From assembly GCF_000612505.1 (NCBI RefSeq), contig NZ_CP004078.1:980001-1044000 (forward strand): DNA of 64,000 bases. Reading direction: 5' to 3'. A program made the translations under genes and the position numbers. Shown piece after piece: positions 1-64,000 of this stretch; position 1 is the first letter of the stretch; the number at the start of each line of letters is the position of its first letter. The stretch is from Paenibacillus sabinae T27. GTDB taxonomy: Bacteria > Bacillota > Bacilli > Paenibacillales > Paenibacillaceae. The notes below the pieces were generated by a model. It did no database searches and was not told the DNA's origin. It saw nothing but the letters and a program-made list of their open reading frames with translations.

Positions 1-74
1 TGGAGAGTATCCCGTCGGTTCCGCCATTGATTTACCAGTTGTTGATTCACCATTACACCGATTCATTTGACTAT
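1..74. other. Window edge, no gene identified
   Basis: No complete feature is visible here. Bases 14-26 resemble a tRNA 3' end with an encoded CCA, but the bases before them do not form a normal T-arm, so no tRNA is called. Confidence 0.3.
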
Positions 75-151
75 GGCGGTCGTGGCGAAGGGGTTAACGC
101 ACCGGATTGTGGCTCCGGCATTCGTGGGTTCAAGTCCCATCGATCGCCCCA
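75..151 (+). tRNA. tRNA-His (GTG)
   Basis: The anticodon loop TTGTGGC carries GTG. The extra 5' G at base 75 pairs with the discriminator C at 148, as is typical of tRNA-His, and CCA is encoded at 149-151. It is the first of eight tandem tRNA genes. Confidence 0.95.
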
Positions 152-179
152 TTTTAACTAAAATGTTTCGTATTCTTGT

Positions 180-254
180 TGGGGATTAGCCAAGCGGTAA
201 GGCAACGGACTTTGACTCCGTCATGCATAGGTTCGAATCCTATATCCCCAGCCA
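180..254 (+). tRNA. tRNA-Gln (TTG)
   Basis: The acceptor TGGGGAT pairs with ATCCCCA. The anticodon loop CTTTGAC carries TTG, and the 3' CCA is encoded. Confidence 0.95.
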
Positions 255-261
255 CTTATAC

Positions 262-337
262 GAGCCATTAGCTCAGTTGGTAGAGCACCTGACTTTTAAT
301 CAGGGTGTCGAAGGTTCGAGTCCTTCATGGCTCACCA
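262..337 (+). tRNA. tRNA-Lys (TTT)
   Basis: The acceptor GAGCCAT pairs with ATGGCTC. The anticodon loop CTTTTAA carries TTT, and CCA is encoded. Confidence 0.95.
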
Positions 338-350
338 TGTTTCATTCTTT

Positions 351-438
<88 letters not shown>

Positions 439-444
439 TATTTT

Positions 445-519
445 GCGGACGTGGCTCAGCGGTAGAGCATCGCCTTGCCAAGGCGAGGGTCGCGGGTTCG
501 ATTCCCGTCGTCCGCTCCA
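445..519 (+). tRNA. tRNA-Gly (GCC)
   Basis: The anticodon loop TTGCCAA carries GCC and closes with stem TCGCC/GGCGA. CCA is encoded. Confidence 0.95.
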
Positions 520-524
520 TATAT

Positions 525-601
525 GCGCCCTTAGCTCAGCTGGATAGAGCGTTTGACTACGAATCAAAAGGTCGGGAGTTCGAATCTCTCAGGGCGCGCC
601 A
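525..601 (+). tRNA. tRNA-Arg (ACG)
   Basis: The anticodon loop CTACGAA carries ACG, which is read as inosine-CG after deamination. The acceptor GCGCCCT pairs with AGGGCGC, and CCA is encoded. Confidence 0.95.
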
Positions 602-624
602 TTCAATACCTAATTTCTTAATAA

Positions 625-698
625 CGGGATGTAGCTCAGCTTGGTAGAGCACCTGGTTTGGGACCAGGGGGTCGCATGTTCGAATCGTGTCATCCCGA
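625..698 (+). tRNA. tRNA-Pro (TGG)
   Basis: The anticodon loop TTTGGGA carries TGG. The gene stops at discriminator A and is followed by TTT, so CCA must be added enzymatically, unlike the six tRNAs before it. Confidence 0.93.
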
Positions 699-709
699 TT
701 TTCACCTTT

Positions 710-780
710 GCGGGTGTAGTTCAATGGTAGAACTTCAGCCTTCCAAGCTGATAGCGTGGGTTCGATTCCCATCACCCGCT
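710..780 (+). tRNA. tRNA-Gly (TCC)
   Basis: The anticodon loop CTTCCAA carries TCC. No CCA is encoded. It is the last tRNA of the array and is followed at once by a terminator. Confidence 0.93.
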
Positions 781-791
781 TACTGCGTCAT

Positions 792-823
792 AAAGACTTC
801 TGCGCTGCAGAGGTCTTTTTTTT
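792..823 (+). terminator. Terminator of the tRNA array
   Basis: A 12-bp stem (AAAGACTTCTGC with GCAGAGGTCTTT, one G-U pair) is followed by a run of T. It ends the tRNA transcript. Confidence 0.85.
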
Positions 824-832
824 ATTCACTTT

Positions 833-1048
833 TCATCCACAGTTGTTCTTATACGGCTTCAGATTTGTCAGGGGATTCTGGATTTGTTTCCTGAGGGGCT
901 CCGTTACTCTTTCAAGGTGAACTGCTTCTTCCGCGCTTCTCAGCTTTTTCAAAATGTCATACACACTCGTGATTTCCCTGGTATCCATGATGATCTCTTT
1001 GCTGTCCGATGCTCCGGGCACTTTAAAACGCCAACGTTTATTTTCCAT
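833..1048 (-). CDS. Small hypothetical protein (71 aa)
   Basis: I do not recognise the family. The protein is 71 residues, charged and without a membrane segment; its middle (about residues 20-50) is rich in Leu, Glu, Arg and Lys and looks helical. A clear ribosome binding site (AAAGAGGAG) lies about nine bases before the ATG, which is the main reason to accept the gene. It faces the tRNA terminator, and its upstream region is shared with the divergent LysR gene at 1181. A role cannot be inferred. Confidence 0.6.
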   Translation of the reverse strand: MENKRWRFKVPGASDSKEIIMDTREITSVYDILKKLRSAEEAVHLERVTEPLRKQIQNPLTNLKPYKNNCG

Positions 1049-1180
1049 CGCTTACCGCTCCTCTTTGGTGGATTTCTTTTGTAATTCCATCATAATCGGA
1101 GAGGGGAATCATGTATAATGAAGGGAAATGATGGACGACATCACCGTGGCTGATAGCTAGGAAGAGGGGAGCGTACCGGG

Positions 1181-2080
1181 ATGGATATTGGACTTCTGAA
1201 AGTGTTTAGGGCGGTCGCCGAGGAAGGGAGCATTTCAAAAGCGGCCCAAAGTCTTAACTATGTGCAATCGAACGTGACGGCAAGAATTCAGCAGCTGGAG
1301 CAGGAGCTGAAGACTCCGCTCTTTTACCGGCACAGCCGGGGGATTACGCTGACTTCGGCGGGTCAGACCCTTTTGACGTATACGGAGAAGATTCTGAACC
1401 TGCTGGAGGAGGCGGAAAAAGCGGTACTGGATTCGCCCATTCCCAAAGGCTCCATTACGATTGGCTCCGATACGACGGCTGCCATACGCCTGCCCTCTAT
1501 TTTATCCGCGTATCGCGGCAAATTTCCTGAGGTTGAGGTCCATTTGGAAATCGGATTAACGGATCAGCTCATCAATGCGGTCCTGCAGTATGCGGTTAAC
1601 GGAGCCTTTGTGGATGGGCCGGTTGAGCATCCGGACATTGTTCAGGAGCTTGTCATTAACGAGCGTTTGGGACTGATCCTGCCGGAAACGATGGATTTTC
1701 AAGGGCTCCGAACGATACAGGATAAGACACTGCTGATCTTGAACTCGGAGTGCATGTATCGGCTGCAGCTTGAGGAATGGCTCCGGGACGAGGGCTACCG
1801 CCTGGCCAAAGTGATGCAATTCGGCACAATGGAAGGGCTGCTCGGCTGTGTAAAAGCGGGCATCGGCTTTGCCGTACTGCCTGTATCTTATTACAATAGG
1901 CTGAATGTCAAGGATGGCATCCGCTGCTACCCCTTCCCGGACAGGTATCGGGAAATTCCGACGGTTTTTATACGGCGGCGCGATCTGTACATGACGAGCG
2001 CTTTTCATAAATTTATTGATGAGCTAAAGGAGCATCTGCCGGAAGCAGTGACGTGCGGAGCAACGGCTTTGGAATCCTAG
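1181..2080 (+). CDS. LysR-family transcriptional regulator
   Basis: This is a DNA-binding regulator of 299 residues, the usual LysR length. The N-terminal winged helix-turn-helix (about residues 3-60) contains the typical ISKAAQSLNYVQSNVTARIQQ helix pair and the PLFYRHSRGITLTSAG wing. The rest is a substrate-binding-like effector domain (about residues 90-290). An AGGAAGAGGGGAG Shine-Dalgarno region precedes the ATG at 1181. It converges on the catalase gene and shares a hairpin with it. No divergent biosynthetic partner reveals its target, so the effector is unknown. Confidence 0.9.
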   Translation: MDIGLLKVFRAVAEEGSISKAAQSLNYVQSNVTARIQQLEQELKTPLFYRHSRGITLTSAGQTLLTYTEKILNLLEEAEKAVLDSPIPKGSITIGSDTTAAIRLPSILSAYRGKFPEVEVHLEIGLTDQLINAVLQYAVNGAFVDGPVEHPDIVQELVINERLGLILPETMDFQGLRTIQDKTLLILNSECMYRLQLEEWLRDEGYRLAKVMQFGTMEGLLGCVKAGIGFAVLPVSYYNRLNVKDGIRCYPFPDRYREIPTVFIRRRDLYMTSAFHKFIDELKEHLPEAVTCGATALES

Positions 2081-2087
2081 AAGAATA

Positions 2088-2121
2088 AACAAGCGCAGGA
2101 TCGGCAGATCCTGCGCTTGTT
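2088..2121. terminator. Bidirectional hairpin between lysR and katA
   Basis: A perfect 15-bp inverted repeat (AACAAGCGCAGGATC with its complement, GGCA loop) sits between two converging genes. The T-tract is weak on both sides. Confidence 0.7.
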
Positions 2122-2185
2122 GTATTCCCAGGGAATTCGGGGATAACCCGGCTGTTATCCCCGTAATGGGGGTAACTTGGGGATA

Positions 2186-3643
2186 TTAGAGTGCGGCTGG
2201 GACGGATAATCCCAGTTCTTCGGCAATTCGGGTTCCGAATTCCGGGTCAGCTTTGTAGAAATGGCCGATTTGACGCAGCTTGATATCCACAAGCTCGACA
2301 GGTTGCATCGAGTCGACGATGTTACGCACAAGGCGGGCGCGCTCGTCTTCGCTCAGCAAGCGGTACAAATCGCCGGGCTGGGTATAGTGGTCGTCATGAT
2401 CGTAAGCGACACTGGCGGCCTGCCCGGAGACGTCGAACGGGGAAATCTTATGCTCGGGCGACTCCTTCGGTCCACCGAAGCTGTTCGGCTCATAGTAGAC
2501 GGAGGCGCCGCCGTTGTCGCCGTAGGCCATCGCGCCGTCGCGTTGGTGGTTGTGCACCGGACACTGCGGACGGTTGATCGGGAGCTGGTTGTGGTTCGGG
2601 CCTACGCGGTAGCGGTGAGCGTCGGCATAGGCGAACAGACGGCCCTGGAGCATTTTGTCGGGAGAAGCCTCGATGCCCGGAACGAAGGAGCCCGGGGAGA
2701 AGGTGGCCTGCTCCACCTCGGCAAAATAGTTCTCCGGATTGCGGTCCAGAACCATGCGGCCAACTTCGATCAGCGGATAGTCTTTTTGAGACCAGACTTT
2801 GGTTACGTCGAACGGATCGAAGTGGTACGTATCCGCGTCTTCGATCGGCATGATCTGCACGTACAGCTTCCAGGCAGGGAAATCCCCATTTGCAATCGCG
2901 TTGAACAGATCCTCGGTATGGTAATCGGGATGCTCGCCGGCGATCCGGGCTGCCGTTTCCACATCCATGTTCTGGACGCCCTGCTCGGTTTTGAAATGGT
3001 ATTTTACCCAAATGGCCTGTCCTTCCGCATTGACCCACTTAAAGGTATGGCTGCCGAACCCGTGCATATGGCGCAGTGTTGCGGGAATGCCGCGGTCGGA
3101 CATTAGAATGGTTACCTGATGCAGCGACTCGGGGGAAAGGGACCAGAAATCCCAGACGGCGGTCGGATTTTTCAGATGGGTCTGCGGGTGGCGCTTCTGT
3201 GTATGGATAAAGTCCGGGAATTTAATGGCGTCGCGAATAAAAAAGACGGGGGTATTATTGCCGACGAGATCATAGTTGCCTTCCTCGGTATAGAATTTGA
3301 CGGCGAAGCCGCGCGGATCGCGGACGGTATCGGCGGAGCCCAGTTCACCGGCAACGGTAGAGAAGCGAATGAACATGGGCGTGCGTTTGCCGATGTGTGA
3401 CAGGAAGGCTGCTTTTGTATATTGAGAGACGTCCCTGGTCACTTCAAAATAACCATGAGCACCGGCGCCTTTGGCATGCACGACGCGTTCCGGGATGCGC
3501 TCCCTGTTGAAATGGGCCAGCTTTTCCAGCAGGTGAACGTCCTGGATCAGCGTCGGGCCCCGCGTGCCGGCGGTCTGCGAATTCTGGTTGTCTCCTACGG
3601 GAGCGCCCCAGCTGGTCGTTAAGTGGTTATCGTTTGAACTCAT
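2186..3643 (-). CDS. katA: Heme catalase KatA
   Basis: Cytoplasmic monofunctional heme catalase that converts hydrogen peroxide to water and oxygen. At 485 residues it has the size of small-subunit catalases. Visible landmarks are the distal histidine region ([17 protein letters not shown]), the [19 protein letters not shown] motif with the distal-side Ser, the NTPVFFIRD heme-pocket segment with its Asn, and the proximal heme-ligand region ([15 protein letters not shown], containing Tyr). The ribosome binding site AGGTGA lies before the ATG. Two identical PerR-box-like sequences upstream suggest peroxide-inducible expression, as known for katA of Bacillus subtilis. Confidence 0.97.
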
Positions 3644-3682
3644 GGAAACATCACCTCATATAATTTAGATTTAGTATAAGTA

Positions 3683-3697
3683 TTATAATAACTTTAA
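3683..3697 (-). promoter_or_regulatory. PerR-box-like operator 1
   Basis: On the minus strand this reads TTAAAGTTATTATAA, 13 of 15 matches to the PerR-box consensus TTATAATnATTATAA. It overlaps the likely -10 (TATAAT) of the catalase promoter, 40 bases upstream of the ATG. Confidence 0.7.
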
Positions 3698-3719
3698 TTT
3701 GATAAAAATCAATCTTTAT

Positions 3720-3734
3720 TTATAATAACTTTAA
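3720..3734 (-). promoter_or_regulatory. PerR-box-like operator 2
   Basis: This is an exact copy of the 15-mer at 3683-3697, 37 bp further upstream in the same orientation. A TTGAT/ATCAA inverted repeat lies between the two copies. Confidence 0.65.
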
Positions 3735-3750
3735 ACAAATTAAGGGGGCC

Positions 3751-3931
3751 GGAATCTGCAACGGGAGAGCGAGGGAGGCGGACATAGCAAGGACATCGGA
3801 ATCTGCAGCGGGAGAACGAGGGAGGCGGACACAGCAAGGACATCGGAATCTGCAGCGGGAGAACGAGGGAGGCGGACACAGCAAGGACATCGGAATCTGC
3901 AACGGAAGAACGAGGGAGGCGGACACAGCAA
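3751..3931. repeat. Tandem repeat, 47-bp unit, about 3.9 copies
   Basis: Units start at 3751, 3798, 3845 and 3892 with a few substitutions each. Each begins GGAATCTGCA and contains GAGGGAGGCGGACA. The 47-bp period is not a multiple of three. The tract fills the space between the catalase operators and the glycogen phosphorylase terminator. Confidence 0.9.
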
Positions 3932-3956
3932 AAAACCGCCCGCTGGCGCGGACGGT
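3930..3956 (-). terminator. Terminator of the glucan phosphorylase gene
   Basis: Minus-strand stem ACCGTCCGC/GCGGGCGGT (one G-U pair, GCCA loop) followed by six T. Confidence 0.85.
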
Positions 3957-3995
3957 GGGGAAAGTAAAGTTACATATTTGAGTGGACACAGGCGG

Positions 3996-5612
3996 TCAGG
4001 AGGGAATGTACATTTTGCTGTAGTATTCCTCCAGCATGCGCTTGGTCGCAAATTCGGTTCGGGTCGTCTCGATGCTTCGGCGCATCATCTGCGTCCATTT
4101 GTCGCGGTCCTCGTAATAAGTCGGCAGGACGCGGTTCAAAAGCGTATCGTACAGCGCTTCGCTGTCATGCCGGTCCAGCAGCTCAAAATCGGTCGTCTCG
4201 AAGCCGTCACCGATCTGCCAGCCGTTCTCGCCGTCGATACAGGCTTCCGGCCACCAGCCGTCGAGGATGGAGCAGTTAAGTACGCCGTTCATGGCGGCCT
4301 TCATGCCGGAGGTGCCGCTCGCTTCCAGCGGTCTGCGCGGGTTGTTGAGCCACACGTCGGAGCCTCGCGTCAGCATCGCCCCGATCGTCATATCGTAGTT
4401 CTCCAGGAATACGACGCTTTTCGGATACTTTTTCATCATGGCTACGAGGTTGCTGACGATTTTTTTGCCGGTGTCGTCAAGCGGATGCGCCTTGCCGGAG
4501 AAGACGATCTGCACTTTGCCCGATTCGAGGTAAGGCTCGATAATGTCGGGACGTGAGAAGAGGAGATCGCTTCGCTTGTATGGGGCGGCCCTGCGCGAGA
4601 AGCCGATCAGCAGATTGTCCTCATTCAGCCGGATGCCTGAGCGCTCCTGGATAAAGCCGATCAGCTCGCTCTTGATCTCGGCATGAACGCTCCAAAGGTC
4701 TCCATTCTCTTCGTAGGCTCGGGTGATGCGTTCATCGACCCAAGTGGGCGTATGAATGGCATTGGTGATGGCAATGATCGGTGAACGTCCGGGAACTTCC
4801 TTCCACATTTTGTTCGCCGTCTCGCCGTGGAGCTTGGCTACCCCGTTGGAGATACGGGAGAGGCGCAGACCGGCGACGGTCATATTGAACGGCTCCCCGC
4901 CGATGCGCTCCATCTGGCTGCGGGTCAGCCCGTTGAAGGCGCCCATATATTCCAGACGGCTGAGCGGATGCGACTCGTTGCCTTCTTTGATTGGGGTATG
5001 CGTGGTGAACACAACCTCCTGCCGGGTCGCTTTCCAGGCTTCTTCGAAGGTGTCGCCGCCGGCCATTTTTTCGCGGATCAGTTCTACCGCCGCCAGCGCG
5101 GCATGCCCTTCGTTAAAATGATACACATCCACCGGGATTTCCAGCGCACGCAGGGCCTTTACTCCGCCGATGCCGAGCACGATTTCCTGGGCGATCCGCT
5201 CTTCTCCGAACCATCCGTACAGCTGGCCGGTGATCCAGGCGTCGGCATTCTCCGGAATGTCCGTATCCAGCAGATAGAGTGGGTTGTTGCCGAAATGCTC
5301 TGTTTTCCATACCTTGCATATTACGTCGAGGCCGCGGATTTTGACGGTGACCTTCACACCGGTATCTTCGAGAAAATCGTAGACATAGTTGTGAAAGGAA
5401 TCATACGGATTGCCGTTCGCGTCGATTCTTTGGTCGGTATAGCCCTGCTTCCATTTCAGGCCGATGGGAATGATCGGGGCCTGGATGTCCTTGGCGCCCT
5501 TGATGTAATCGCCGGCCAGAATGCCGAGCCCTCCGGCGTACATTTTAAAATCGGAATGCAGGCCGTACTCCATGCTGAAATAAGCGACTGTCGGTAAGTT
5601 CTTCTCACTCAA
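3996..5612 (-). CDS. glgP: Alpha-glucan phosphorylase (GT35, short form)
   Basis: Pyridoxal-phosphate enzyme that releases glucose-1-phosphate from glycogen or maltodextrin. At 538 residues it belongs to the short alpha-glucan phosphorylase group rather than the 800-residue classic form. Landmarks are AYFSMEYGLHSDFKMYAGGLG near the N terminus and the PLP site SGTSGMKAAMNG near residue 440. I chose the TTG at 5612 because GGGAGG lies nine bases before it and the product then starts MSEKNLPTVAYF; a TTG at 5654 with its own AGGAGA is the alternative. It stands alone, without other glycogen genes nearby, and has a catabolite-repression-like site upstream. Confidence 0.92.
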   Translation of the reverse strand: MSEKNLPTVAYFSMEYGLHSDFKMYAGGLGILAGDYIKGAKDIQAPIIPIGLKWKQGYTDQRIDANGNPYDSFHNYVYDFLEDTGVKVTVKIRGLDVICKVWKTEHFGNNPLYLLDTDIPENADAWITGQLYGWFGEERIAQEIVLGIGGVKALRALEIPVDVYHFNEGHAALAAVELIREKMAGGDTFEEAWKATRQEVVFTTHTPIKEGNESHPLSRLEYMGAFNGLTRSQMERIGGEPFNMTVAGLRLSRISNGVAKLHGETANKMWKEVPGRSPIIAITNAIHTPTWVDERITRAYEENGDLWSVHAEIKSELIGFIQERSGIRLNEDNLLIGFSRRAAPYKRSDLLFSRPDIIEPYLESGKVQIVFSGKAHPLDDTGKKIVSNLVAMMKKYPKSVVFLENYDMTIGAMLTRGSDVWLNNPRRPLEASGTSGMKAAMNGVLNCSILDGWWPEACIDGENGWQIGDGFETTDFELLDRHDSEALYDTLLNRVLPTYYEDRDKWTQMMRRSIETTRTEFATKRMLEEYYSKMYIPS

Positions 5613-5681
5613 GCTGATAAGCCTCCCTAATCTTCGGATTAGATTGAATTGCAACGAATTCTCCTGGCTTTATCGTGGATG

Positions 5682-5691
5682 CAAACGTTTG
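5682..5691. promoter_or_regulatory. LacI-type palindrome
   Basis: CAAACGTTTG is a perfect 10-bp palindrome with the central CG typical of LacI-family operators, about 70 bp upstream of the glgP start. The regulator is unknown. Confidence 0.4.
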
Positions 5692-5715
5692 TGCCGAACA
5701 ATGTAGACCGCCTTT

Positions 5716-5729
5716 TGAAAACGATTGCA
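5716..5729. promoter_or_regulatory. cre-like site
   Basis: TGAAAACGATTGCA matches the CcpA catabolite-responsive consensus TGWAANCGNTNWCA at 13 of 14 positions. It lies between glgP and rbsK, both carbon-metabolism genes. Confidence 0.55.
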
Positions 5730-5882
5730 TAACTATTCTAGCATAAATCGGACGCCTGCGTAACTACGTTTTTGTTAATGTTTTCCGGAGCGGCCGGCCT
5801 TGGAAAAGCCTGGTTTGATAAAAGGCGCGGCAGGCTCTAATATAGAGTAAAACTTAAAAATCAGGTGGACGGAGGATCGCGT

Positions 5883-6815
5883 ATGATCGTAGTGGTTGGC
5901 AGCTTGAATATGGATATGACGGTTCGCACCGGACGCGCTCCGGGTCCCGGAGAAACCCTGCTTGGCAAGAGCTTTATGCTGTCTCCCGGGGGAAAAGGGG
6001 GCAATCAGGCCGTAGCGGCGGCCCGGCTGGGAGGAGAAGTCACGATGATCGGCTGTGTAGGGCAGGATGCCTTCGGCCGCGAGATGCTTGAGGTTATGAG
6101 AGGGGAACACATAGATACCCGGCACATCGCCGAGCTTGCCGAACAGTCGACAGGGGTGGCCTCCATCGTTGTTGAAGAAGACGGTGAGAACCGGATCATT
6201 GTTGTGCCGGGGGCCAACCTTGTGCTCTCGGCGGAAGATATCGCCGGCATGGAGCCAGTCATCAGCGAAGCCGAGGTTCTGGTGCTGCAGCTGGAAATGG
6301 ATCTGAACATGGTGGAGCATGCAGCAGAAATCGCGCACCGGCACGGCGTTCCGGTCATCCTGAATCCGGCTCCGGCCAGGGAGCTTGGCGCCGGGCTGCT
6401 GTCGCTCGTTACCATTCTTACGCCCAACGAGACGGAGGCGGGGATACTGTCAGGCATCACGGTGGACAGTGTCGACAGCGCCCGGGAAGCGGCGGAGATT
6501 CTGCTGCAAAAAGGCGTTCAGCATGTGATTATGACACTCGGTCCAAAGGGGGCTCTGATCGTCAACAAGAACGGCGCGGTCCATGTTCCCGGATTTCCCG
6601 TTCAGCCGGTGGACACCGTTGCGGCAGGGGATTCGTTCAACGGGGCGCTTGCCGTTCAGTTGGCCAAGGGCCGAACGCTGGAAGAAGCGGTCGTCTTCGC
6701 CAACGCGGTCGGCGCGCTCGCCGTAGGTAAAGCCGGAGCGGTCGCTTCCCTGCCTTATCTTGAAGAAGTTGAACGGTTTCTGGAGGAGTCGGTGCAGAGC
6801 CACGGGAAGCAATAG
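5883..6815 (+). CDS. rbsK: Ribokinase
   Basis: PfkB-family sugar kinase that phosphorylates ribose at O5 using ATP. The 310-residue product shows the N-terminal substrate signature GSLNMDM and SPGGKGGNQAVAAARLG, the NPAPA and TPNETEA segments, and the C-terminal anion-hole and catalytic motif TVAAGDSFNGALAV with the base Asp. The ATG at 5883 follows CGGAGGA by a good distance; a GTG at 5865 in frame lacks this. No ribose transporter genes flank it, so it is an isolated rbsK. It diverges from glgP and shares its regulatory interval. Confidence 0.93.
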   Translation: MIVVVGSLNMDMTVRTGRAPGPGETLLGKSFMLSPGGKGGNQAVAAARLGGEVTMIGCVGQDAFGREMLEVMRGEHIDTRHIAELAEQSTGVASIVVEEDGENRIIVVPGANLVLSAEDIAGMEPVISEAEVLVLQLEMDLNMVEHAAEIAHRHGVPVILNPAPARELGAGLLSLVTILTPNETEAGILSGITVDSVDSAREAAEILLQKGVQHVIMTLGPKGALIVNKNGAVHVPGFPVQPVDTVAAGDSFNGALAVQLAKGRTLEEAVVFANAVGALAVGKAGAVASLPYLEEVERFLEESVQSHGKQ

Positions 6816-6833
6816 CCGTATCCGGGTGCGGCC

Positions 6834-6855
6834 GAAACGGTCATGACCGTTTTCT
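6834..6855 (+). terminator. Hairpin after rbsK
   Basis: Palindrome AAACGGTCATGACCGTTT with flanking GAAA/TTTC lies between the converging rbsK and lysR genes. Confidence 0.6.
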
Positions 6856-6877
6856 CCAAAAGGACTTGTGGACAGGT

Positions 6878-7786
6878 TCAGACCGGTTTGTGCGCAGCAA
6901 AAAACTCTCGTCCGTAGCGAATGGCGAAATTGCGGAATTCCGAAGCCGCGGGCGACAGATAGCGGCTGCGCACGCTCACTGCATAAATAAAGCGATCGTA
7001 AGCCGGATAAGCAACGCTTAGAACGTCGACATCGTAATGAGCCAGGGCGGGACAACGGGGCATCACCGCAATGCCGTAACCCACCGATACCAGACCGGCC
7101 ATTGCGCCTTCCTCTTCCACTTCGCAGACAATATTCGGCCTTGCGCCTGCTTTGGCGAACAGACCGTCGAGAATCGGCCGCAGCTCGTTCGATTCAGCGA
7201 AGTATACCAGAGGATAAGCAGCGATTTCCTTAAGCTCGACGCTGCCCGATCCGGTCAGCGGATGATTTTTCGGGATGACAACGACCAGCTCCTGCTCCGC
7301 CAGGGGAACAAACTCCAGCTCGGGATCCCGCTCAGCATAAGCACAAAAGGCGATATCGTACAGATCATCCTTGAGGCCCTGAATCATCTTTCTCGTTGAT
7401 CCCTGATGGAAAGTGAAGGAGATTTGACGATGTTCCTCCATAACGGAAAAAGATTGCACCAACGCCGGTACGAAATGCGTGCCCAGTGTGCCGATGAAGG
7501 CAAGATCAACCACCCCTGCGGAGGGGCTGGTCAGCTCGCGCAGCCGCTTCTCGCCTTTTTCCAATTCGTCCAGAGCGCGGTTGACATAGCCTAGAAAAAG
7601 CCTGCCATATTTGGTGAGCCGGATATTCCGGCCCTGTTTCTCAAACAGACAGGTTCCCAGTTCTTTTTCCAGTTCGGAGATGGCATGGCTGAGGCTGGGT
7701 TGAGTAATGGACAGCTTCACAGCTGCCTGTGTAATATGCTCCATTTCGGCGATCACCTGAAAGTACTGCAAATGCCGCAAGTTCAT
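6878..7786 (-). CDS. LysR-family regulator, GltC-like
   Basis: This 302-residue regulator starts MNLRHLQYFQVIAEMEHITQ and carries the usual LysR helix-turn-helix (SITQPSLSHAISELEKELG), then a periplasmic-binding-like effector domain. The N terminus resembles GltC-type regulators. The ATG at 7786 is chosen because AAAGGAG lies before it; the ATG at 7804 is too far upstream. It is divergent from aroD with about 230 bp between, the usual layout for a LysR regulator and its target, so it may respond to shikimate or quinate-type compounds. That assignment is inference from position only. Confidence 0.9.
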   Translation of the reverse strand: MNLRHLQYFQVIAEMEHITQAAVKLSITQPSLSHAISELEKELGTCLFEKQGRNIRLTKYGRLFLGYVNRALDELEKGEKRLRELTSPSAGVVDLAFIGTLGTHFVPALVQSFSVMEEHRQISFTFHQGSTRKMIQGLKDDLYDIAFCAYAERDPELEFVPLAEQELVVVIPKNHPLTGSGSVELKEIAAYPLVYFAESNELRPILDGLFAKAGARPNIVCEVEEEGAMAGLVSVGYGIAVMPRCPALAHYDVDVLSVAYPAYDRFIYAVSVRSRYLSPAASEFRNFAIRYGREFFAAHKPV

Positions 7787-7899
7787 GTGGCCGCTCCTTT
7801 CCATTTAAAGCTTTAATTTAGCATAACATGTCCGATATAGAGATCATGTGAACATTTTCACTTGGAAGTTGGTTAAGACCGTTTAGCGGTAAGGTTTCA

Positions 7900-7927
7900 T
7901 TTGTTTCTCCGTTAGGCTGGCTATAAT
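7900..7927 (+). promoter_or_regulatory. Possible aroD promoter
   Basis: A consensus -10 (TATAAT, 7922-7927) has a weak -35 (TTTGTT, 7900-7905) 16 bp upstream. Confidence 0.35.
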
Positions 7928-8014
7928 CGTAAATATGCGTTACCTTAAGGAGTAATGTAACAAAGCCTGAAGAACGTTCAGGCCCGGGTACCGAAAGACG
8001 AAGGAGTTGGAAGA

Positions 8015-8779
8015 ATGAGCGGCACAGTAACTGTAAAACAAGTCATCATCGGCGAAGACGAGCCGAAAATATGCGTTCCGCTGGTTGGCTTAACTGCCGA
8101 CGAGCTGAAGGAAGAGGCGGAAGCGCTGAAATCGCTGGATTGCGATGTGGTGGAATGGCGGGTGGATTTTTTTGAACAGGCCGAGGATATCGAAGCGGTA
8201 AAAGCGGCGCTCGCCGGCATTCGTTCCGTTATTCCCGATCTTCCGCTGTTGTTCACGTTCCGCAGCGCCAGAGAAGGCGGGGAGAAGGAGATCAGCCCGG
8301 AGCAGTACGCTGCGCTTAATCAGGCGATTGCCGGGACGGGGCTGGTCGATCTGATCGATGTTGAACTGTTCACGGGCGAGGAGACGGTCAAGGCGCTGAT
8401 CAGCGAGGCGCACAAGCAGGGCGTCTTTGTCATTGTTTCCAACCATGATTTCGACAAGACACCGGATAAAGAGGAGATTATCTCCCGTTTGCGGAAGGCC
8501 CAGGAGCTTGGCGGGGACATTCCCAAGATTGCGGTGATGCCGAATCATCCGCTCGACGTGCTGACCCTGCTTGAAGCGACCCACATCATGAAGGAAAAAT
8601 ATGCCGACCGCCCGGTGATTACGATGTCCATGTCGGGAATCGGCGTGATCAGCCGTCTCAGCGGAGAAGTGTTCGGGTCCGCCCTGACGTTCGGCGCGGC
8701 GAAGAAGGCATCGGCCCCGGGCCAGATTGCAGTGAGCGAGCTTCGCCAAGTGCTGTCCTTGCTGCACCGCAGCCTATAA
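8015..8779 (+). CDS. aroD: Type I 3-dehydroquinate dehydratase
   Basis: Cytoplasmic enzyme that dehydrates 3-dehydroquinate to 3-dehydroshikimate through a Schiff base. The 254-residue length fits the type I family. Visible catalytic elements are the EWRVD segment, the histidine in VSNHDFDKTP, the Schiff-base lysine in IPKIAVMP and the MSMSGIGVISRLSG phosphate-like loop. GAAGGAG precedes the ATG. Bacilli often also have a type II enzyme for the main shikimate pathway, so this copy with a divergent LysR gene could be catabolic or inducible. Confidence 0.95.
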   Translation: MSGTVTVKQVIIGEDEPKICVPLVGLTADELKEEAEALKSLDCDVVEWRVDFFEQAEDIEAVKAALAGIRSVIPDLPLLFTFRSAREGGEKEISPEQYAALNQAIAGTGLVDLIDVELFTGEETVKALISEAHKQGVFVIVSNHDFDKTPDKEEIISRLRKAQELGGDIPKIAVMPNHPLDVLTLLEATHIMKEKYADRPVITMSMSGIGVISRLSGEVFGSALTFGAAKKASAPGQIAVSELRQVLSLLHRSL

Positions 8780-8789
8780 TGAAAAGAAC

Positions 8790-8825
8790 GAACCCGTTGA
8801 CCAGGCTGCGCTGGACAACGGGTTC
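8790..8825 (+). terminator. Hairpin after aroD
   Basis: Ten-bp stem GAACCCGTTG/CAACGGGTTC with an inner CCAG/CTGG pair. The T-tract is poor. Confidence 0.55.
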
Positions 8826-8936
8826 TTATGCGAGATGTGAAAAATCCGGCCACGCTTCCAAGGGAAGGGCGGGAGGAACGGAATAAGCGGCGCGGGCAGG
8901 GATGGCTATTCAGGCTGCGCAGCTGGAAGGCGCATG

Positions 8937-8973
8937 AAAAAAGGCACGGGGATGCCTCCCTGTGCCTTTTTTT
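8937..8973. terminator. Bidirectional terminator
   Basis: The stem AAAAGGCAC..GTGCCTTTT is flanked by A-runs and T-runs on both sides. It separates aroD from the converging surface-protein gene. Confidence 0.85.
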
Positions 8974-8985
8974 GTCATACTCTTT

Positions 8986-9339
8986 TTACTTCTGTATAGA
9001 CTTTAACTCGCCATTTACGTAATAATACAGCTTCCCGTTCGGGTCGAAGAAGATTTCCGTTGCCTCGCCTAGCGACAATGCTTCTACCTTCTGATACGTA
9101 GCCGCATCGTATATCCCATTTTTACCAACCAACAGGTCACCGGTAGAATTCACTGCATAGATCGGTTCCGGTAATGTTCCGATGACCTTTGAAACATCAC
9201 TCAGATCAAAGACCTTATTCTTTACGACCAGCTTTCCTTGACCCTCCAGCAGTAGAACAGGAGTATCCAATGGATCTCTTAAGAAATTAGGGTAACCCAG
9301 ATTGGATTGGCCGAATTTCGTTAAGCTATTGCCGCTCAC
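8986..9339 (-). CDS. Out-of-frame 3' part of the SLH surface protein gene
   Basis: These 117 residues have the beta-strand pattern of the propeller repeats of the upstream ORF (for example VFDLSDVSKVIGTLPEPIYA and FDPNGKLYYYVNGELK). Its frame is open without interruption from about base 9463, just after a TAA codon, and reads LVTGVGELAFSGDKSKFYYW across 9400-9455. That text continues the end of the 1216-residue ORF once one frame change is allowed. No ribosome binding site precedes the ATG at 9339, so I read this as the displaced C terminus rather than a gene of its own. Confidence 0.6.
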   Translation of the reverse strand: MSGNSLTKFGQSNLGYPNFLRDPLDTPVLLLEGQGKLVVKNKVFDLSDVSKVIGTLPEPIYAVNSTGDLLVGKNGIYDAATYQKVEALSLGEATEIFFDPNGKLYYYVNGELKSIQK

Positions 9340-9412
9340 AGAATACGCATATACATTGGAGCCCGCATTTCCAGCATTCCAGCCAGACTGATACCAGTAA
9401 TAGAATTTGCTC

Positions 9413-12400
9413 TTATCGCCGGAGAAAGCCAGTTCTCCAACTCCTGTAACCAGTTCCGTAGTTTACGGATGCAAAGGTTGCCGAATTGAACACGAGCAGC
9501 GTCGGCTCCCAATTGCCCATAACAATATACAGCAATCCCGATTTATGATAGATATGTCTGTCCGAGAAATCACCGGAATCCTTAACTGACGTGTATGGCA
9601 GATGTCTTACAACTTTGAGATCAGATAGACGAACTTCCGTTACGAGCTGATTCAGATCGTCATTCACGATAAAGAGGCTGGAACCGTCTTCCGATAAAGT
9701 CAATCCAGCCGGACGATACGGAAGCTTGACCGTGTTAGCTACAGTCTGTGTTTGAAGATCCACCACATACAGATTGTTGAACGCTTCATCGATGGCATAA
9801 GCTTTCTGATTGGCGGGGTCGTATGCAATGTCTGCCACCCTGCCATCCAGCTGGATACCGGACACCGGAGCGGGCGGGGCCGCTTCGAATGTATTCTTTT
9901 CTACGATTTCAATTACATTCTTTCCTGCAAATGCAGATATAGTTAATAGCTTATCGGTATCGTTAAACACGTATTTTGCGGTACCGTCCAAATGATATAG
10001 ACCGGATTGCTTAAAGTTGCTGTAATCATATACTTGTACTGCATTGTTCTTTACCGTATAAAATTTGTGGCTTGGCAGATCAAAGGCGATATCGGCATAC
10101 GTTTGTCCAAGTCCATATACATACTTCATATCGTCGTACATCTTGTTTGTAGCCATAAATACGCTGCCGACTCCGTTAAAGATATAAGCTCCATCCGGAG
10201 ATATCGTAAAGTTCGGCGCCATATTGTATTCGCCATGATACGGAGAATCATACCCGCCGGGATATGAGGGCTCAACGTATTGCCCGTTCGTTACATTATA
10301 GGCACTAAGGTCTCTCGGCGACGAGTCCGTTGTAATCGTATAGAGCTTATTCCATACAGGATGCATCTGGATATAGCTAGCTTGCCTAATACCACTGGAG
10401 GCTATTTCCGCAAAGGTGTTTAAATCATACGATTTGATCTCGGTCCACTGTCCTGAACCCGAAGCCACGTAGAGATGGCCGGAACGATCGGCAGCGATAT
10501 CGAACGGGTCAATCGCAATATTGTGCGTACCTTCAAGCGTAAAGGTCGCTGCGTCTACTACCGCAATTGCGCCTTGCTGCTGCGCGATATCTGTATAGGA
10601 AGAATGCTCCGCTTTCAGCAAGGATACATAGATTTTACCGTCTGCATACGTCAGACTCTCCGGCGCAAAGGAAAAGGAAATGGAGTCTTTGGTGCCCGTT
10701 TCGTAATTGATGCGATACAGCTTCTTACTCGATTTATCCGTGATATAAAGGATCGGCTCCGACGGGTGTCTTATCGTATCCGTTATCTGAAAATCCAAGC
10801 TTATATGCGCATTATAATAGGTTGTAGCAAAAGTAACATTGCTTGGTCCCGATTCCATACCGATTCCGGCTTTCGCTGCAGTAACCACATAATATCTTGT
10901 CGTATGCGGAAGATTTGAACTGTCAACATAAGTCGTGCCCGTTACGGTAACAGGCTGGCCGTTCGGGTCCTTCAAGGAAACAAACTCGCCCGTAGGTGTT
11001 GCGCTGTAATAAATGTGGTATTGATCCGCATTTGCAACCGGATCCCATTGCAGAGCGATCGCCTTATTCGATACCGTCGATGCCATTAGATGGGTTGGCG
11101 CCTCTAATTGATCGTTAATCGCGTCAAGCTCCCAGCCGCTACCGTTCCAGGTTGCAAAGACCTCAAACTGATCTCCATAAACCATTGCCAAGGTATCCCC
11201 ATCAGCGAGCGGAACCGCTTGTGCCGGCATCTGGTTGTCAAGATCATGGACGGTATAGCTGTCATTGATTTGATAAGAGATGGTCTCGGTGCCGCTATAA
11301 TAAACTTTAGCATACACGCTGTCGTTAACCGTAACGCTGGATAACATAACTCCTGAAAAATGCTGAGACGAGTTCGGATTGGTAACGTCATACGATGCCG
11401 GAGGAAGCGCTCCGCCCGAGATGCTGTAAACCCCTACGTCTTGTACCGTTTTGTCATATTCGGTCTGGTACGTATCCTGTGTAACCGAATTGGCAACATT
11501 CCATTTTACGGCCGAATAATCATAGGTTGCCGGGTACAGGGTGTATAGCTTGTCCTGTACAATAAAAGCGGCTTTTATATCCAGCACCTTACCCGGTTCG
11601 GGGGCAGGCTGCTCTACAGGCAGCTGTCCGGGTGCCGGAGATTCGGGTGCGGGAGATGCGGGTGCGGGCGTGGGTGCGGGAGATACGGGTCCCGTAGGAT
11701 TACTCACTTCTCCTGGCGAAGGAACCGTTGGAACCGGACTGCTGCTTCCAACTTCCTTCCCGCCAATTACCACGACCTTCACCGTCTCCGAGAGAATGTA
11801 CTCCTTTATAATTTGCTCGAAGCTAACACCTTCCGCATTAATCTCAGCTTTAAGGATGGTTCCTTCTCCTGTGATCTTCGCGGCTGCCTGCAGAATGATC
11901 TCCTTCAATACGGCATTGTCCTGCAGCTTGATAGCAGCCCCTTCTGAACCTGTGTAAGTTTCAAGCAGAGCTATGGTGGATTGATCGTAAATTTCGATCG
12001 TTACCGTCGTTTTTACTGCGACTTTTGCAAAAGTGCCCTCAAATTGTACGAGATCATTTACTGACGTACTTTCAACGGAAACCGATTTAAAGGCTTCGTT
12101 TCCCTGTTCTTCTTCCAGCTTTGCTCCCGATTTGACGACAGTGCTGCTGATGCTTGTATCGCCCTTCGTAAAAAGTCTGACTCGTCCGAGATCCTTTTGA
12201 ACCACTACCTGGTTCATCGAAGAGTCTTGAATGACGATACTGTGTTCCCCGCCGCCGTTCACAATGGTTCTTCCTTCAACGGTTACGTGATCAAGCAGCA
12301 CCTCGCCCTCGCCGATTCCCGCTGCCAGAATGAGGTCGCCTTTAATGACAGCATTCTTTAGGGTGACGCCGCCGCTGTTGATCGTCAAGTTCCCGCCAAC

Positions 12401-13063
12401 CGTATTTTTCAGATCATAGGTTCCAGGCTGGTGTATCAATTGACCTACAGCTTGATCTAGCACCACTACAGCTTCAGCTCTTGTGATGGGTTTCTGAGGA
12501 CGGAAGCTTTTATCCGGATATCCCTTCAGATAACCCTTGGAAGCAACCACTTTTATGTATGGTTTACTCCAGGCAGACATTTGCTGTTCATCCTGAAAGG
12601 CTTCAGTATCTCTCGTTATTGTCCCCTCTTCCAACTGCATAAGCTGGTAAATGATTTTGGCAGACTCTTCTCTCGTTATCGGTTGATCAGGCCTGAAGGT
12701 GCCGTCTCCGAACCCCGAGATGTAGCCGGTAAATTTCGCTTTGGATACATCGTTGTAAAACCATTTTCCCTGCGGGACATCTTTAAAAGTCTGGTCAGCC
12801 TTATGGGAAAAACCAAACGCTTTGTTCGCCAGCGATATGAATTCCGCTCGGGTAATGACTTTATCGGGTTGAAAGGTTCGATCGGCGTAGCCCGAGATCA
12901 ATCCATTGCCAATCCATACTTTTATTTCTTCCTCGGCCCAATGACGGCTAATGTCATTTAATGAAGTTTGGTTTTCTGCATACGAGGGCCCTGAGAAAGA
13001 TAAGACTTGCACTGCAAAAAACATAATGATAAATGCGACTCTACCTAATAACCTTCCCAACAT
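9413..13063 (-). CDS. SLH-domain, Fn3 and beta-propeller surface protein, frameshifted
   Basis: Secreted cell-wall protein. It has a signal peptide (about residues 1-30, ending PSYA), three SLH domains (about 35-80, 95-140 and 155-205), a beta-helix-like region, a Pro-rich linker (about 450-500), a fibronectin type III domain (about 640-730) and YVTN-like propeller repeats to the end. SLH domains normally bind pyruvylated wall polymer. AAAGGGAGA precedes the ATG. The frame ends early at 9413, and the missing C terminus lies in another frame at 8986-9450, so the copy is disrupted or the sequence has an indel near 9450-9468. A c-di-GMP-I riboswitch in the leader links it to biofilm or surface-attachment control. 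Confidence 0.85.
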   Translation of the reverse strand: MLGRLLGRVAFIIMFFAVQVLSFSGPSYAENQTSLNDISRHWAEEEIKVWIGNGLISGYADRTFQPDKVITRAEFISLANKAFGFSHKADQTFKDVPQGKWFYNDVSKAKFTGYISGFGDGTFRPDQPITREESAKIIYQLMQLEEGTITRDTEAFQDEQQMSAWSKPYIKVVASKGYLKGYPDKSFRPQKPITRAEAVVVLDQAVGQLIHQPGTYDLKNTVGGNLTINSGGVTLKNAVIKGDLILAAGIGEGEVLLDHVTVEGRTIVNGGGEHSIVIQDSSMNQVVVQKDLGRVRLFTKGDTSISSTVVKSGAKLEEEQGNEAFKSVSVESTSVNDLVQFEGTFAKVAVKTTVTIEIYDQSTIALLETYTGSEGAAIKLQDNAVLKEIILQAAAKITGEGTILKAEINAEGVSFEQIIKEYILSETVKVVVIGGKEVGSSSPVPTVPSPGEVSNPTGPVSPAPTPAPASPAPESPAPGQLPVEQPAPEPGKVLDIKAAFIVQDKLYTLYPATYDYSAVKWNVANSVTQDTYQTEYDKTVQDVGVYSISGGALPPASYDVTNPNSSQHFSGVMLSSVTVNDSVYAKVYYSGTETISYQINDSYTVHDLDNQMPAQAVPLADGDTLAMVYGDQFEVFATWNGSGWELDAINDQLEAPTHLMASTVSNKAIALQWDPVANADQYHIYYSATPTGEFVSLKDPNGQPVTVTGTTYVDSSNLPHTTRYYVVTAAKAGIGMESGPSNVTFATTYYNAHISLDFQITDTIRHPSEPILYITDKSSKKLYRINYETGTKDSISFSFAPESLTYADGKIYVSLLKAEHSSYTDIAQQQGAIAVVDAATFTLEGTHNIAIDPFDIAADRSGHLYVASGSGQWTEIKSYDLNTFAEIASSGIRQASYIQMHPVWNKLYTITTDSSPRDLSAYNVTNGQYVEPSYPGGYDSPYHGEYNMAPNFTISPDGAYIFNGVGSVFMATNKMYDDMKYVYGLGQTYADIAFDLPSHKFYTVKNNAVQVYDYSNFKQSGLYHLDGTAKYVFNDTDKLLTISAFAGKNVIEIVEKNTFEAAPPAPVSGIQLDGRVADIAYDPANQKAYAIDEAFNNLYVVDLQTQTVANTVKLPYRPAGLTLSEDGSSLFIVNDDLNQLVTEVRLSDLKVVRHLPYTSVKDSGDFSDRHIYHKSGLLYIVMGNWEPTLLVFNSATFASVNYGTGYRSWRTGFLRR

Positions 13064-13124
13064 ACAATCTCCCTTTCATAACTTAATTAATGGCAACAAA
13101 AATAAGCCAACCCATGAAGAGATA

Positions 13125-13210
13125 TAGGCAACCCGGCTGTCATACAAGGAGTGACCTTGCTTAGACCCGTGGCTTTGCGTCTCCGACTTTCGTACGGATT
13201 TGCCGTTTCT
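13125..13210 (-). promoter_or_regulatory. Cyclic di-GMP-I riboswitch (GEMM-I)
   Basis: The minus strand shows the class I order: GGCAAA near 13205, a GAAA tetraloop hairpin, GACGCAAAGCCACGGGTCTA around 13165-13184, then ATGACAGCCGGGTTGCC ending near 13127. It lies about 60 bases before the start codon of the SLH surface protein and so should tie its expression to c-di-GMP. I could not identify the expression platform with confidence. Confidence 0.93.
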
Positions 13211-13392
13211 TATTCTACAGATTGACTTAAGACCAACCTACCAGGGCTTAATTGCCCAGGAATAATTATACAATCCCACCCATCATACAACAAAAGTCCC
13301 ATTTATTCGATCTAAATTTTTGGGCCTGCCTGACCGAAGAAGAACTGCCGTAATGGGGGGACTGGTGCGACGCGGTAAATGAATATGCAGAT

Positions 13393-13430
13393 AAAAAAAG
13401 CCAAGGCAAAAAGCATTTTGCCCTGGCTTA
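13393..13430 (-). terminator. Terminator of the MerR gene
   Basis: Minus-strand stem AAGCCAGGGCAAAA/TTTTGCCTTGGCTT with an AGCA-type loop, then seven T. Confidence 0.9.
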
Positions 13431-13454
13431 GCCTAGTGAAACTCGATAAACGCT

Positions 13455-14207
13455 TTAGTTCGATTTGGCCGTGTAGGCGTGTACGGCGTCTCTAAGGAAG
13501 CGGGCAAGCCCCGCTCCGCGCTTGTCATAGTAAGCGGTAAAGCGTTCGTCGTCCACGTACATCTGCGCGACCCCCGCATGGGCCTCCGGGGAGTAGCTGC
13601 CCCAGAAGAATGTGAGCCATTGCCGATGGAGATCGGCGGCTCGCTGCGCGGCTTCGCCGGCGGAGTCACCAGTCTTCATGCCTTCCGCCAGCGAAGCGAA
13701 CATGTCCTCTTCTATTTTTTGAACGGCCGAATACTGCTCCTCGGTCATGTTCATCAGCTGTTTATTGGACCGGTTGACGGCTTCGTCGCCGTACTTCCCG
13801 CGCGCTTCCTTGCCGTAGGCCTGCTCGTTGTCTTCAATCATTTTTTGTTTAAAGCCTTCAAATTTCTCGGTGTCGCTCATTGTAATCCTTCCTTCCCTTT
13901 CGGCCAGTGTCTTCTCCACATTTGAGATCAGCCGGTCGAGTTGTTCTCTTTTGGCCAGCAGCCTGCCATGATGTGTCCTCAGCGCTTTCGTCCCGTCGAA
14001 CGAGGGCGAGGTTACGATAGCCTTAATGTTCTCCAGACTTAGACCCAGCTCGCGGTAAAATAAAATCTGCTGCAGCAGATCGACCTCGGGCCGGCCATAG
14101 ATGCGGTATCCGGAGGAGTTGATCCGGGCCGGTTTCAAAATCCCGAATTCATCGTAATAACGCAGCGTACGCGCGCTGATTCCCGCAAGTTTCGCGAGTT
14201 TTTGCAC
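13455..14207 (-). CDS. MerR-family regulator with TipAS domain (Mta-like)
   Basis: Transcriptional activator of the Mta/TipAL type. The N-terminal MerR helix-turn-helix (LAKLAGISARTLRYYDEFGIL, SGYRIYG) is followed by a dimerisation helix and a C-terminal TipAS ligand-binding domain (about residues 120-245). Such proteins sense hydrophobic drugs and switch on exporters. The ORF opens at GTG 14207, which has no ribosome binding site. GAGGAGGT lies 18 bases further upstream, in front of in-frame ATC ACG GAA TAC ACA. Homologues usually begin with about five extra residues (MxEYTVQKL), so translation may start at the unusual ATC at 14222. Confidence 0.88.
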   Translation of the reverse strand: MQKLAKLAGISARTLRYYDEFGILKPARINSSGYRIYGRPEVDLLQQILFYRELGLSLENIKAIVTSPSFDGTKALRTHHGRLLAKREQLDRLISNVEKTLAEREGRITMSDTEKFEGFKQKMIEDNEQAYGKEARGKYGDEAVNRSNKQLMNMTEEQYSAVQKIEEDMFASLAEGMKTGDSAGEAAQRAADLHRQWLTFFWGSYSPEAHAGVAQMYVDDERFTAYYDKRGAGLARFLRDAVHAYTAKSN

Positions 14208-14222
14208 TGTGTATTCCGTGAT

Positions 14223-14233
14223 GGCACCTCCTC
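14223..14233 (-). promoter_or_regulatory. Strong ribosome binding site before a non-standard start
   Basis: Minus strand GAGGAGGTGCC directly precedes ATC at 14222-14220. No ATG, GTG or TTG in the MerR frame lies at usable distance. Confidence 0.5.
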
Positions 14234-14287
14234 ACAAGCTCAATGTACACCTTTACGCTGCGTTAATGTCAAACCTTTTTTCAGCAT

Positions 14288-14313
14288 AAAAAAAGCACCG
14301 ATGGGTGCTTTTT
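14288..14313 (-). terminator. Terminator of the exonuclease gene
   Basis: AAAAAGCACC/GGTGCTTTTT stem with a four-base loop, between two minus-strand genes. Confidence 0.85.
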
Positions 14314-14362
14314 CGAGGGTGCCGAAGCATGGGCTCTGCCGAAAAGGAAGGGCGGCTATTCT

Positions 14363-15172
14363 TTAGCTTTGACTCAGCCGGTTGGCCGGAGACGGGGAAG
14401 GAGAGATTGCGGAACGGGAGGTGGCTTTCTCAAGCTCCGCGGCAAAGAATCGCTGAAGCTCCTCAGCCTTGCGCGGGTCGTCCAGCGGAATTTTACCTGT
14501 AAAATAATGCTCCTCAACTAGCTCCCAGGTGGGGATGATCTTTTGCGCCAGAATTGCTTTGATCGCGATCTTGACCGTCTTGCGCTCACGGGCGTTGGAG
14601 AAGGTGTCTTTGTAGTATTTCACCTGATCCAGGTCCAGCTCGCCGTAAATCCCACGAAAAATATCGGCTGTCATGCGCGCGTCGCCCAGCGCCCGGTGCG
14701 CGGAGCCGGCGGATTCGAGGCCCAGAAGCTCCATGGCGCTTTCCACGCTGATATCGTTCTTCAGGCCTCGTGCGCGAAGAAGTCCTTTGAGCAGATCGTA
14801 GTATGGGGTCTTCAGCCAGTAGGTGTCGTCCAGCTTATGCATGCGGGTATCCTGGATAATGCGCTTCATATCTTCACCGCCCCAGGTCAGCAGCAGCACG
14901 CCATCCGGACTTTGGTCGAGCCAGCGCAGGAAGGCGGAGATTACCTTGGGAAAACGGGGGGCGATATCGATTTCTTCCTGAGGAATCCCCGTTTTTTTCT
15001 TGATGAAAGAGTTCAGCGTAGCGAAATACACGGGTTTGATCAGCGAAGTGAACTCGTCGACAGGACGAAGGGAAGCGTCAAGCCGCACGGCGCCGATCTC
15101 GATAACCTCCATCGGATGCTCGCTGGCAAACTTACGGCCGTTAAATTCAATGTCCAGTATGATATAATCCAC
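14363..15172 (-). CDS. DEDDh 3'-5' exonuclease
   Basis: RNase T/DnaQ-like exonuclease of 269 residues, similar in layout to KapD and ERI1-type proteins. Motif I is LDIEFN (Asp and Glu), motif II lies around the TWGGEDMKRI segment, and motif III is SAHRALGDARMT with the His and Asp of the DEDDh class. I chose the GTG at 15172 (product starts MDYIILDIEFNG) because GGAGG lies eight bases upstream; the longer frame to 15217 has no such signal. The last 40 residues are a low-complexity tail. The natural substrate is not known from sequence. Confidence 0.88.
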   Translation of the reverse strand: MDYIILDIEFNGRKFASEHPMEVIEIGAVRLDASLRPVDEFTSLIKPVYFATLNSFIKKKTGIPQEEIDIAPRFPKVISAFLRWLDQSPDGVLLLTWGGEDMKRIIQDTRMHKLDDTYWLKTPYYDLLKGLLRARGLKNDISVESAMELLGLESAGSAHRALGDARMTADIFRGIYGELDLDQVKYYKDTFSNARERKTVKIAIKAILAQKIIPTWELVEEHYFTGKIPLDDPRKAEELQRFFAAELEKATSRSAISPSPSPANRLSQS

Positions 15173-15315
15173 AAAAGTTGCCTCCGTATATGTTGGACTG
15201 GCGCGATTTTGACGCACCGATTCTTCTATTTTAGCAAATTGTTCCCGGATTGACTTCCTTTGAGCGCCATTTTACAATTTATTAACCTGACCACGTGAAA
15301 AGGAGAGAAATAGTG

Positions 15316-15816
15316 ATGGCAATGGAAATCGAGCGCAAGTTCCTGCTTCCGGAGTTTCCGCAGCAGCTCGTTCAGGAGGGGAAGCTGACTGTTCACAGCC
15401 GGCAGCGCATTGAGCAGACCTATTTGGCGATTGACGGGCCGCAGGAGCTGCGCGTGCGCAAAATCGAAGATCTCGCTTCCGGCGAGGTGCATTACACGCA
15501 TACCTTCAAGAACGGGCTGGGCATCAGCCGGGAGGAAATCGAATACGAAATCTCGCAGGGCCTGTACGAGCAAATGATTCGGGCCGTCCGGGCGGTGCCG
15601 CTGATCAAGGAGCGAATTACCGGCGAATGGAACGGCGTAACGGTGGAAATTGATATCTACGATCAATTGAAGCTGTCCGTCGTCGAGGTCGAATTTCATT
15701 CCCTGGAGGAGGCTCAGAGCTTCGAAGCGCCGGATTGGTTCGGGCAGGACGTCAGTGAAGAGAAGCAGTACAGCAACAAGACTGTCTGGAAAGAGCTTCA
15801 GAAAACGGACCTGTAA
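15316..15816 (+). CDS. CYTH domain protein
   Basis: Triphosphate tunnel metalloenzyme-like protein of 166 residues. The signature EIERKFLL opens the domain, followed by alternating charged strands (ELRVRKI, HYTHTFKNG, SREEIEYEI, VTVEIDIYDQ, VVEVEF) that line the tunnel. Members hydrolyse inorganic triphosphate or act on other triphosphates; the substrate here is not determined. AGGAGA precedes the ATG at 15316; in-frame GTG codons at 15295 and 15313 are weaker choices. It diverges from the exonuclease gene. Confidence 0.9.
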   Translation: MAMEIERKFLLPEFPQQLVQEGKLTVHSRQRIEQTYLAIDGPQELRVRKIEDLASGEVHYTHTFKNGLGISREEIEYEISQGLYEQMIRAVRAVPLIKERITGEWNGVTVEIDIYDQLKLSVVEVEFHSLEEAQSFEAPDWFGQDVSEEKQYSNKTVWKELQKTDL

Positions 15817-15874
15817 CGGCGGCGAAATGTTAAAAAGCGCAAAACAGGCGAAATCGTGCAATATACACCGGACT

Positions 15875-15894
15875 TTAACACATAAACGTGTTAA
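15875..15894. promoter_or_regulatory. Inverted repeat in the thrC promoter region
   Basis: TTAACAC and GTGTTAA are separated by six bases and followed by an AT-rich -10-like TTAATATAT stretch. The size and spacing suit a dimeric repressor site 50 bp before thrC. Confidence 0.45.
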
Positions 15895-15943
15895 TATATA
15901 AGGTAAATTCGAAAGCGCGAAATTCAGGGGGCTGAGTAGAAAA

Positions 15944-17353
15944 ATGCAATATATTAGCACTAGAGGCAAGGTCGAACCGAAAGGTTTTATCGATACGGTC
16001 TTGATGGGCCTGGCCGATGACGGCGGATTGATGATTCCGGACGTGATTCCTTCCGTGTCCGCACAGACGCTGGAGGAGTGGCGCTCCTTAAGCTTTCAGG
16101 AGCTGTTCCTGAAGATTTTCTCCTATTATACGAACGGCGAAATTCCGGACGGCGACCTGAAGGATATGGTCAAGCGGAGCTACGCTTCCTTCCGCCATCC
16201 GGAAGTGACACCGCTTAAGGAAATCAATGATTCGCTGTATGTGCTGGAGCTGTTCCACGGGCCGACCTTTGCCTTTAAGGATGTCGCGCTGCAGTTCATG
16301 GGCGAGCTGTACTCTTATATTTCCAGAGTGCGGGGCGAAATTATTCATATCCTCGGCGCAACCTCCGGCGATACCGGAGCGGCGGCCATTGCGGGCGTTC
16401 GCGGCAAGGAAGGCATCAAGATCTGCATTCTGCATCCCCATAACAAGGTCAGCAAGGTGCAGGAGCTGCAAATGACGACAGTGGACGATGCCAATGTGCT
16501 GAACCTGTCGGTCAAAGGCAATTTCGACGACTGTCAACAAGTCATCAAGGAACTGTTCGGCGATCTGGACTTCAAGAGCCGGTACCATCTTCGGGCGATC
16601 AACTCGATCAACTTTGTACGGATTTTGGCCCAGACCGTCTATTACTTCTACGCTTATCTGCATCTGCCGCAGAGTGCGCAGGGCAAGACGGTCAATATCA
16701 GTGTGCCGTCCGGCAACTTCGGCAACATTTTCTCCGGCTATCTCGCCAAGAAGATGGGTTTGCCGATCGGCAAGCTGATCATCGCGACGAACGAGAACAA
16801 TATTCTGGAGCGGTTCGTGAAGACCGGAGAATACAAGCCCGGCGATTTCAAAAGCACGCACAGCCCTTCGATGGACATCCAGGTGGCCAGCAACTTCGAA
16901 CGCTACCTGTACTATTTGCTTGGCGAGGACTCCGCGAAGGTGTCCGATTATATGGCGAAGCTTCAGCGCGAAGGAGCCATTACGGTTGATTCGGCGCTGC
17001 TCGACAAGGTACAGACCGAATTTGCCGCGCTTGGCGTGAAGAACGACGAGTGTCTGAACGTCATTGGCAAGTACAAGCAGGATTCCGGCTATTTGCTTGA
17101 CCCTCATACCGCCTGCGGCATTGCCGCTTACGAAGCGTATAACGGGCCGGGCGAGATCGGTATTACATTCGCGACCGCGCATCCTGCCAAGTTCGACGAA
17201 GCCATCTCCCTGCTGAATATCAGCCAGGAATTCCCGGCGCAGATCGCCGGTCTGTCGGCGCTGCCGCAGCATATGACCGTGGTGGAGCATGACAAGGCCG
17301 AGATCGCGAGACAGCTCGAGGTGTTCTATACGCTATCCGCCGAGATCGGATAA
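15944..17353 (+). CDS. thrC: Threonine synthase
   Basis: PLP enzyme that converts O-phosphohomoserine to threonine, the last step of threonine synthesis. At 469 residues it is the long (class I) type with an N-terminal extension (YISTRGKVEPKGFIDTVLMG). The PLP lysine lies in PTFAFKDVALQ, with the LGATSGDTGAAAIAG phosphate loop and the VPSGNFGNIFSGY motif. GGGGG precedes the ATG by about 12 bases. Bacillus subtilis uses a shorter form next to hom and thrB; here no other threonine genes are adjacent. An oxidoreductase gene follows after 37 bases. Confidence 0.95.
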   Translation: MQYISTRGKVEPKGFIDTVLMGLADDGGLMIPDVIPSVSAQTLEEWRSLSFQELFLKIFSYYTNGEIPDGDLKDMVKRSYASFRHPEVTPLKEINDSLYVLELFHGPTFAFKDVALQFMGELYSYISRVRGEIIHILGATSGDTGAAAIAGVRGKEGIKICILHPHNKVSKVQELQMTTVDDANVLNLSVKGNFDDCQQVIKELFGDLDFKSRYHLRAINSINFVRILAQTVYYFYAYLHLPQSAQGKTVNISVPSGNFGNIFSGYLAKKMGLPIGKLIIATNENNILERFVKTGEYKPGDFKSTHSPSMDIQVASNFERYLYYLLGEDSAKVSDYMAKLQREGAITVDSALLDKVQTEFAALGVKNDECLNVIGKYKQDSGYLLDPHTACGIAAYEAYNGPGEIGITFATAHPAKFDEAISLLNISQEFPAQIAGLSALPQHMTVVEHDKAEIARQLEVFYTLSAEIG

Positions 17354-17390
17354 GGAATAAAAGAATGCCATTCAAGGGAGAGATAGCTGC

Positions 17391-18380
17391 ATGACCATTC
17401 GTTTTGGCGTAGTCGGAACCAACTGGATTACAGACCGCTTTTTGGAGTCGGGACTGGAAAATGAAGATTTTCTGCTGACCGCCGTGTATTCCCGCAGCGA
17501 AGAGAAGGGGAAAGCATTCGCCGCGAAATACGCCGGAGCCTCCGTATACACCGATCTTGAGGCGATGGCGGCAAGCGACGAAATCGACGCTGTCTATATC
17601 GCCAGTCCCAATTCACTGCATGCGGAGCACGCCCTTATCTGCATCAATCACGGCAAGCATGTGCTGTGTGAGAAACCTGCCGCGTCCAACGCGGCGGAGC
17701 TGAGAAGCGTCATCGAAGCGGCGCGGCGCAATAATGTGCTGTTCATGGAAGCGATGAAATCGACGCTCGTTCCGGGCTTCAATATCATCAAAGAGAACCT
17801 GTATAAAATCGGCCGGGTTCGGCGGTACTTCGCCAGCTACTGCCAGTATTCCTCGCGGTATGACGCATTTCTTCAGGGGACGGTGCTGAATGCCTTCAAT
17901 CCGGCATATTCCAATGGAGCCCTGATGGATCTCGGCGTTTATTGTCTTTATCCCATGGTCGTCCTGTTCGGGAAGCCGGATACGGTGAAGGCGACAGGCG
18001 TAATGCTCTCCTCCGGCGTCGACGGCGAGGGCAGCATTGTTATGCGTTACGGTGATATGGATGCCGTCGTGATGTACGCCAAGATTACCGAATCCTATCT
18101 GCCGGCGGAAATTCAAGGCGAGAACGGCACGATGATCATTGACAAGATCAGTCAGCCGTACGAGGTCAAGATTCGCTACAGAGACGGAATTGTCGAGGAA
18201 CTGACTGTGCCGCAGACCTATGAGTCGATGTACTATGAAGCTGAGGAGTTTATCCGCCTGGTGAAGGCGGGGGAACACGAGAGCTCCGTCAATTCGCATG
18301 CCAACTCGCTGGCGACTGCGGAAATTATGGAAGATGCGCGGAGGCAGCTTGGACTCCGGTACGCCTCGGATCAATGGTAA
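17391..18380 (+). CDS. Gfo/Idh/MocA-family oxidoreductase
   Basis: NAD(P)-dependent dehydrogenase of 329 residues. The N-terminal Rossmann fold begins FGVVGTNWITDRFL, and the family motif HVLCEKPAA carries the catalytic-site lysine. The C-terminal domain is the usual alpha/beta sheet (residues about 125-320). AAGGGAGAG precedes the ATG. It follows thrC with a short gap and is followed by a radical-SAM gene 19 bases downstream, so the three may be one transcript. The substrate cannot be read from the sequence. Confidence 0.9.
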   Translation: MTIRFGVVGTNWITDRFLESGLENEDFLLTAVYSRSEEKGKAFAAKYAGASVYTDLEAMAASDEIDAVYIASPNSLHAEHALICINHGKHVLCEKPAASNAAELRSVIEAARRNNVLFMEAMKSTLVPGFNIIKENLYKIGRVRRYFASYCQYSSRYDAFLQGTVLNAFNPAYSNGALMDLGVYCLYPMVVLFGKPDTVKATGVMLSSGVDGEGSIVMRYGDMDAVVMYAKITESYLPAEIQGENGTMIIDKISQPYEVKIRYRDGIVEELTVPQTYESMYYEAEEFIRLVKAGEHESSVNSHANSLATAEIMEDARRQLGLRYASDQW

Positions 18381-18399
18381 ATGAAACGGAGAGCGGAGC

Positions 18400-19272
18400 T
18401 TGAAGACATTTAAGAAGGTATACATCGAGATTACAAGCGTCTGCAATCTGGCTTGCAGCTTTTGCCCGCAAACGGCAAGGCAGGCGAAGTTTATGAATAC
18501 GGAAACGTTCAGCGCCATTTTGGACGAGATCAAGCCGCATACATCGCATATCTATCTTCATGTCAAAGGCGAGCCGCTGCTGCATCCGCGAATTCACGAA
18601 CTGCTGGATGCCGCGCATGACAAAGGCTTCAAGGTCAACATTACGACCAACGGCACGCTGATCCGCAAGGCGGGGCCCAAGCTGCTCGGGAAGCCGGCGC
18701 TGCGGCAGATGAACTTCTCGCTGCACAGCTTCGACGGGCATGAGGGATCCGAGGACCGCGATGGCTATCTTGGGCAAATTATTTCATTTGCCAAGGAGGC
18801 TGCTGCGCAGGGCGTCTTCATCTCCTTCCGGCTGTGGAATCTCACGCCGGACAATCTGACGAATCTGCAGAGAAACCGCAACCGCGAGACGCTGTCCGTG
18901 CTGGAATCGGCATTCGGCCTGGACTACCGGATCGAGGAAAAGATCGTTCCCGGCAGCAGCGTGAAGATCGCCGATCGAATCTTTCTGAACCAGGACCACG
19001 AGTTTCAGTGGCCCAGTCTTACCGCGCCTGAGGACGATGGCCAAGGCTTCTGTCACGCCCTTCGCAGCCAGGCCGCCATATTGGTCGACGGGACGGTGGT
19101 GCCCTGCTGCCTGGACGGTGAAGGCGTCATTAACCTGGGCAACGTCAATGAGACGCCGTTCTCTGACATCGTGGAGGGAGAACGGGCGAATCGGTTGTTC
19201 TACGGCTTCTCCCGCAGGGAAGCGGTGGAGGAGCTGTGCCGTCGGTGCGGGTACCGGCAGCGGTTCGGGTGA
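18400..19272 (+). CDS. Radical SAM/SPASM protein
   Basis: Iron-sulfur enzyme of 290 residues. The radical-SAM cluster motif is CNLACSFC near residue 15, with GEPLL and ITTNG segments following. The C-terminal part has a SPASM-like cysteine set (FCHAL, PCCLDG and CRRCGYR), which usually binds auxiliary clusters in peptide or protein maturases. It starts at TTG 18400 with GGAG nearby. It ends a possible thrC-oxidoreductase run before a terminator. No short precursor peptide gene was seen next to it, so the substrate is unknown. Confidence 0.88.
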   Translation: MKTFKKVYIEITSVCNLACSFCPQTARQAKFMNTETFSAILDEIKPHTSHIYLHVKGEPLLHPRIHELLDAAHDKGFKVNITTNGTLIRKAGPKLLGKPALRQMNFSLHSFDGHEGSEDRDGYLGQIISFAKEAAAQGVFISFRLWNLTPDNLTNLQRNRNRETLSVLESAFGLDYRIEEKIVPGSSVKIADRIFLNQDHEFQWPSLTAPEDDGQGFCHALRSQAAILVDGTVVPCCLDGEGVINLGNVNETPFSDIVEGERANRLFYGFSRREAVEELCRRCGYRQRFG

Positions 19273-19412
19273 ACCGGGCAGGGCGGCGACTATGATCGCA
19301 GGGGCCGGCCAGCGGCTTGCTGGGGCGTTTGGCTTATGAACGAGGCGACTCGCCGGGTTTGCTGCGGCTGTATCTAAATGATTGGGCCCAGCGATAGGAT
19401 TGATATAAAAAG

Positions 19413-19476
19413 AACCTCTCCGTTAGGTTGAAATGGGTTGGCGAACCTTCCATTCTAACCAGGAGAGGTTTTTTTT
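19413..19476 (+). terminator. Terminator after the radical-SAM gene
   Basis: Outer stem AACCTCTCC/GGAGAGGTT with inner GTTAG/CTAAC pairing and a run of eight T. Confidence 0.85.
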
Positions 19477-19499
19477 GCGTGGATGCTTGAATGGGAGAG

Positions 19500-19690
19500 T
19501 GGAACAGAATTTCTCCCGTTTATTTTTCCCTGGAGTACTTATGCCAAGCATAAACTGGAATTTCTCCCGCTTAATCAGGCGATTTTCCCGAAATTGAATA
19601 AAAACCGGCAAATAAGCTGGAGTTTTTCCCGCTCATGGTCCGGTTTAGGCTCAAATTGCGATAATAAAAGGGAGCTTTTCCCGTTCGACT
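19500..19690. repeat. Degenerate direct repeats containing TTTYTCCCG
   Basis: The motif GGARYTTYTCCCGYT recurs four times (near 19508, 19557, 19616 and 19669), spaced roughly 50-60 bp, in a gene-free stretch. Intervening sequence is poorly conserved. Confidence 0.6.
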
Positions 19691-19721
19691 GAAGAAAGGA
19701 TGTCGTTCTTGGCTCGTCCGG

Positions 19722-19988
19722 GTGGGAAACGGTCCACTTGAATAGGAAACGTTCACTTGGGTAGGAAATGCTCAATTGATTAGGAAACGGTCACCCGATA
19801 GGAAACGGTCACCCGATAGGAAACAGTCATCCGGTTAGGGTATGGTTACTTGATTAGGAAACAGTCACTCGATTAGGATACGTTCACTTGGTTGGGAAAC
19901 GGTCCACTTGATCAGGAAACGGTCCGCTCGATTAGGATACGGCTCACTCGATTAGGAAACGGTCCACTCGATTAGGAACCGATTCCCG
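19722..19988. repeat. Minisatellite, 18-20-bp units, about 13 copies
   Basis: The unit approximates GATTAGGAAACGGTCCACTC. Units vary between 18 and 20 bp and carry scattered substitutions. The whole interval 19273-20048 holds no credible gene; besides this array it contains one terminator and the TTTYTCCCG repeats. Confidence 0.85.
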
Positions 19989-20048
19989 GTTATGAGTATT
20001 CCCGGGCCTTCAACGATTACCCGGTAACGCTGTAACCCGCCGGATGTT

Positions 20049-20417
20049 TCAGCTCTGCGTCGCTTCTCTGCCGGAGGCTTCGGTCGACGCCGTTAACCGC
20101 TCCGCCTCCCCGGAGGCGTGATAGGCGTTCAACACCGAGGCCAGCAGGCCGGGGAATCGGGATTCCAGATCCTCTGTGCGGACGCTGGAGATGCGCAGGG
20201 TGCCCTGCACCCGAACGTGAAGGATGCCGGCCTCCCGAAGTGTCCGGTAATGGTGGGAAAGCGTCGATTTAACGACGGGAACGGCAATATCGCCGCATCT
20301 CCGTTCGCCCGATTTATGGATCACATCCACAAGATACAACCGGATAGGATCGCTGAGCGCATACAGGACCGAGGATAATTGAATATCCTGGCGGTCAGGA
20401 TGATTCAGCACTTTCAT
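20049..20417 (-). CDS. ArsR-type winged-helix regulator
   Basis: This 122-residue protein has an ArsR-like helix-turn-helix: ALSDPIRLYLVDVIHKSGERRCGDI leads into VVKSTLSHHYRTLREAGIL and a beta-wing (VRVQGTLRISSVR). There is no obvious metal-binding cysteine pair, so it may sense something other than metal. AGGAGG precedes the ATG by eight bases. It lies 18 bp downstream of rarD on the same strand and is probably cotranscribed. Its C-terminal tail is low complexity. Confidence 0.88.
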   Translation of the reverse strand: MKVLNHPDRQDIQLSSVLYALSDPIRLYLVDVIHKSGERRCGDIAVPVVKSTLSHHYRTLREAGILHVRVQGTLRISSVRTEDLESRFPGLLASVLNAYHASGEAERLTASTEASGREATQS

Positions 20418-20435
20418 CGCATTAGCCTCCTATCG

Positions 20436-21359
20436 TTATTTGTTACAAGCGATTGCGTTCTTCTGTACGTCCATCTGCCTGACGGGGATAACCCCCGCTT
20501 TCGATTTCCGGAACGTCACGAAGGAATAGATGATCAAAGCCAGCCAAATGAAGGAAAAGCTGAGCAATTCGATCTGCGAGAACGGTTCGTTAAACAGGAA
20601 AATAGCAAGCAGCAGGCTTGTCGTCGGAGCGATATACTGAATAAACCCGACGAGTGAATACGGGAGCAGCTGCATGGCTTTGGCGAACAAGAATAAAGGC
20701 GTTGCTGTCGCTACGCCCGCGAGCAGGAGCAGCACAACCGAGACAGGCGCCAGAGAAGCGAAGATCCCCGCTCCGTGGGACTGAACGTAGATCAGGTAGG
20801 CAGCTGCGGCGGGAAGCGCGATAATCGTTTCTCCGGTCAGACCCAGCAGGACATCCAGGTTGGCTATTTTTTTGGCAAGTCCGTATAAGGAAAAAGTAAC
20901 GGCCAAAGAAATGGCCACCCACGGAATCTGTCCGTATTGCAGGGCCATAATCAGAACGCCGACGCCGGCCAGAACGATGGACAGCCACTGTCCCGGCGAC
21001 AGCCGTTCTTTCAGGAAGACCACTGCGAACAAAACGCTGATCAAGGGATTCATATAATACCCGAGGCTCGTTTCGATCACATGATTATTGTTGACGGCCC
21101 AAATGAACAGAAACCAGTTCGAGCTGATTAGAATGGAGCAGAGAACTACGGCGATGAGACCTCTTCGGCTGGAGCCCACGCTCTTTAGCCGCTTCCACTG
21201 CTTCGAGACGGTAACGAGAACAGCCACAAATACAAAGGACCAGGCAATACGATGCGCCAGTATTTCCCATGCGGGTATCGCGGTAAACAGGCGCCAGTAT
21301 AAAGGCAAAAACCCCCATGCCAGATAGGACAGGACCGCATAAAGGATCCCCTTGTTCAT
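20436..21359 (-). CDS. rarD: EamA-family transporter RarD
   Basis: Integral membrane permease of 307 residues with about ten hydrophobic segments in two EamA halves. The N terminus MNKGILYAVLSYLAWGFLPLYWRLF and the SLGYYMNPLISVLFAVVFLKERLS segment are typical of RarD, named for a chloramphenicol-sensitivity phenotype; the real substrate is unsettled. GGGGG lies about ten bases before the ATG. It heads a two-gene unit with the ArsR-type regulator. Confidence 0.92.
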   Translation of the reverse strand: MNKGILYAVLSYLAWGFLPLYWRLFTAIPAWEILAHRIAWSFVFVAVLVTVSKQWKRLKSVGSSRRGLIAVVLCSILISSNWFLFIWAVNNNHVIETSLGYYMNPLISVLFAVVFLKERLSPGQWLSIVLAGVGVLIMALQYGQIPWVAISLAVTFSLYGLAKKIANLDVLLGLTGETIIALPAAAAYLIYVQSHGAGIFASLAPVSVVLLLLAGVATATPLFLFAKAMQLLPYSLVGFIQYIAPTTSLLLAIFLFNEPFSQIELLSFSFIWLALIIYSFVTFRKSKAGVIPVRQMDVQKNAIACNK

Positions 21360-21584
21360 TAATTGTACCCCCAGTACATGAAATCCAGAATGTCATTTCA
21401 TTCTTAAGTTTGATGACAATCGAACTACAGAATAATCGCAATATAACATAAAGCCAAATGCTATGCAATGATTGATATGTAACCACAGGCTGAGCAGGCC
21501 GTCAAAACCAGTGTCGTCATTGCCTCGGGCGCGGGAACTCGAGCTCTGCTGCCTGACGCTGGCCTAAGGCCACTTTGAGGACAA

Positions 21585-21678
21585 CAAAAAGCCTCCAGCA
21601 ATAACGCGGTTCAGGACGGGAGTGCCCCTGTTAGTGAGACAGGGGTCGCTCCCGATCCGCCGTGTTAGCCGGAGGCTT
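21585..21678 (-). terminator. Long imperfect hairpin terminator
   Basis: An outer stem AAGCCTCC/GGAGGCTT encloses further paired blocks (CGGGAG/CTCCCG and CCCCTGT/ACAGGGG) to make a stem of about 40 bp. Minus-strand reading ends in TTTTTG, so it terminates the hydrolase gene. Confidence 0.75.
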
Positions 21679-21683
21679 TAATA

Positions 21684-22898
21684 TTAATGCAGTACGCCTG
21701 TCGGTTCGGCGCTGATCTTCAGCGTCTCATCCAGCCAGGAGAAGACGCGGTGATTGAACAGCAGCAGGGCGCCGAAATGGCAGTGTTCTTCCCCGCCGTC
21801 CTCCTTGGTGAGCTTCAGATAGGTCTTCGGGCAGGACAGTGCATCGTACAGTCTCTCAGGCTGCCCGGCGAAGAAATGATCCTCTTCCGCCTCGCAGACG
21901 AGCGTCGGGCAGAGCACCTGGTCCGCGATACCTTCCATGGTGCAGGGCTCCGTCTTCTCGACCAGCTCGCGGAGAGAGTTCGCCTGGAAGGTGAACATTC
22001 CGTTGTCTACCGCCCAACGGACGCCGCTGTGATGCTCCATGATCTTGGCTACGGTTGCTTCGTACTCCTCGAAGGTATAGTCCGTTCGGCCCGCCATGAA
22101 TTTCTGGCCCATTTCCCGGAAGCGGAACGTGTGCACGCCGTCGTTGGCGATGCAGGCAGCAAGGCGATGCTCGAAGGCCGCCGCCCGGGGCGCGAGATAG
22201 CCGCCGAAGCTGATGCCCATCAGCGCGATGCGGCCGGGGTCCACCTCGGGACGGCTGACTACATAATCGACAACCGGCGTAATAACCTTCTCCCAGTCAT
22301 GACGGAAAGGAATCCGCTGCTCGCGGATCACGGAGCCTTGACCGGGACCCTCGAAGGTAAGGCAGTGGTAGCCCCGCTGGAGAGCGGCGGCGGCTCCGCC
22401 GAAATACAGTTCTTCGCCCGTGGAGTCATAGCCGCCGTGAATAATCAGGATCGGACGGGGCTCCGTGGCGTCTGCCGCTGTATAGAAGTAACCGGAAAGC
22501 GTCGTTCCTTCGTACGGAATGCTGACCTGCTCCACTTTGGTATCCATCAGCTTCGCCGCTTGTCTGAAGGTGTCGCGGCTCAGCTTCCAGGTGGAGAGCA
22601 TGCACGGATCTTCTGGGCTCCCGTGCAGGAAGAACTCCGAGGTGCGGTAATAGTTGGAAGCGCGGAGATACGCCTCCCGTGCGCCGATACGCTGGCCGGC
22701 GGCCAGTGCTTCATCCGCCAGTGCATGCGCGCGTTCGGCGACCCGGAACCATTCCTTGTGCCAGCTCTCGAAATCGCCCTCAACAATGCGGGAGGCGGTC
22801 ACCAGGCATTCGCCGATATCCGCTCCACCGTATGGCGCATAGCTTACCGTCCGCAGCAGTTCAAAAGAATAGGCTTCATCATTGAAAATGAATTTCAT
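21684..22898 (-). CDS. Alpha/beta hydrolase
   Basis: This cytoplasmic hydrolase of 404 residues has an N-terminal helical region (about 1-130) and an alpha/beta-hydrolase core. The oxyanion segment is IIHGGYDST, the nucleophile elbow is GISFGG (Ser), and late acidic and histidine residues (CEAEEDHFFAG, EHCHFGA) complete the likely triad. The overall plan resembles FrsA-like and 2,6-dihydroxypseudooxynicotine-hydrolase-like proteins; the substrate is unknown. It is divergent from a PadR regulator across two palindromes, so it is probably that regulator's target. Confidence 0.85.
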   Translation of the reverse strand: MKFIFNDEAYSFELLRTVSYAPYGGADIGECLVTASRIVEGDFESWHKEWFRVAERAHALADEALAAGQRIGAREAYLRASNYYRTSEFFLHGSPEDPCMLSTWKLSRDTFRQAAKLMDTKVEQVSIPYEGTTLSGYFYTAADATEPRPILIIHGGYDSTGEELYFGGAAAALQRGYHCLTFEGPGQGSVIREQRIPFRHDWEKVITPVVDYVVSRPEVDPGRIALMGISFGGYLAPRAAAFEHRLAACIANDGVHTFRFREMGQKFMAGRTDYTFEEYEATVAKIMEHHSGVRWAVDNGMFTFQANSLRELVEKTEPCTMEGIADQVLCPTLVCEAEEDHFFAGQPERLYDALSCPKTYLKLTKEDGGEEHCHFGALLLFNHRVFSWLDETLKISAEPTGVLH

Positions 22899-22945
22899 AA
22901 TTTTTTCGCTCCTTCATGGATCATGGAATTGTGTGTGACTGAATA

Positions 22946-22965
22946 ATAGGTTAATATTAACCTAT
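22946..22965. promoter_or_regulatory. 20-bp palindrome, likely PadR operator 1
   Basis: ATAGGTTAATATTAACCTAT is perfectly self-complementary and lies between the divergent hydrolase and padR-like genes. Confidence 0.6.
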
Positions 22966-22998
22966 AACATAATTGGCTACATGTCAATAATAACTTAT

Positions 22999-23010
22999 GT
23001 TAAATTTAAC
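22999..23010. promoter_or_regulatory. Palindrome, likely PadR operator 2
   Basis: GTTAAATTTAAC closely resembles the core GTTAATATTAAC of the first site. The two centres are 49 bp apart, and this copy lies 20 bp before the padR-like start. Confidence 0.55.
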
Positions 23011-23030
23011 TTATAGTTGGAGTGAAAAGA

Positions 23031-23582
23031 ATGAGTTCGATTAAATACGCCCTGCTCAGTCTGCTGGCCAGAGAACCGCTGAGCGGATATGACATGAAGC
23101 AGCAGATGAACGGGCGGGTCAGTTTTTTTTACAAAATCAACAACAACCAGCTTTATCCGACCCTGGCGAAGCTTGAGGCGGAAGGTTTGGTCAGGCTGGA
23201 ATCGCATGAGCGTGAGTCCTACCGTCCGGCGCGCAAGGTGTACAGCATCACGGACAAAGGAGTTGAATTCCTTAAAGATTGGGTGCTGGAGGCGGATGAA
23301 CCGCGAGCGTTGGACGATTTTATGCTGAAGCAGTACAATTCCTGGCTGGTGGAGCCGGAGGCGATGATCGGTGTTTTGCGGGCGAAACGAACAGAGCATG
23401 AAGAACGTCTGAGGATTTACCGCGCCAAAATCGCGGGCTTTCGCGAGCAGCAAGCCGTCTTTCCCGGCAGGGACCCGCTGTTCTCCTCGATTGCAGTCAT
23501 TGAGATGGGCATCCGGAATGAGGAGAGCTATATAGAATGGTGCGACAGGGTGATTGAAGCGCTGGGTAGGGATGAGATATAA
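23031..23582 (+). CDS. PadR-family transcriptional regulator
   Basis: Repressor of 183 residues. The N-terminal winged helix opens SSIKYALLSLLAREPLSGYDMK and includes the NNNQLYPTLAKLEAEGLV recognition region. The C-terminal half is the helical Vir_act_alpha_C dimerisation domain. The ATG at 23031 has GGAG at a suitable distance; the GTG at 23022 does not. It probably represses itself and the divergent hydrolase through the palindromes at 22946 and 22999. PadR proteins often respond to phenolic acids, but the ligand here is unknown. Confidence 0.92.
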   Translation: MSSIKYALLSLLAREPLSGYDMKQQMNGRVSFFYKINNNQLYPTLAKLEAEGLVRLESHERESYRPARKVYSITDKGVEFLKDWVLEADEPRALDDFMLKQYNSWLVEPEAMIGVLRAKRTEHEERLRIYRAKIAGFREQQAVFPGRDPLFSSIAVIEMGIRNEESYIEWCDRVIEALGRDEI

Positions 23583-23705
23583 CCCGAATTTCAGCGAAAA
23601 AATACCCGGGGCAAGGCTTTAGGGTTGTGTCTATTTTGTGACATTGCCTATATAATTGGAGTAGCTAGTCATGTGGAATATTCCGCCTTGCGCTGGAAGG
23701 AGACG

Positions 23706-23738
23706 ATGGACATGTCGAAAGCAAGACCTCCCTGTTAA
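23706..23738 (+). CDS. Possible 10-residue leader peptide
   Basis: ATG at 23706 follows GGAAGGAG with a three-base spacer and encodes MDMSKARPPC before TAA. It lies 80 bp before an MFS exporter gene, and a small hairpin (GGTTGGA/TCCAATC) follows. This could be an attenuation leader, but it may be chance. Confidence 0.25.
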   Translation: MDMSKARPPC

Positions 23739-23819
23739 TCTCTAAAATCGGGCCTAGAGCGCGCTCCGCCCAAGATTCCGGTTGGAACCGTCCAATCCGA
23801 ATCGGGAGGAGATACGCGC

Positions 23820-24992
23820 ATGACGGGTTTGCGCAATTTACGGGTGCTGTATGCGATGCGTTTTTTTGGCAGTCTCATTCCGGCTTATGTGATCGAGAGG
23901 CTGTATTGGGAAGAACGGGGCATGAGTATCCAGATGGTTGTATATACGGAGATGATTTTTGCGGTGACGGTTGTGCTGCTGGAGCTTCCGACCGGCATTA
24001 TTGCGGACAGATGGAGCCGCAAGCGGATGTTGGTTCTGGCCTCGCTGCTCGGCTGCTTCGAGTTTCTGATTCTGCTCTATGCGGATTCGTTCCGGCACTT
24101 CGCGCTGGCCGTATTTCTCGCGGCAGTGGGCCGTTCGGCGGGAAGCGGCGCGGAGAATGCGCTGCTCTACGATTCGCTGAAGGCGGCCGGACGGGAGGAG
24201 TCCTTTGAGCAGGTGCTGGGCCGCCTGAATGCCGTCGACATCGCCTCCACAATGCTCGCCGCCATGTGCGGAAGCGTTCTGGCCGGCCGCTTCGGCTATG
24301 GGTTGAACTACTGGATTTCGCTGGCCAGTTCCATTGCCGCGCTCTTCTTCACATTCATGCTGGTTGAACCCGCCGCAAGCGGCGAGGCGGAGAGGGAGAA
24401 GGGGATGCCTGCCTCGGCCTCTATTGCGGGCTCCGTGCGCTTTTTCAGAAGCAACCGGGGCGTCCTGCCAGTCATGCTGTCCGGAATGGTGACGGGGGCG
24501 TCGCTGAACTTCATCGATGAATTCTGGCAGCTTTATCTGGACCGGGTCGGGATTCCGGCAGCGGCCTTCGGCTTGTTCTCGGCGTCGATATTTCTGCTCA
24601 GGCTCCCGGGCAATATACTTGCCTACAAGCTGAAGAGCCGCCTAGGGAGCAGGCTGCTGCTGACGGCGGTTACCGCCGTCCTTGCTGCGGGCTTCCTGTA
24701 TCTGTCCATGGCGCGGAACGCCAGCGGACTGGCGTCGATCTTCCTGATCTGTCTGGCCGGCGGCTTGATCGAACCACTTGCGGCCGGATATCTGCATCAC
24801 CGGATCGGCTCGTCCATGAGAGCGACGCTGGATTCGTTTCAGTCGCTGGGCCTTAATGTGGCGCTTATCGCCGCCGGCCTCGGGTTCGGCTATTTTTCAT
24901 CCCGCTGGGATGTGTTCGGGGGCTATGGCTTTATCGGAATGCTGTGTCTGGCATTCGGCGTTTATTTCGCATTTGCGTCTTCAAAAATATAA
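23820..24992 (+). CDS. MFS transporter
   Basis: Membrane exporter of 390 residues with about twelve transmembrane segments. The loop 2-3 signature is present as GIIADRWSRKRML, typical of major facilitator proteins. The central loop is short and charged (SGEAEREKG). GGGAGGAG precedes the ATG. It has its own leader region and a strong terminator, so it is monocistronic. The substrate is unknown; a drug or metabolite efflux role is a guess from the family. Confidence 0.88.
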   Translation: MTGLRNLRVLYAMRFFGSLIPAYVIERLYWEERGMSIQMVVYTEMIFAVTVVLLELPTGIIADRWSRKRMLVLASLLGCFEFLILLYADSFRHFALAVFLAAVGRSAGSGAENALLYDSLKAAGREESFEQVLGRLNAVDIASTMLAAMCGSVLAGRFGYGLNYWISLASSIAALFFTFMLVEPAASGEAEREKGMPASASIAGSVRFFRSNRGVLPVMLSGMVTGASLNFIDEFWQLYLDRVGIPAAAFGLFSASIFLLRLPGNILAYKLKSRLGSRLLLTAVTAVLAAGFLYLSMARNASGLASIFLICLAGGLIEPLAAGYLHHRIGSSMRATLDSFQSLGLNVALIAAGLGFGYFSSRWDVFGGYGFIGMLCLAFGVYFAFASSKI

Positions 24993-25059
24993 AAGCAGCT
25001 CCTCCCGGTGAACGGGGTGCGGCCACGGCCGTCCCGTTATAGGGGGGGCTGCTTTTTTT
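24991..25059 (+). terminator. Terminator after the MFS gene
   Basis: AAAAGCAGC pairs with GCTGCTTTTTTT around a large GC-rich inner stem. It begins at the stop codon. Confidence 0.85.
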
Positions 25060-25267
25060 GCGCTTCGGGCCGAGAGATTCTTTCGCTCGTTCGGGCAGCT
25101 TGCGGATGGGGCTGGCGAAGGGCGTTAGGATATTGAAGGGATAGCGCGAATCCGGGAGCGAAAATCGTTGAGGCAATGAACCGGGTTTTGCGGGTCGCCC
25201 AACTGCTGATTTGCGGTATAATGGGTTAAGGAGTGACTACCAGAAGTTAAAGAAGGTTTTGCACAAA

Positions 25268-26845
25268 ATGAAGAAACATCAAGAAAGCCATACCGGAAGC
25301 CTACTTGCGTCATGGTTCAATTTCAAATTCAGGCTGCTGGCCGGAGGAGTTACGGTCGGACTATTGTCCGGAGCCGCAGTCGTGCTGTACCGGTACTCGC
25401 TGGAAACCGCGCTTTCTGCAGCGCATTCGGTCTATTCGTTCGAGCGAACCCACGTCTGGCTGATTCCGCTGTGGTTCATTGTTCTTATTCTTGGGGGCTG
25501 GGTAACCGGTCTGCTGGTGAAGAAGCATCCGATGATTGCGGGGAGCGGCATCCCTCAAGTGAAGGGGGTGCTGAAGGGGAAGCTCGAGATGAACTGGTGG
25601 CGGGTATTCCTTGCCAAATTCGCCGGGGGCACACTGAGCATCGGGGCGGGGCTGTCTCTGGGAAGGGAAGGCCCTTCCATCCAGATTGGAGCAAGTATAG
25701 CCCAGGGATTTAGCAAGGTGCTTGGAAAAATGAAAACGGAAGAAAATTTTCTGATAACATGCGGAGCCAGTGCGGGGCTGGCCGCTGCTTTTAACGCTCC
25801 GATCGCGGGTGTCATTTTTGCCCTGGAGGAACTGCATTCCAGTTTCTCGCCGTTCATCATGATGTCGGCTCTGGCCGCATCCCTCGCGGCGGATTTTGTG
25901 TCTAAGGAATTTTTCGGCTTGGGCCCGATCTTTCATTTTACCGGTTTGGGCGCGGTGCCCTTAAGTCAATACGCCCATCTCCTTGGGCTTGGAGCCGTTG
26001 TCGGCTGCATGGGTATCGGCTTCAACGGAGCGCTGTATAAGTTCCAGAATCTATACCGCCGTCTGCCGGTACGGCAGGAATTCAAGCCGGTGCTGCCGTT
26101 CTTGCTAGCCGGTCTGCTGGGTCTTGTCATGCCCCGGGTGCTGGGCGGAGGCAATGATCTGGTTAATGAGCTGATGTCCGGCCACTTTACGATCACGGCA
26201 CTGTTTATTCTCCTGGCGGTCAAGTTCTTTTTTACACTACTGAGCTTTGGCTCCTCCGCGCCGGGCGGCATTTTTCTGCCGATGCTGGTGCTTGGAAGCA
26301 TTTCCGGCGGTCTGTACACCCAGATTGTGAACGGGCTGGCGGGCTATCCAGCACTGGAAACCGGCCGCTTTCTCATTCTGGCTATGGCCGGCTATTTAAC
26401 AGCCAGCGTGAAAGCCCCGATTACGGGCATCATTCTGATCACCGAAATGACCGGCTCGTTCACAAGCCTTCTGTCCACCGGCATTGTCTGTCTTACCGCT
26501 TATACGGTGGCGGAGATTTTCCGTTCGCGGCCGGTATACGAGGTGTTGCTAGAGCGCATCACAAGCAGGGGAGCGGCGGCGGAGCCGGAGGCGCCCGCCG
26601 GAAAATCGGTAATGGAAATCCCCGTTCATCCGGGGTCTTCGCTGGACGGGCTGCGCATCAAGGAGTTCTCCTGGCCGCCGCACTGCCTGATCGTCTCGAT
26701 CCGCCGGGGAGAGCTGGAACTGATTCCCGGCGGAGAAGCGCGGCTTCAGGGCGGCGATTATCTTGTGATTTTGACGGATCACCGGTATGCTTCCGATATT
26801 CGGGACCGTCTGACGGACGCGGCGTCGGATTGCAGCGCGGTGTAG
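25268..26845 (+). CDS. CLC-type chloride channel or antiporter with TrkA-C domain
   Basis: Membrane protein of about 525 residues. The three CLC selectivity-filter motifs are visible: GSGIPQ, GREGPSIQ and the later GGIFLPML. GAAFNAP is replaced here by AAAFNAPIAG. The gating glutamate in GREGP is present. The last 80 residues form a TrkA-C-like cytoplasmic domain. The ORF extends upstream to TTG 25211; I prefer the ATG at 25268, though its AGAAGG is weak and the start is uncertain. Whether it is a channel or an H+/Cl- exchanger cannot be told from this alone. Confidence 0.88.
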   Translation: MKKHQESHTGSLLASWFNFKFRLLAGGVTVGLLSGAAVVLYRYSLETALSAAHSVYSFERTHVWLIPLWFIVLILGGWVTGLLVKKHPMIAGSGIPQVKGVLKGKLEMNWWRVFLAKFAGGTLSIGAGLSLGREGPSIQIGASIAQGFSKVLGKMKTEENFLITCGASAGLAAAFNAPIAGVIFALEELHSSFSPFIMMSALAASLAADFVSKEFFGLGPIFHFTGLGAVPLSQYAHLLGLGAVVGCMGIGFNGALYKFQNLYRRLPVRQEFKPVLPFLLAGLLGLVMPRVLGGGNDLVNELMSGHFTITALFILLAVKFFFTLLSFGSSAPGGIFLPMLVLGSISGGLYTQIVNGLAGYPALETGRFLILAMAGYLTASVKAPITGIILITEMTGSFTSLLSTGIVCLTAYTVAEIFRSRPVYEVLLERITSRGAAAEPEAPAGKSVMEIPVHPGSSLDGLRIKEFSWPPHCLIVSIRRGELELIPGGEARLQGGDYLVILTDHRYASDIRDRLTDAASDCSAV

Positions 26846-26972
26846 GCCGTGTGCGGTAAGAAGAATCAGCTCTGTAGTGACATTGAGAAGAAAGAGGCGA
26901 ATCGCCTCAAACGGAATATCGGCTGTTGGGGAATGCAAAAAATAAGGCGCTGCTCCAGCAGGAAGATACATC

Positions 26973-27019
26973 AAAGGACAGCTCATCGCTTTATGCGACG
27001 GAGCCGTCCTTTTCTTTTG
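26973..27019 (+). terminator. Terminator after the CLC gene
   Basis: Stem AAAGGAC.GCTC/GAGC.GTCCTTT followed by T-rich sequence. Confidence 0.75.
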
Positions 27020-27115
27020 TGAAGATGATTTAGTTGGGACTTGTGAAAGGCCGGGAAATGGAACTCGCTCAAGATACCGCCAAGAATAAGTTCCGTGACT
27101 AAAGCGGCACCCCGG

Positions 27116-28159
27116 CTACTGCGGCAATTGTGCGGCTTCGCCCACCTCATTCCGCCGCCGGGTCGATCCCCGCAGAACGACGCTGGTATCCAGATAGATG
27201 GTTTCCTTATGGCGGTCCGGCTGTTCAATCCGGTTCAGCAGCGTCTCGACGACGCGGGTGCCGAGCTCGTATGGATAGGTATGAACGGTGGTCAGCGGCG
27301 GGTCAATGATTTTGGCGTTGGCAATGTCGTCAAATCCTGTCACTTCAATTTGTTCGGGCACCTGAACCTTCATTTCCCTGAGCGCACGGACCGCAGAGAT
27401 GCCGATATCATCATTGGCGCATATGAATGCGGTAGGAAGCTTGGCCAGGCCTTTCAGCTGCGCCGTCATCCACTCGACGGACAGGTAAGGCTGCGTGTCG
27501 TCCGGCGTGATGCTGAAGGCGGGGTCCGGCTCATATCCGGATGCCCTCATCGCGCGCTCGAACCCGAGCCATCTCTCGTAAAAGCTGCGGCAGTGATACA
27601 GATCCCCGATAAAGCCGATATGCTCATGCCCCTCATCGATCAGCGTTTTGGTAAGGGTATAGGTGGCGAACTCGTTCTCGACCATTAGGATGTCATACTT
27701 GTGGCTGTCAAAGACGGTGTTGGGCAGGGAGTCGATGAATACGGTGGGAATTCCGGCGCCGAGGATCGTTTCAATGTAAGGCTTATGAAAAATCTCAATG
27801 CACACGATCCCGTCGATGTTAAACGGATTGATGTTGGCCGGCAGCGCGTTGTTTCGGATATCTTCAGGCTTGACCAAGGTCAGAATCAGATTGAAACCCC
27901 GGGCGCTCAGCGCTGTTTCCATGCCTTTGATCGTCTCGGCGTAGAAGCTGATGACGTTAATGTCGCCGCGGGTGAGCAGCGCGATGTTCCCCATGTTTAT
28001 GCTGGAGAAATTTTTGTATTTCAGCTCGGCTGCCTTTTGGAGAATCCTCTCCCGGGTTCCCTCGGGGATTTGCGGATGATTGTTCAGCGCTTTGGAAACA
28101 GTGTTGCGTGACAAGCCCAAAGCATCGGCGATATCTTGAATGGTCACTCTTTCAGCCAT
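27116..28159 (-). CDS. LacI-family repressor of the fructan locus
   Basis: Regulator of 347 residues. The N-terminal LacI helix-turn-helix is VTIQDIADALGLSRNTVSKA with the hinge and KALNNHPQIPEGTRERI. The rest is a periplasmic-binding-protein-like ligand domain with PTAFICANDDIGISAVRAL and TGFDDIANAKIIDPPLTTV. The ATG at 28159 is preferred because AGGAG lies ten bases upstream; the ATG at 28168 is too close. It diverges from three GH32 genes, and AGCGCT-centred palindromes lie in both promoter regions, so it probably represses the locus and itself. The inducer is likely a fructan-derived sugar, by inference. Confidence 0.92.
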   Translation of the reverse strand: MAERVTIQDIADALGLSRNTVSKALNNHPQIPEGTRERILQKAAELKYKNFSSINMGNIALLTRGDINVISFYAETIKGMETALSARGFNLILTLVKPEDIRNNALPANINPFNIDGIVCIEIFHKPYIETILGAGIPTVFIDSLPNTVFDSHKYDILMVENEFATYTLTKTLIDEGHEHIGFIGDLYHCRSFYERWLGFERAMRASGYEPDPAFSITPDDTQPYLSVEWMTAQLKGLAKLPTAFICANDDIGISAVRALREMKVQVPEQIEVTGFDDIANAKIIDPPLTTVHTYPYELGTRVVETLLNRIEQPDRHKETIYLDTSVVLRGSTRRRNEVGEAAQLPQ

Positions 28160-28219
28160 AGACAGCATGCTCCTTTTTGACTCATGTTTTTTTCAAAATA
28201 TAAGAATGTATAAGCTCAG

Positions 28220-28225
28220 AGCGCT
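28220..28225. promoter_or_regulatory. Operator-like AGCGCT near the repressor gene
   Basis: The sequence GAGCGCTTAAC shares the AGCGCT core with the two sites at the GH32 promoter and lies 61 bp before the repressor start, where autoregulation would act. Confidence 0.4.
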
Positions 28226-28703
28226 TAACAAATTACAATCTTCTTATCATTTTTGTGTGCGAGTGCAAATAAAAATGTAAAGGATAAATGTGATAGAGGA
28301 ATGTAAACAAAAATGCCCAAAACAAGAGAATAAAAAGCACAAGCAGCAGATTTCTATCTAGTATTGACGAATTTACTCGTTTTAACATCTTATTATATAA
28401 CCTTTTTCAGTGGTTGCATAGGATATACTTGCCCAAGGAATCGGCTTGGGAGGCGTTTTCCTGAAGATAACTCTGATGGCCGGACTTTCTTTCAGACAGG
28501 CAAGGTTTTGAACGGATCAAGAGAAAATTTTTTTGTGAAAAAGCGCTTTAAAAGTGATTGACACTTGGAATTGGAAGCGCTATACTTCAATTGCGTCAAA
28601 GTTCTTTACATTTGTAATGAATAATGTAAATAAATTGAGATTAGAGATGTCTATTAAACGTGCTTGTGGAGAGAGCCGGAAGTCGGGTCAATGGAGGTTA
28701 ACG
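28226..28703. other. Gene-free control region of the fructan locus
   Basis: About 480 bp without a gene. Apart from the promoter and operators listed separately, it contains AATGTAAA at 28274, 28300 and 28623 and the inverted copy TTTACATT at 28605. The last two form an 8-bp inverted repeat with a ten-base spacer in the untranslated leader. Their role is unknown. Confidence 0.5.
28540..28586 (+). promoter_or_regulatory. Promoter and two operators of the GH32 genes
   Basis: TTGACA (28558-28563) and TATACT (28581-28586) are separated by 17 bp. AAAGCGCTTT (28540-28549) lies just upstream of the -35, and AAGCGCT (28575-28581) runs into the -10. Binding of a LacI-type repressor here would block transcription. 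Confidence 0.8.
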
Positions 28704-30155
28704 ATGACTGAAACGTACCATGAGCTTTACCGCCCGCAATATCATTTGACACCGCCGGAGGGGCCAATGAGCGATCCGAACGGTATGGTGTTCTATGAAG
28801 GAGAGTATCATCAGTTTTATCAATTTACGGGTCGATGGGGGCATGCGGTAAGCCGCGATTTGCTGCATTGGGAGCATCTGCCGCTGGCGCTTGTAACCGA
28901 TGATCTGGGCGACATCTGGTCCGGCAGCGCCGTGGTGGACTGGAACGACAGCAGCGGTTTCTTCGGCGGCGGCAGCGGTCTGGTTGCCATCTTCACCCAC
29001 TTCAAGGATGGCTTACAGTCCCAGAGCATCGCTTACAGCCCGGACAAAGGCCGGACCTGGGTGAAGTATTCGGGCAATCCGGTCATTCCCAATCCCGGCC
29101 TGAATGATTTTCGCGACCCGAAGGTACTCTGGCATGAGCAGACGGGCCGCTGGGCGATGGCGGTTAGTGTGGACCGGGCCATTCACTTCTACAGCTCGCC
29201 CAATTTGCGCGATTGGCAGTTTGAAAGCGTGTTTGAAGGTACCGGCTGCCAGGATGCGGTATGGGAGTGCCCCGATCTGTTCCAGCTTCCCGTTCTGGGA
29301 GAGCCGGGCCAGAGCCGCTGGGTGCTGCATGTCAGCATCGGGGACAACGAGGTGACGGATGGCTCCACCGCCCAGTATTTCGTCGGACACTTCGACGGCC
29401 GCCGCTTTGTCTGTGAGCATGAGGGCAGCGCTCCCCGGTGGACCGATTACGGGCAGGACTTCTATGCCGCTGTTTCCTATTCGGATATTCCCTGGGAAGA
29501 CGGCCGGACGATCTGGCTCGGCTGGACCTCCAATTGGCAGTATCCGTTTCATTCACCCACCGAGCCTTGGAAAGGCGGCATGTCGATTCCAAGGACGCTG
29601 GTGCTTGCAAGAAACGGCGCCGGCGAGCTTCATCTGGCGCAGCAGCCGGTTCAGGAGCTTGAGAATTTGCGCGAAGAGCCGGTCCGCTTCGGTCCGCTGG
29701 AGGTGAAGGATGAGATTCTTCGCCTGCCCTTCTCGGGGCTTTCGTACGAGTTCGAGGCGGAAGTAAGCTGGGACCGCACGGCGGAGTGGGGAATACGCGT
29801 CAGGGTCTCGGATGACGGGGAGCAGCATACTGTTCTCGGATTCAGCCCGGAACGCGAAGAGCTGTTTCTCGACCGCCGCAAGTCGGGCTTCAGCGAACTG
29901 CCGAAGCGCACGGGTGGAACGGCGAATTTTGCCAAGGTATTCCGGGCGCCGAGAAGCGGTGAAGACGGCAGGTTGTTCTTGCGGGGCTTTGTCGATGATT
30001 CGGTCATCGAGTGGTTCGTCGGAGACGGTGAGGAAGTGTTCACATCGCTTGTCTATCCCCGCCTGGAGAGCGGAGGACTGGAATTGTTCGCCCGTGGCGG
30101 AAACGCCACATTCAGCCATTTTACGGTTTATCCTCTGAAATCGGTTTGGACATAA
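28704..30155 (+). CDS. GH32 fructan hydrolase, no signal peptide
   Basis: Glycoside hydrolase of 483 residues, closest in layout to the catalytic part of levanase SacC. The nucleophile motif is SDPNG instead of the usual NDPNG, the stabiliser is FRDPK, and the acid/base is WECPDLF. The segment between SDPNG and WGHAVSRD is about ten residues shorter than in SacC. A C-terminal beta-sandwich follows (about 335-480). There is no signal peptide, so it should act inside the cell on imported oligofructans. The ATG at 28704 follows GGAGG; the frame is open further upstream but only through the promoter. Confidence 0.92.
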   Translation: MTETYHELYRPQYHLTPPEGPMSDPNGMVFYEGEYHQFYQFTGRWGHAVSRDLLHWEHLPLALVTDDLGDIWSGSAVVDWNDSSGFFGGGSGLVAIFTHFKDGLQSQSIAYSPDKGRTWVKYSGNPVIPNPGLNDFRDPKVLWHEQTGRWAMAVSVDRAIHFYSSPNLRDWQFESVFEGTGCQDAVWECPDLFQLPVLGEPGQSRWVLHVSIGDNEVTDGSTAQYFVGHFDGRRFVCEHEGSAPRWTDYGQDFYAAVSYSDIPWEDGRTIWLGWTSNWQYPFHSPTEPWKGGMSIPRTLVLARNGAGELHLAQQPVQELENLREEPVRFGPLEVKDEILRLPFSGLSYEFEAEVSWDRTAEWGIRVRVSDDGEQHTVLGFSPEREELFLDRRKSGFSELPKRTGGTANFAKVFRAPRSGEDGRLFLRGFVDDSVIEWFVGDGEEVFTSLVYPRLESGGLELFARGGNATFSHFTVYPLKSVWT

Positions 30156-30200
30156 GCACATTATAGAAAAAAATATTTTGGAACAGGATGGTGACCTTCT

Positions 30201-31664
30201 GTGAGCAATACGCTGCAAAATGAAACGGTGCCAATCACCAATAACCGCTACAGGCTTCAATATCATTTAATGCCGCCTGTCGGCTGGATGAACGATCCGA
30301 ACGGACTCATTTATTATAAAGGCGAATATCACGCGTTCTACCAGCACTACCCTTACGGCCCTTATCAGGGACCGATGCACTGGGGACATGCGAAGAGCAA
30401 GGATCTCGTGCATTGGGAGCATCTCCCGATCGCGCTGACACCCTCGATGCCATACGACAGCGGTGAAAATACGGTGTACGGCTGCTGGTCGGGCAGCGGG
30501 GTGGACGATGGCGGCGTGCTGACGCTGATCTATACGGGGCATGTGGAAAGCAACAATCCGGTTGAGGTGCAGTGCATTGCGCGCAGTACGGACGGCATTC
30601 ATTTTGAAAAAGGGCCGGTTAGCGTCATTGATGGCCCCCCGGATGCGGAGTGCTTCGGCTTCCGCGATCCGAAAGTGTGGAAGCGCGGCGACAAATGGCA
30701 TCTGGTTGTCGGTTACGGCAAGGACGGCAAAGGCAAGGCGCTTCACTATACCTCAGCCGATCTGGATGAATGGGCCTACGAAGGGATTGCGGCCGAGAGT
30801 GACGGAACGATGGGCGATATGTGGGAATGCCCGGATCTGTTCCCGCTTGGAGAAGCGGCGGACAGTCATGTGCTCATCTTCTCTCCGATGAATATTGCGC
30901 CCGTCAAGACACTGTATTTGTCCGGACAGTTCGACTATGATACGGGGAAATTCAGCAATCAGCATAAGGACCGGGTGGACTACGGCTTCGACTTCTACGC
31001 GCCGCAGACCTTCGAGGATGCGTCGGGCCGCCGGATTATGTTCGGCTGGATGAATATTTGGGGAGCGGAGATGCCGGAGAAGGAAGACGGCTGGATGGGC
31101 GCCTTCACTCTGCCGCGTGTGCTTACACTCGCGGAAGACGGCAGCCTGCTGGCTAACCCTGCCGAGGAATTGAAGGCGCTGCGGGGCAGCCATGTGGACG
31201 CGGCCAACGTCCTGCTGAAGGACAGTGAAGATTTCATTCCGGGTGGAGCGGCAGGAAGCGCGCTGGAGATTGAAGCCGTTTTTGCGGCCGATTCTTCGTC
31301 CGATGCCGAGTTCGGCCTGCGCGTGCGCTGCTCGGAAGACGGCTCGCAGTATACGGAAATTTCCTATAAAGCCTCCGAAGGCGTATTGCGGATGAACCGC
31401 GACCATGCCGGAGCGGGCGAAGGCGGCGTCAGTGAAGCGACGCTCGCTCAGGCGGAGGACGGACGGATCAAGCTGCGCGTATTCCTTGACAGCTCTTCGG
31501 TAGAGCTGTTCGCCAATGACGGACGCCGGACGATTACGAACCGGATTTATCCGCTGGAAAGCAGCCTCGGCCTCAAGCTGTTCTCAAGAGGCGGAGATAC
31601 CCTGCTTGAAACGCTGAATATCTGGCAGTTGGAGCCTGGGCAAACGGCAGGAGCAGGAGAATAA
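30201..31664 (+). CDS. GH32 sucrose-6-phosphate hydrolase or beta-fructosidase
   Basis: Cytoplasmic invertase-type enzyme of 487 residues. It has the canonical WMNDPNG nucleophile motif, FRDPKVW, and MWECPDLF as acid/base, then a C-terminal beta-sandwich. Homologues (SacA, ScrB) cleave sucrose or sucrose-6-phosphate; no sucrose PTS gene is present here to decide between the two. It starts at GTG 30201 with AGGATGGTGA nearby and follows the first GH32 gene after 45 bases, so they are likely one transcript. Specificity cannot be settled from the sequence. Confidence 0.9.
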   Translation: MSNTLQNETVPITNNRYRLQYHLMPPVGWMNDPNGLIYYKGEYHAFYQHYPYGPYQGPMHWGHAKSKDLVHWEHLPIALTPSMPYDSGENTVYGCWSGSGVDDGGVLTLIYTGHVESNNPVEVQCIARSTDGIHFEKGPVSVIDGPPDAECFGFRDPKVWKRGDKWHLVVGYGKDGKGKALHYTSADLDEWAYEGIAAESDGTMGDMWECPDLFPLGEAADSHVLIFSPMNIAPVKTLYLSGQFDYDTGKFSNQHKDRVDYGFDFYAPQTFEDASGRRIMFGWMNIWGAEMPEKEDGWMGAFTLPRVLTLAEDGSLLANPAEELKALRGSHVDAANVLLKDSEDFIPGGAAGSALEIEAVFAADSSSDAEFGLRVRCSEDGSQYTEISYKASEGVLRMNRDHAGAGEGGVSEATLAQAEDGRIKLRVFLDSSSVELFANDGRRTITNRIYPLESSLGLKLFSRGGDTLLETLNIWQLEPGQTAGAGE

Positions 31665-31737
31665 TTGGACCCCGGGGTATGCCTGCTGTGGCTAGGGAAG
31701 AAATCGAATACCTTAAGCAAGACAGAATGAGCTAGAG

Positions 31738-31772
31738 GAAAAAGGCGGCCTGAAACTTGGGTCGCTTTTCTT
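31738..31772 (+). terminator. Possible attenuating hairpin before the large GH32 gene
   Basis: AAAAGGCGGCC pairs with GGGTCGCTTTT apart from one bulge and is followed by a T-rich stretch. Confidence 0.45.
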
Positions 31773-31822
31773 CAGCAGTAATGGACAGCGCTTACATTAT
31801 ATCAAGAATGGGAGTGAATGCG

Positions 31823-34800
31823 TTGGGAAGAGGGAAGAAGCTTCGGGGGAAAGTATGGTTAAACGCTTGGGTTGCCGTACTGCTGCTGGGAACGGTCATA
31901 TTTCCGGGTTCCTATTCGGTGGCGTCGGCGGCGTCGGTAACAGACGTTACGTATGGGGAAAACATTTCTGAGAGCGCTTCAACAAGTGGTCTTAACAGCA
32001 ACTTAAGCGGGTGGACGACAAGAGACAAAGGGAGCATTGAGGAGACGGCGGATGGCCTGAAGCTGTCGTCCTCGGAGAACGGCTTTGTACTGTCTGCGGA
32101 GCAGGGAGAAAGCTTTAGCTACGAAGCGGACGTAACGCTGCTCCAGGACAGCGGGGTCGTGTCGCTCGTCTTTCGCTCGAACGACAGCGGCTGGGGCTCG
32201 TATATGGCGCAGCTTGATCCGGGCGCTGACATCCTCAGACTGAAGGATGCGAACGGCGACCGGCTGCTGAAAGCGGAGAGCGTGCCGCTGGAAGCCGGGC
32301 AGACGTACCATCTAAAGGTGACGGCGGAGGGCGCGTCGCTAAAGGTGTACTGGAACGGGGGAAGCGAGCCGTTGATTCAGGTAAGCGATTCTGCTTACAC
32401 CGGCGGGTATTTCGGCATGCATGTGTGGAACAGCTCGGCGGTGTTCCAGAATATTGATATGCAGGTCATCAACACAGAGACGAGGCCGGGAACGGTGAAC
32501 AGCAACCTGAGCGGCTGGGCGGCGAAGGACAAAGGGAACATTGAGGAGACGGCGGATGGCCTGAGGCTGTCATCTTCCGAGAACGGCTTCGCGCTGTCCG
32601 CCGAGCAGGGAGAAAGCTTCAGTTACGAAGCGGACGTAACGCTGCTCCAGAACAGCGGGGTCGTGTCGCTCGTCTTCCGCTCGAACGACAGCGGCTGGGG
32701 CTCGTATATGGCGCAGCTTGATCCGGGCGCGGATATCCTGAAGCTGAAGGACGCGGACGGCGACCGGGTGCTGAAAGCGGAGAGCGTGCCGCTGGAAGCC
32801 GGGCAGACGAACCACCTCAAGGTAACGGCTGACGGCGCTTCGCTGAAGGTGTACTGGAACGGCGAAAGCGAGCCGCTGGTTCAGGTGAGCGATTCCGCTT
32901 ACACCGGCGGGTATTTCGGTATGCATGTCTGGAACAGCGCAGCCGTGTTCCAGAATATCTATGCCGGCCCGATCGGCGACCCGCAGCCGATTGACATGTC
33001 TGGCGTCAGCAGCAATCTGACGGGATGGACGCAGCGAGGATTTGGAAGCGTTTCCTCAAGCCCGGAAGGCCTTCAGCTGTCCGGTGCGGGAGCTGCAACG
33101 GTCATGTCGGACACATACGCCAGCGACTTCACTTATGAGAGCGACATTACGCTGAAATCCGCCGATTCGTCTGGTTCCCTTCTTCTGCGCTCGGATGCAG
33201 AAGGGCGGAAGGCGCTGCTGGTTCAGGTCGATGGCAAAGCCGGCAAAATCCGGCTGGCCGATGCGGGCAGCGGACAGGCGGACCGCCTGTGGATCGAGAA
33301 GAGCATCGCGGTCCTCCCGGACGTCAGCTACCATGTAAAGGTTAAAGCAGAAGGTACCCGCATAAATGTCTATTGGAACGGCAAATACGATCCGATAATC
33401 AGCGCTGAAACGGAGCTGTATTCCGTAAGTGGGGGCCTTGGTCTTCGCGCGGCGGGAACGACAGTGTTTCAGAATATTGAAGTGAGTGATCTGCTTACGA
33501 ATATAGAAGGTCTGACGGTCGCGGAGGCGTCCTGGACGAAGGATCTTCGGGGTCTGAAGGGAACGGCGCAGGGCAAGCAGTGGTCCAGGCATCTTTCCCA
33601 GGCGCAGGCGAACGATTTCGTGCTGGAGGGTGACGTTACCATCGCCCCGGATACTCCTTCCGCCGAAGCGGGGCTGCTGTTTAGGGCAAGCGCCGACGGC
33701 TCGGAGGGCTACTTTCTTGAATTGAACGCGGATGACGGCACGGTACAGCTGATCAAGTCCGGAGCGGGAGGGCAGGAGGTGCTGGCAAGCGCATCGGATA
33801 TTCCTCTGGCAGCCGGGAAGCAGCATCATGTTGAAATTCATGCCGCGGGACCGAACATCTCGGTTTATGTGGACGGCTACGCCCAACCGGCAGCAAGTGC
33901 CGAGGACGCAAGCTATGCTTCAGGTCTGACCGGCCTGGCCGTAAAAGGCGGCAGCGCCTACTTCCAGAATGTCTATCTGACGCCGTCAAGCGGGTATTAC
34001 AGCGAAAGCTACCGACCGGCCTATCATTACACTCCAGCCCGCGGCTCGGCTAGCGATCCGAACGGACTGGTGTATTTTGAAGGAGAATACCATCTGTTTC
34101 ATCAGGACCGCGGACAGTGGGCCCATGCGGTCAGCACCGACTTGGTTCACTGGCGGCGACTGCCGCTTGCGCTGAAATGGAATGACATGGGCCATATCTG
34201 GTCTGGATCGGCGATTGCGGACGAGACGAATGCTTCAGGGCTGTTCGGCGACTCCGGGGGCAAAGGCCTTATCGCCTACTATACATCCTTCAATCCCGAC
34301 AAGACCGGCGGCAACCAGAAAATCGGGCTGGCTTACAGCAAGGATAAGGGGCGCAACTGGCAGTATTACGGGGACGGCGCGGTTATCCAAAATCCGGGCT
34401 ATGTAAGCCCCAATGAACCGGGGAACTGGGATTTCCGCGATCCGAAGGTCGTCCGGGACGAGGCGAATAACCGCTGGGTCATGGTCGTTTCCGGCGGCGA
34501 TCACATCCGATTCTTCACCTCGGAGAATTTGATCGACTGGACGCTGACCGACAATTTTGGCTACGGCAGTTATATCAGAGGCGGAGTGTGGGAATGTCCC
34601 GATCTGTTCCCTCTTCCGGTGGACGGCGACGCCTCGAACATGAAGTGGGTGCTGATGCTCAGCACGGGCGCCAATCCGAAGACGAACGGCTCGGATGCGG
34701 AGTATTTCATCGGCGATCTGACTCCCGAGGGGAAATTCGTCAACGATAACCCGGCAGGAACGGTGCTGCGAACCGACTACGGCAAAGAGATGTACGCATC

Positions 34801-37800
34801 GACTTCCTTCGCTAACGTGCCGAACGGACGGCGGATCGCTTTGGCCTGGATGACCAACTGGGACTATCCGTTCAGCTTCCCGACCTCGCCTTGGAAGGGA
34901 GAACTGACGGTGCCGCGCGAATTGTCGCTGAAGACGACAGCGGACGGCCTTCGTCTGGCGCAGACACCGATTGAGGAGCTTGAAACCCTGCGGGGCGCGC
35001 CGTTCTCGGTTGCTGATACGGTCGTCTCCGGGAATACGGGCAATATTCTGGCCTCGTCCTTCGGCAATGCTTATGAAATCGAGGCCCAGCTTGAGCTGCC
35101 TGACACGGGGGCCGCTTCGGAATTCGGGTTCAACCTGCGGGAAGGGGGCAGCCAGCGGACCGCTGTCGGTTACCGGACCGGGGACGGCACATTGTTCATC
35201 GACCGCACAGCTTCCGGACGGACCGATTTCTCATCCAAATTCTCCACCCTGCATGAGGCCCATGTGCCGGCGGTGAACTCCAAGCTGAAGCTGCGTATTC
35301 TTGTGGACCAATCCTCCATCGAGGTGTTCGCGGCGGACGGCACGGCGGTCTTCTCCGATGTGATTTTCCCGGGTGCGGCGCGGAGCGGCATGAGCTTTTA
35401 TGCCAAGGGCGGCGCAGTTAAGGTGAAGTCCATCAAGGTTTATCCGCTAAAAAATATTTGGAACAGCGAGTTTCAGCCTGGCGATTCGGCCGGCCGGATC
35501 ATTCTGGACAGCAGCCTGCTGGAGCTGGGCTCCGGGGAATCCAAGGAGATCTACGCGAATGTGATGCCGCATGAACTTGCCCAGGAGCTGACCTGGACCT
35601 CCAGCGACGAGTCGGTTGTTAAGGCCGAGCCGACCGGTACCGGCAGCGCCGAGCTGAAGGCTGTGGCGCCGGGGACGGCGGCCGTTACCGTGCAGACGTC
35701 TGATGGAAGCTTGTCGTCCGTCATTCAAGTGACCGTGGGCATTTTCCATACGAATCTGAACAACTGGAAGCCGAATTCGAGCTGGGCGGTGACCTCCGAG
35801 GGCATCCGGGGCACCTTTGACAGCGACTCCAACTATATGTCGGGGGATCGGGCGGCGGACTTCACCTATGAAGCCGATATGATGCTCCCGGACACCGGGG
35901 GAGCCGGATCGATGCTGTTCCGGTCGAACGCCGACGGTACAAGCGCCTATTACTTCAACCTTGATCCCAATATGAAGTCGGCCCGGCTGTTCTATATGGC
36001 GGATGGCCAATTCCAGGACCGGCAGGTGCTGGCGAAAGTGCCGATGGCCGTGACTACGGGAGTGAAGCATCATGTCAAAATCACCGCCGCAGGCACGCGA
36101 ATTACCATCGAGCTGGACGGACGGCAGATCATCGACGTGGACGACGATACCTATCTCCAGGGCGCATTCGGCGTAAATGTATTCGGCGGGGATGCCTATT
36201 ACCAGAATGTCAATGTAACCGGGGCAACGCCGGCGGACGATACGCTATACCGTTTCATAAACGAGGGTACCAAAGCGGCGCTCGCTGCCGACAGCCAAAG
36301 TTCCCTCGCCATGCTCAGAACGGCGCCAGGAGAGGAATCGGTCAATCAATACTGGAGCTATTACCCGATCAAAAATAACGCCTTCACGATCCGGACGGGA
36401 GGAAGCGGCAAATCGCTCGACTGGGATACGGGGGCTAACAAGGTTCAATTGTACGCTTATCTCGGCTATGACAATCAGCGTTGGCTGGTGAACGCTAACC
36501 CGGACGGAACGCTGACGATTCTGTCCAAATTCCAGCCGGACCGGGCGCTGGAAGCCCGGGAGGATGGAACGGTGGCGCTTGGCGCCGCCGACGGCTCCGA
36601 CCGGCAGAAATGGCGCGCCGTGAAAGTGGAGGCCGGAGGCGGCGAGCCAGAGCCGCAACCGTCGGCTGCTCCGTCGGCTGCTCCGTCGGCGGCACCATCG
36701 GCTGCTCCGTCGGCCGCGCCGTCAGCCGAACCGTCGGCATCGGCTTCTGAGAAGCCGTCGGCGTCACCGGCACAGCCGACCCCGGCGCCAGAGCCGGCGC
36801 CCGCTCCGGCCCAGACGCCCGCAGCGTCTCCGCAGCCGGAGAGCGCCGTGACCGGCACGGCCGATCAGGCTCCGGCCAACTTCTTCACCGCGTCCAAGAC
36901 GGAGCAGGGGGGCGGATCGGCGCTGGCGATCACGCTTGCCGGCGGCGCGCTGAAACAGCTGGCCGCCGGCAAGGCGGCCGATCTTCAGATCAAAGTCGGC
37001 GTGAAGCAGGACGTTGTAGTAAGCGGCTTGTCGGCCGCCGAGTGGAACGGGCTGCTTCAAGGCGGCAGCCGCCTCACTGTCGGCACGCCGGAGCTTACCC
37101 TGACGCTGCCGCCGGTATCGCTGGGCGATGCGATCAAGGAGCTGGGCGGCGATGTAAAGGCGGAGGACATCGGAGTGCGCCTGTCCATTCAGCGGAGCGG
37201 AGACGCCGCAAGCACGGAGAAGACCGCCGCCGGTCAGGGCTATCGGCTGCTGGCCGATCCGCTGACGGTGAAGCTGACGCTAAGTTACAAGGACAAAAAT
37301 GTGTCGGCGCCCTTGAATGCTCCGACGGAGCTGCTCCTGCCGCTTCCGGCGGAACAGGCCGGAACGAAGGGCGGAATTGCCGCCGTTTCGGTTCAGGATG
37401 GTGGACAGCTGTTCGCGGTCCCGGCTGCGCTTAGGACCGTGGATAACACCCGGTACGCCGTGATCCACGAGGCGGCCGGTTACCGGACGTACGCGCTGCT
37501 CGGCGGCAGAACGTCCTTCTCCGACACCCCGGGGCACTGGGTTCAGGGCATCGCGCAAGACCTGGCGGACCGCCTGATGCTCGCGGGCGACGGCAGCGGC
37601 CAGTTTGCACCGGATCGCAAGGTTACTCGTTCGGAACTGGCGGCGCTCTCCGTCCGGAGTCTGGGGCTCATGGGCAGGGAGATCGCTTCCCCCGCCTTCA
37701 GCGACATCCCAGCGTCCTCGTGGGCATACGGCCCGGCGGAGCTTGCTCATCAATACGGGCTCATCACCGGCTTTCCCGGCGGCGTCTTTGACGGCGGCAG

Positions 37801-38086
37801 CGAGGTGAGCAGGGAGCAGGCTATGGTGATCGTCTACAATGCCATCTCCTTGATTAAGGGCGGCCATTCTCAGGCTGACTCCGCTAAGAAGGTGGATAGC
37901 CTGTCTGCTTACCGGGACCGCGGCGAGCTGTCTCCATGGGCTTCGGCTGCCGCAGCCTATCTTATTGAAAGCGGCATAGTCCAGGGAGACGGCACCAGTG
38001 AGCTAAGACCGAAGGATACGCTGACAAGAGCGGAAGCGGCCGCCTTGATTCACCGCGTGCTTCAGGCAAACGGCTGGATTGACTGA
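31823..38086 (+). CDS. Cell-wall-anchored modular GH32 levanase or fructanase
   Basis: Secreted protein of 2087 residues. In order: signal peptide (1-38, ending SVASA); four repeated beta-sandwich modules (about 58-216, 226-384, 395-553 and 558-720) like the CBM66 fructan-binding domain of SacC; GH32 catalytic domain (about 730-1215) with SDPNG, FRDPK and WECPDLF; an Ig-like Big_2 domain (1223-1306); a fifth CBM66-like module (1307-1469); a ricin-type beta-trefoil (1472-1603); a Pro/Ser/Ala linker; a further beta-rich domain; and three SLH domains (about 1897-2087). TTG 31823 is chosen because GGGAG lies eight bases before it. It would degrade levan or inulin on the cell surface and feed the two intracellular GH32 enzymes. 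No transporter is encoded nearby. Confidence 0.92.
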   Translation: MGRGKKLRGKVWLNAWVAVLLLGTVIFPGSYSVASAASVTDVTYGENISESASTSGLNSNLSGWTTRDKGSIEETADGLKLSSSENGFVLSAEQGESFSYEADVTLLQDSGVVSLVFRSNDSGWGSYMAQLDPGADILRLKDANGDRLLKAESVPLEAGQTYHLKVTAEGASLKVYWNGGSEPLIQVSDSAYTGGYFGMHVWNSSAVFQNIDMQVINTETRPGTVNSNLSGWAAKDKGNIEETADGLRLSSSENGFALSAEQGESFSYEADVTLLQNSGVVSLVFRSNDSGWGSYMAQLDPGADILKLKDADGDRVLKAESVPLEAGQTNHLKVTADGASLKVYWNGESEPLVQVSDSAYTGGYFGMHVWNSAAVFQNIYAGPIGDPQPIDMSGVSSNLTGWTQRGFGSVSSSPEGLQLSGAGAATVMSDTYASDFTYESDITLKSADSSGSLLLRSDAEGRKALLVQVDGKAGKIRLADAGSGQADRLWIEKSIAVLPDVSYHVKVKAEGTRINVYWNGKYDPIISAETELYSVSGGLGLRAAGTTVFQNIEVSDLLTNIEGLTVAEASWTKDLRGLKGTAQGKQWSRHLSQAQANDFVLEGDVTIAPDTPSAEAGLLFRASADGSEGYFLELNADDGTVQLIKSGAGGQEVLASASDIPLAAGKQHHVEIHAAGPNISVYVDGYAQPAASAEDASYASGLTGLAVKGGSAYFQNVYLTPSSGYYSESYRPAYHYTPARGSASDPNGLVYFEGEYHLFHQDRGQWAHAVSTDLVHWRRLPLALKWNDMGHIWSGSAIADETNASGLFGDSGGKGLIAYYTSFNPDKTGGNQKIGLAYSKDKGRNWQYYGDGAVIQNPGYVSPNEPGNWDFRDPKVVRDEANNRWVMVVSGGDHIRFFTSENLIDWTLTDNFGYGSYIRGGVWECPDLFPLPVDGDASNMKWVLMLSTGANPKTNGSDAEYFIGDLTPEGKFVNDNPAGTVLRTDYGKEMYASTSFANVPNGRRIALAWMTNWDYPFSFPTSPWKGELTVPRELSLKTTADGLRLAQTPIEELETLRGAPFSVADTVVSGNTGNILASSFGNAYEIEAQLELPDTGAASEFGFNLREGGSQRTAVGYRTGDGTLFIDRTASGRTDFSSKFSTLHEAHVPAVNSKLKLRILVDQSSIEVFAADGTAVFSDVIFPGAARSGMSFYAKGGAVKVKSIKVYPLKNIWNSEFQPGDSAGRIILDSSLLELGSGESKEIYANVMPHELAQELTWTSSDESVVKAEPTGTGSAELKAVAPGTAAVTVQTSDGSLSSVIQVTVGIFHTNLNNWKPNSSWAVTSEGIRGTFDSDSNYMSGDRAADFTYEADMMLPDTGGAGSMLFRSNADGTSAYYFNLDPNMKSARLFYMADGQFQDRQVLAKVPMAVTTGVKHHVKITAAGTRITIELDGRQIIDVDDDTYLQGAFGVNVFGGDAYYQNVNVTGATPADDTLYRFINEGTKAALAADSQSSLAMLRTAPGEESVNQYWSYYPIKNNAFTIRTGGSGKSLDWDTGANKVQLYAYLGYDNQRWLVNANPDGTLTILSKFQPDRALEAREDGTVALGAADGSDRQKWRAVKVEAGGGEPEPQPSAAPSAAPSAAPSAAPSAAPSAEPSASASEKPSASPAQPTPAPEPAPAPAQTPAASPQPESAVTGTADQAPANFFTASKTEQGGGSALAITLAGGALKQLAAGKAADLQIKVGVKQDVVVSGLSAAEWNGLLQGGSRLTVGTPELTLTLPPVSLGDAIKELGGDVKAEDIGVRLSIQRSGDAASTEKTAAGQGYRLLADPLTVKLTLSYKDKNVSAPLNAPTELLLPLPAEQAGTKGGIAAVSVQDGGQLFAVPAALRTVDNTRYAVIHEAAGYRTYALLGGRTSFSDTPGHWVQGIAQDLADRLMLAGDGSGQFAPDRKVTRSELAALSVRSLGLMGREIASPAFSDIPASSWAYGPAELAHQYGLITGFPGGVFDGGSEVSREQAMVIVYNAISLIKGGHSQADSAKKVDSLSAYRDRGELSPWASAAAAYLIESGIVQGDGTSELRPKDTLTRAEAAALIHRVLQANGWID
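31992..32979 (+). repeat. 504-bp in-frame duplication inside the levanase gene
   Basis: The first two carbohydrate-binding modules are nearly identical at DNA level with a period of 504 bp (168 codons). Blocks such as the one at 32131 and its copy at 32635 match base for base, pointing to a recent duplication or gene conversion. Confidence 0.85.
36659..36738 (+). repeat. 12-bp coding repeat (PSAA linker)
   Basis: About six imperfect copies of CCGTCGGCTGCT encode a Pro-Ser-Ala-Ala linker in front of the wall-anchoring part of the levanase. Copy number may vary by slippage. Confidence 0.8.
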
Positions 38087-38104
38087 ACTGGCGCCTAGCG
38101 CTTG

Positions 38105-38156
38105 AGCGGAGCATGTCCGCAGGGTTCGTGGAACCTTGCGGACACTCCGCTTTTTT
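38105..38156 (+). terminator. Terminator of the fructan locus
   Basis: Stem AGCGGAG/CTCCGCT with inner TGTCCGCAGGGTTC/GAACCTTGCGGACA and six T. Confidence 0.92.
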
Positions 38157-38267
38157 GTGTGGGATGGGAGAGTACGGCGGGACGGTTCCTTTATCCCCGA
38201 AGACAGGCAGAGTGTGGTGGCGGCTGGTATAATGGAAAGACCTATGGAAACAGGAAAGAGGAACGAC

Positions 38268-38825
38268 ATGAAGACACTGCTCGTTACCGGCTACCGTGCG
38301 CATGAGCTCGGTATTTTTGACAATAAGCACCCCGGTATTCCCTATATCAAAAAAGCGCTCGCATCCCGTATGCTCCCGCTGCTGGAAGAGGGCCTGGAAT
38401 GGATCATCACCCCGGGACAGTACGGCGTCGACCTCTGGGCATGCGAAACTGCGCTTGAGCTTAAAGCAGAATACCCCGGCCTGAAGCTGGGCATTATCGC
38501 GGCCCATGCCGCCCCGGAGGAAAGGTGGAAGGAAGAGAAGCAGGAGGAATTTCGCCGGATTGCGGCGGCGGCGGATTATTACGGAGCGGTCAGCAACCGT
38601 CCTTATAAAGGAAGCTGGCAGTTCCGGGCGAGGGACGAGCTGCTGATGCGCAAAAGCGACGGCCTGCTGCTGGTATATGATGAAGAGGCGGCGGAGGGGA
38701 GCCCGAAGTATCTTAAAGAAAAAGCGGCAAAGCTGGAGGAAGAGACGGGATACCCGCTGCTCACGATTTCGATGGACGAGATCCAAAGCATGGCGGATGA
38801 GGACAATCAGTCGCAGTACGATTGA
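38268..38825 (+). CDS. YpsA-like SLOG-family protein (DUF1273)
   Basis: Soluble protein of 185 residues with a SLOG Rossmann-like fold. It opens KTLLVTGYRAHELGIF and contains WIITPGQYGVDLWACE and NRPYKGSWQFRARDE, which match the YpsA family. SLOG proteins are predicted to bind nucleotide-derived ligands, and YpsA has been linked to cell division in Bacillus and Staphylococcus. The ATG at 38268 follows AGGAAAGAGG; the frame upstream of it overlaps the levanase terminator and is not translated. TATAAT at 38228 is a probable -10. Confidence 0.9.
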   Translation: MKTLLVTGYRAHELGIFDNKHPGIPYIKKALASRMLPLLEEGLEWIITPGQYGVDLWACETALELKAEYPGLKLGIIAAHAAPEERWKEEKQEEFRRIAAAADYYGAVSNRPYKGSWQFRARDELLMRKSDGLLLVYDEEAAEGSPKYLKEKAAKLEEETGYPLLTISMDEIQSMADEDNQSQYD

Positions 38826-38865
38826 ATCCGGTTTCGCCATATGGCGGCTGTCACCTGAAAGCCAT

Positions 38866-38892
38866 ACAAAAAGGAGCCGCCCAAGCAGCTCC
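38866..38892 (-). terminator. Terminator of the DUF2269-like gene
   Basis: Minus-strand GGAGCTGC/GCGGCTCC stem, TTGG loop, then TTTTTG. On the plus strand it may also serve the YpsA-like gene. Confidence 0.75.
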
Positions 38893-38935
38893 CCCTTGAC
38901 TGGATTGGTCCTGTAGCCAGCGCCCAGCAACCCCG

Positions 38936-39382
38936 TCAGAAAGGCTTGAATACCATCAGCACAATAAGAATAAACGCGGCGGCATGGGTGACCTTTTCCC
39001 ATCTCGCCGAGAGCTTCGACAGCCGCTTATACGATTCCGGCAGGCGCTCCCCGTTCTCTGTATGGAGGATTTGGAGCTGCTTGTTCATCTGCCTCGGGAG
39101 AATGCCCGCAACGATCACCTGAACGGCGAGGTAGATGGCGATGGAGGCGATATACCAGCCTGCTTTAAACAACGAGGGTTCCAGAATCGCCATGCCAATG
39201 CCCGTTAGCAGCAGCAGGATGCTGCCGATCTTCGGGAGGATTTCCAGCCTTTTCAGCATGGACAGGACAAACTTGGCCTGACTGACCGTTCTTGCGCTTT
39301 TGGCGATAAGAGGAAAAGCAAAGGCCGCACCCAGCCCCATAACTGCGGCGGCAATGTGGACAAACAGCACATAAATGTACAT
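38936..39382 (-). CDS. DUF2269-like membrane protein
   Basis: Integral membrane protein of 148 residues with four hydrophobic segments (about 3-25, 50-70, 75-95 and 127-146). The N terminus MYIYVLFVHIAAAVMGLGAA carries a conserved-looking His in the first helix, as in DUF2269-type proteins. GGGGGGAG precedes the ATG. It is a single gene between two terminators. No function is established. Confidence 0.8.
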   Translation of the reverse strand: MYIYVLFVHIAAAVMGLGAAFAFPLIAKSARTVSQAKFVLSMLKRLEILPKIGSILLLLTGIGMAILEPSLFKAGWYIASIAIYLAVQVIVAGILPRQMNKQLQILHTENGERLPESYKRLSKLSARWEKVTHAAAFILIVLMVFKPF

Positions 39383-39499
39383 TCCCTACTCCCCCCATCA
39401 ACAGATGGAAATGTCAACCTGTTGGCTATTATATAGTCAAAGGTTAGGGAAATTGTCACATGTTTCGCCGTTTGGGAAAATTTTTTTTCAACGAAAAGA

Positions 39500-39537
39500 G
39501 AGGGAGATGCAGGCCTATCGGACCTGTGTCTCCCTCA
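39500..39537 (-). terminator. Terminator of the amidase gene
   Basis: GAGGGAGACACAGG pairs with CCTGCATCTCCCTC on the minus strand, followed by TCTTTTC. Confidence 0.75.
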
Positions 39538-39547
39538 TCGCCTATAA

Positions 39548-41014
39548 TTAGATAAAGCTGCGCAGCGACGGCGGCTTGCGGGCTTTGGAGTGCCGCTCGA
39601 ACGCGTAAGCCAGCCTGATCAGCGTCGGCTCGGCGTAAGCCATGCCCGCAAACGTCACGCCGAAGGGCTCGCCGTCCGGCGTATACCCGGCGGGCACGAC
39701 GATCGACGGGTAGCCGGCCCGGGCCATAATTCTTGAGCCGAAATCGGCGGGGAACAGCAGGGCGTCCAAGCGGTGCTCCCGCATGACGGCGTCGATGCCC
39801 TCTTCCTTGCACAGCCTGAGATCGGCCGCCCTGTCGCGGAGATACTGCGGCTCCGTCAAAGCGCCGGAGGTTCTGTACTCAGCGTCAAGCAGCGTCGATT
39901 GGCCATAGCGGAGCGTTTCCATCGGATGGGCGTGGTTGAAAGCGATGATGTCTTTCAGCGTGCGCATAGGCGCGCCCGGACCGAGCTTCGCCAGGTAGGC
40001 GTTCAGCGAATTTTTGAACTCGTTCAGTAGAACCGTGGAATAGCGGACCTCACGCGCTGTCGGAACATTTGCGGGATCGACGATCACCGCCCCGTGGTCC
40101 TTCATCAGCTGGACGGCCGCCTCATACAGCGCAATCCGGTCTTCGCCGACTTCCTCGAAATAGTAATCGCGCGGAATGCCGATTCTTGCGCCCTGAAGGC
40201 CGTTCCCGTCCAAAAATTCGGTGTAATCCCCGTGGGTTCTCCCGAGCGATGCACCCATGGCGGCATCCGTTTCGTCCTCGCCAAGCATGGCATTCAGCAG
40301 CAGCACCGCGTCGCGAACTGTTCTTGCCATCGGTCCGGCCGTATCCTGCGAGTTCGACAGCGGCAGGATGCCGGAGCGGCTGAGCAGCCCGACCGTAGGC
40401 TTGATCCCGACAATGGAGCCGAGACTGGCGGGGTTGAGGATCGAGCCGGAGGTTTCCGTTCCGACGGAGACCGTGCAGAAATTGCAGGCGACGGCCACGG
40501 CGGAGCCTGAGCTTGAGCCTCCCGTCGGCTTCGAAATATTGTATGGGTTCAGCGTCTGCCCGCCGCGCGAGCTGTATCCGGACGGCATGCCCATGGTCAT
40601 GAAGTTGGCAAACTCGGTCATGTTCGTCTTGCCAAGGATCACCGCTCCCGCTTTCCGCAGCCGGGACACAATAAAGGCGTCTTCCCCGGCAAAAGAATCC
40701 GCAAGCGCAAGCGACCCGGCGCTCGTATGCATTTTATCCCCCGTGTTGATGTTGTCCTTGAGCATCACGGGAACGCCATGGAGCGGCCCCCGGGCGCCGA
40801 GCCTTGCGCGCTCCGTATCCATGGCATCCGCGATAAACAGAGCGTCCGGATTCATCTCAATCACGGAGTTTACCGTCAGCCCGTTCTTGTCATGATCCGC
40901 GATGCGTTCAAGGTACATCAGAACGAGCTGTCTGGATGTAATTTCGCCGGAGTCCAGCGCTGCCTGAATCTTCGTAATCGTCGTCTCCACAATTTCAAAT
41001 GCCATCCTTCGCAC
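39548..41014 (-). CDS. Amidase-signature-family hydrolase
   Basis: Cytoplasmic amide hydrolase of 488 residues. The Ser-cisSer-Lys triad regions are visible: VMLKDNIN with the catalytic Lys, the Gly/Ser-rich signature KPTGGSSSGSAVAVA, and SVGTETSGSILNPAS with the nucleophile Ser. It starts with GTG at 41014 (AGGA six bases before) or ATG at 41005. No GatC or GatB genes are adjacent, so it is not the tRNA amidotransferase GatA. The substrate could be an aliphatic or aryl amide. Confidence 0.92.
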   Translation of the reverse strand: MRRMAFEIVETTITKIQAALDSGEITSRQLVLMYLERIADHDKNGLTVNSVIEMNPDALFIADAMDTERARLGARGPLHGVPVMLKDNINTGDKMHTSAGSLALADSFAGEDAFIVSRLRKAGAVILGKTNMTEFANFMTMGMPSGYSSRGGQTLNPYNISKPTGGSSSGSAVAVACNFCTVSVGTETSGSILNPASLGSIVGIKPTVGLLSRSGILPLSNSQDTAGPMARTVRDAVLLLNAMLGEDETDAAMGASLGRTHGDYTEFLDGNGLQGARIGIPRDYYFEEVGEDRIALYEAAVQLMKDHGAVIVDPANVPTAREVRYSTVLLNEFKNSLNAYLAKLGPGAPMRTLKDIIAFNHAHPMETLRYGQSTLLDAEYRTSGALTEPQYLRDRAADLRLCKEEGIDAVMREHRLDALLFPADFGSRIMARAGYPSIVVPAGYTPDGEPFGVTFAGMAYAEPTLIRLAYAFERHSKARKPPSLRSFI

Positions 41015-41125
41015 GCTTCTTCCTGTGATGTAATCGCCTTCAAATTTAATATAAGCCAGTTTGGCTTGGCTTCATAGTCTGACTTCGATTTTATTGCTGA
41101 GGAAGCAGCGCTCGGCAAAAAAAAT

Positions 41126-41175
41126 AAAGCGGAAGCGGTCCGGCTATATTCGAGGCCAAACTCGTTTCCGCTTTT
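41126..41175. terminator. Bidirectional terminator
   Basis: AAAGCGGAAGCG pairs imperfectly with CGTTTCCGCTTT, with A- and T-runs outside both arms. It ends the small gene at 41205. Confidence 0.75.
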
Positions 41176-41204
41176 TCAAGACGTAAAGCCCCGGACAAGA
41201 GAAG

Positions 41205-41693
41205 CTAATCCTGCAGCTGCGTAAAGCCTTCTTCCGCCAAATATTCTCTCGCTTCGTCCGGCGTTTCAAAGGCCATTTCTAAACTCAGGCCCGAATAGAG
41301 ATACCACAGGTCGTCCTCGGCTTTAAGTGTAAGCTTCTCGCCTTTCCCGTTCACCCAGTTCGTCTCGGCCGCAAGCCGCTTGCGCTTCTTGGCTGACGGC
41401 ACCGCTTCGGGCAAAGGCTCGGAAAGCGAAGCGATGGAGGCGTCCAGCAGGCGCCGCAGTTCGTCCTCCGTGAAATCGCGGATGTTGACAAGGCCCTTGT
41501 CGTCGGTGGGGTACCCCTTGAGCAGGCCCGCGTATACATAACCGTTGCCGTTCGGGTGGAGATGAAACGCGACCGTTTTTTTGTCGTGCTGGCTTTCTTC
41601 ATAATGGTAGTTAACCCTTCCCAGAGACACGTCTTTGCGCTGAAGCTGCGGGTAGGAGTCTAGAATCTCGATTTTTTGTTGAAAAGTAAGCAT
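41205..41693 (-). CDS. Hypothetical soluble protein (162 aa)
   Basis: I do not recognise a named family. The protein is soluble with alternating strands and helices: LDSYPQLQRKDVSLGRVNYH near the N terminus, a strand pair with HLHPNGNGYVYAG, then a charged middle and an acidic C terminus. The ATG at 41693 follows CGGAGG by nine bases; the frame stays open 73 codons further upstream, but that part has no signal. It is divergent from the Nudix gene. It is likely a conserved but uncharacterised protein. Confidence 0.75.
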   Translation of the reverse strand: MLTFQQKIEILDSYPQLQRKDVSLGRVNYHYEESQHDKKTVAFHLHPNGNGYVYAGLLKGYPTDDKGLVNIRDFTEDELRRLLDASIASLSEPLPEAVPSAKKRKRLAAETNWVNGKGEKLTLKAEDDLWYLYSGLSLEMAFETPDEAREYLAEEGFTQLQD

Positions 41694-41937
41694 GCGGTCA
41701 GCCTCCGTTGATCGAATCGGTTCGGCCGGGACTTGGCAGTAGCATTTATCCCCGGCTTTCGCTTTCTGATTATAGCATGACCCGGGGTTTCGCGCCGCCT
41801 GGGGAGCTTTATCCCCATATCCGTAGTGTAAAATGTGGATAATGTGGAAAAATAGATTTGAATTAGAGAAATCATCCACTGGTAAATAACAGGATGCGGC
41901 GTTATATTCCATTTATAACATGACGGAGGTGGCTATA

Positions 41938-42336
41938 TTGATTCCAGTGGCGGCGGCCATCATTTATAACTCGGAAGGCAAAGTGCTGATTGCGCGCCGC
42001 AGGGAAGGCAAGTCCCAGGCGGGACTGTGGGAATTTCCCGGCGGCAAGATCGAAGAAGGCGAAGACGCCTGTGCCTGCCTGCGGCGGGAATTGAGGGAAG
42101 AGATGGGCATTGACATTATGCCATATGCCTATTTTGGCGTTAACGAGCACCGCTACGGCAAAAGCTTGATTATCCGGCTGATCGCCTGGAAAGCAGAATA
42201 CTGGGGAGGCGAGATCGTCCTGACGGATCATGACGACTGCCGCTGGGAGCATCCGGGGGAGCTGGACCGGTTTCATTTTGCCCCCGCCGATCTTCCGTTT
42301 GTGCGGAAGCTGGGTCTGGAACCCGGTGGACGATGA
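41938..42336 (+). CDS. Nudix hydrolase (MutT-like)
   Basis: Small pyrophosphohydrolase of 132 residues. The Nudix box is complete: GGKIEEGEDACACLRREL followed by REEMGI, including the metal-binding glutamates. The LWEFPGGK lead-in and the WKAEYWGGEIVLTDHDDCRW segment resemble 8-oxo-dGTP-cleaving MutT proteins. I prefer the TTG at 41938 since GGAGG lies eight bases before it; an upstream ATG at 41920 has no ribosome binding site. A nucleotide-pool cleaning role is inference from the family. Confidence 0.9.
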   Translation: MIPVAAAIIYNSEGKVLIARRREGKSQAGLWEFPGGKIEEGEDACACLRRELREEMGIDIMPYAYFGVNEHRYGKSLIIRLIAWKAEYWGGEIVLTDHDDCRWEHPGELDRFHFAPADLPFVRKLGLEPGGR

Positions 42337-42370
42337 AAGCCTGTAAGAATGTTCTTTTTGTTATATAATT

Positions 42371-42388
42371 TACCGTCCGCAGACGGTA
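42371..42388. promoter_or_regulatory. Inverted repeat before a small membrane protein gene
   Basis: TACCGTC and GACGGTA flank CGCA. It lies 40 bp before the gene at 42428 and just after that gene's neighbour, and may be an operator or a weak terminator. Confidence 0.4.
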
Positions 42389-42427
42389 TGATAGATATAG
42401 GGAAGAATACCAATAAGGAGTGGGAAT

Positions 42428-42781
42428 TTGCAGAAGACAGGCTATAGAATGCTGTTCCACATCGCCATATATGCTGTTTTGTTTTTTGTGCTGCCTCTGT
42501 ATTATCGGAGCCATCCGGGGACGATGGAGGATCTGGGCAGGATTGTCATGCTGTTGGTGATGATCTGTCCGGCGGCGATCTTTATTTTATCGGGAGAGCT
42601 TGGTTATCGGGCAGGGTTTCTCCCGCTGGCGGCGCTTCTGCCGGTTCTTTTGTTTACGCTTTCGGTGCTGACGGTGTTTGAAGGCCAAGTCACCGGTTTT
42701 GTCTATTCGGCGGCCTACGGCGTGATCTCGCTGGCTGGGAATGCGATCGGTTCTTTTTTTCGGAAACGGAGAAGGAAATAG
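42428..42781 (+). CDS. Small membrane protein (117 aa), unknown
   Basis: No family recognised. Four hydrophobic stretches are visible (about residues 8-24, 38-55, 62-80 and 88-105), and the C terminus is basic (FFRKRRRK), suggesting an inside C terminus. It starts at TTG 42428, eight bases after AAGGAG. It lies 24 bases before a histidine kinase gene on the same strand and is probably cotranscribed with it, so it may be an accessory or sensing partner. Confidence 0.75.
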   Translation: MQKTGYRMLFHIAIYAVLFFVLPLYYRSHPGTMEDLGRIVMLLVMICPAAIFILSGELGYRAGFLPLAALLPVLLFTLSVLTVFEGQVTGFVYSAAYGVISLAGNAIGSFFRKRRRK

Positions 42782-42804
42782 ACCGGTTTGGGAGGGGACT
42801 CAAG

Positions 42805-44385
42805 ATGACTACGGACGAACAAAATTTTAAGCTCATTGTCTTGTCGGAAGCGGGGAGGGAATTCATCTTGAATGAAGACCCCAAGAAGCTTCTGGATAAT
42901 GTATTCAATAGACTGTCCGTCCATTTGGATCTGGATGTTTATTTTAATTATATTTTTGACGAAGAGACGCAGCGGCTCCATTTGATGAATTATCACGGCA
43001 TTGGCCCGGGTGAACATGTGCCGATCGAGTGGCTAAGCCTGGATGACTCGGTCTGCGGAGAAGCGGCCACGCGGCGTTCCCGGATCCTCATTGAGGACGT
43101 TCAGCGTTCAAGTGATCCGAGAGCCTGGCTGATCAAGGGGTTCGGCCTGAAATCATACGTCAGCCATCCGCTGATTTCCTATGGGAAATTTGTGGGCACG
43201 CTGTCCTTTGGTTCACGTAAACGTTTATTTTTTTCCGATCTGGAATTGGATATTTTGCAGACGGTTTGCAGTCAGGCGTCCATCGTGCTGGATCGCGTTC
43301 TGCTGATTTCGGAGCTGAAGCGGAAGAACCGGGAGCTGGCCCAAAAAAACAAGGAGCTCAAACATTCCGAGGAGCAATTGGCCACCATTTTCTCCGTCAT
43401 TCCAAGTCCTGTGCTTGTCCTTTCCCTGGAGACGCAGCAGATCATTGCGTGCAATGACGCGCTGTTAGCTTTGCTGGACATCAGCCGGGAAGAGCTGTTT
43501 AACCGGTATTGGCCCGAGCGGCAGCGTCCGGATTCGCTGATCAAACCGATTTTGGACGCCTCCATGAAGGCTTTACATAAGAGCCATATGGAAGTGTCTT
43601 TTTCCGATGCCTCCGGCCAAATGAAGATTTGTCTATGCAATGCGGTTTCCGTCGATATCAACCAAACCCCCGGCATGCTGGCCGTCTTCAGCGACCTTAC
43701 GGAGCACAAGGAGTACGAGAAGGAATTGGTGAGGCTCGACCAGCTTCATCTGATCGGCGAAATGGCGGCGGGAATCGGCCATGAGGTGAGAAATCCGTTG
43801 ACTACGGTACGCGGGTTCCTTCAGCTTATGAGGAAGACGGCAGTCGAAAAATCACCCTATCTCGACGTCATGATCGAGGAACTGGACCGGGCGAATTCCA
43901 TTATCTCCGAATTTCTCGGGCTGGCCAAAAATCAAAGAATCGATATGAAATCTAACGGGCTGAACGCGCTGATTGAAAAAATCCTTCCTCTGATTCAAGC
44001 GGACGCGACAGTTGCGGGCAAGACGGTAACCGCCGAGCTTGGTCCGGTCCCGCTCATGCTTATGGACGAAAAGCTGATCCGTCAGCTCATTTTGAATATG
44101 GTCCGGAACGGGCTGGAGGCCATGCCTCCGGAAGGGTATTTAACCATCAGAACCTATACGGAGGATGACAGCATCGTACTGTCTGTGGAGGATAACGGTA
44201 AAGGAATTCCTTCCGATCAGATTGAGCATATCTGGAAACCGTTCTTCACGACCAAAGAAAGCGGCTCAGGCCTTGGCTTGGCCGTCTGCTTCAATGTTGC
44301 CGACAAGCATGGCGCCAAAATCGACGTCGTTACGGGACCCGCCGGCACGACTTTTACAGTCAAGTTCAAGAGATTGCCCGCATAA
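42805..44385 (+). CDS. Orphan GAF-PAS sensor histidine kinase
   Basis: Soluble kinase of 526 residues. Domains in order are GAF (about 20-170), a coiled linker (KRKNRELAQKNKELK), PAS (about 195-310), HisKA with the phosphoacceptor in EMAAGIGHEVRNPLTTVRGF, and HATPase with the N, G1 (VEDNGKGI), F (WKPFFTTKESG) and G2 (GLGLAV) boxes. There is no transmembrane segment and no response regulator next to it. This matches the sporulation kinases of Bacillus and Paenibacillus that feed the Spo0F phosphorelay, but that partner is inferred. Confidence 0.9.
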   Translation: MTTDEQNFKLIVLSEAGREFILNEDPKKLLDNVFNRLSVHLDLDVYFNYIFDEETQRLHLMNYHGIGPGEHVPIEWLSLDDSVCGEAATRRSRILIEDVQRSSDPRAWLIKGFGLKSYVSHPLISYGKFVGTLSFGSRKRLFFSDLELDILQTVCSQASIVLDRVLLISELKRKNRELAQKNKELKHSEEQLATIFSVIPSPVLVLSLETQQIIACNDALLALLDISREELFNRYWPERQRPDSLIKPILDASMKALHKSHMEVSFSDASGQMKICLCNAVSVDINQTPGMLAVFSDLTEHKEYEKELVRLDQLHLIGEMAAGIGHEVRNPLTTVRGFLQLMRKTAVEKSPYLDVMIEELDRANSIISEFLGLAKNQRIDMKSNGLNALIEKILPLIQADATVAGKTVTAELGPVPLMLMDEKLIRQLILNMVRNGLEAMPPEGYLTIRTYTEDDSIVLSVEDNGKGIPSDQIEHIWKPFFTTKESGSGLGLAVCFNVADKHGAKIDVVTGPAGTTFTVKFKRLPA

Positions 44386-44506
44386 ATTCACCTTTCGCAA
44401 AAACACAACTCCGCACTTTTCTTCAAAAATTCATATATTCTCGCAGGTTTCGCCGAATATCGATCGTCAAATAAAGTAGCTTCTTCTGTACCTGGCGTTT
44501 CCAATG

Positions 44507-45439
44507 CTAAACCTGCCCAAAATCGGGGTCCCAGCGGTACTTGGCCGCTCGGATTTCCTTCGCCCGGACATCGAGGCCGTTCCAGGCCTCATGCGGATAA
44601 GCGCAAATCAATTGATGCAGCCGCAGGAAACGGTCGCGGGGCAGCAGATGGGCGTATCGGCCGATGAAGGCGGAGTAGAGCAGGGCGTAGCGCTTCATGC
44701 GCACCGCCGATCCGGCCACCGCGGCGAGAAGCGAGGCGCCGTCCTTCATTTCAAGAATTTGCGCTTCATACCGCTGGACATAGCGCAGGGTGCGGTCCTT
44801 AATCAGATCCCGCCGCAGTCTCGCAACCTCGCCGATGTACTCCGCGAGCAGCGGCTCGAAATCCTTCAGCAGCAGCTGCTCCATTTCCAGATCCATGTCC
44901 TTGCGCAGCCGGAAGCCGTGCAGCAGGGCGACGCGCTGCCTCGCGATGCGGTCGCCGCGAAGCAGCACGGCGATTTCGCGCAGCTTCTCGTAAGCGAGCG
45001 TATCGTTCTCCCGCAGCACGGACACGGCCTCCTGCCGGTTGATCTCAAGGCCTTGCCTGATCGCGCCGATATGCCGGCCAAGCAGCTCGTCCAGCGCGCG
45101 CAGGTTCTCGGCCGCACGCGCCTTGCGCTGGGCGGCGACGAGCGCAAGCAGCAGGACGAGCCCGCCGGCCAGGCACAGCGCAAGCTGCGCGCCGCTGGCT
45201 GCGAAATAGGCCGAGATAAGCGTCAGCAGGACGACGGCCAGTAGTGCGGCCGCCATGCGGCGTCCGGCAAGCGAAGCCGCCCGGCCTTCCACGGTGACCA
45301 GGGCGGTCCTGCCGCAGTGCTTGCAGCGTTCTCCGGGCAAAGCGGTGAACGTGCCGCAGCGCTTGCAGACGCGCAGCTTGTCGAAGGAATATCGCGGGGC
45401 TTTGAAGGGGCGGAGGACGACCGGTTTTTTCTTAGCCAT
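44507..45439 (-). CDS. Zinc-ribbon membrane protein of the NTPase cluster
   Basis: Unrecognised family, 310 residues. An N-terminal zinc ribbon (C25, C28, C39 and C42: VCKRCG and CKHCG) is followed by two close transmembrane helices (about 62-104). A long Leu/Arg/Glu-rich helical region (about 105-300) follows. It overlaps the 50-residue gene upstream (that gene's stop lies just past this ATG), a sign of translational coupling. It forms a divergent arm to the vWA/tubulin-like run and shares a zinc-ribbon theme with the GTPase at 55695, so I place it in the same system. Confidence 0.8.
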   Translation of the reverse strand: MAKKKPVVLRPFKAPRYSFDKLRVCKRCGTFTALPGERCKHCGRTALVTVEGRAASLAGRRMAAALLAVVLLTLISAYFAASGAQLALCLAGGLVLLLALVAAQRKARAAENLRALDELLGRHIGAIRQGLEINRQEAVSVLRENDTLAYEKLREIAVLLRGDRIARQRVALLHGFRLRKDMDLEMEQLLLKDFEPLLAEYIGEVARLRRDLIKDRTLRYVQRYEAQILEMKDGASLLAAVAGSAVRMKRYALLYSAFIGRYAHLLPRDRFLRLHQLICAYPHEAWNGLDVRAKEIRAAKYRWDPDFGQV

Positions 45440-45584
45440 GGGTGCGGTCGCCTCCGTTCAGCGCGGCCAGCAGCCGCTCGTCGATCTCTTCCCGGCTAAC
45501 CGGCCTGCGTCCCCGGAGGAAGTAGCCGAGAACTCGAATAACGGTATAAAGAAACGTAATTCCAAGTATAACGTATGAAATCAT
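45432..45584 (-). CDS. Small membrane protein (50 aa)
   Basis: Fifty residues with one N-terminal transmembrane helix (about 3-22) and a charged cytoplasmic tail (RRPVSREEIDERLLAAL). AAAGGA precedes the ATG at 45584; the ORF runs upstream to 45623, but without support. It is coupled by overlap to the zinc-ribbon gene. No family recognised. Confidence 0.65.
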   Translation of the reverse strand: MISYVILGITFLYTVIRVLGYFLRGRRPVSREEIDERLLAALNGGDRTHG

Positions 45585-45614
45585 GGAGCTGTCCTTTCCT
45601 GGAGAACGGTTGTC

Positions 45615-45631
45615 TTCGAACATTGTTCGAA
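45615..45631. promoter_or_regulatory. 17-bp palindrome between the divergent arms
   Basis: TTCGAACATTGTTCGAA is symmetric except at its central base. It recalls the LexA box (CGAAC-N4-GTTCG), but the spacer here is three bases. It lies 31 bp before the 50-residue gene and could regulate both arms. Confidence 0.5.
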
Positions 45632-45679
45632 AAAGGCTGACGGACGCCGCCCGTTGCCGCTCGCTCAGCGTTCCTTAAG

Positions 45680-45708
45680 TTGAAGTTTACAGGGTTTAAT
45701 TATATCAT
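45680..45708 (+). promoter_or_regulatory. Possible promoter of the vWA/tubulin-like run
   Basis: TTGAAG (45680-45685) and TATCAT (45703-45708) are separated by 17 bp, about 80 bp before the first gene. Confidence 0.45.
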
Positions 45709-45789
45709 AATGGCAGGCTATTGACAGAATTTAGCTGTACTGATCGGTCTTTCCCGCCGCCCTATCAAATCATAAGAGGAGTTATAGTC

Positions 45790-47607
45790 ATGCTTCGTAA
45801 CGATGTTCAAAATAGAAGGGTTTTATCGTTTTTTGCCCGGTGTCTTCCCGCGCTGCTGCTGGCGCTGAGCCTCGCGGCCGGACCGTTCGCGGCGGTTCCG
45901 GTATCCGCAGCTCCGTCCTCTTCTCCGGGAGCGTCTTCGCAGATCGACGCCGTTCTGGTGCTCGATGTCAGCAATTCCATGAAGACGAGCGATAAGAGCA
46001 ACATCGCCGGCGAGGCGATGAAGATGTTCATAGATATGCTGTCTGCGAAGGGAGACAAGGTTGGAGTCGTCGCTTATACCGATGAGGTGCAGCGGGAGAA
46101 GGCGCTGCTGACCATTAACTCGGCCTCGGACAAACAGGATTTGAAGGCTTTTATCGATGGCCTGGATAAAGGCGCATACACCGATATTGCCGTGGGCGTC
46201 GATGAAGCGGTCAAGGTGCTGCAGAACGGCAGCGACCCTGCCCACGAGCCGATGATCGTGCTCCTTGCCGACGGCAACAACGATCTGAACGAAGCGTCCG
46301 GCCGGACGCAGAGCGAGTCGGACAAAATGCTCGGCACGGCAGTGGAGACGGCCAAGAAGAACGGATATCCGATTTACACGATCGGCCTGAACGCGGACGG
46401 CAAGCTGAACAAGGCCAGTCTCGCGAAGCTGTCCGACCAGACGGGCGGCAAGGCGTTCGCTACCGATACCGCAGACGATTTGCCCGATATTTTGAGTGAA
46501 ATTTTTGCCGACCATCTGAAGCTGAAGGTCGTTCCGGTGCAGTCGATTACGGCGAACGGCAGCTATCAGGAGGTGACGGTGAACGTTCCGAACGCCAGCG
46601 TCCTGGAAGCGAACATTTCCATTATGTCCCGGGAGCCGGTAACGGCGAAGCTAACCGACCCGTCGGGGGCGAGCGTGGCGATTCCATCGAGCAATGTGCT
46701 GCTATCCAAGTCTTCGACGTACAGCCTGCTGAAGCTGCTGTCCCCGAAGGAAGGGGACTGGAAGCTTCAGATCAAGGGTGTGCCGAAGGATAAAATCGAC
46801 ATCAATCTGATTTTCAATTATGACCTGGAGCTTAAAATGGACGTTCCGGCGTCCAAGACATACAAGAAAGGCGACAAGATCGGCATCTCCGCCCGCCTGT
46901 ATACGGGCGGCGCGCAGGTACAGGAAGCGGAGCTGTACAAGAACATGAAGGCGACGCTGCTTGCGACCGACCTGGACTCCGGAAAGACTGCGGAGCTTCC
47001 GCTGGACAATTCAAGCGGCGAGTTCAAGGGCAGCTTTGAGGTGAAGGACAGCCATAACTATGAGCTGAAAATCCGGGCCGAAGAGAGAAGCTTCTACCGC
47101 GAGAGCAATGCTGTACAGATCAATGCGGGAGGGTCTGCTGCCCAGGCGCCCGCCGGAGCCGGAAGTGAAGCGCAGGATAAAGGCACTCCATGGACGCTGA
47201 TTCTGGTTATTGCCGGAGCGCTGCTGGTTCTGGCCGCCGCCTTCGTCATCTGGATGCTGTGGAAGAAAGCAAGCCGCGGTTTCGTCGGACAGCTCGTGAT
47301 CGAGGTGATTGACGGAAATACCGGCGAGAAGACGTATCCGCAGTACAAGAAGCTGACGGGCTTCAGAGGCAAGTTCAACCTGCATCAGCTGCTGCAGCTT
47401 GCCCCTGAGCTTAAAGAAAGCGAGAAGCTGGTCTTCACGCCGGGCAGCAATGACCGGCTGCAGCTTCGCGGCGGCGAAGGGATTTCGGTCGAGAAATCGG
47501 GCCGTGCGGTCGACGCCACCCGGGGGCTGGAGTTGAAGAGCGGAGACCGCGTCTCGGTTCCGCTCAGCAGCGTAGACAAGACGATAATGCTGGAGTATTT
47601 GGTATAA
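45790..47607 (+). CDS. Secreted, membrane-anchored vWA protein
   Basis: This 605-residue protein has an N-terminal signal peptide (about 1-41, ending VPVSA). A vWA domain (about 50-230) follows with the MIDAS motif DVSNS and the later LADGNN, which bind a divalent metal. A beta-rich extracellular stretch (about 240-460) leads to one transmembrane helix (about 472-494) and a cytoplasmic domain (about 500-605). AGAGGAG lies eight bases before the ATG at 45790. It heads the long run, 16 bases before the tubulin-like gene. The vWA domain faces outside, so it may sense or bind a surface ligand and signal inward. Confidence 0.88.
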   Translation: MLRNDVQNRRVLSFFARCLPALLLALSLAAGPFAAVPVSAAPSSSPGASSQIDAVLVLDVSNSMKTSDKSNIAGEAMKMFIDMLSAKGDKVGVVAYTDEVQREKALLTINSASDKQDLKAFIDGLDKGAYTDIAVGVDEAVKVLQNGSDPAHEPMIVLLADGNNDLNEASGRTQSESDKMLGTAVETAKKNGYPIYTIGLNADGKLNKASLAKLSDQTGGKAFATDTADDLPDILSEIFADHLKLKVVPVQSITANGSYQEVTVNVPNASVLEANISIMSREPVTAKLTDPSGASVAIPSSNVLLSKSSTYSLLKLLSPKEGDWKLQIKGVPKDKIDINLIFNYDLELKMDVPASKTYKKGDKIGISARLYTGGAQVQEAELYKNMKATLLATDLDSGKTAELPLDNSSGEFKGSFEVKDSHNYELKIRAEERSFYRESNAVQINAGGSAAQAPAGAGSEAQDKGTPWTLILVIAGALLVLAAAFVIWMLWKKASRGFVGQLVIEVIDGNTGEKTYPQYKKLTGFRGKFNLHQLLQLAPELKESEKLVFTPGSNDRLQLRGGEGISVEKSGRAVDATRGLELKSGDRVSVPLSSVDKTIMLEYLV

Positions 47608-47623
47608 GATTAGGGGGATAACC

Positions 47624-50600
47624 ATGAAACCGGTCGTAAGAGAACATATTCAGCAGCTGGACGTATCGCTTGGCGGAGGCATCGTCAGCGACAAAATCAG
47701 AGTCGACACGATCGACAATCCGATTCTTATTATCGGTCTCGGCGGCACGGGCATCGATGCCCTGCTTCGGCTGAAATACCAGATCAACCGCCGCTTCAAG
47801 CTGCCGGAGGACCCGATTTCCAAGAAGAAGCGGGATAAGCCGGACAATGTCGAGTTCCTCGCTTTCGAGACGAACGAACAGGACCGCGGCAAGAAGTACA
47901 AAGGCATCGGCCTTGACCCGCAGAACGAATTCGTGCTGCTGGCCAACGCCGAGATCGGCGGGCTGCTGCAGAACCGCAGCATTCTCGACCCATACATTAC
48001 GGAATGGCTGTCGCCCGAGCTCAGCATTACAGATGGCATGAACGGCGCCGCCGGGGTACGTCAGGCGGGAAGGCTGCTGCTGTTCACGAAGATCAATCAG
48101 GTCGTGGGCGCGATCGACAAGAAGATCAAGACGCTGTCTGTCGGCACGAACAAAAAGCTCATGGTCTTCCTGCTGACCGGATTGTCCGGCGGCACGGGAA
48201 GCGGCGCTTTTCTCGACATCGCCTATATTGTGCGTGGCATTATCGAGCGAGATTACGGCTCAGCCGGAATCGACCGGGTCAATACACTCGGGTATCTGTT
48301 TACGCCCGACGTGAACCTGTCGAACAAGAGCCTCAGCGAGCACACCCGCGAATACATCCGCAAGAACGGATACGCCGCGCTCAAGGAGCTGGACTACTGG
48401 ATGAACGTGGACAGCCGGGGCGAGCGGTTCCGCCAGCAGTACGGCAATATTTTGACCGTCAATTCGCCGCTTCCTCCGTTCAATCTGTGCCACCTCATTT
48501 CGGCGACGAACACCGAGGGCAAGCTGCTGGAGAATGCATATGACTACTGCATGAACGTGACGGCGGAGAACATTACGAACTTTATGGCGAGCGAGGAGAA
48601 GCAGTCGGGCGAGGAATTCGCCATCCACGACTACATCAGCAACATCCGCACGAACATCGCGCAGATGCACAAGAGCTATCCCGCCAACTATGAATACAAC
48701 ATTATCGGAGCGTCTTCGGCGGTGCTGCCGATTGAAGAAATGACGACTTACCTGGCATACCGCCTCTTCGACAAAATGGAGAAAATGTTCCATCAGGCGC
48801 CGGGCCAGGAGGATGTCGAGAAAATAGCCCGCAAGCTCGGGATCGATCTGGAGAGCATGATCAAAGCTTTTGAAGCACGTGTGCCGGAGCCGCTGCCAGG
48901 CTTTGAGAACAGCGAGCGTCTGAGCCATTCCAACGTCATCAAACATCAGGTCGTCGATATGGACACCGAGCTTGAGCAGAGCTTCCTGTCGCGCGCAAGA
49001 GAAGAGTACATCAAGGTAAGAAAGCAGCTCCCGGGCGAAATCGTCGGACGGTTTGGCGAAGAGATGGAGCGGACGTTCCTGCATCCCGAGCAGGGGCCGT
49101 TCTATGTGTCGCGGCTGATCTTTACGGAAAAAGGCTTCTGCCTCCTGAAGCTGATCCAGTCCTACATTGAAGCGCTGCGGGAGAATCTGCTGCGTCTGCC
49201 GCGCGATATCGAGACGGCCCGGGAAGCGGCGGAGGATAAGCTGGGCGATGCGCGAAGCGCTTTTGTCTCGAAGGAAAAGAAGAAGAACGCCTATATCGAC
49301 GCGAAAATCAACGAATACTGGCTGCATGCCGATGTAGACCGGACGGAGCGGATGATTGAGTTCTATGAGGATCTGTTCGAGCTGCTGAACGACGAGAACA
49401 GCCGGATTTACGGCGTGTTTACGGAAATTTTGAACGCGCTGAGCTCAATCTTCGCCAAGAACGGGCATATTCTCACAAGCGGCGAAGAACAGACGGATCA
49501 CAGGGGCAACAAGACGTATTACTGGAACATTGTAAGCGTGCCGGACATTTCGCAGACGATCTCGAAGATTATGGATCAAAAAGACGGCGACGACCTGATC
49601 CGCGACTTTTCCCGGGAAATGCTGCGGAATTCCAGCCGCTGGGTCAGAGAACAGGAGATTGACGTCGTCCGCTCCATTTCCGAATTCCTCAGCGACAAGT
49701 TCGGGGATTTGATCACCCGGTCGATGGAGGATTTTCTCGTGATGAAATACGGCAGCGAAGAGCCGCTCGACAAGCTTGTGGAACGTACGATCGCCGGAAA
49801 GCTTGACGAGGAAGCCGTGCCGGTCTTCCACCTGAGCAACAGCTCGGGCAGCCTGCACTTCCCTTCGTGGGGCTTCGTGTCGGTGCCGGTGAAGGCGCCG
49901 GGCATCCTGAAGGGCATCCGCAACTACCAGAATAACGCGCTCGGCAAATCGCAGTTCACGGTTAAGGAGAGCGAGGTCAAGAACCGGATTTTCTGGCTGA
50001 ATACGCGCAACGGGGTGCCGCTGTTCGTCTATACGCCGCTGCGGGTGTATGAAGAAAACTATGAGCGGACCATTCTGGACAAGGAAGGCATCGGTCGCCA
50101 TCTGGTGCAGACCGAAAAGAATAACTGGACGTATCTGCCGTCGCCGATTCCGGAGCAGTCCTGGGGCGACACGTACAGCAACGCCAGAGTCAAGGAGTAC
50201 AACGCAAGGGTGCGCGGAGAATTTGCCAAGGCGCTGGAGGCCGGAGTCATTACGGAAAAAGGTCTGGACGAGAACACCAGCAACCGCTATTCGGTCGTGT
50301 TCACAAAGCCCTTCGATATTGACGCGTTCCTGCGCGGATACGATCTTCAACTGGAAGCGCCGCGCCCGAATCTGGGCGAGGTGAAGAAAGCCGCCGACGA
50401 GCTGGGGAGGCTCCGTGAGAACGGGCTGGAGCGCGAGGGCGTGAAGGATATTTTCGGCAGCATCAACCGGGAGCTGGCGCAGGAGAATCTGATCCGTACG
50501 CCGCAGCTTACAGCAAGGTTGCGCGAGGAGCTGGTAAAATACGAAGCGCTCACCGCCAAAGCGGAAGAGCTGAACGCGGTGCTCCGCCAGTATCTGGACG

Positions 50601-51013
50601 AAGAAAAATGGATGGATCAGTTCCTGGAGGCTCTGTACACGGATACGATCGTGAAGAAGGGCGCGCTGTTCGTGTACGACAAGGACGAGGAAGAGGAGAG
50701 CTGGGAGCCGTTCGCCAACCTGATGAAGGAACGCAGCTATGTGGAATACGCGGTCTACCGCCATTTCCGGGCGCTGGACGAGAAGAGCCGCAGCGTGCTG
50801 CTGCGCAAAAGCGCGCGCCGCGCCGCGGAATTGACCGCGTCCGAGGATGTGTCTCCGCTGCTCTACAAGCTGGATAGCCTGTATGTGAGCGTCCTGGAGG
50901 CGCGGGACAGCCTCGAATACGAGCGGGTGGAGCATGCCGATGGCGACGAGATGTACGCCTTCTACAAAGGCATGACCGGAAAGCTTGGCAGCATCCGCAG
51001 AAAGTTGAAATAG
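47624..51013 (+). CDS. Tubulin-like GTPase (Tubulin_2 type), 1129 aa
   Basis: Large cytoplasmic protein. The N-terminal region has the tubulin/FtsZ nucleotide-binding layout: a first glycine loop LIIGLGGTGIDAL (about 35-47) and the tubulin signature TGLSGGTGSGAFLDIA (about 184-199). The rest (about 400-1129) is largely helical and family-specific. It is not FtsZ, which is about 380 residues and lacks this extension. The ATG at 47624 follows the vWA gene by 16 bases, and the next gene starts four bases after its stop. Whether it polymerises is unknown; a filament or GTP-switch role is inferred from the fold. Confidence 0.88.
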   Translation: MKPVVREHIQQLDVSLGGGIVSDKIRVDTIDNPILIIGLGGTGIDALLRLKYQINRRFKLPEDPISKKKRDKPDNVEFLAFETNEQDRGKKYKGIGLDPQNEFVLLANAEIGGLLQNRSILDPYITEWLSPELSITDGMNGAAGVRQAGRLLLFTKINQVVGAIDKKIKTLSVGTNKKLMVFLLTGLSGGTGSGAFLDIAYIVRGIIERDYGSAGIDRVNTLGYLFTPDVNLSNKSLSEHTREYIRKNGYAALKELDYWMNVDSRGERFRQQYGNILTVNSPLPPFNLCHLISATNTEGKLLENAYDYCMNVTAENITNFMASEEKQSGEEFAIHDYISNIRTNIAQMHKSYPANYEYNIIGASSAVLPIEEMTTYLAYRLFDKMEKMFHQAPGQEDVEKIARKLGIDLESMIKAFEARVPEPLPGFENSERLSHSNVIKHQVVDMDTELEQSFLSRAREEYIKVRKQLPGEIVGRFGEEMERTFLHPEQGPFYVSRLIFTEKGFCLLKLIQSYIEALRENLLRLPRDIETAREAAEDKLGDARSAFVSKEKKKNAYIDAKINEYWLHADVDRTERMIEFYEDLFELLNDENSRIYGVFTEILNALSSIFAKNGHILTSGEEQTDHRGNKTYYWNIVSVPDISQTISKIMDQKDGDDLIRDFSREMLRNSSRWVREQEIDVVRSISEFLSDKFGDLITRSMEDFLVMKYGSEEPLDKLVERTIAGKLDEEAVPVFHLSNSSGSLHFPSWGFVSVPVKAPGILKGIRNYQNNALGKSQFTVKESEVKNRIFWLNTRNGVPLFVYTPLRVYEENYERTILDKEGIGRHLVQTEKNNWTYLPSPIPEQSWGDTYSNARVKEYNARVRGEFAKALEAGVITEKGLDENTSNRYSVVFTKPFDIDAFLRGYDLQLEAPRPNLGEVKKAADELGRLRENGLEREGVKDIFGSINRELAQENLIRTPQLTARLREELVKYEALTAKAEELNAVLRQYLDEEKWMDQFLEALYTDTIVKKGALFVYDKDEEEESWEPFANLMKERSYVEYAVYRHFRALDEKSRSVLLRKSARRAAELTASEDVSPLLYKLDSLYVSVLEARDSLEYERVEHADGDEMYAFYKGMTGKLGSIRRKLK

Positions 51014-51017
51014 GCCT

Positions 51018-53495
51018 ATGATCAGATCGCTGGCAATGCGTTATGCGGCGGAGTACGCCGCCCGTGAGGACCGGCTGCAGGATCAGGGGGACGGGCGCAG
51101 CAGCATCCATTACCCCGCCCTGTTTCTGTTCGTAGGCGAGAAGGCCGCGCCCGCTATAGGCCCCGTGCTAGACAGCTGCCGCCGCAAATGGGACAACGCC
51201 GGCGGCGTTATGGCGCTGCACGCCGTTCCCGAAGGCGGGAAGGCGGAGCAATCCGCCGTCCCGCAAGGTGAACCGGCGTCCGGCGGCTTCGCATCCGAGA
51301 GCCCTGCTTCCGGGATTTCCTCCCGAAGCGGGGCTTCGGCACCGCTCTTGTCCGGCGGGCCGACTGACCGGCTCCGGACGATGACCCTTCCCCGGACCGA
51401 AGGGCGCGATCCCCGCACGGTCCGCCGGGACCTGTTCCTTGAGTTCCAAGGGGAACAGCGTTATCTCGCGGAGATGAACACCGCGCTGCGGCGCTTGACG
51501 GACAGCATGGCGGATTACGGCAGGCTGTATTCTTCCTTTGACGTCATCCATCTCTCCATCATCACTCGGGTCGACGACCCGCTTAATGTGCTGCTGCCGG
51601 AAATCACGCTGCTGACCCGTGCCGTGCTCGGCCAGTCGTTCAAATCGGTGCAGACCGATCTGTTCACGCTGATCAGTGAGCGGGAACAGGCTGAGAGCTT
51701 CGGGCTTTCCAGCTCGGCGGGAATGGCCTTCCTGCGCGAGCTGGAGGGCATGCAGTCGCCGGATTACGAACGTACCGCTCCGCTGCTCGTGACCGAGGAC
51801 GGACTGTCCATTCCGGTCAGCCACGGTCCGGCGCCGCTGTTTGACCTTGTCTACGTCCTGTCGGACAAGAATGAGCGCGGCACGTCGCCGGCGGGCGGAA
51901 TGGACGACAATTACGAAATCATTTCCCACATCAGTCTGCTGAAGAACGTGATGCGGCCCTCCGGCGACAGCCGGGACCAGGCCGGTTATAACAATATGGC
52001 GTTCAAAAGCGGGATCAGGGGCAGCACGGGCCGGCAGGGATACGCTTCCGCCGGCTTCTCCGGCGTCAAGCGGCCGAACCGGCAGATCGCCCTGGCCGTG
52101 CTGTACCATACGTTCCGCCGGATCACGGAGGAGATGTCCGGCGAGAGCCGTCTCGGCCCGCGCGAACGTCTCGAACGGCTCGGCTTAAGCCAAGGCAGCC
52201 TGCGGGAGCGGGCCAAGAAGCTGCTTCCGGACAAGGAGGGCATTCTCGAAATGACCGGCCTGATGAGTCATGGGCGCCCATCCTATAGTGAGCTGAAACG
52301 GCTGTCACTGCGCGAAGCGGAGGAACGGCTGTTTGGCAGAGGCGGCGAGGCTTACTTCAGCAGTAATTTCGCTTCGCCCGCGGCGAAGCGGCTGGAAGCC
52401 GCCGACCCGCTGCGGGAGTGGAAACCGCTGCTCGCCGCTCCGGAAGGGGGAAGCGAGGGAGTCACGTTCTTCCAGCTGGCGGAGTGGACCGCCGACCGGG
52501 ACGATGCCGGCAGTCTGCTTTATGGGCTCCGCCAGCATATGGCCGGGCTCAGAGCCGCGATTGCCTTATCGCGTGAGGAGCTGGAGCTGCTGTACGGGGA
52601 TAGCGTGGACCGGCTGCCCTTCTCCAAGGTGCCGCTTATGGACAAGCGGACGGTCCGGAACTTTATTCACTATCTGTTCGCAGAGGTGTACGGCGCCAAG
52701 TATGAACTGCTGCTGCTGGAGAACGAGCTTGCGCTGTGCCTCCGGCTCGAAGCCGCGCTGGAGTCGCTGCATTCGGCAAGCGTCAAGCGGGTGAAGGCGA
52801 TGGAGCGGCTGGAGGAGGAGCTTAAAGCGGCAGCGCTGGACAGCATCGGCCGGGCGGAGGGCGATATCGGCCGGAATATTATGGAGTATTACCGCGCCGT
52901 GACGGATGAAGTGATCGGCGAGATCGAGTCCCGGCGCGGCCCCGGCGCCCTGCTGAGCGAGCGGTATATGGGAAGTGTTCCTGATCTGCTGGACCGGGGC
53001 GCCGAGGCGCTGCTGGAGCGGCTGATCGGAGTGTGCGTGCGGGAGATTCTGACGGCTGAGCCTTTCGCCCTTTCGTTCGAGGAGGAGCTTCTGCGGCGGG
53101 CAAATGTCGCGGCGGCGTACGACAACCGGGAGGTATTATCGAAGGAAGAGCTGTTCCGGCGCCTGTACCGGACGCTGGAAGAGGAAGCGGCCATCCATGT
53201 CCGTCTCTTCGAGTACACGCAGGAGCACCGGCATGAGGAAAAATATTTCTTCGGCGACAGCGGCTCGGAATTTCTGCGTTACGCGCTTTCGGCTGACGAG
53301 ACGACGCGCATTTACCGGTTGGGCGTTGTGCATGAGCGGCGGCGCAGCGGCGTAGAGAAGCTGAATCTGATGGGCGGATTCCATCTGGAGGATCTGCTGT
53401 ACTACCGCAATGGCCGGATTTATTATGAGACTTATATGAAGAACGGTTACGAGCTGCACGGCGTGGATGAGGAGTCGCTTCCCGCTCTGCGCTAG
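51018..53495 (+). CDS. Cluster protein of 825 aa, possible degenerate tubulin-like partner
   Basis: No family recognised with confidence. The first 110 residues end in a low-complexity Ser/Gly/Pro part. Residues about 160-320 have strand-helix alternation with DVIHLSIITRVDDPLN and FDLVYVLSDKNERG, which resembles the central part of Tubulin_2-type proteins but lacks both glycine loops. Residues about 480-760 are mainly helical. It sits four bases after the tubulin-like gene, with only a weak ATAGG as ribosome binding site, so coupling is likely. I infer it is a stoichiometric partner. Confidence 0.7.
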   Translation: MIRSLAMRYAAEYAAREDRLQDQGDGRSSIHYPALFLFVGEKAAPAIGPVLDSCRRKWDNAGGVMALHAVPEGGKAEQSAVPQGEPASGGFASESPASGISSRSGASAPLLSGGPTDRLRTMTLPRTEGRDPRTVRRDLFLEFQGEQRYLAEMNTALRRLTDSMADYGRLYSSFDVIHLSIITRVDDPLNVLLPEITLLTRAVLGQSFKSVQTDLFTLISEREQAESFGLSSSAGMAFLRELEGMQSPDYERTAPLLVTEDGLSIPVSHGPAPLFDLVYVLSDKNERGTSPAGGMDDNYEIISHISLLKNVMRPSGDSRDQAGYNNMAFKSGIRGSTGRQGYASAGFSGVKRPNRQIALAVLYHTFRRITEEMSGESRLGPRERLERLGLSQGSLRERAKKLLPDKEGILEMTGLMSHGRPSYSELKRLSLREAEERLFGRGGEAYFSSNFASPAAKRLEAADPLREWKPLLAAPEGGSEGVTFFQLAEWTADRDDAGSLLYGLRQHMAGLRAAIALSREELELLYGDSVDRLPFSKVPLMDKRTVRNFIHYLFAEVYGAKYELLLLENELALCLRLEAALESLHSASVKRVKAMERLEEELKAAALDSIGRAEGDIGRNIMEYYRAVTDEVIGEIESRRGPGALLSERYMGSVPDLLDRGAEALLERLIGVCVREILTAEPFALSFEEELLRRANVAAAYDNREVLSKEELFRRLYRTLEEEAAIHVRLFEYTQEHRHEEKYFFGDSGSEFLRYALSADETTRIYRLGVVHERRRSGVEKLNLMGGFHLEDLLYYRNGRIYYETYMKNGYELHGVDEESLPALR

Positions 53496-53521
53496 AGGCT
53501 TTCCGAAAGGATGATGAATCG

Positions 53522-54817
53522 ATGCAGCGCAAATTGAATCTGCTTCTCCTCTTGTTCAGTCTGATCGGCGGAGCGGTCGCTTTTGTGATTGGCGAGCTGA
53601 TGCTCGGCCGCCTGCTTGGAGACTGGCCGTCCATTCTGGTCGTCGGTCTGTACTTTGGCGTTGTGGCGCTTGGTGCGGGGCTCGGCTGTCTGCTGGCCGA
53701 GATGATTTCGCCCAGCCTGAACGGCTGGTCGTGGCGTCGGCGGTACCTTGGCTTGTCTTGGAAGCTGCTTCCGCTGTCCGTCGCCCTGCTGCTGGGCGCG
53801 GGGACGTTGATGGAGTTCGTATACGAACTCAATTTCGGCGGCCTGAGGCCAGTTAAGGATATCGTGATGGTCATCGATGATTCCGGCAGCATGGAGCAGA
53901 GCGACCCAGGCAACAGCCGCTATACGGCTGCGCGGGACCTAGTGATGCGGATGGACGGGGATAACAGGGTCGCGGTGCTGACATTCAGCGACCAGGCGGC
54001 GGTCGTTCAGCCGCTGACTTCGCTTGGGAAGGCTGGGAACCGGGAGCAGGTGACGACTGCGATTAACACTCTGCGGACGACCCAGGGCGGAACGAATCTT
54101 AGCGGGGCGCTGTCGGAGGCGCTGAACGTCATTAACGGCGACAGTTCCTCCGGACGGGGAGCGATGGTCATTCTGCTGTCGGACGGGGTAAGCCGGCTGG
54201 ACACCTCTACGGAGCTCCGCGATTACGTGGACCGCGGGATTGCGGTTAACACGATCGGCCTCAGTATCAGCGATCCTTCCGGCCCAGCCCTGCTGAAGGC
54301 CATCGCCGGGACGACCGGCGGGCAATATTACGATGTCGCTGACGCGAACCGTCTGGCCGATATCTTCCGCCAGATTTACGACCGTCTCGGCGACCGGACG
54401 CTGCTTACAGAGCGGACGGATAACACGCAGAACAGCCCTTATTACGCGGCACTGCGCGTTCTGTCGCTGGTATTGATCGGGGCTGCGCTCGGACTCGGGC
54501 TCGGCATTGTCTTCGACAACCGCCATCTGGCCAAAAGCTTTGGCCTCGGCGGCATCGTGTCCGGCCTGCTGGCCGGGCTCACGCTGGAATTCGGCCTCGG
54601 CGGACACGCCTTCGTAAACGCGATGGTGCGGCTGCTGGCCGTGCTGCTGCTGGCCGGAGTGATCGCGCTGTTCACCGCGGTCGTTCCGGTGGGAGAAGGT
54701 CGGCTGACCCGCCGGGGACACGGAGCGAAGCAGCCGTCCCGGCGTCCGTCACAGGGTTATTCACCCCGCGGGAACCGGAGCAGCAAAGGCTTCCGTACCG
54801 CTGACAAAGATCACTAG
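53522..54817 (+). CDS. Polytopic membrane protein with vWA domain
   Basis: This 431-residue protein has three N-terminal transmembrane helices (about 5-30, 38-62 and 80-98). A vWA domain (about 110-290) follows with an intact MIDAS site DDSGSMEQSD, the T in TQGGTNLSG and LSDGVS. About three more helices close the protein (about 310-400), then a basic tail. AAAGGATGA precedes the ATG. It differs from the first vWA protein in topology, since its vWA domain lies between two membrane bundles and should be on the cytoplasmic side if the N terminus is inside and there are an even number of crossings; the side is uncertain. Confidence 0.85.
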   Translation: MQRKLNLLLLLFSLIGGAVAFVIGELMLGRLLGDWPSILVVGLYFGVVALGAGLGCLLAEMISPSLNGWSWRRRYLGLSWKLLPLSVALLLGAGTLMEFVYELNFGGLRPVKDIVMVIDDSGSMEQSDPGNSRYTAARDLVMRMDGDNRVAVLTFSDQAAVVQPLTSLGKAGNREQVTTAINTLRTTQGGTNLSGALSEALNVINGDSSSGRGAMVILLSDGVSRLDTSTELRDYVDRGIAVNTIGLSISDPSGPALLKAIAGTTGGQYYDVADANRLADIFRQIYDRLGDRTLLTERTDNTQNSPYYAALRVLSLVLIGAALGLGLGIVFDNRHLAKSFGLGGIVSGLLAGLTLEFGLGGHAFVNAMVRLLAVLLLAGVIALFTAVVPVGEGRLTRRGHGAKQPSRRPSQGYSPRGNRSSKGFRTADKDH

Positions 54818-54834
54818 GAAAGGGGCTGCGGCCT

Positions 54835-55476
54835 ATGAGATATATCGAGCATTCACCGGACCTGCCGGGCATCACGGATATCATCTCGCGCGTGGAGGAG
54901 CGGACCTGCACGCTCCGGTGGCGCTGGCCCGAAGGCCTGCAGGCCGTCTATATCCATAAAGGCCCGGGGGGCGGAGATCACCTGGAAGAGGACAGCTGCC
55001 CGCCCGGAGGCCTGAAGCTGTACACGCGTGAAGAATACAAGGCGAATGGCGGCTATCACGACCGGCTGGAGGAGATCGGTCTGGTGGTCTACACCGTGCT
55101 TGCCCGCGTGACGGAGAACGGAGAGACGCTGCTGGTCCGGCAGCGTGACGGCGCGAACCTTGCGACCGTCAGCGCGGGCAAGGCGCTCATCCGATACGCG
55201 ATTCACGCCAAACGGGGCTTGTTCCGCAAGGAGCAGACCGTACATATGACGATTACGGCGGAAGTTCCCGTCGGCCGGGAAGTGCTGTGCTATGTCAAGA
55301 AGCACGGCGGTTATCCGGCCGACAAAGAGGATGGCATTCTTTTTCCGTTCGTGCAGGATTTCGCGCCGGGCCGCAACGCCCTTCCGCCGATTGAGATCGG
55401 CAGGGACGACCGGATCCGCATCTTTTTTACCGATGGGCCGAAGTACGGCCGCTACTATGAACTGGTGCCGGAATGA
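54835..55476 (+). CDS. Beta-rich cluster protein (213 aa), unknown
   Basis: No family recognised. The protein has no signal peptide or membrane segment and consists mainly of short strands (CTLRWRWPEGLQAVYIHKG, VVYTVLARV, VHMTITAEVP, EVLCYVKKHGG, RIRIFFTDGP). This pattern suggests one or two Ig/Fn3-like sandwiches. It starts 17 bases after the second vWA gene, so it belongs to the same run, and is followed by a 218-base gap before the GTPase gene. A binding or adaptor role is a guess. Confidence 0.7.
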   Translation: MRYIEHSPDLPGITDIISRVEERTCTLRWRWPEGLQAVYIHKGPGGGDHLEEDSCPPGGLKLYTREEYKANGGYHDRLEEIGLVVYTVLARVTENGETLLVRQRDGANLATVSAGKALIRYAIHAKRGLFRKEQTVHMTITAEVPVGREVLCYVKKHGGYPADKEDGILFPFVQDFAPGRNALPPIEIGRDDRIRIFFTDGPKYGRYYELVPE

Positions 55477-55694
55477 GACCGGGCGCGAAGGCCTGCACAA
55501 TTGATACAGCAGAGAGCTTCAGGTGAGGTACACGGAGGAAGGTTTAGAACCGAATCGCCCGGGTGCAAGCTAAGCCCGATTACCTGTTCTGCTATTTTTA
55601 ACGGCGTTTATTATTTTGACTTCTATTTCTACGAGAAACGTACCTGCGTCTTAAAAAGACGCCGTCAGGAGTTTCTTCTTGGGAGGATGAGCAT
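55477..55694 (+). other. Non-coding gap inside the NTPase run
   Basis: No gene found. It holds a small hairpin (CGTCTT, AAAA, AGACG) at about 55647-55663 without a T-tract, and a second inverted repeat upstream of it. A promoter could lie here, but no good -35/-10 pair was seen. Confidence 0.4.
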
Positions 55695-56951
55695 ATGTCT
55701 TTTTTCAGCCGCTTTTTGAAGAAGAACCAGCCGCAGCCGCGGCCGCTTTTTTACGATATCGTATGTCCGTACTGCTTCAGCAAATTCGACCCGTCGGAAG
55801 TGCTCTTCCGGGCCATGCACAGCCGGGAGGACGACGAGGATTACGCGCTGGGCGAGGATGATGAGCTCAATAAATACCGCGAGCGGTTCGGGCTCGATTC
55901 GGTGGACGATCTTGAAGCGATTATTCGGCCGTCCGACATTCCGGAGGAGCATCATCATTATACGGATCATGTGCTGACTGGGCTGACCGACCGCTACGGG
56001 GTGCTTACGCGGAGACGTCTCTGCCCTCACTGCCACAACGAGCTGCCGGTCACGGCGGGAAAGGTGCCAAGCAATATCATCTCCATTATCGGCGCTTCCC
56101 AGGTCGGCAAATCGGTCTACATGACCTCGCTCATCCACACGCTGCAGCATACGACCGCCGGCCACTTCGAGGCCGCCTGCATGCCGCTGAACGCCGAAAT
56201 CAGCCGCAAATTCCGCAGTCTGTACGAGGACCCGCTGTTCGAGCGAGGTGATTTGCTGTCTTCGACCCAGAAAGAGAAGATGCAGGAGCCGTTTATTTTT
56301 CAATTCGTGTTCAAAAATGAGGACAAGCCGCCGCTGACGCTCGTCTTCTTCGATGTCGCGGGCGAGGGCATGGTCGATCAGGACTACCTCGGGCTGCACG
56401 GCCAGCATATCAAAAATTCGGCGGGCATCCTGTTCATGGTCGATCCGCTGCAAATCCGCTCCATCCGCGAAAAAATCCGCATCAATATCGGCGACCGCCC
56501 CGGCGAATGGGTCTCGCAGTACGATGAGCCGCGCGATGTGGTGCTGACGCTTTTCGGCGATTTTATCGCCTATCAGGAGAAGAGCAAGACCGACATTCCG
56601 ACCGCCGTTGTGCTGGCCAAGAGCGACATGCTGCACTCGCTGAAGGACGAGGACGGGGATTACATCAAGGCCAACAGCAATGTATTCAACAATTACGTGC
56701 ACCGCGGGACGCTGAATCTGGACGAGGTCGGCAATATCGACGGCGAAATCAGCCGTTTTATCGGAAAAGTGGACCGTCCGTTCAAGGATACGATGGATGT
56801 CTATTTCTCCAATACCGCCTATTTCGCGGTTTCGGCGCTTGGCAGCAATCCCGTCGATCAGAAAATCGAAGGCGTCGTCAGCCCCATCCGGGTGGATGAG
56901 CCGTTCCTGTGGCTGCTGCACAAGCTGAAGTTCATCGAAGGGAGCGATTAA
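55695..56951 (+). CDS. Zinc-ribbon P-loop GTPase (TRAFAC-type)
   Basis: This 418-residue protein has two CxxC pairs (C24/C27 and C110/C113) that probably form a zinc ribbon split around an acidic loop (about 45-60). A GTPase-like domain follows. The P-loop is GASQVGKS (133-140), the switch II or Walker B equivalent is DVAGEG starting at D220, and a late AKSD stands in for the NKxD specificity motif. It resembles the DO-GTPase-type TRAFAC proteins found with GAP1. GGGAGGA precedes the ATG, and the GAP1-like gene begins three bases after its stop. It probably acts as the GTP switch of the cluster. Confidence 0.85.
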   Translation: MSFFSRFLKKNQPQPRPLFYDIVCPYCFSKFDPSEVLFRAMHSREDDEDYALGEDDELNKYRERFGLDSVDDLEAIIRPSDIPEEHHHYTDHVLTGLTDRYGVLTRRRLCPHCHNELPVTAGKVPSNIISIIGASQVGKSVYMTSLIHTLQHTTAGHFEAACMPLNAEISRKFRSLYEDPLFERGDLLSSTQKEKMQEPFIFQFVFKNEDKPPLTLVFFDVAGEGMVDQDYLGLHGQHIKNSAGILFMVDPLQIRSIREKIRINIGDRPGEWVSQYDEPRDVVLTLFGDFIAYQEKSKTDIPTAVVLAKSDMLHSLKDEDGDYIKANSNVFNNYVHRGTLNLDEVGNIDGEISRFIGKVDRPFKDTMDVYFSNTAYFAVSALGSNPVDQKIEGVVSPIRVDEPFLWLLHKLKFIEGSD

Positions 56952-56954
56952 ACG

Positions 56955-59900
56955 GTGAGCATTCATTCGGAAGCCGGCGTCGCCCAGCAGATGTATACGC
57001 GGCAGCGGCGCGGCGTTTTCCGCTCCACGGAGGGCTTTGACACGGTGGCGAAGTCAGAGAGTCTGGACAATAATTTCGTCAAAAAAATCCTTCACCCGTT
57101 CTGCCTGTACGACGCTCCGGCGGAGCTGGCGGCCAGAGGCGAGAAGGACGAGTCGCAGTATCCGCCCGCACTTCATCTGTTTCATCCGGACAGCGGGGAG
57201 ACCGTGCTTGGACAAAGCGTCTTCCAGGCGGCGGATTTCACGGGGCTGCGCAGCGCCTTTTTCACCCATAATTATGTGCTTCCCGCCTCCCGGGCCGAAG
57301 AAATCGTGCGGGATTACGGTGACTATCTGCATGCGGATTTTGCCGAGGGATTCAGCGGAGAACCGGGAGAACCCCTGCCGGAGCTAGGCGGCATCCCGGT
57401 GTCACGGCGAAACCGTCCCCGCCCGGCGGACGTTCTGAAATCGCTTGGCGTCGACAGAGCAATCTTTAACAATCTGCTGCAGGCGATCATGCAGTCGGTG
57501 TCCGGCAAAAAGAAAATGTATATATCGCTGAACGTCCCCGTGAGTGAACTGTCGGCGCGGGCGGCCGATCTGACCGAGGTGCTCCTCGGCTGTCTCCCCC
57601 TCGAATTCCGCCGCAGACTCGGTGTCATCACGTATGCAAAAGAGCCCCAGAGCCGTAAATACATCCACCTGACGTTTGTGGAGAACGGCTCGCTGCGTCC
57701 CGGTGACCGGGCGATCGAGAAGGACTTTATTTTTGATCTTGCCGCCGGACGGATAATGAACGCCGATTTCCCGGCCTCGTCCCAGCCGTTCCTTGAGCTC
57801 GCTTGGGAGCTGCTGCTGCGCGGGAAAGGGGCTGCGGACGATTTTGCCGGGTTCGCTGACATGATGCTGGGAGGCGAGCCTGCGGAACGGAAGCTGTCAC
57901 TGGCGGCTTATAACGAGCTGGCGGTTTTTTACCGGATCGAGCAGGGAGACGAGGCGTTATACCGGGAGAACAAAAGCGCCGTCCTGAACGGGCTGCTCAG
58001 CTATCTGGGCGGAGAAGGGGCGCTGGAGTCGAAAATCCGGCTGAACGACCTGTTTCTGGAGCGCTTCGACCGCGAATTCGACGCCGTCCGGCAGAAGGCG
58101 ATACCGGAGACGGCCGTTCTGGAGAGCTTCCGGGATTATTTTTCGCTGAAGGGCCATAATTACCGGACGCGGATCGTCGATTACTTTATTAACGGGATGC
58201 TGAACGCGCAAAATGCCGGCCGCACGGATTCTCTGGAGGAAGCGTTTGGCGTAGTTGAGAGCGGCGGGGAGCTGGCTGCCGCCTTTTTCCGCAAGCTGCT
58301 GACGACCCCGGTCTTTGCGCGTCTTCTGTTCCAGCCCTATGTGGAATCCCGGCTGGCGTCGGCCGCGAACGCCGCGGGGCTGCTGGAGTGGATAGGGCAT
58401 TGGGACCGGTTCATGCCTGAAGCGCTGCGTCAACCGGCTGTCCATGACGCGCTGCTCGATTATTTGCCGGAGAAGCTGGAGCGGGAGCGTGATCCGGTGG
58501 GAGCCGTGGCGGCGATCCATAGCCGCATTGAACAAGCAGAGAAGGACCGCCGCCGGAGAGCAGGCATCCGCCCCGAAGCGCTGGCGCTCCAGAAGGAGCT
58601 GGCCGCCGCGGCCGACCGGTATTTGCTGGAGCGGCTGTCGATTGAAGATATTACGCAGGAGCAGCTGCTGGAGCTGTCATTTGTCCGCTACGCCCTCGAT
58701 ATGGGCGAATGGGACCCGCCGCTTGACCTGCACAGCAGGCGGAAGGCGAATGTACTGCGCACGGCGTACCGCTGGTTCGGGGAGGAGAACCCGGACGAGC
58801 ATATTTTTGACGGCCTGTCTCCGCAGGAACTGGACGATGTGCAGCTTCTGGGACGACGCTGGATGAAAGAGAGCCCCGGAGCCGAGCCTTTTGCCCGCCT
58901 GCCGCTGGCCTTCTACCACAGCAGCGCCCGCGAGGGAGGGCCGCTCGAGTATGATGCGCTGCTGGAGCATGTCCGGAGGAAGGAGGAAGGCGGCAAGGAA
59001 GCGGTCTACCGTTTTCTGGCCTGGTCGCAGGACAATCCGCTGTTCACCATTTCCTCAAGGAAGCTCCAGCCGGGCTACCGGCGGGCGATTTTAAAGTATT
59101 TCGCCAGCCATGACCGTGAAGCGTTCAAGAGCCGCGAATTCCGAAAAACATATATGGCCCCGGCGGGACCCGCGCTGCAAAACGTATATGGAGAGGCCCG
59201 GGGGCAAGCGGCCTCGCCGCTGGCCAAGTGGGTGCGCCGCCGCCGGTTTCAGCTGATGATCTTCGGCGCGGCCGTTATCGTTCTGCTGGTTGCAGGCGCC
59301 CTTGCGGCCCGCCTATTGAAGGGCGGCGGAGACGAAGCGACTCCGGCCGCCTCGCCGCAGCCTTCGCCGACGCAGTCTGCGGCTGGCGCGGGCTATCTCG
59401 AAGCCGCCGCCTATCTTGAGCGCGGCGGGGGCGGAGGCTCGCTGCTGTTCGCCTTCGCCTCCCCGGACGCCTGCCGCGAGTTTAATCCGGCGGAGATTGA
59501 GGTGGATGCCGGTACCGGCCAGGCTGAAGTGTATAAAGTGGACAGCCTGGTCCATGACTGCGGGCTGCCGGGATCGGCAAGCCCTTCGAATGCCGGTGGA
59601 GCAGCGGGTTCCGCCGGCGCTGCCGGTTCGGGAGCGGCGGCCTCCGGTGGGGGAACAGCTGGAAACGCCGGCAGCGGCCAAGGCCAGGCGGACACGGTGT
59701 CCGCCGATGAGAGCAAGGCCGCCGGGGATTCGCTCTCGGCCTCGGCCGGCCCATCGGCAGCTACCGGCGGGACCGTTCCTGCAAGCTCGCCGTCGCCGCC
59801 TGGAGAGCCAGCCGCCGGGTCAAGCATTGCGGACTCCCCGGCACCGGGTTCATCCGGCGGGAGCGGAGGATCTTCCGCTGTCGCACCTAACCAGGTGAAG

Positions 59901-60032
59901 GTAACGCTCGTTTCCGCCCCTAAGCTGACGGCCGGCAGCACGGTGAAAGCCGAAGACTATACGCTGGTCCTTATGGAAGCTCCGCAGGCGGCTCCATCCC
60001 CTTCGGCAAGCGCGAGTTCTCCGGCGGAATAG
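56955..60032 (+). CDS. GAP1-like GTPase-associated protein with membrane anchor
   Basis: This 1025-residue protein begins AQQMYTRQRRGVFRSTEGFD and DTVAKSESLD, the pattern of the GAP1-N2 domain of GTPase-associated protein 1. A long helical middle (about 280-750) follows, then one transmembrane helix (about 762-786). The C-terminal domain has a Gly/Ala/Ser/Pro-rich stretch and a short beta segment (VKVTLVSAPKLTAGS). It starts with GTG three bases after the GTPase stop, so the two should be coupled in translation. The name refers to family association; GAP activity is not shown. It closes the cluster. Confidence 0.82.
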   Translation: MSIHSEAGVAQQMYTRQRRGVFRSTEGFDTVAKSESLDNNFVKKILHPFCLYDAPAELAARGEKDESQYPPALHLFHPDSGETVLGQSVFQAADFTGLRSAFFTHNYVLPASRAEEIVRDYGDYLHADFAEGFSGEPGEPLPELGGIPVSRRNRPRPADVLKSLGVDRAIFNNLLQAIMQSVSGKKKMYISLNVPVSELSARAADLTEVLLGCLPLEFRRRLGVITYAKEPQSRKYIHLTFVENGSLRPGDRAIEKDFIFDLAAGRIMNADFPASSQPFLELAWELLLRGKGAADDFAGFADMMLGGEPAERKLSLAAYNELAVFYRIEQGDEALYRENKSAVLNGLLSYLGGEGALESKIRLNDLFLERFDREFDAVRQKAIPETAVLESFRDYFSLKGHNYRTRIVDYFINGMLNAQNAGRTDSLEEAFGVVESGGELAAAFFRKLLTTPVFARLLFQPYVESRLASAANAAGLLEWIGHWDRFMPEALRQPAVHDALLDYLPEKLERERDPVGAVAAIHSRIEQAEKDRRRRAGIRPEALALQKELAAAADRYLLERLSIEDITQEQLLELSFVRYALDMGEWDPPLDLHSRRKANVLRTAYRWFGEENPDEHIFDGLSPQELDDVQLLGRRWMKESPGAEPFARLPLAFYHSSAREGGPLEYDALLEHVRRKEEGGKEAVYRFLAWSQDNPLFTISSRKLQPGYRRAILKYFASHDREAFKSREFRKTYMAPAGPALQNVYGEARGQAASPLAKWVRRRRFQLMIFGAAVIVLLVAGALAARLLKGGGDEATPAASPQPSPTQSAAGAGYLEAAAYLERGGGGGSLLFAFASPDACREFNPAEIEVDAGTGQAEVYKVDSLVHDCGLPGSASPSNAGGAAGSAGAAGSGAAASGGGTAGNAGSGQGQADTVSADESKAAGDSLSASAGPSAATGGTVPASSPSPPGEPAAGSSIADSPAPGSSGGSGGSSAVAPNQVKVTLVSAPKLTAGSTVKAEDYTLVLMEAPQAAPSPSASASSPAE

Positions 60033-60079
60033 CGGAGAATTTACGCGTTCAATTTCATGGCTTAATGGCTTTTCATGTA

Positions 60080-60108
60080 TGGACAACCCTTGTGATAACC
60101 GATATGAT
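60080..60108 (+). promoter_or_regulatory. Promoter before the cobalamin riboswitch
   Basis: TGGACA (60080-60085) and TATGAT (60103-60108) with 17 bp between. It is placed about 30 bases before the aptamer. Confidence 0.6.
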
Positions 60109-60136
60109 AAAGATTGTCAAAATTTAATATAGTCTT

Positions 60137-60308
60137 AAAAAAGGTGCAGGCCGATTACAAGCCTGCTTAAAAGGGAAGCCGGTTGGAATCCGGCGCGGTC
60201 CCGCCACTGTATATGCGGAGCGCTCCTCTGAAACAAGCCACTGTTCAAGGCGAACGGGAAGGCCGGAGGGGAGGCGATGAGGCATAAGCCAGGAGACCTG
60301 CCTTTTTT
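60137..60308 (+). promoter_or_regulatory. Cobalamin riboswitch
   Basis: The aptamer core is recognisable: GGGAAGCCGGTTGGAATCC, then GGCGCGGTCCCGCCACTG, and the AAGCCAGGAGACCTGCC closing segment. The closing stem pairs AAAAAAG..GCAGG with CCTGC.CTTTTTT. It precedes a U-tailed terminator and the surface protein gene, so B12 should switch that gene off. Confidence 0.95.
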
Positions 60309-60412
60309 CAGTCAAGGTTCAGTGTCCTTCGGGGGGTGAGGGCATCTGGCATTTACGCGCGGCCGATGCCGGGAGTGGCTTATACAGCATGGATTCCCGG
60401 CTCGTTTTTCCG

Positions 60413-60443
60413 AAAGACCGTCCCTCCGGGGCGGTCTTTTTTT
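60413..60443 (+). terminator. Riboswitch-controlled terminator
   Basis: AAAGACCGTCCC pairs with GGGGCGGTCTTT and is followed by seven T, about 100 bases after the aptamer and 50 before the start codon. Confidence 0.85.
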
Positions 60444-60492
60444 ATGGTTTCGGAAGACTCCCATAATACTCAAGAGAGAAAGAGGTTGAAGA

Positions 60493-63400
60493 ATGAAGAG
60501 CAGGATTTCTTCCAGAATTCTGGCGCTGGGAATGGCATTATTGATGATTTTTTCCTTGCTGGGCGTGTCCTTTGCACCGGCGGGGCATGCGCTTGCCGAG
60601 GCAGCGGATTCCCAGGGGGCGGGGACTGCAGATACCGGAGCAGCAGCGGGTGCGGCCGTGGCCCAGTCGATCGGCGTAACCGATGCCGTGTATTCCGCGG
60701 CAGAGTCCATTTTGAAGCAGGGGGTAGTCTCGGAATGGCAGGCGATCGGCTTGGCTCAAGCCGGTTACAAAGTGCCGGATTCCTACACTGCCGCACTTAA
60801 ACAAAAGGTAGAAAAGGAGAAAGGAGTCTTTTCCGCCGTTACCGACTATGCCAGATACGCTTTGGCGGCTAAAGCGGTCGGAGAAGATCCTGCAAATATT
60901 GCAGGTTATAATCTGATCGAGCCGATCTACAGCAGCAGCGGCATCACCGGACAAAGTCTAAACAACGCTGTCTATGGCTTGATCGCGCTGGATTCCGGCA
61001 GCTATACGGTGCCGTCCGATGCGAATTGGACCCGCGACAAGCTGGTTCAGCACATTCTTTCCAGTCAAAACGGTGACGGAGGCTTTGCCCTTACCGGCGG
61101 AGGTCTGAGCGAGCCCGACCTTACGGGAATGGCTCTGGTTGCCCTGGCCCCTTACAAGAGTGATCCGGCTGTTGCGACAGCCGGGCAAAGAGCGGTGCAG
61201 TGGCTGTCCGCTCAGCAGAATACGGCTCACGGAGGCTATGGAGAGAGCAGCGAGAGCGTCTCGCAGGCCATTATCGGCCTGACCGCGTACGGTATCAATC
61301 CGGCCGGCGCAGACTTCACCAAGAACGGCAGCAATCTGATCAGCCGTCTGATGAGCTTCCGTACGGCAGATGGGGCCTTTACCCACCTGTTGTCCGGCGG
61401 CGGCGACGCTTTTGCCACGGAGCAGGCACTGCAGGCGCTGACCGCCTACAACCTGTTCACGGCCGGCGGCGACAGCAATCTGTATAATTTTATCGCGAAC
61501 CCTCCGGCGGCACACCCGCTTGTCCGGGTGTCCGTAGCGATCGAGGGGCCAACGGCATCCTTGGGCGAGGGCAGCGTGTACGGAAGCAGCGCACTGGATG
61601 CGCTGAACAAGCTGGCGGATACCAAAGGGATTGCGGTTGTCAGCAAAATGACCGCGTATGGCGCGTATATCAGCGAAATAGCTGGCGTCAAGGAGAAAAA
61701 GTATGGTGGCTATGACGGCTGGATGTACATCGTTCAGCGCGGCGGCCAGTGGGTCAGCGGTTATACCGCGATTAATGACTTTGCGCTTCAGGACGGAGAC
61801 CGGCTCTATGTCTATTATGGAGACTACGGTGTCACACAGCTGGTGGATTCCGTAACGCTATCGCCGGTTACGCCGAAAGAAGGCAAAGCTCTTGAAGTAA
61901 CGGTTCATAAAAAATCCTGGGACTTTAACGGAAATCCCATCATCGCGGCGGCTTCCGGAGTTACCGTCTCCATCGGCGGCAAAACAGCCGCTACGAACGA
62001 TCAGGGAGTCGCCTCGTTCGGAACGGATCTGACGCCTGGAACGCAGGCGCTCCAAATTACCGGCTACCAGGACAATGCCGCGCCGACAGTCGTGCGTTAC
62101 ACCGGGACGGTTACGGTTCTGCCGAAGGAAGTGCCGGTGTCTTTGGCAGTAGAAGGACCACAGGGAACGATTATGGAAGGCTCCATAAACGGGTCAGTAG
62201 CGCTTGAGGCTCTTCAAAGACTGGCCGATGCGACTCATACCGCGCTCGATATCACGCAATCTTCATTTGGAAGCTTTATCAGCGGTATCGGCGGAATCAC
62301 CGGCGACATGAACAACTGGTGGTCATTTGTCGTTCAACGCGGGGGCGAATGGATTTATCCGAGCGTCGGATTAGGCGACTTTGAGCTTCAGGCTTCGGAT
62401 AAGGTGCTGGTCTATTATGGAGGCTACTCCACCCAGGTTGTCCACTCTGTGGAGCTGTCACCTTCGCAGCTGCAGCCGGGGCAGGCTTTTACGGTTAAAG
62501 TCAATCGGGTTCAATGGGTATGGAGTGAAAAAACCTTCAGCTCCGAACCTGATATTTCATTGGCTGCCGGTGTGAAAGTAAGCATCGGAGGACAGACGGC
62601 GATAACGAATGACCAGGGCGTCGCTTCCTTCGGCGGCCTGTCCGCCGGCAGCTATACAATCGAAGTGACCGGTTATCAGGCGGGCGCAGCGCCAAGCGTG
62701 GTGCGGTATAAACAGCCGGCAGCCATTGCCGCCCCTCCGGCGGTTTCCAGGGCAACTCTTTCCGTTGTCGGCGACAGCGTAAAAGGAACGATTCTGCCAA
62801 GCACCTCCTTTGCTTTAAGCGCCGGGGACAGTCCTTACAGTCTTCTTGTCCGCGCACTGGGCGGCAAAGTAGAATCGCGGCCAATTTCGGGAAGCGAATA
62901 TGTCTATTCGATCGACGGTCTGGCCGAATTTGACCGGGGCGGTGAGAGCGGATGGAAATATTTTGTCAATGGAAACGAACCGCCGTTCGGCGCGGATAAG
63001 TATGTGCTGAAGGACGGAGACGATGTGCTGTGGAAGTATGTGACCTCTGTGACGGAAACATCTTCCGGCGGCCCTTCGGGTACAAAAGATCCGGCAGCTT
63101 CGGGTGTGTCGATCACTTCCGCCAATACTCTGCCGCTGAATCAGGTTGGCGCGACAACAGCGGTCAGCGGCACGCCGATGACTTCTGAGAAGTCCGCCGA
63201 GCTCGCCAAGACACTGACGGCGAACAGTGTATCCTTTGCGCAGCTGGCTACATCGGCGGGAGCTGCCTTGAAGGATGCGGCCGGAGAGGTGCAGCTGCAA
63301 ATTCCGGCGGGAGCGGTGGAAGGCATCGCGATTACCATCGGCGTGCAGGAGCAGCCTTCGTCCCGGCCGGAGCTGGTATCGGGCATGTACGAGTTCACGC

Positions 63401-64000
63401 CAAACGGAACGAAATTTGCCAAGCCTACGGATTTGTCCATCCAGTTTCCTGTAGGTACACGCAACCCGCAAAATCTGGCGCTGGCCTGGCTGGATGAAAA
63501 GACGAATCAATGGATTCCGGTTCCAGCCGCTCTGGATCTGTCGACGGGAACGATTACCGGCAAAGTAAGCCATTTTACCAAATATGCCGTAGTCGACCGC
63601 AGCAAATGGGAGGCTTCCGGAAATGAAGTGAAAGCCGACATTTCGGCGGCGGCCAAATGGATTCTGTCGACAGGAGAGCTTAGCGACTGGCAGGCCTTCG
63701 GCCTGGTCCGCTCCGGCAACGCGCTTCCGGCAGGTTATCTGGCAAGTGTGCTGAAGCAAATTGCGGAGAGCAAGGGCGAATTCCGCAAAGTGACCGATTA
63801 CGAACGGCTGGCGCTGTCCATTGCTGCCGCAGGCGGAGACCCGAGAAATGCGGCGGGCTATGACCTGACCGCCAAGATTTACAATAACGGAAATCTCACG
63901 AACCAGGGCAGCAACGGACCGATCTTTGCGCTTCTTGCGCTGGACAGCGGAAACTATTCCGTTCCGGCGAGCGTGGTCTGGACCAGAGCCAAGCTGGTGA
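60493..64000 (+). CDS. Transcobalamin-like surface protein with DUF4430 domains (partial)
   Basis: The frame runs from ATG 60493 (AAGAGG before it) to the window end without a stop, at least 1169 residues. It has a signal peptide (about 1-36), an alpha/alpha-toroid repeat region like prenyltransferase or squalene-cyclase folds (about 56-333; NGDGGFALTGGG), and three DUF4430 domains (about 342-450, 549-655 and 753-855). A ZU5-like beta domain (about 896-1033) follows, then a second toroid that repeats the first (SDWQAFGLVRSG compared with SEWQAIGLAQAG). Toroid plus DUF4430 is the architecture of transcobalamin and intrinsic factor. The cobalamin riboswitch upstream supports B12 binding at the cell surface. 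Confidence 0.85.
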   Translation, partial: MKSRISSRILALGMALLMIFSLLGVSFAPAGHALAEAADSQGAGTADTGAAAGAAVAQSIGVTDAVYSAAESILKQGVVSEWQAIGLAQAGYKVPDSYTAALKQKVEKEKGVFSAVTDYARYALAAKAVGEDPANIAGYNLIEPIYSSSGITGQSLNNAVYGLIALDSGSYTVPSDANWTRDKLVQHILSSQNGDGGFALTGGGLSEPDLTGMALVALAPYKSDPAVATAGQRAVQWLSAQQNTAHGGYGESSESVSQAIIGLTAYGINPAGADFTKNGSNLISRLMSFRTADGAFTHLLSGGGDAFATEQALQALTAYNLFTAGGDSNLYNFIANPPAAHPLVRVSVAIEGPTASLGEGSVYGSSALDALNKLADTKGIAVVSKMTAYGAYISEIAGVKEKKYGGYDGWMYIVQRGGQWVSGYTAINDFALQDGDRLYVYYGDYGVTQLVDSVTLSPVTPKEGKALEVTVHKKSWDFNGNPIIAAASGVTVSIGGKTAATNDQGVASFGTDLTPGTQALQITGYQDNAAPTVVRYTGTVTVLPKEVPVSLAVEGPQGTIMEGSINGSVALEALQRLADATHTALDITQSSFGSFISGIGGITGDMNNWWSFVVQRGGEWIYPSVGLGDFELQASDKVLVYYGGYSTQVVHSVELSPSQLQPGQAFTVKVNRVQWVWSEKTFSSEPDISLAAGVKVSIGGQTAITNDQGVASFGGLSAGSYTIEVTGYQAGAAPSVVRYKQPAAIAAPPAVSRATLSVVGDSVKGTILPSTSFALSAGDSPYSLLVRALGGKVESRPISGSEYVYSIDGLAEFDRGGESGWKYFVNGNEPPFGADKYVLKDGDDVLWKYVTSVTETSSGGPSGTKDPAASGVSITSANTLPLNQVGATTAVSGTPMTSEKSAELAKTLTANSVSFAQLATSAGAALKDAAGEVQLQIPAGAVEGIAITIGVQEQPSSRPELVSGMYEFTPNGTKFAKPTDLSIQFPVGTRNPQNLALAWLDEKTNQWIPVPAALDLSTGTITGKVSHFTKYAVVDRSKWEASGNEVKADISAAAKWILSTGELSDWQAFGLVRSGNALPAGYLASVLKQIAESKGEFRKVTDYERLALSIAAAGGDPRNAAGYDLTAKIYNNGNLTNQGSNGPIFALLALDSGNYSVPASVVWTRAKLV

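Follow-up and report, generated by a model that had tools for sequence, protein, structure and literature searches.

The seven tightly spaced plus-strand genes at 45790-60032 and the two minus-strand genes of the divergent arm (44507-45439 and 45432-45584) in the 64,000-nucleotide stretch of Paenibacillus sabinae T27 analysed here (the window) form one unit, which is the Paenibacillus form of an already described gene set. Its content matches the tubulin theme of GAP1-N2 neighbourhoods in Kaur et al. 2020 (eLife 9:e52696, PMC7159879) as well as the association of the FtsZl1 tubulin family with vWA and GTPase neighbours in Makarova & Koonin 2010 (Biol Direct 5:33, PMC2875224), both cited here for their passages on these neighbourhoods; the cluster is therefore a known kind of system, and the system itself is not new. 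An earlier interpretation made from the letters only (the sequence-only reading) had suggested an uncharacterised device. The tubulin combination cannot count as new because both papers describe it. In the open-access literature searched we found neither an experimental study of the cluster nor a test of the tubulin-system class, predicted since 2010.

The ORF map bears out the gene list of the sequence-only reading, the plus-strand order and the gaps of 3-26 bases with one of 218 (16, 4, 26, 17, 218 and 3 bases along the seven genes). Eight cluster proteins were compared with Pfam, and domains were recognised in all plus-strand products except ORF4 and ORF6. By hydropathy, transmembrane (TM) segments are present in both vWA proteins, in GAP1 and in the divergent arm, and none is seen in the window's tubulin, GTPase, ORF4 and ORF6. 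The labels promoter, T-loop, MIDAS, Walker and topology are general knowledge applied to the sequence. Searching named genomes with the tubulin yielded 296 loci; we fetched the best 80, whose titles all read Paenibacillus or Bacillus sp. FJAT, and took from them the orthologues discussed below.

The tubulin-like GTPase (47624-51013, 1129 aa) was assigned to the FtsZl1 / Tubulin_2 family through Pfam (Tubulin_2, E 1.6e-75) and its loop motifs. GLGGTG and SGGTGSG, both pointed out before, are found at residues 38 and 188; within the best 80 of 296 loci GLGGTG is kept in 80/80 orthologues and [ST]GGTGSG in 78/80. These intact T1 and T4 loop motifs correspond to the N-terminal FtsZ-like domain with the GTP-binding loop of FtsZl1. 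The AlphaFold model was unusable (pLDDT 44.9) and consequently the T6-H7 elements were not located, and the filament-forming elements of this GTP-binding tubulin are to be read as putative. For FtsZl1 as a family, T6-H7 elements are described as not identifiable and filament formation as expected, not demonstrated (PMC2875224, passages on this family). A profile search against PDB sequences gave only three unrelated weak matches (E 0.23-0.99).

ORF4 (51018-53495) and ORF6 had been called unrecognised, which holds for Pfam (neither has a match) but not for ORF4 as a whole. Judged by its structure model, ORF4 is a degenerate tubulin homologue with long helices (a pseudo-tubulin), lacking both GTP-loop motifs, and as such it would be new relative to the published descriptions. 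The model is moderate (pLDDT 69.6) and Foldseek returned zero matches below E 0.001: IniA ranks on top by E-value (E 0.01, probability 0.51), and CetZ2 and TubZ appear at E 0.09-0.2 with a probability of 0.94-0.99. The match of the ORF4 profile to the cluster's own tubulin is non-significant (probability 0.5%, E 0.12). Hydropathy indicated at least one TM segment in 8/78 ORF4 orthologues. In eight genomes of one genus (g8) the ORF4 match is interrupted by 54-282 bases close to profile position 640, which suggests a lineage-specific insertion.

The zinc-ribbon P-loop GTPase and the membrane-anchored GAP1-like protein of the sequence-only reading were both recovered. The former (55695-56951) matches Pfam DO-GTPase2 (E 1.9e-6; its 28.2 bits just exceed the cut-off of 27); DO-GTPase2 and DO-GTPase1 each match 22/22 GTPase proteins, with the invariant residues seen. 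It contains the P-loop GASQVGKS at 133, a DxAGE motif and two CxxC pairs (24 and 110). The P-loop is kept in 76/76 orthologues from the best 80 of 296 loci, and the [NT]KxD motif, for which the window reads AKSD, is matched by 61/76. Three bases downstream follows GAP1 (56955-60032), a single protein with GAP1-N2 (E 1.2e-43) and GAP1-M (E 1.4e-24), both above cut-off. Its TM segment (767-785) precedes some 240 Pro/Ser/Gly/Ala-rich residues, a polar tail predicted to lie outside; 69/73 orthologues from the same 80 loci have one TM segment.

Pfam detects VWA in both vWA1 (45790-47607) and vWA2 (53522-54817), and the intact MIDAS sites noted earlier are present as DxSxS at residues 82 and 119, kept in 77/80 vWA1 and 78/78 vWA2 orthologues (best 80 of 296 loci). 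The start of vWA1 is most likely the ATG at 45790 rather than the listed TTG at 45721. The protein consists of a signal/TM segment, the vWA domain (predicted outside), a beta-sandwich-like region, a TM segment and a C-terminal domain (predicted inside). In vWA2, TM segments flank both sides of a vWA domain that is also predicted outside, with five segments in the window and 5-6 in 71/78 orthologues. For these predictions the membrane side of the vWA domains was derived from the number of TM segments, and the topology of vWA1 from hydropathy alone. At E up to 1 the vWA1 family matches VWA (31/31), GBD_Hemicentin (31/31) and MG2 (22/31) along with other beta-sandwich families; of the 45 families matching these 31 proteins, the 25 listed do not include YtkA.

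ORF6 (54835-55476, 213 aa) shows no Pfam domain of note, FNIII included, and a profile search against PDB sequences found nothing at E up to 10. TM segments were seen by hydropathy in 2/77 of its orthologues. Its first half aligns weakly and collinearly to a repeat of a Rhodococcus protein located beside GAP1 (E 0.0061 and 0.004, single comparisons), and this partner, free of Pfam domains, was called FNIII-type by eye and from the description of Kaur et al. The possibility that ORF6 is a short FNIII-type protein is thus only weakly supported. Many ORF6 relatives carry the NCBI name 'beta-mannanase'; we set this label aside because Pfam shows no such domain, and it looks like a spread annotation error.

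The divergent arm contains two small membrane proteins, as had been claimed. The larger (44507-45439, 310 aa) is a zinc-ribbon membrane protein with the pairs CKRC and CKHC; two CxxC pairs occur within the first 60 residues in 78/78 orthologues from the best 80 of 296 loci. Pfam gives weak zinc-ribbon matches, below cut-off, and there are two hydrophobic stretches in the window against a single one in 42/78 orthologues. The smaller (45432-45584) encodes a 50-aa protein with one TM segment and overlaps the start of the zinc-ribbon gene. A small ORF ending at this start is found in 70/74 cases (the window and 73 loci), and the 14 listed look alike; this conserved membrane protein is newly noted here. 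The same applies to a shared promoter-like block between the two arms (45679-45736, both strands), visible when the window is aligned with 13 loci, which reads TTGAAG-17-TATCAT on the plus strand and TGATATAAT (extended -10) on the minus strand. Across 78 loci the best match to a 38-base consensus has a median of 11 mismatches versus 19 after shuffling, while in 15/78 it falls inside the shuffled range (17-21 mismatches). Going by these motifs, the block could represent two divergent sigma-A-type promoters.

In Kaur et al. 2020 the tubulin theme covers about 52% of GAP1-N2 neighbourhoods, and the present Firmicute layout is described. Shared features are the GAP1-N2 protein with a polar tail after a DO-GTPase, the two tubulin genes and the two vWA genes, one of which is rich in TM helices and has a vWA domain predicted to lie outside. 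Other components differ: the second vWA domain is fused to YtkA in that theme whereas YtkA went undetected in vWA1, and the FNIII-repeat component has a possible counterpart here in ORF6 with its weak matches (E 0.004-0.006) to a Pfam-less protein. In the same theme the GTPase 'usually' has two N-terminal zinc ribbons (here the two CxxC pairs make at most one split ribbon), and a C-terminal coiled coil is given for both tubulins (here the ORF4 model contains a helix at 542-611). Neither a second tubulin devoid of GTP loops nor the divergent arm comes up in the passages on this theme. With the FtsZl1 operons of Makarova & Koonin 2010 the cluster shares a Tubulin_2 protein with a GTP loop, a vWA protein, a diverged GTPase and membrane proteins. 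Those operons have an OmpA-type domain, which Pfam finds in none of the eight proteins. The passages on FtsZl1 name neither GAP1 nor a second tubulin.

A counterpart was found on a replicon of Rhodococcus sp. JS3073 (NZ_CP113952.1), a single locus picked as the best plasmid match for the GTPase. Within about 17 kb it holds vWA-like (E 9.7e-5; with 23.4 bits short of the cut-off, 27), Tubulin_2 (E 8.5e-45), GAP1-N2 (E 2e-18) and DO-GTPase2 (E 7.4e-7) proteins, so the linkage spans two phyla. The arrangement differs in that one tubulin is recognised, the GTPase comes after GAP1, and a long FNIII-type protein (by eye, without Pfam match) and two further ORFs without Pfam match are present. The locus lies on a 1.39-Mb record of a plasmid collection, which is of megaplasmid type and typed as non-mobilizable.

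That the genes belong together is seen among relatives. All eight larger ORFs keep their order and strand in 73/73 fully called loci of the best 80 out of 296; far genes are absent from four short or truncated loci (L011, L012, L013 and L087), and in three others (L024, L038 and L084) GAP1 is matched but its ORF was not called. ORF calling in relatives was automatic and left a few truncated ORFs (shortest vWA1 16 aa, GAP1 498 aa). Gaps of more than 250 bases within the cluster are seen in many relatives. In an even draw of 148 genomes from the GTDB family, tubulin, GAP1-N2 and ORF4 are present in the identical 71 genomes, with tubulin and GAP1 on one contig in 70 of these and on two in G102 (by eye). 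The neighbourhood survey proposed for Tubulin_2-type proteins in Paenibacillaceae thus finds the three together, and the sequence-only reading of one unit with several membrane proteins is confirmed: the homologues are not scattered. FtsZ is present in 148/148. A 72nd tubulin match, in G088, is partial only (28% identity); it belongs to a distinct Tubulin_2 protein with a 1134-aa open frame (match at G088:C1:1383559-1384563) in a genome without GAP1-N2.

By hand count, the cluster is fixed as a single copy in five genera (15/15, 15/15, 15/15, 13/13 and 3/3, together 61/61), an observation newly noted here. Further genera have it in 1/1, 5/7, 3/14 and 1/13 genomes, and ten others in 0/52 (also counted by hand). 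Tubulin, GAP1-N2 and ORF4 co-occur in the genera with variable presence (5/7, 3/14 and 1/13) as well, and the patchy pattern in these three allows for transfer or loss. Among 299 genomes sampled across the phylum, GAP1-N2 was found in 8 and Tubulin_2 in 11; both markers occur in five, every one of them from the own family.

The cluster genes are under purifying selection. With a simple Nei-Gojobori count against L010 (the closest of the best 80 of 296 loci), dN/dS ranges from 0.05 to 0.19 for all eight genes, with the lowest values for tubulin (0.053) and GTPase (0.064) and 0.135-0.186 for the other six; four neighbour genes gave 0.13-0.40 (one over 76 codons only). Similar figures result from 11 further loci, with medians of 0.035 (tubulin) and 0.022 (GTPase) versus 0.097-0.192 for the others. 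The two NTP switches are therefore the most strongly constrained genes of the cluster. In terms of median identity among the orthologues from the best 80 of 296 loci, GAP1, the zinc-ribbon protein, ORF4 and ORF6 reach 38-50% versus 80% for tubulin. Tubulin identity tracks FtsZ identity over 70 genomes (Pearson 0.85, Spearman 0.62, relatedness ignored), partly driven by the own genus.

Concerning mobility and defence, the tubulin has no phage match, and its one plasmid match is distant, covering 27% of the query at 27% identity. PADLOC 2.0.0 models match 0/8 cluster proteins at E 0.01; among 10 flanking proteins the only match is a NUDIX-like protein (41920-42336, candidate PDC-S07, E 8.7e-43), probably an ordinary MutT-type enzyme. 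These outcomes lend no support to the defence option of the sequence-only reading, which may nevertheless hold. A TubZ-like role in plasmid segregation was also considered and was dropped, since the cluster is fixed in whole genera and the genome, which has one Tubulin_2 and one GAP1-N2 match, is assembled as one 5.27-Mb contig.

Given these observations, we read the cluster as the form that the FtsZl1 / GAP1-N2 DO-GTPase system takes in Paenibacillaceae, and hold it somewhat more likely than not that sensing by vWA domains acts in it through a GTP switch on tubulin assembly, with an output at the envelope. The components and the selection on them are shown; the functional steps are inferred. 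The two membrane proteins would present their vWA domains extracellularly for metal-dependent binding of a wall or surface ligand, and the cytoplasmic DO-GTPase together with GAP1, which is predicted to be membrane-anchored with an extracellular polar tail, would form the GTP switch that reports the ligand state. This switch may in turn set the assembly of a membrane-proximal tubulin polymer, where the GTP-binding subunit (47624-51013) would work with the ORF4 pseudo-tubulin as cap, spacer or adaptor. Organisation of the envelope or cell surface would be a more likely output than phage defence.

The main alternative is an NTP-dependent conflict (immune) system, in which the sensors detect invasion, GTPase and GAP1 set a threshold and the tubulins build an effector superstructure. 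It is the published prediction for GAP1 systems (Kaur et al. 2020, PMC7159879), as the sequence-only reading correctly stated for GTPase/GAP1/vWA sets, and the same source reports a significant association of GAP1-N2 systems with multicellular prokaryotes (601/904). The greater variability of the non-NTPase parts (GAP1, the zinc-ribbon protein, ORF4 and ORF6) could also fit it and, like the patchy presence in three genera and the plasmid-type record that bears the actinobacterial counterpart, counts against our preferred explanation. Nonetheless, the PADLOC outcome, a tubulin with only one distant plasmid match, the presence of one match each in 61/61 genomes and dN/dS below 0.2 for all eight genes in the closest pair argue against a conflict system, which we regard as somewhat unlikely here. 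A chromosomal envelope/cytoskeleton device fits these data somewhat better, and because of the single-copy fixation, the constraint, the PADLOC result and the tubulin without close phage or plasmid relative we mildly favour, for this branch, the membrane remodelling put forward in the FtsZl1 passages of Makarova & Koonin over the conflict system of Kaur et al.

The Paenibacillaceae are spore-forming, and in the sample of 299 genomes from the phylum the two markers occur together in this family alone, which would suit a role in development, for example in membrane remodelling linked to sporulation or in the differentiation of swarming cells; the membrane remodelling that Makarova & Koonin 2010 (PMC2875224) propose can be read in the same sense. 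We think this improbable: the conserved upstream block seems to resemble vegetative sigma-A promoters, and 77/148 sampled family genomes lack the cluster. Chance neighbours, or independent functions sharing a promoter region, might be invoked for the 218-base gap and for the longer gaps in relatives, but that reading is already contradicted by the order kept in 73/73 loci and the identical presence in 71 genomes, and we give it next to no weight.

A more far-reaching reading is a two-subunit bacterial tubulin: ORF4, as a nucleotide-dead subunit, might form an obligate heteropolymer with the GTP-binding protein, and a membrane GTPase-GAP1 switch and extracellular vWA receptors would gate its assembly. 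We hold this to be unlikely; if true, a Gram-positive cell would link a tubulin scaffold in its interior to contact with its wall or its neighbours, broadly resembling integrin-cytoskeleton coupling. For biochemistry, the tubulin/pseudo-tubulin pair offers a well-defined question, and the survey helps to judge whether the published label 'conflict system' fits this branch. Every one of the 61 genomes sampled from five genera carries the cluster, chromosomal and as a single copy, which opens its role to study in tractable Paenibacillus.

Genes flanking the cluster in the window were matched near few of 89 loci (kinase 5, downstream protein 4, NUDIX 3, small hydrophobic protein 3), several of these matches being weak and nine of the loci being 4-kb pieces unable to show flanks. 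The upstream stretches of relatives (up to 6 kb) form groups, the largest comprising 44/77 by transitive linkage. Downstream of the cluster, a protein of 1169 aa or more that looks secreted and has repeated blocks runs from 60493 to 64000 and past the window end; a relative was matched in 4/89 loci, most of which hold little beyond GAP1. Elsewhere in the window, two adjoining GH32 family proteins are encoded at 28554-31664, beside a plus-strand ORF of 2109 aa (31757-38086).
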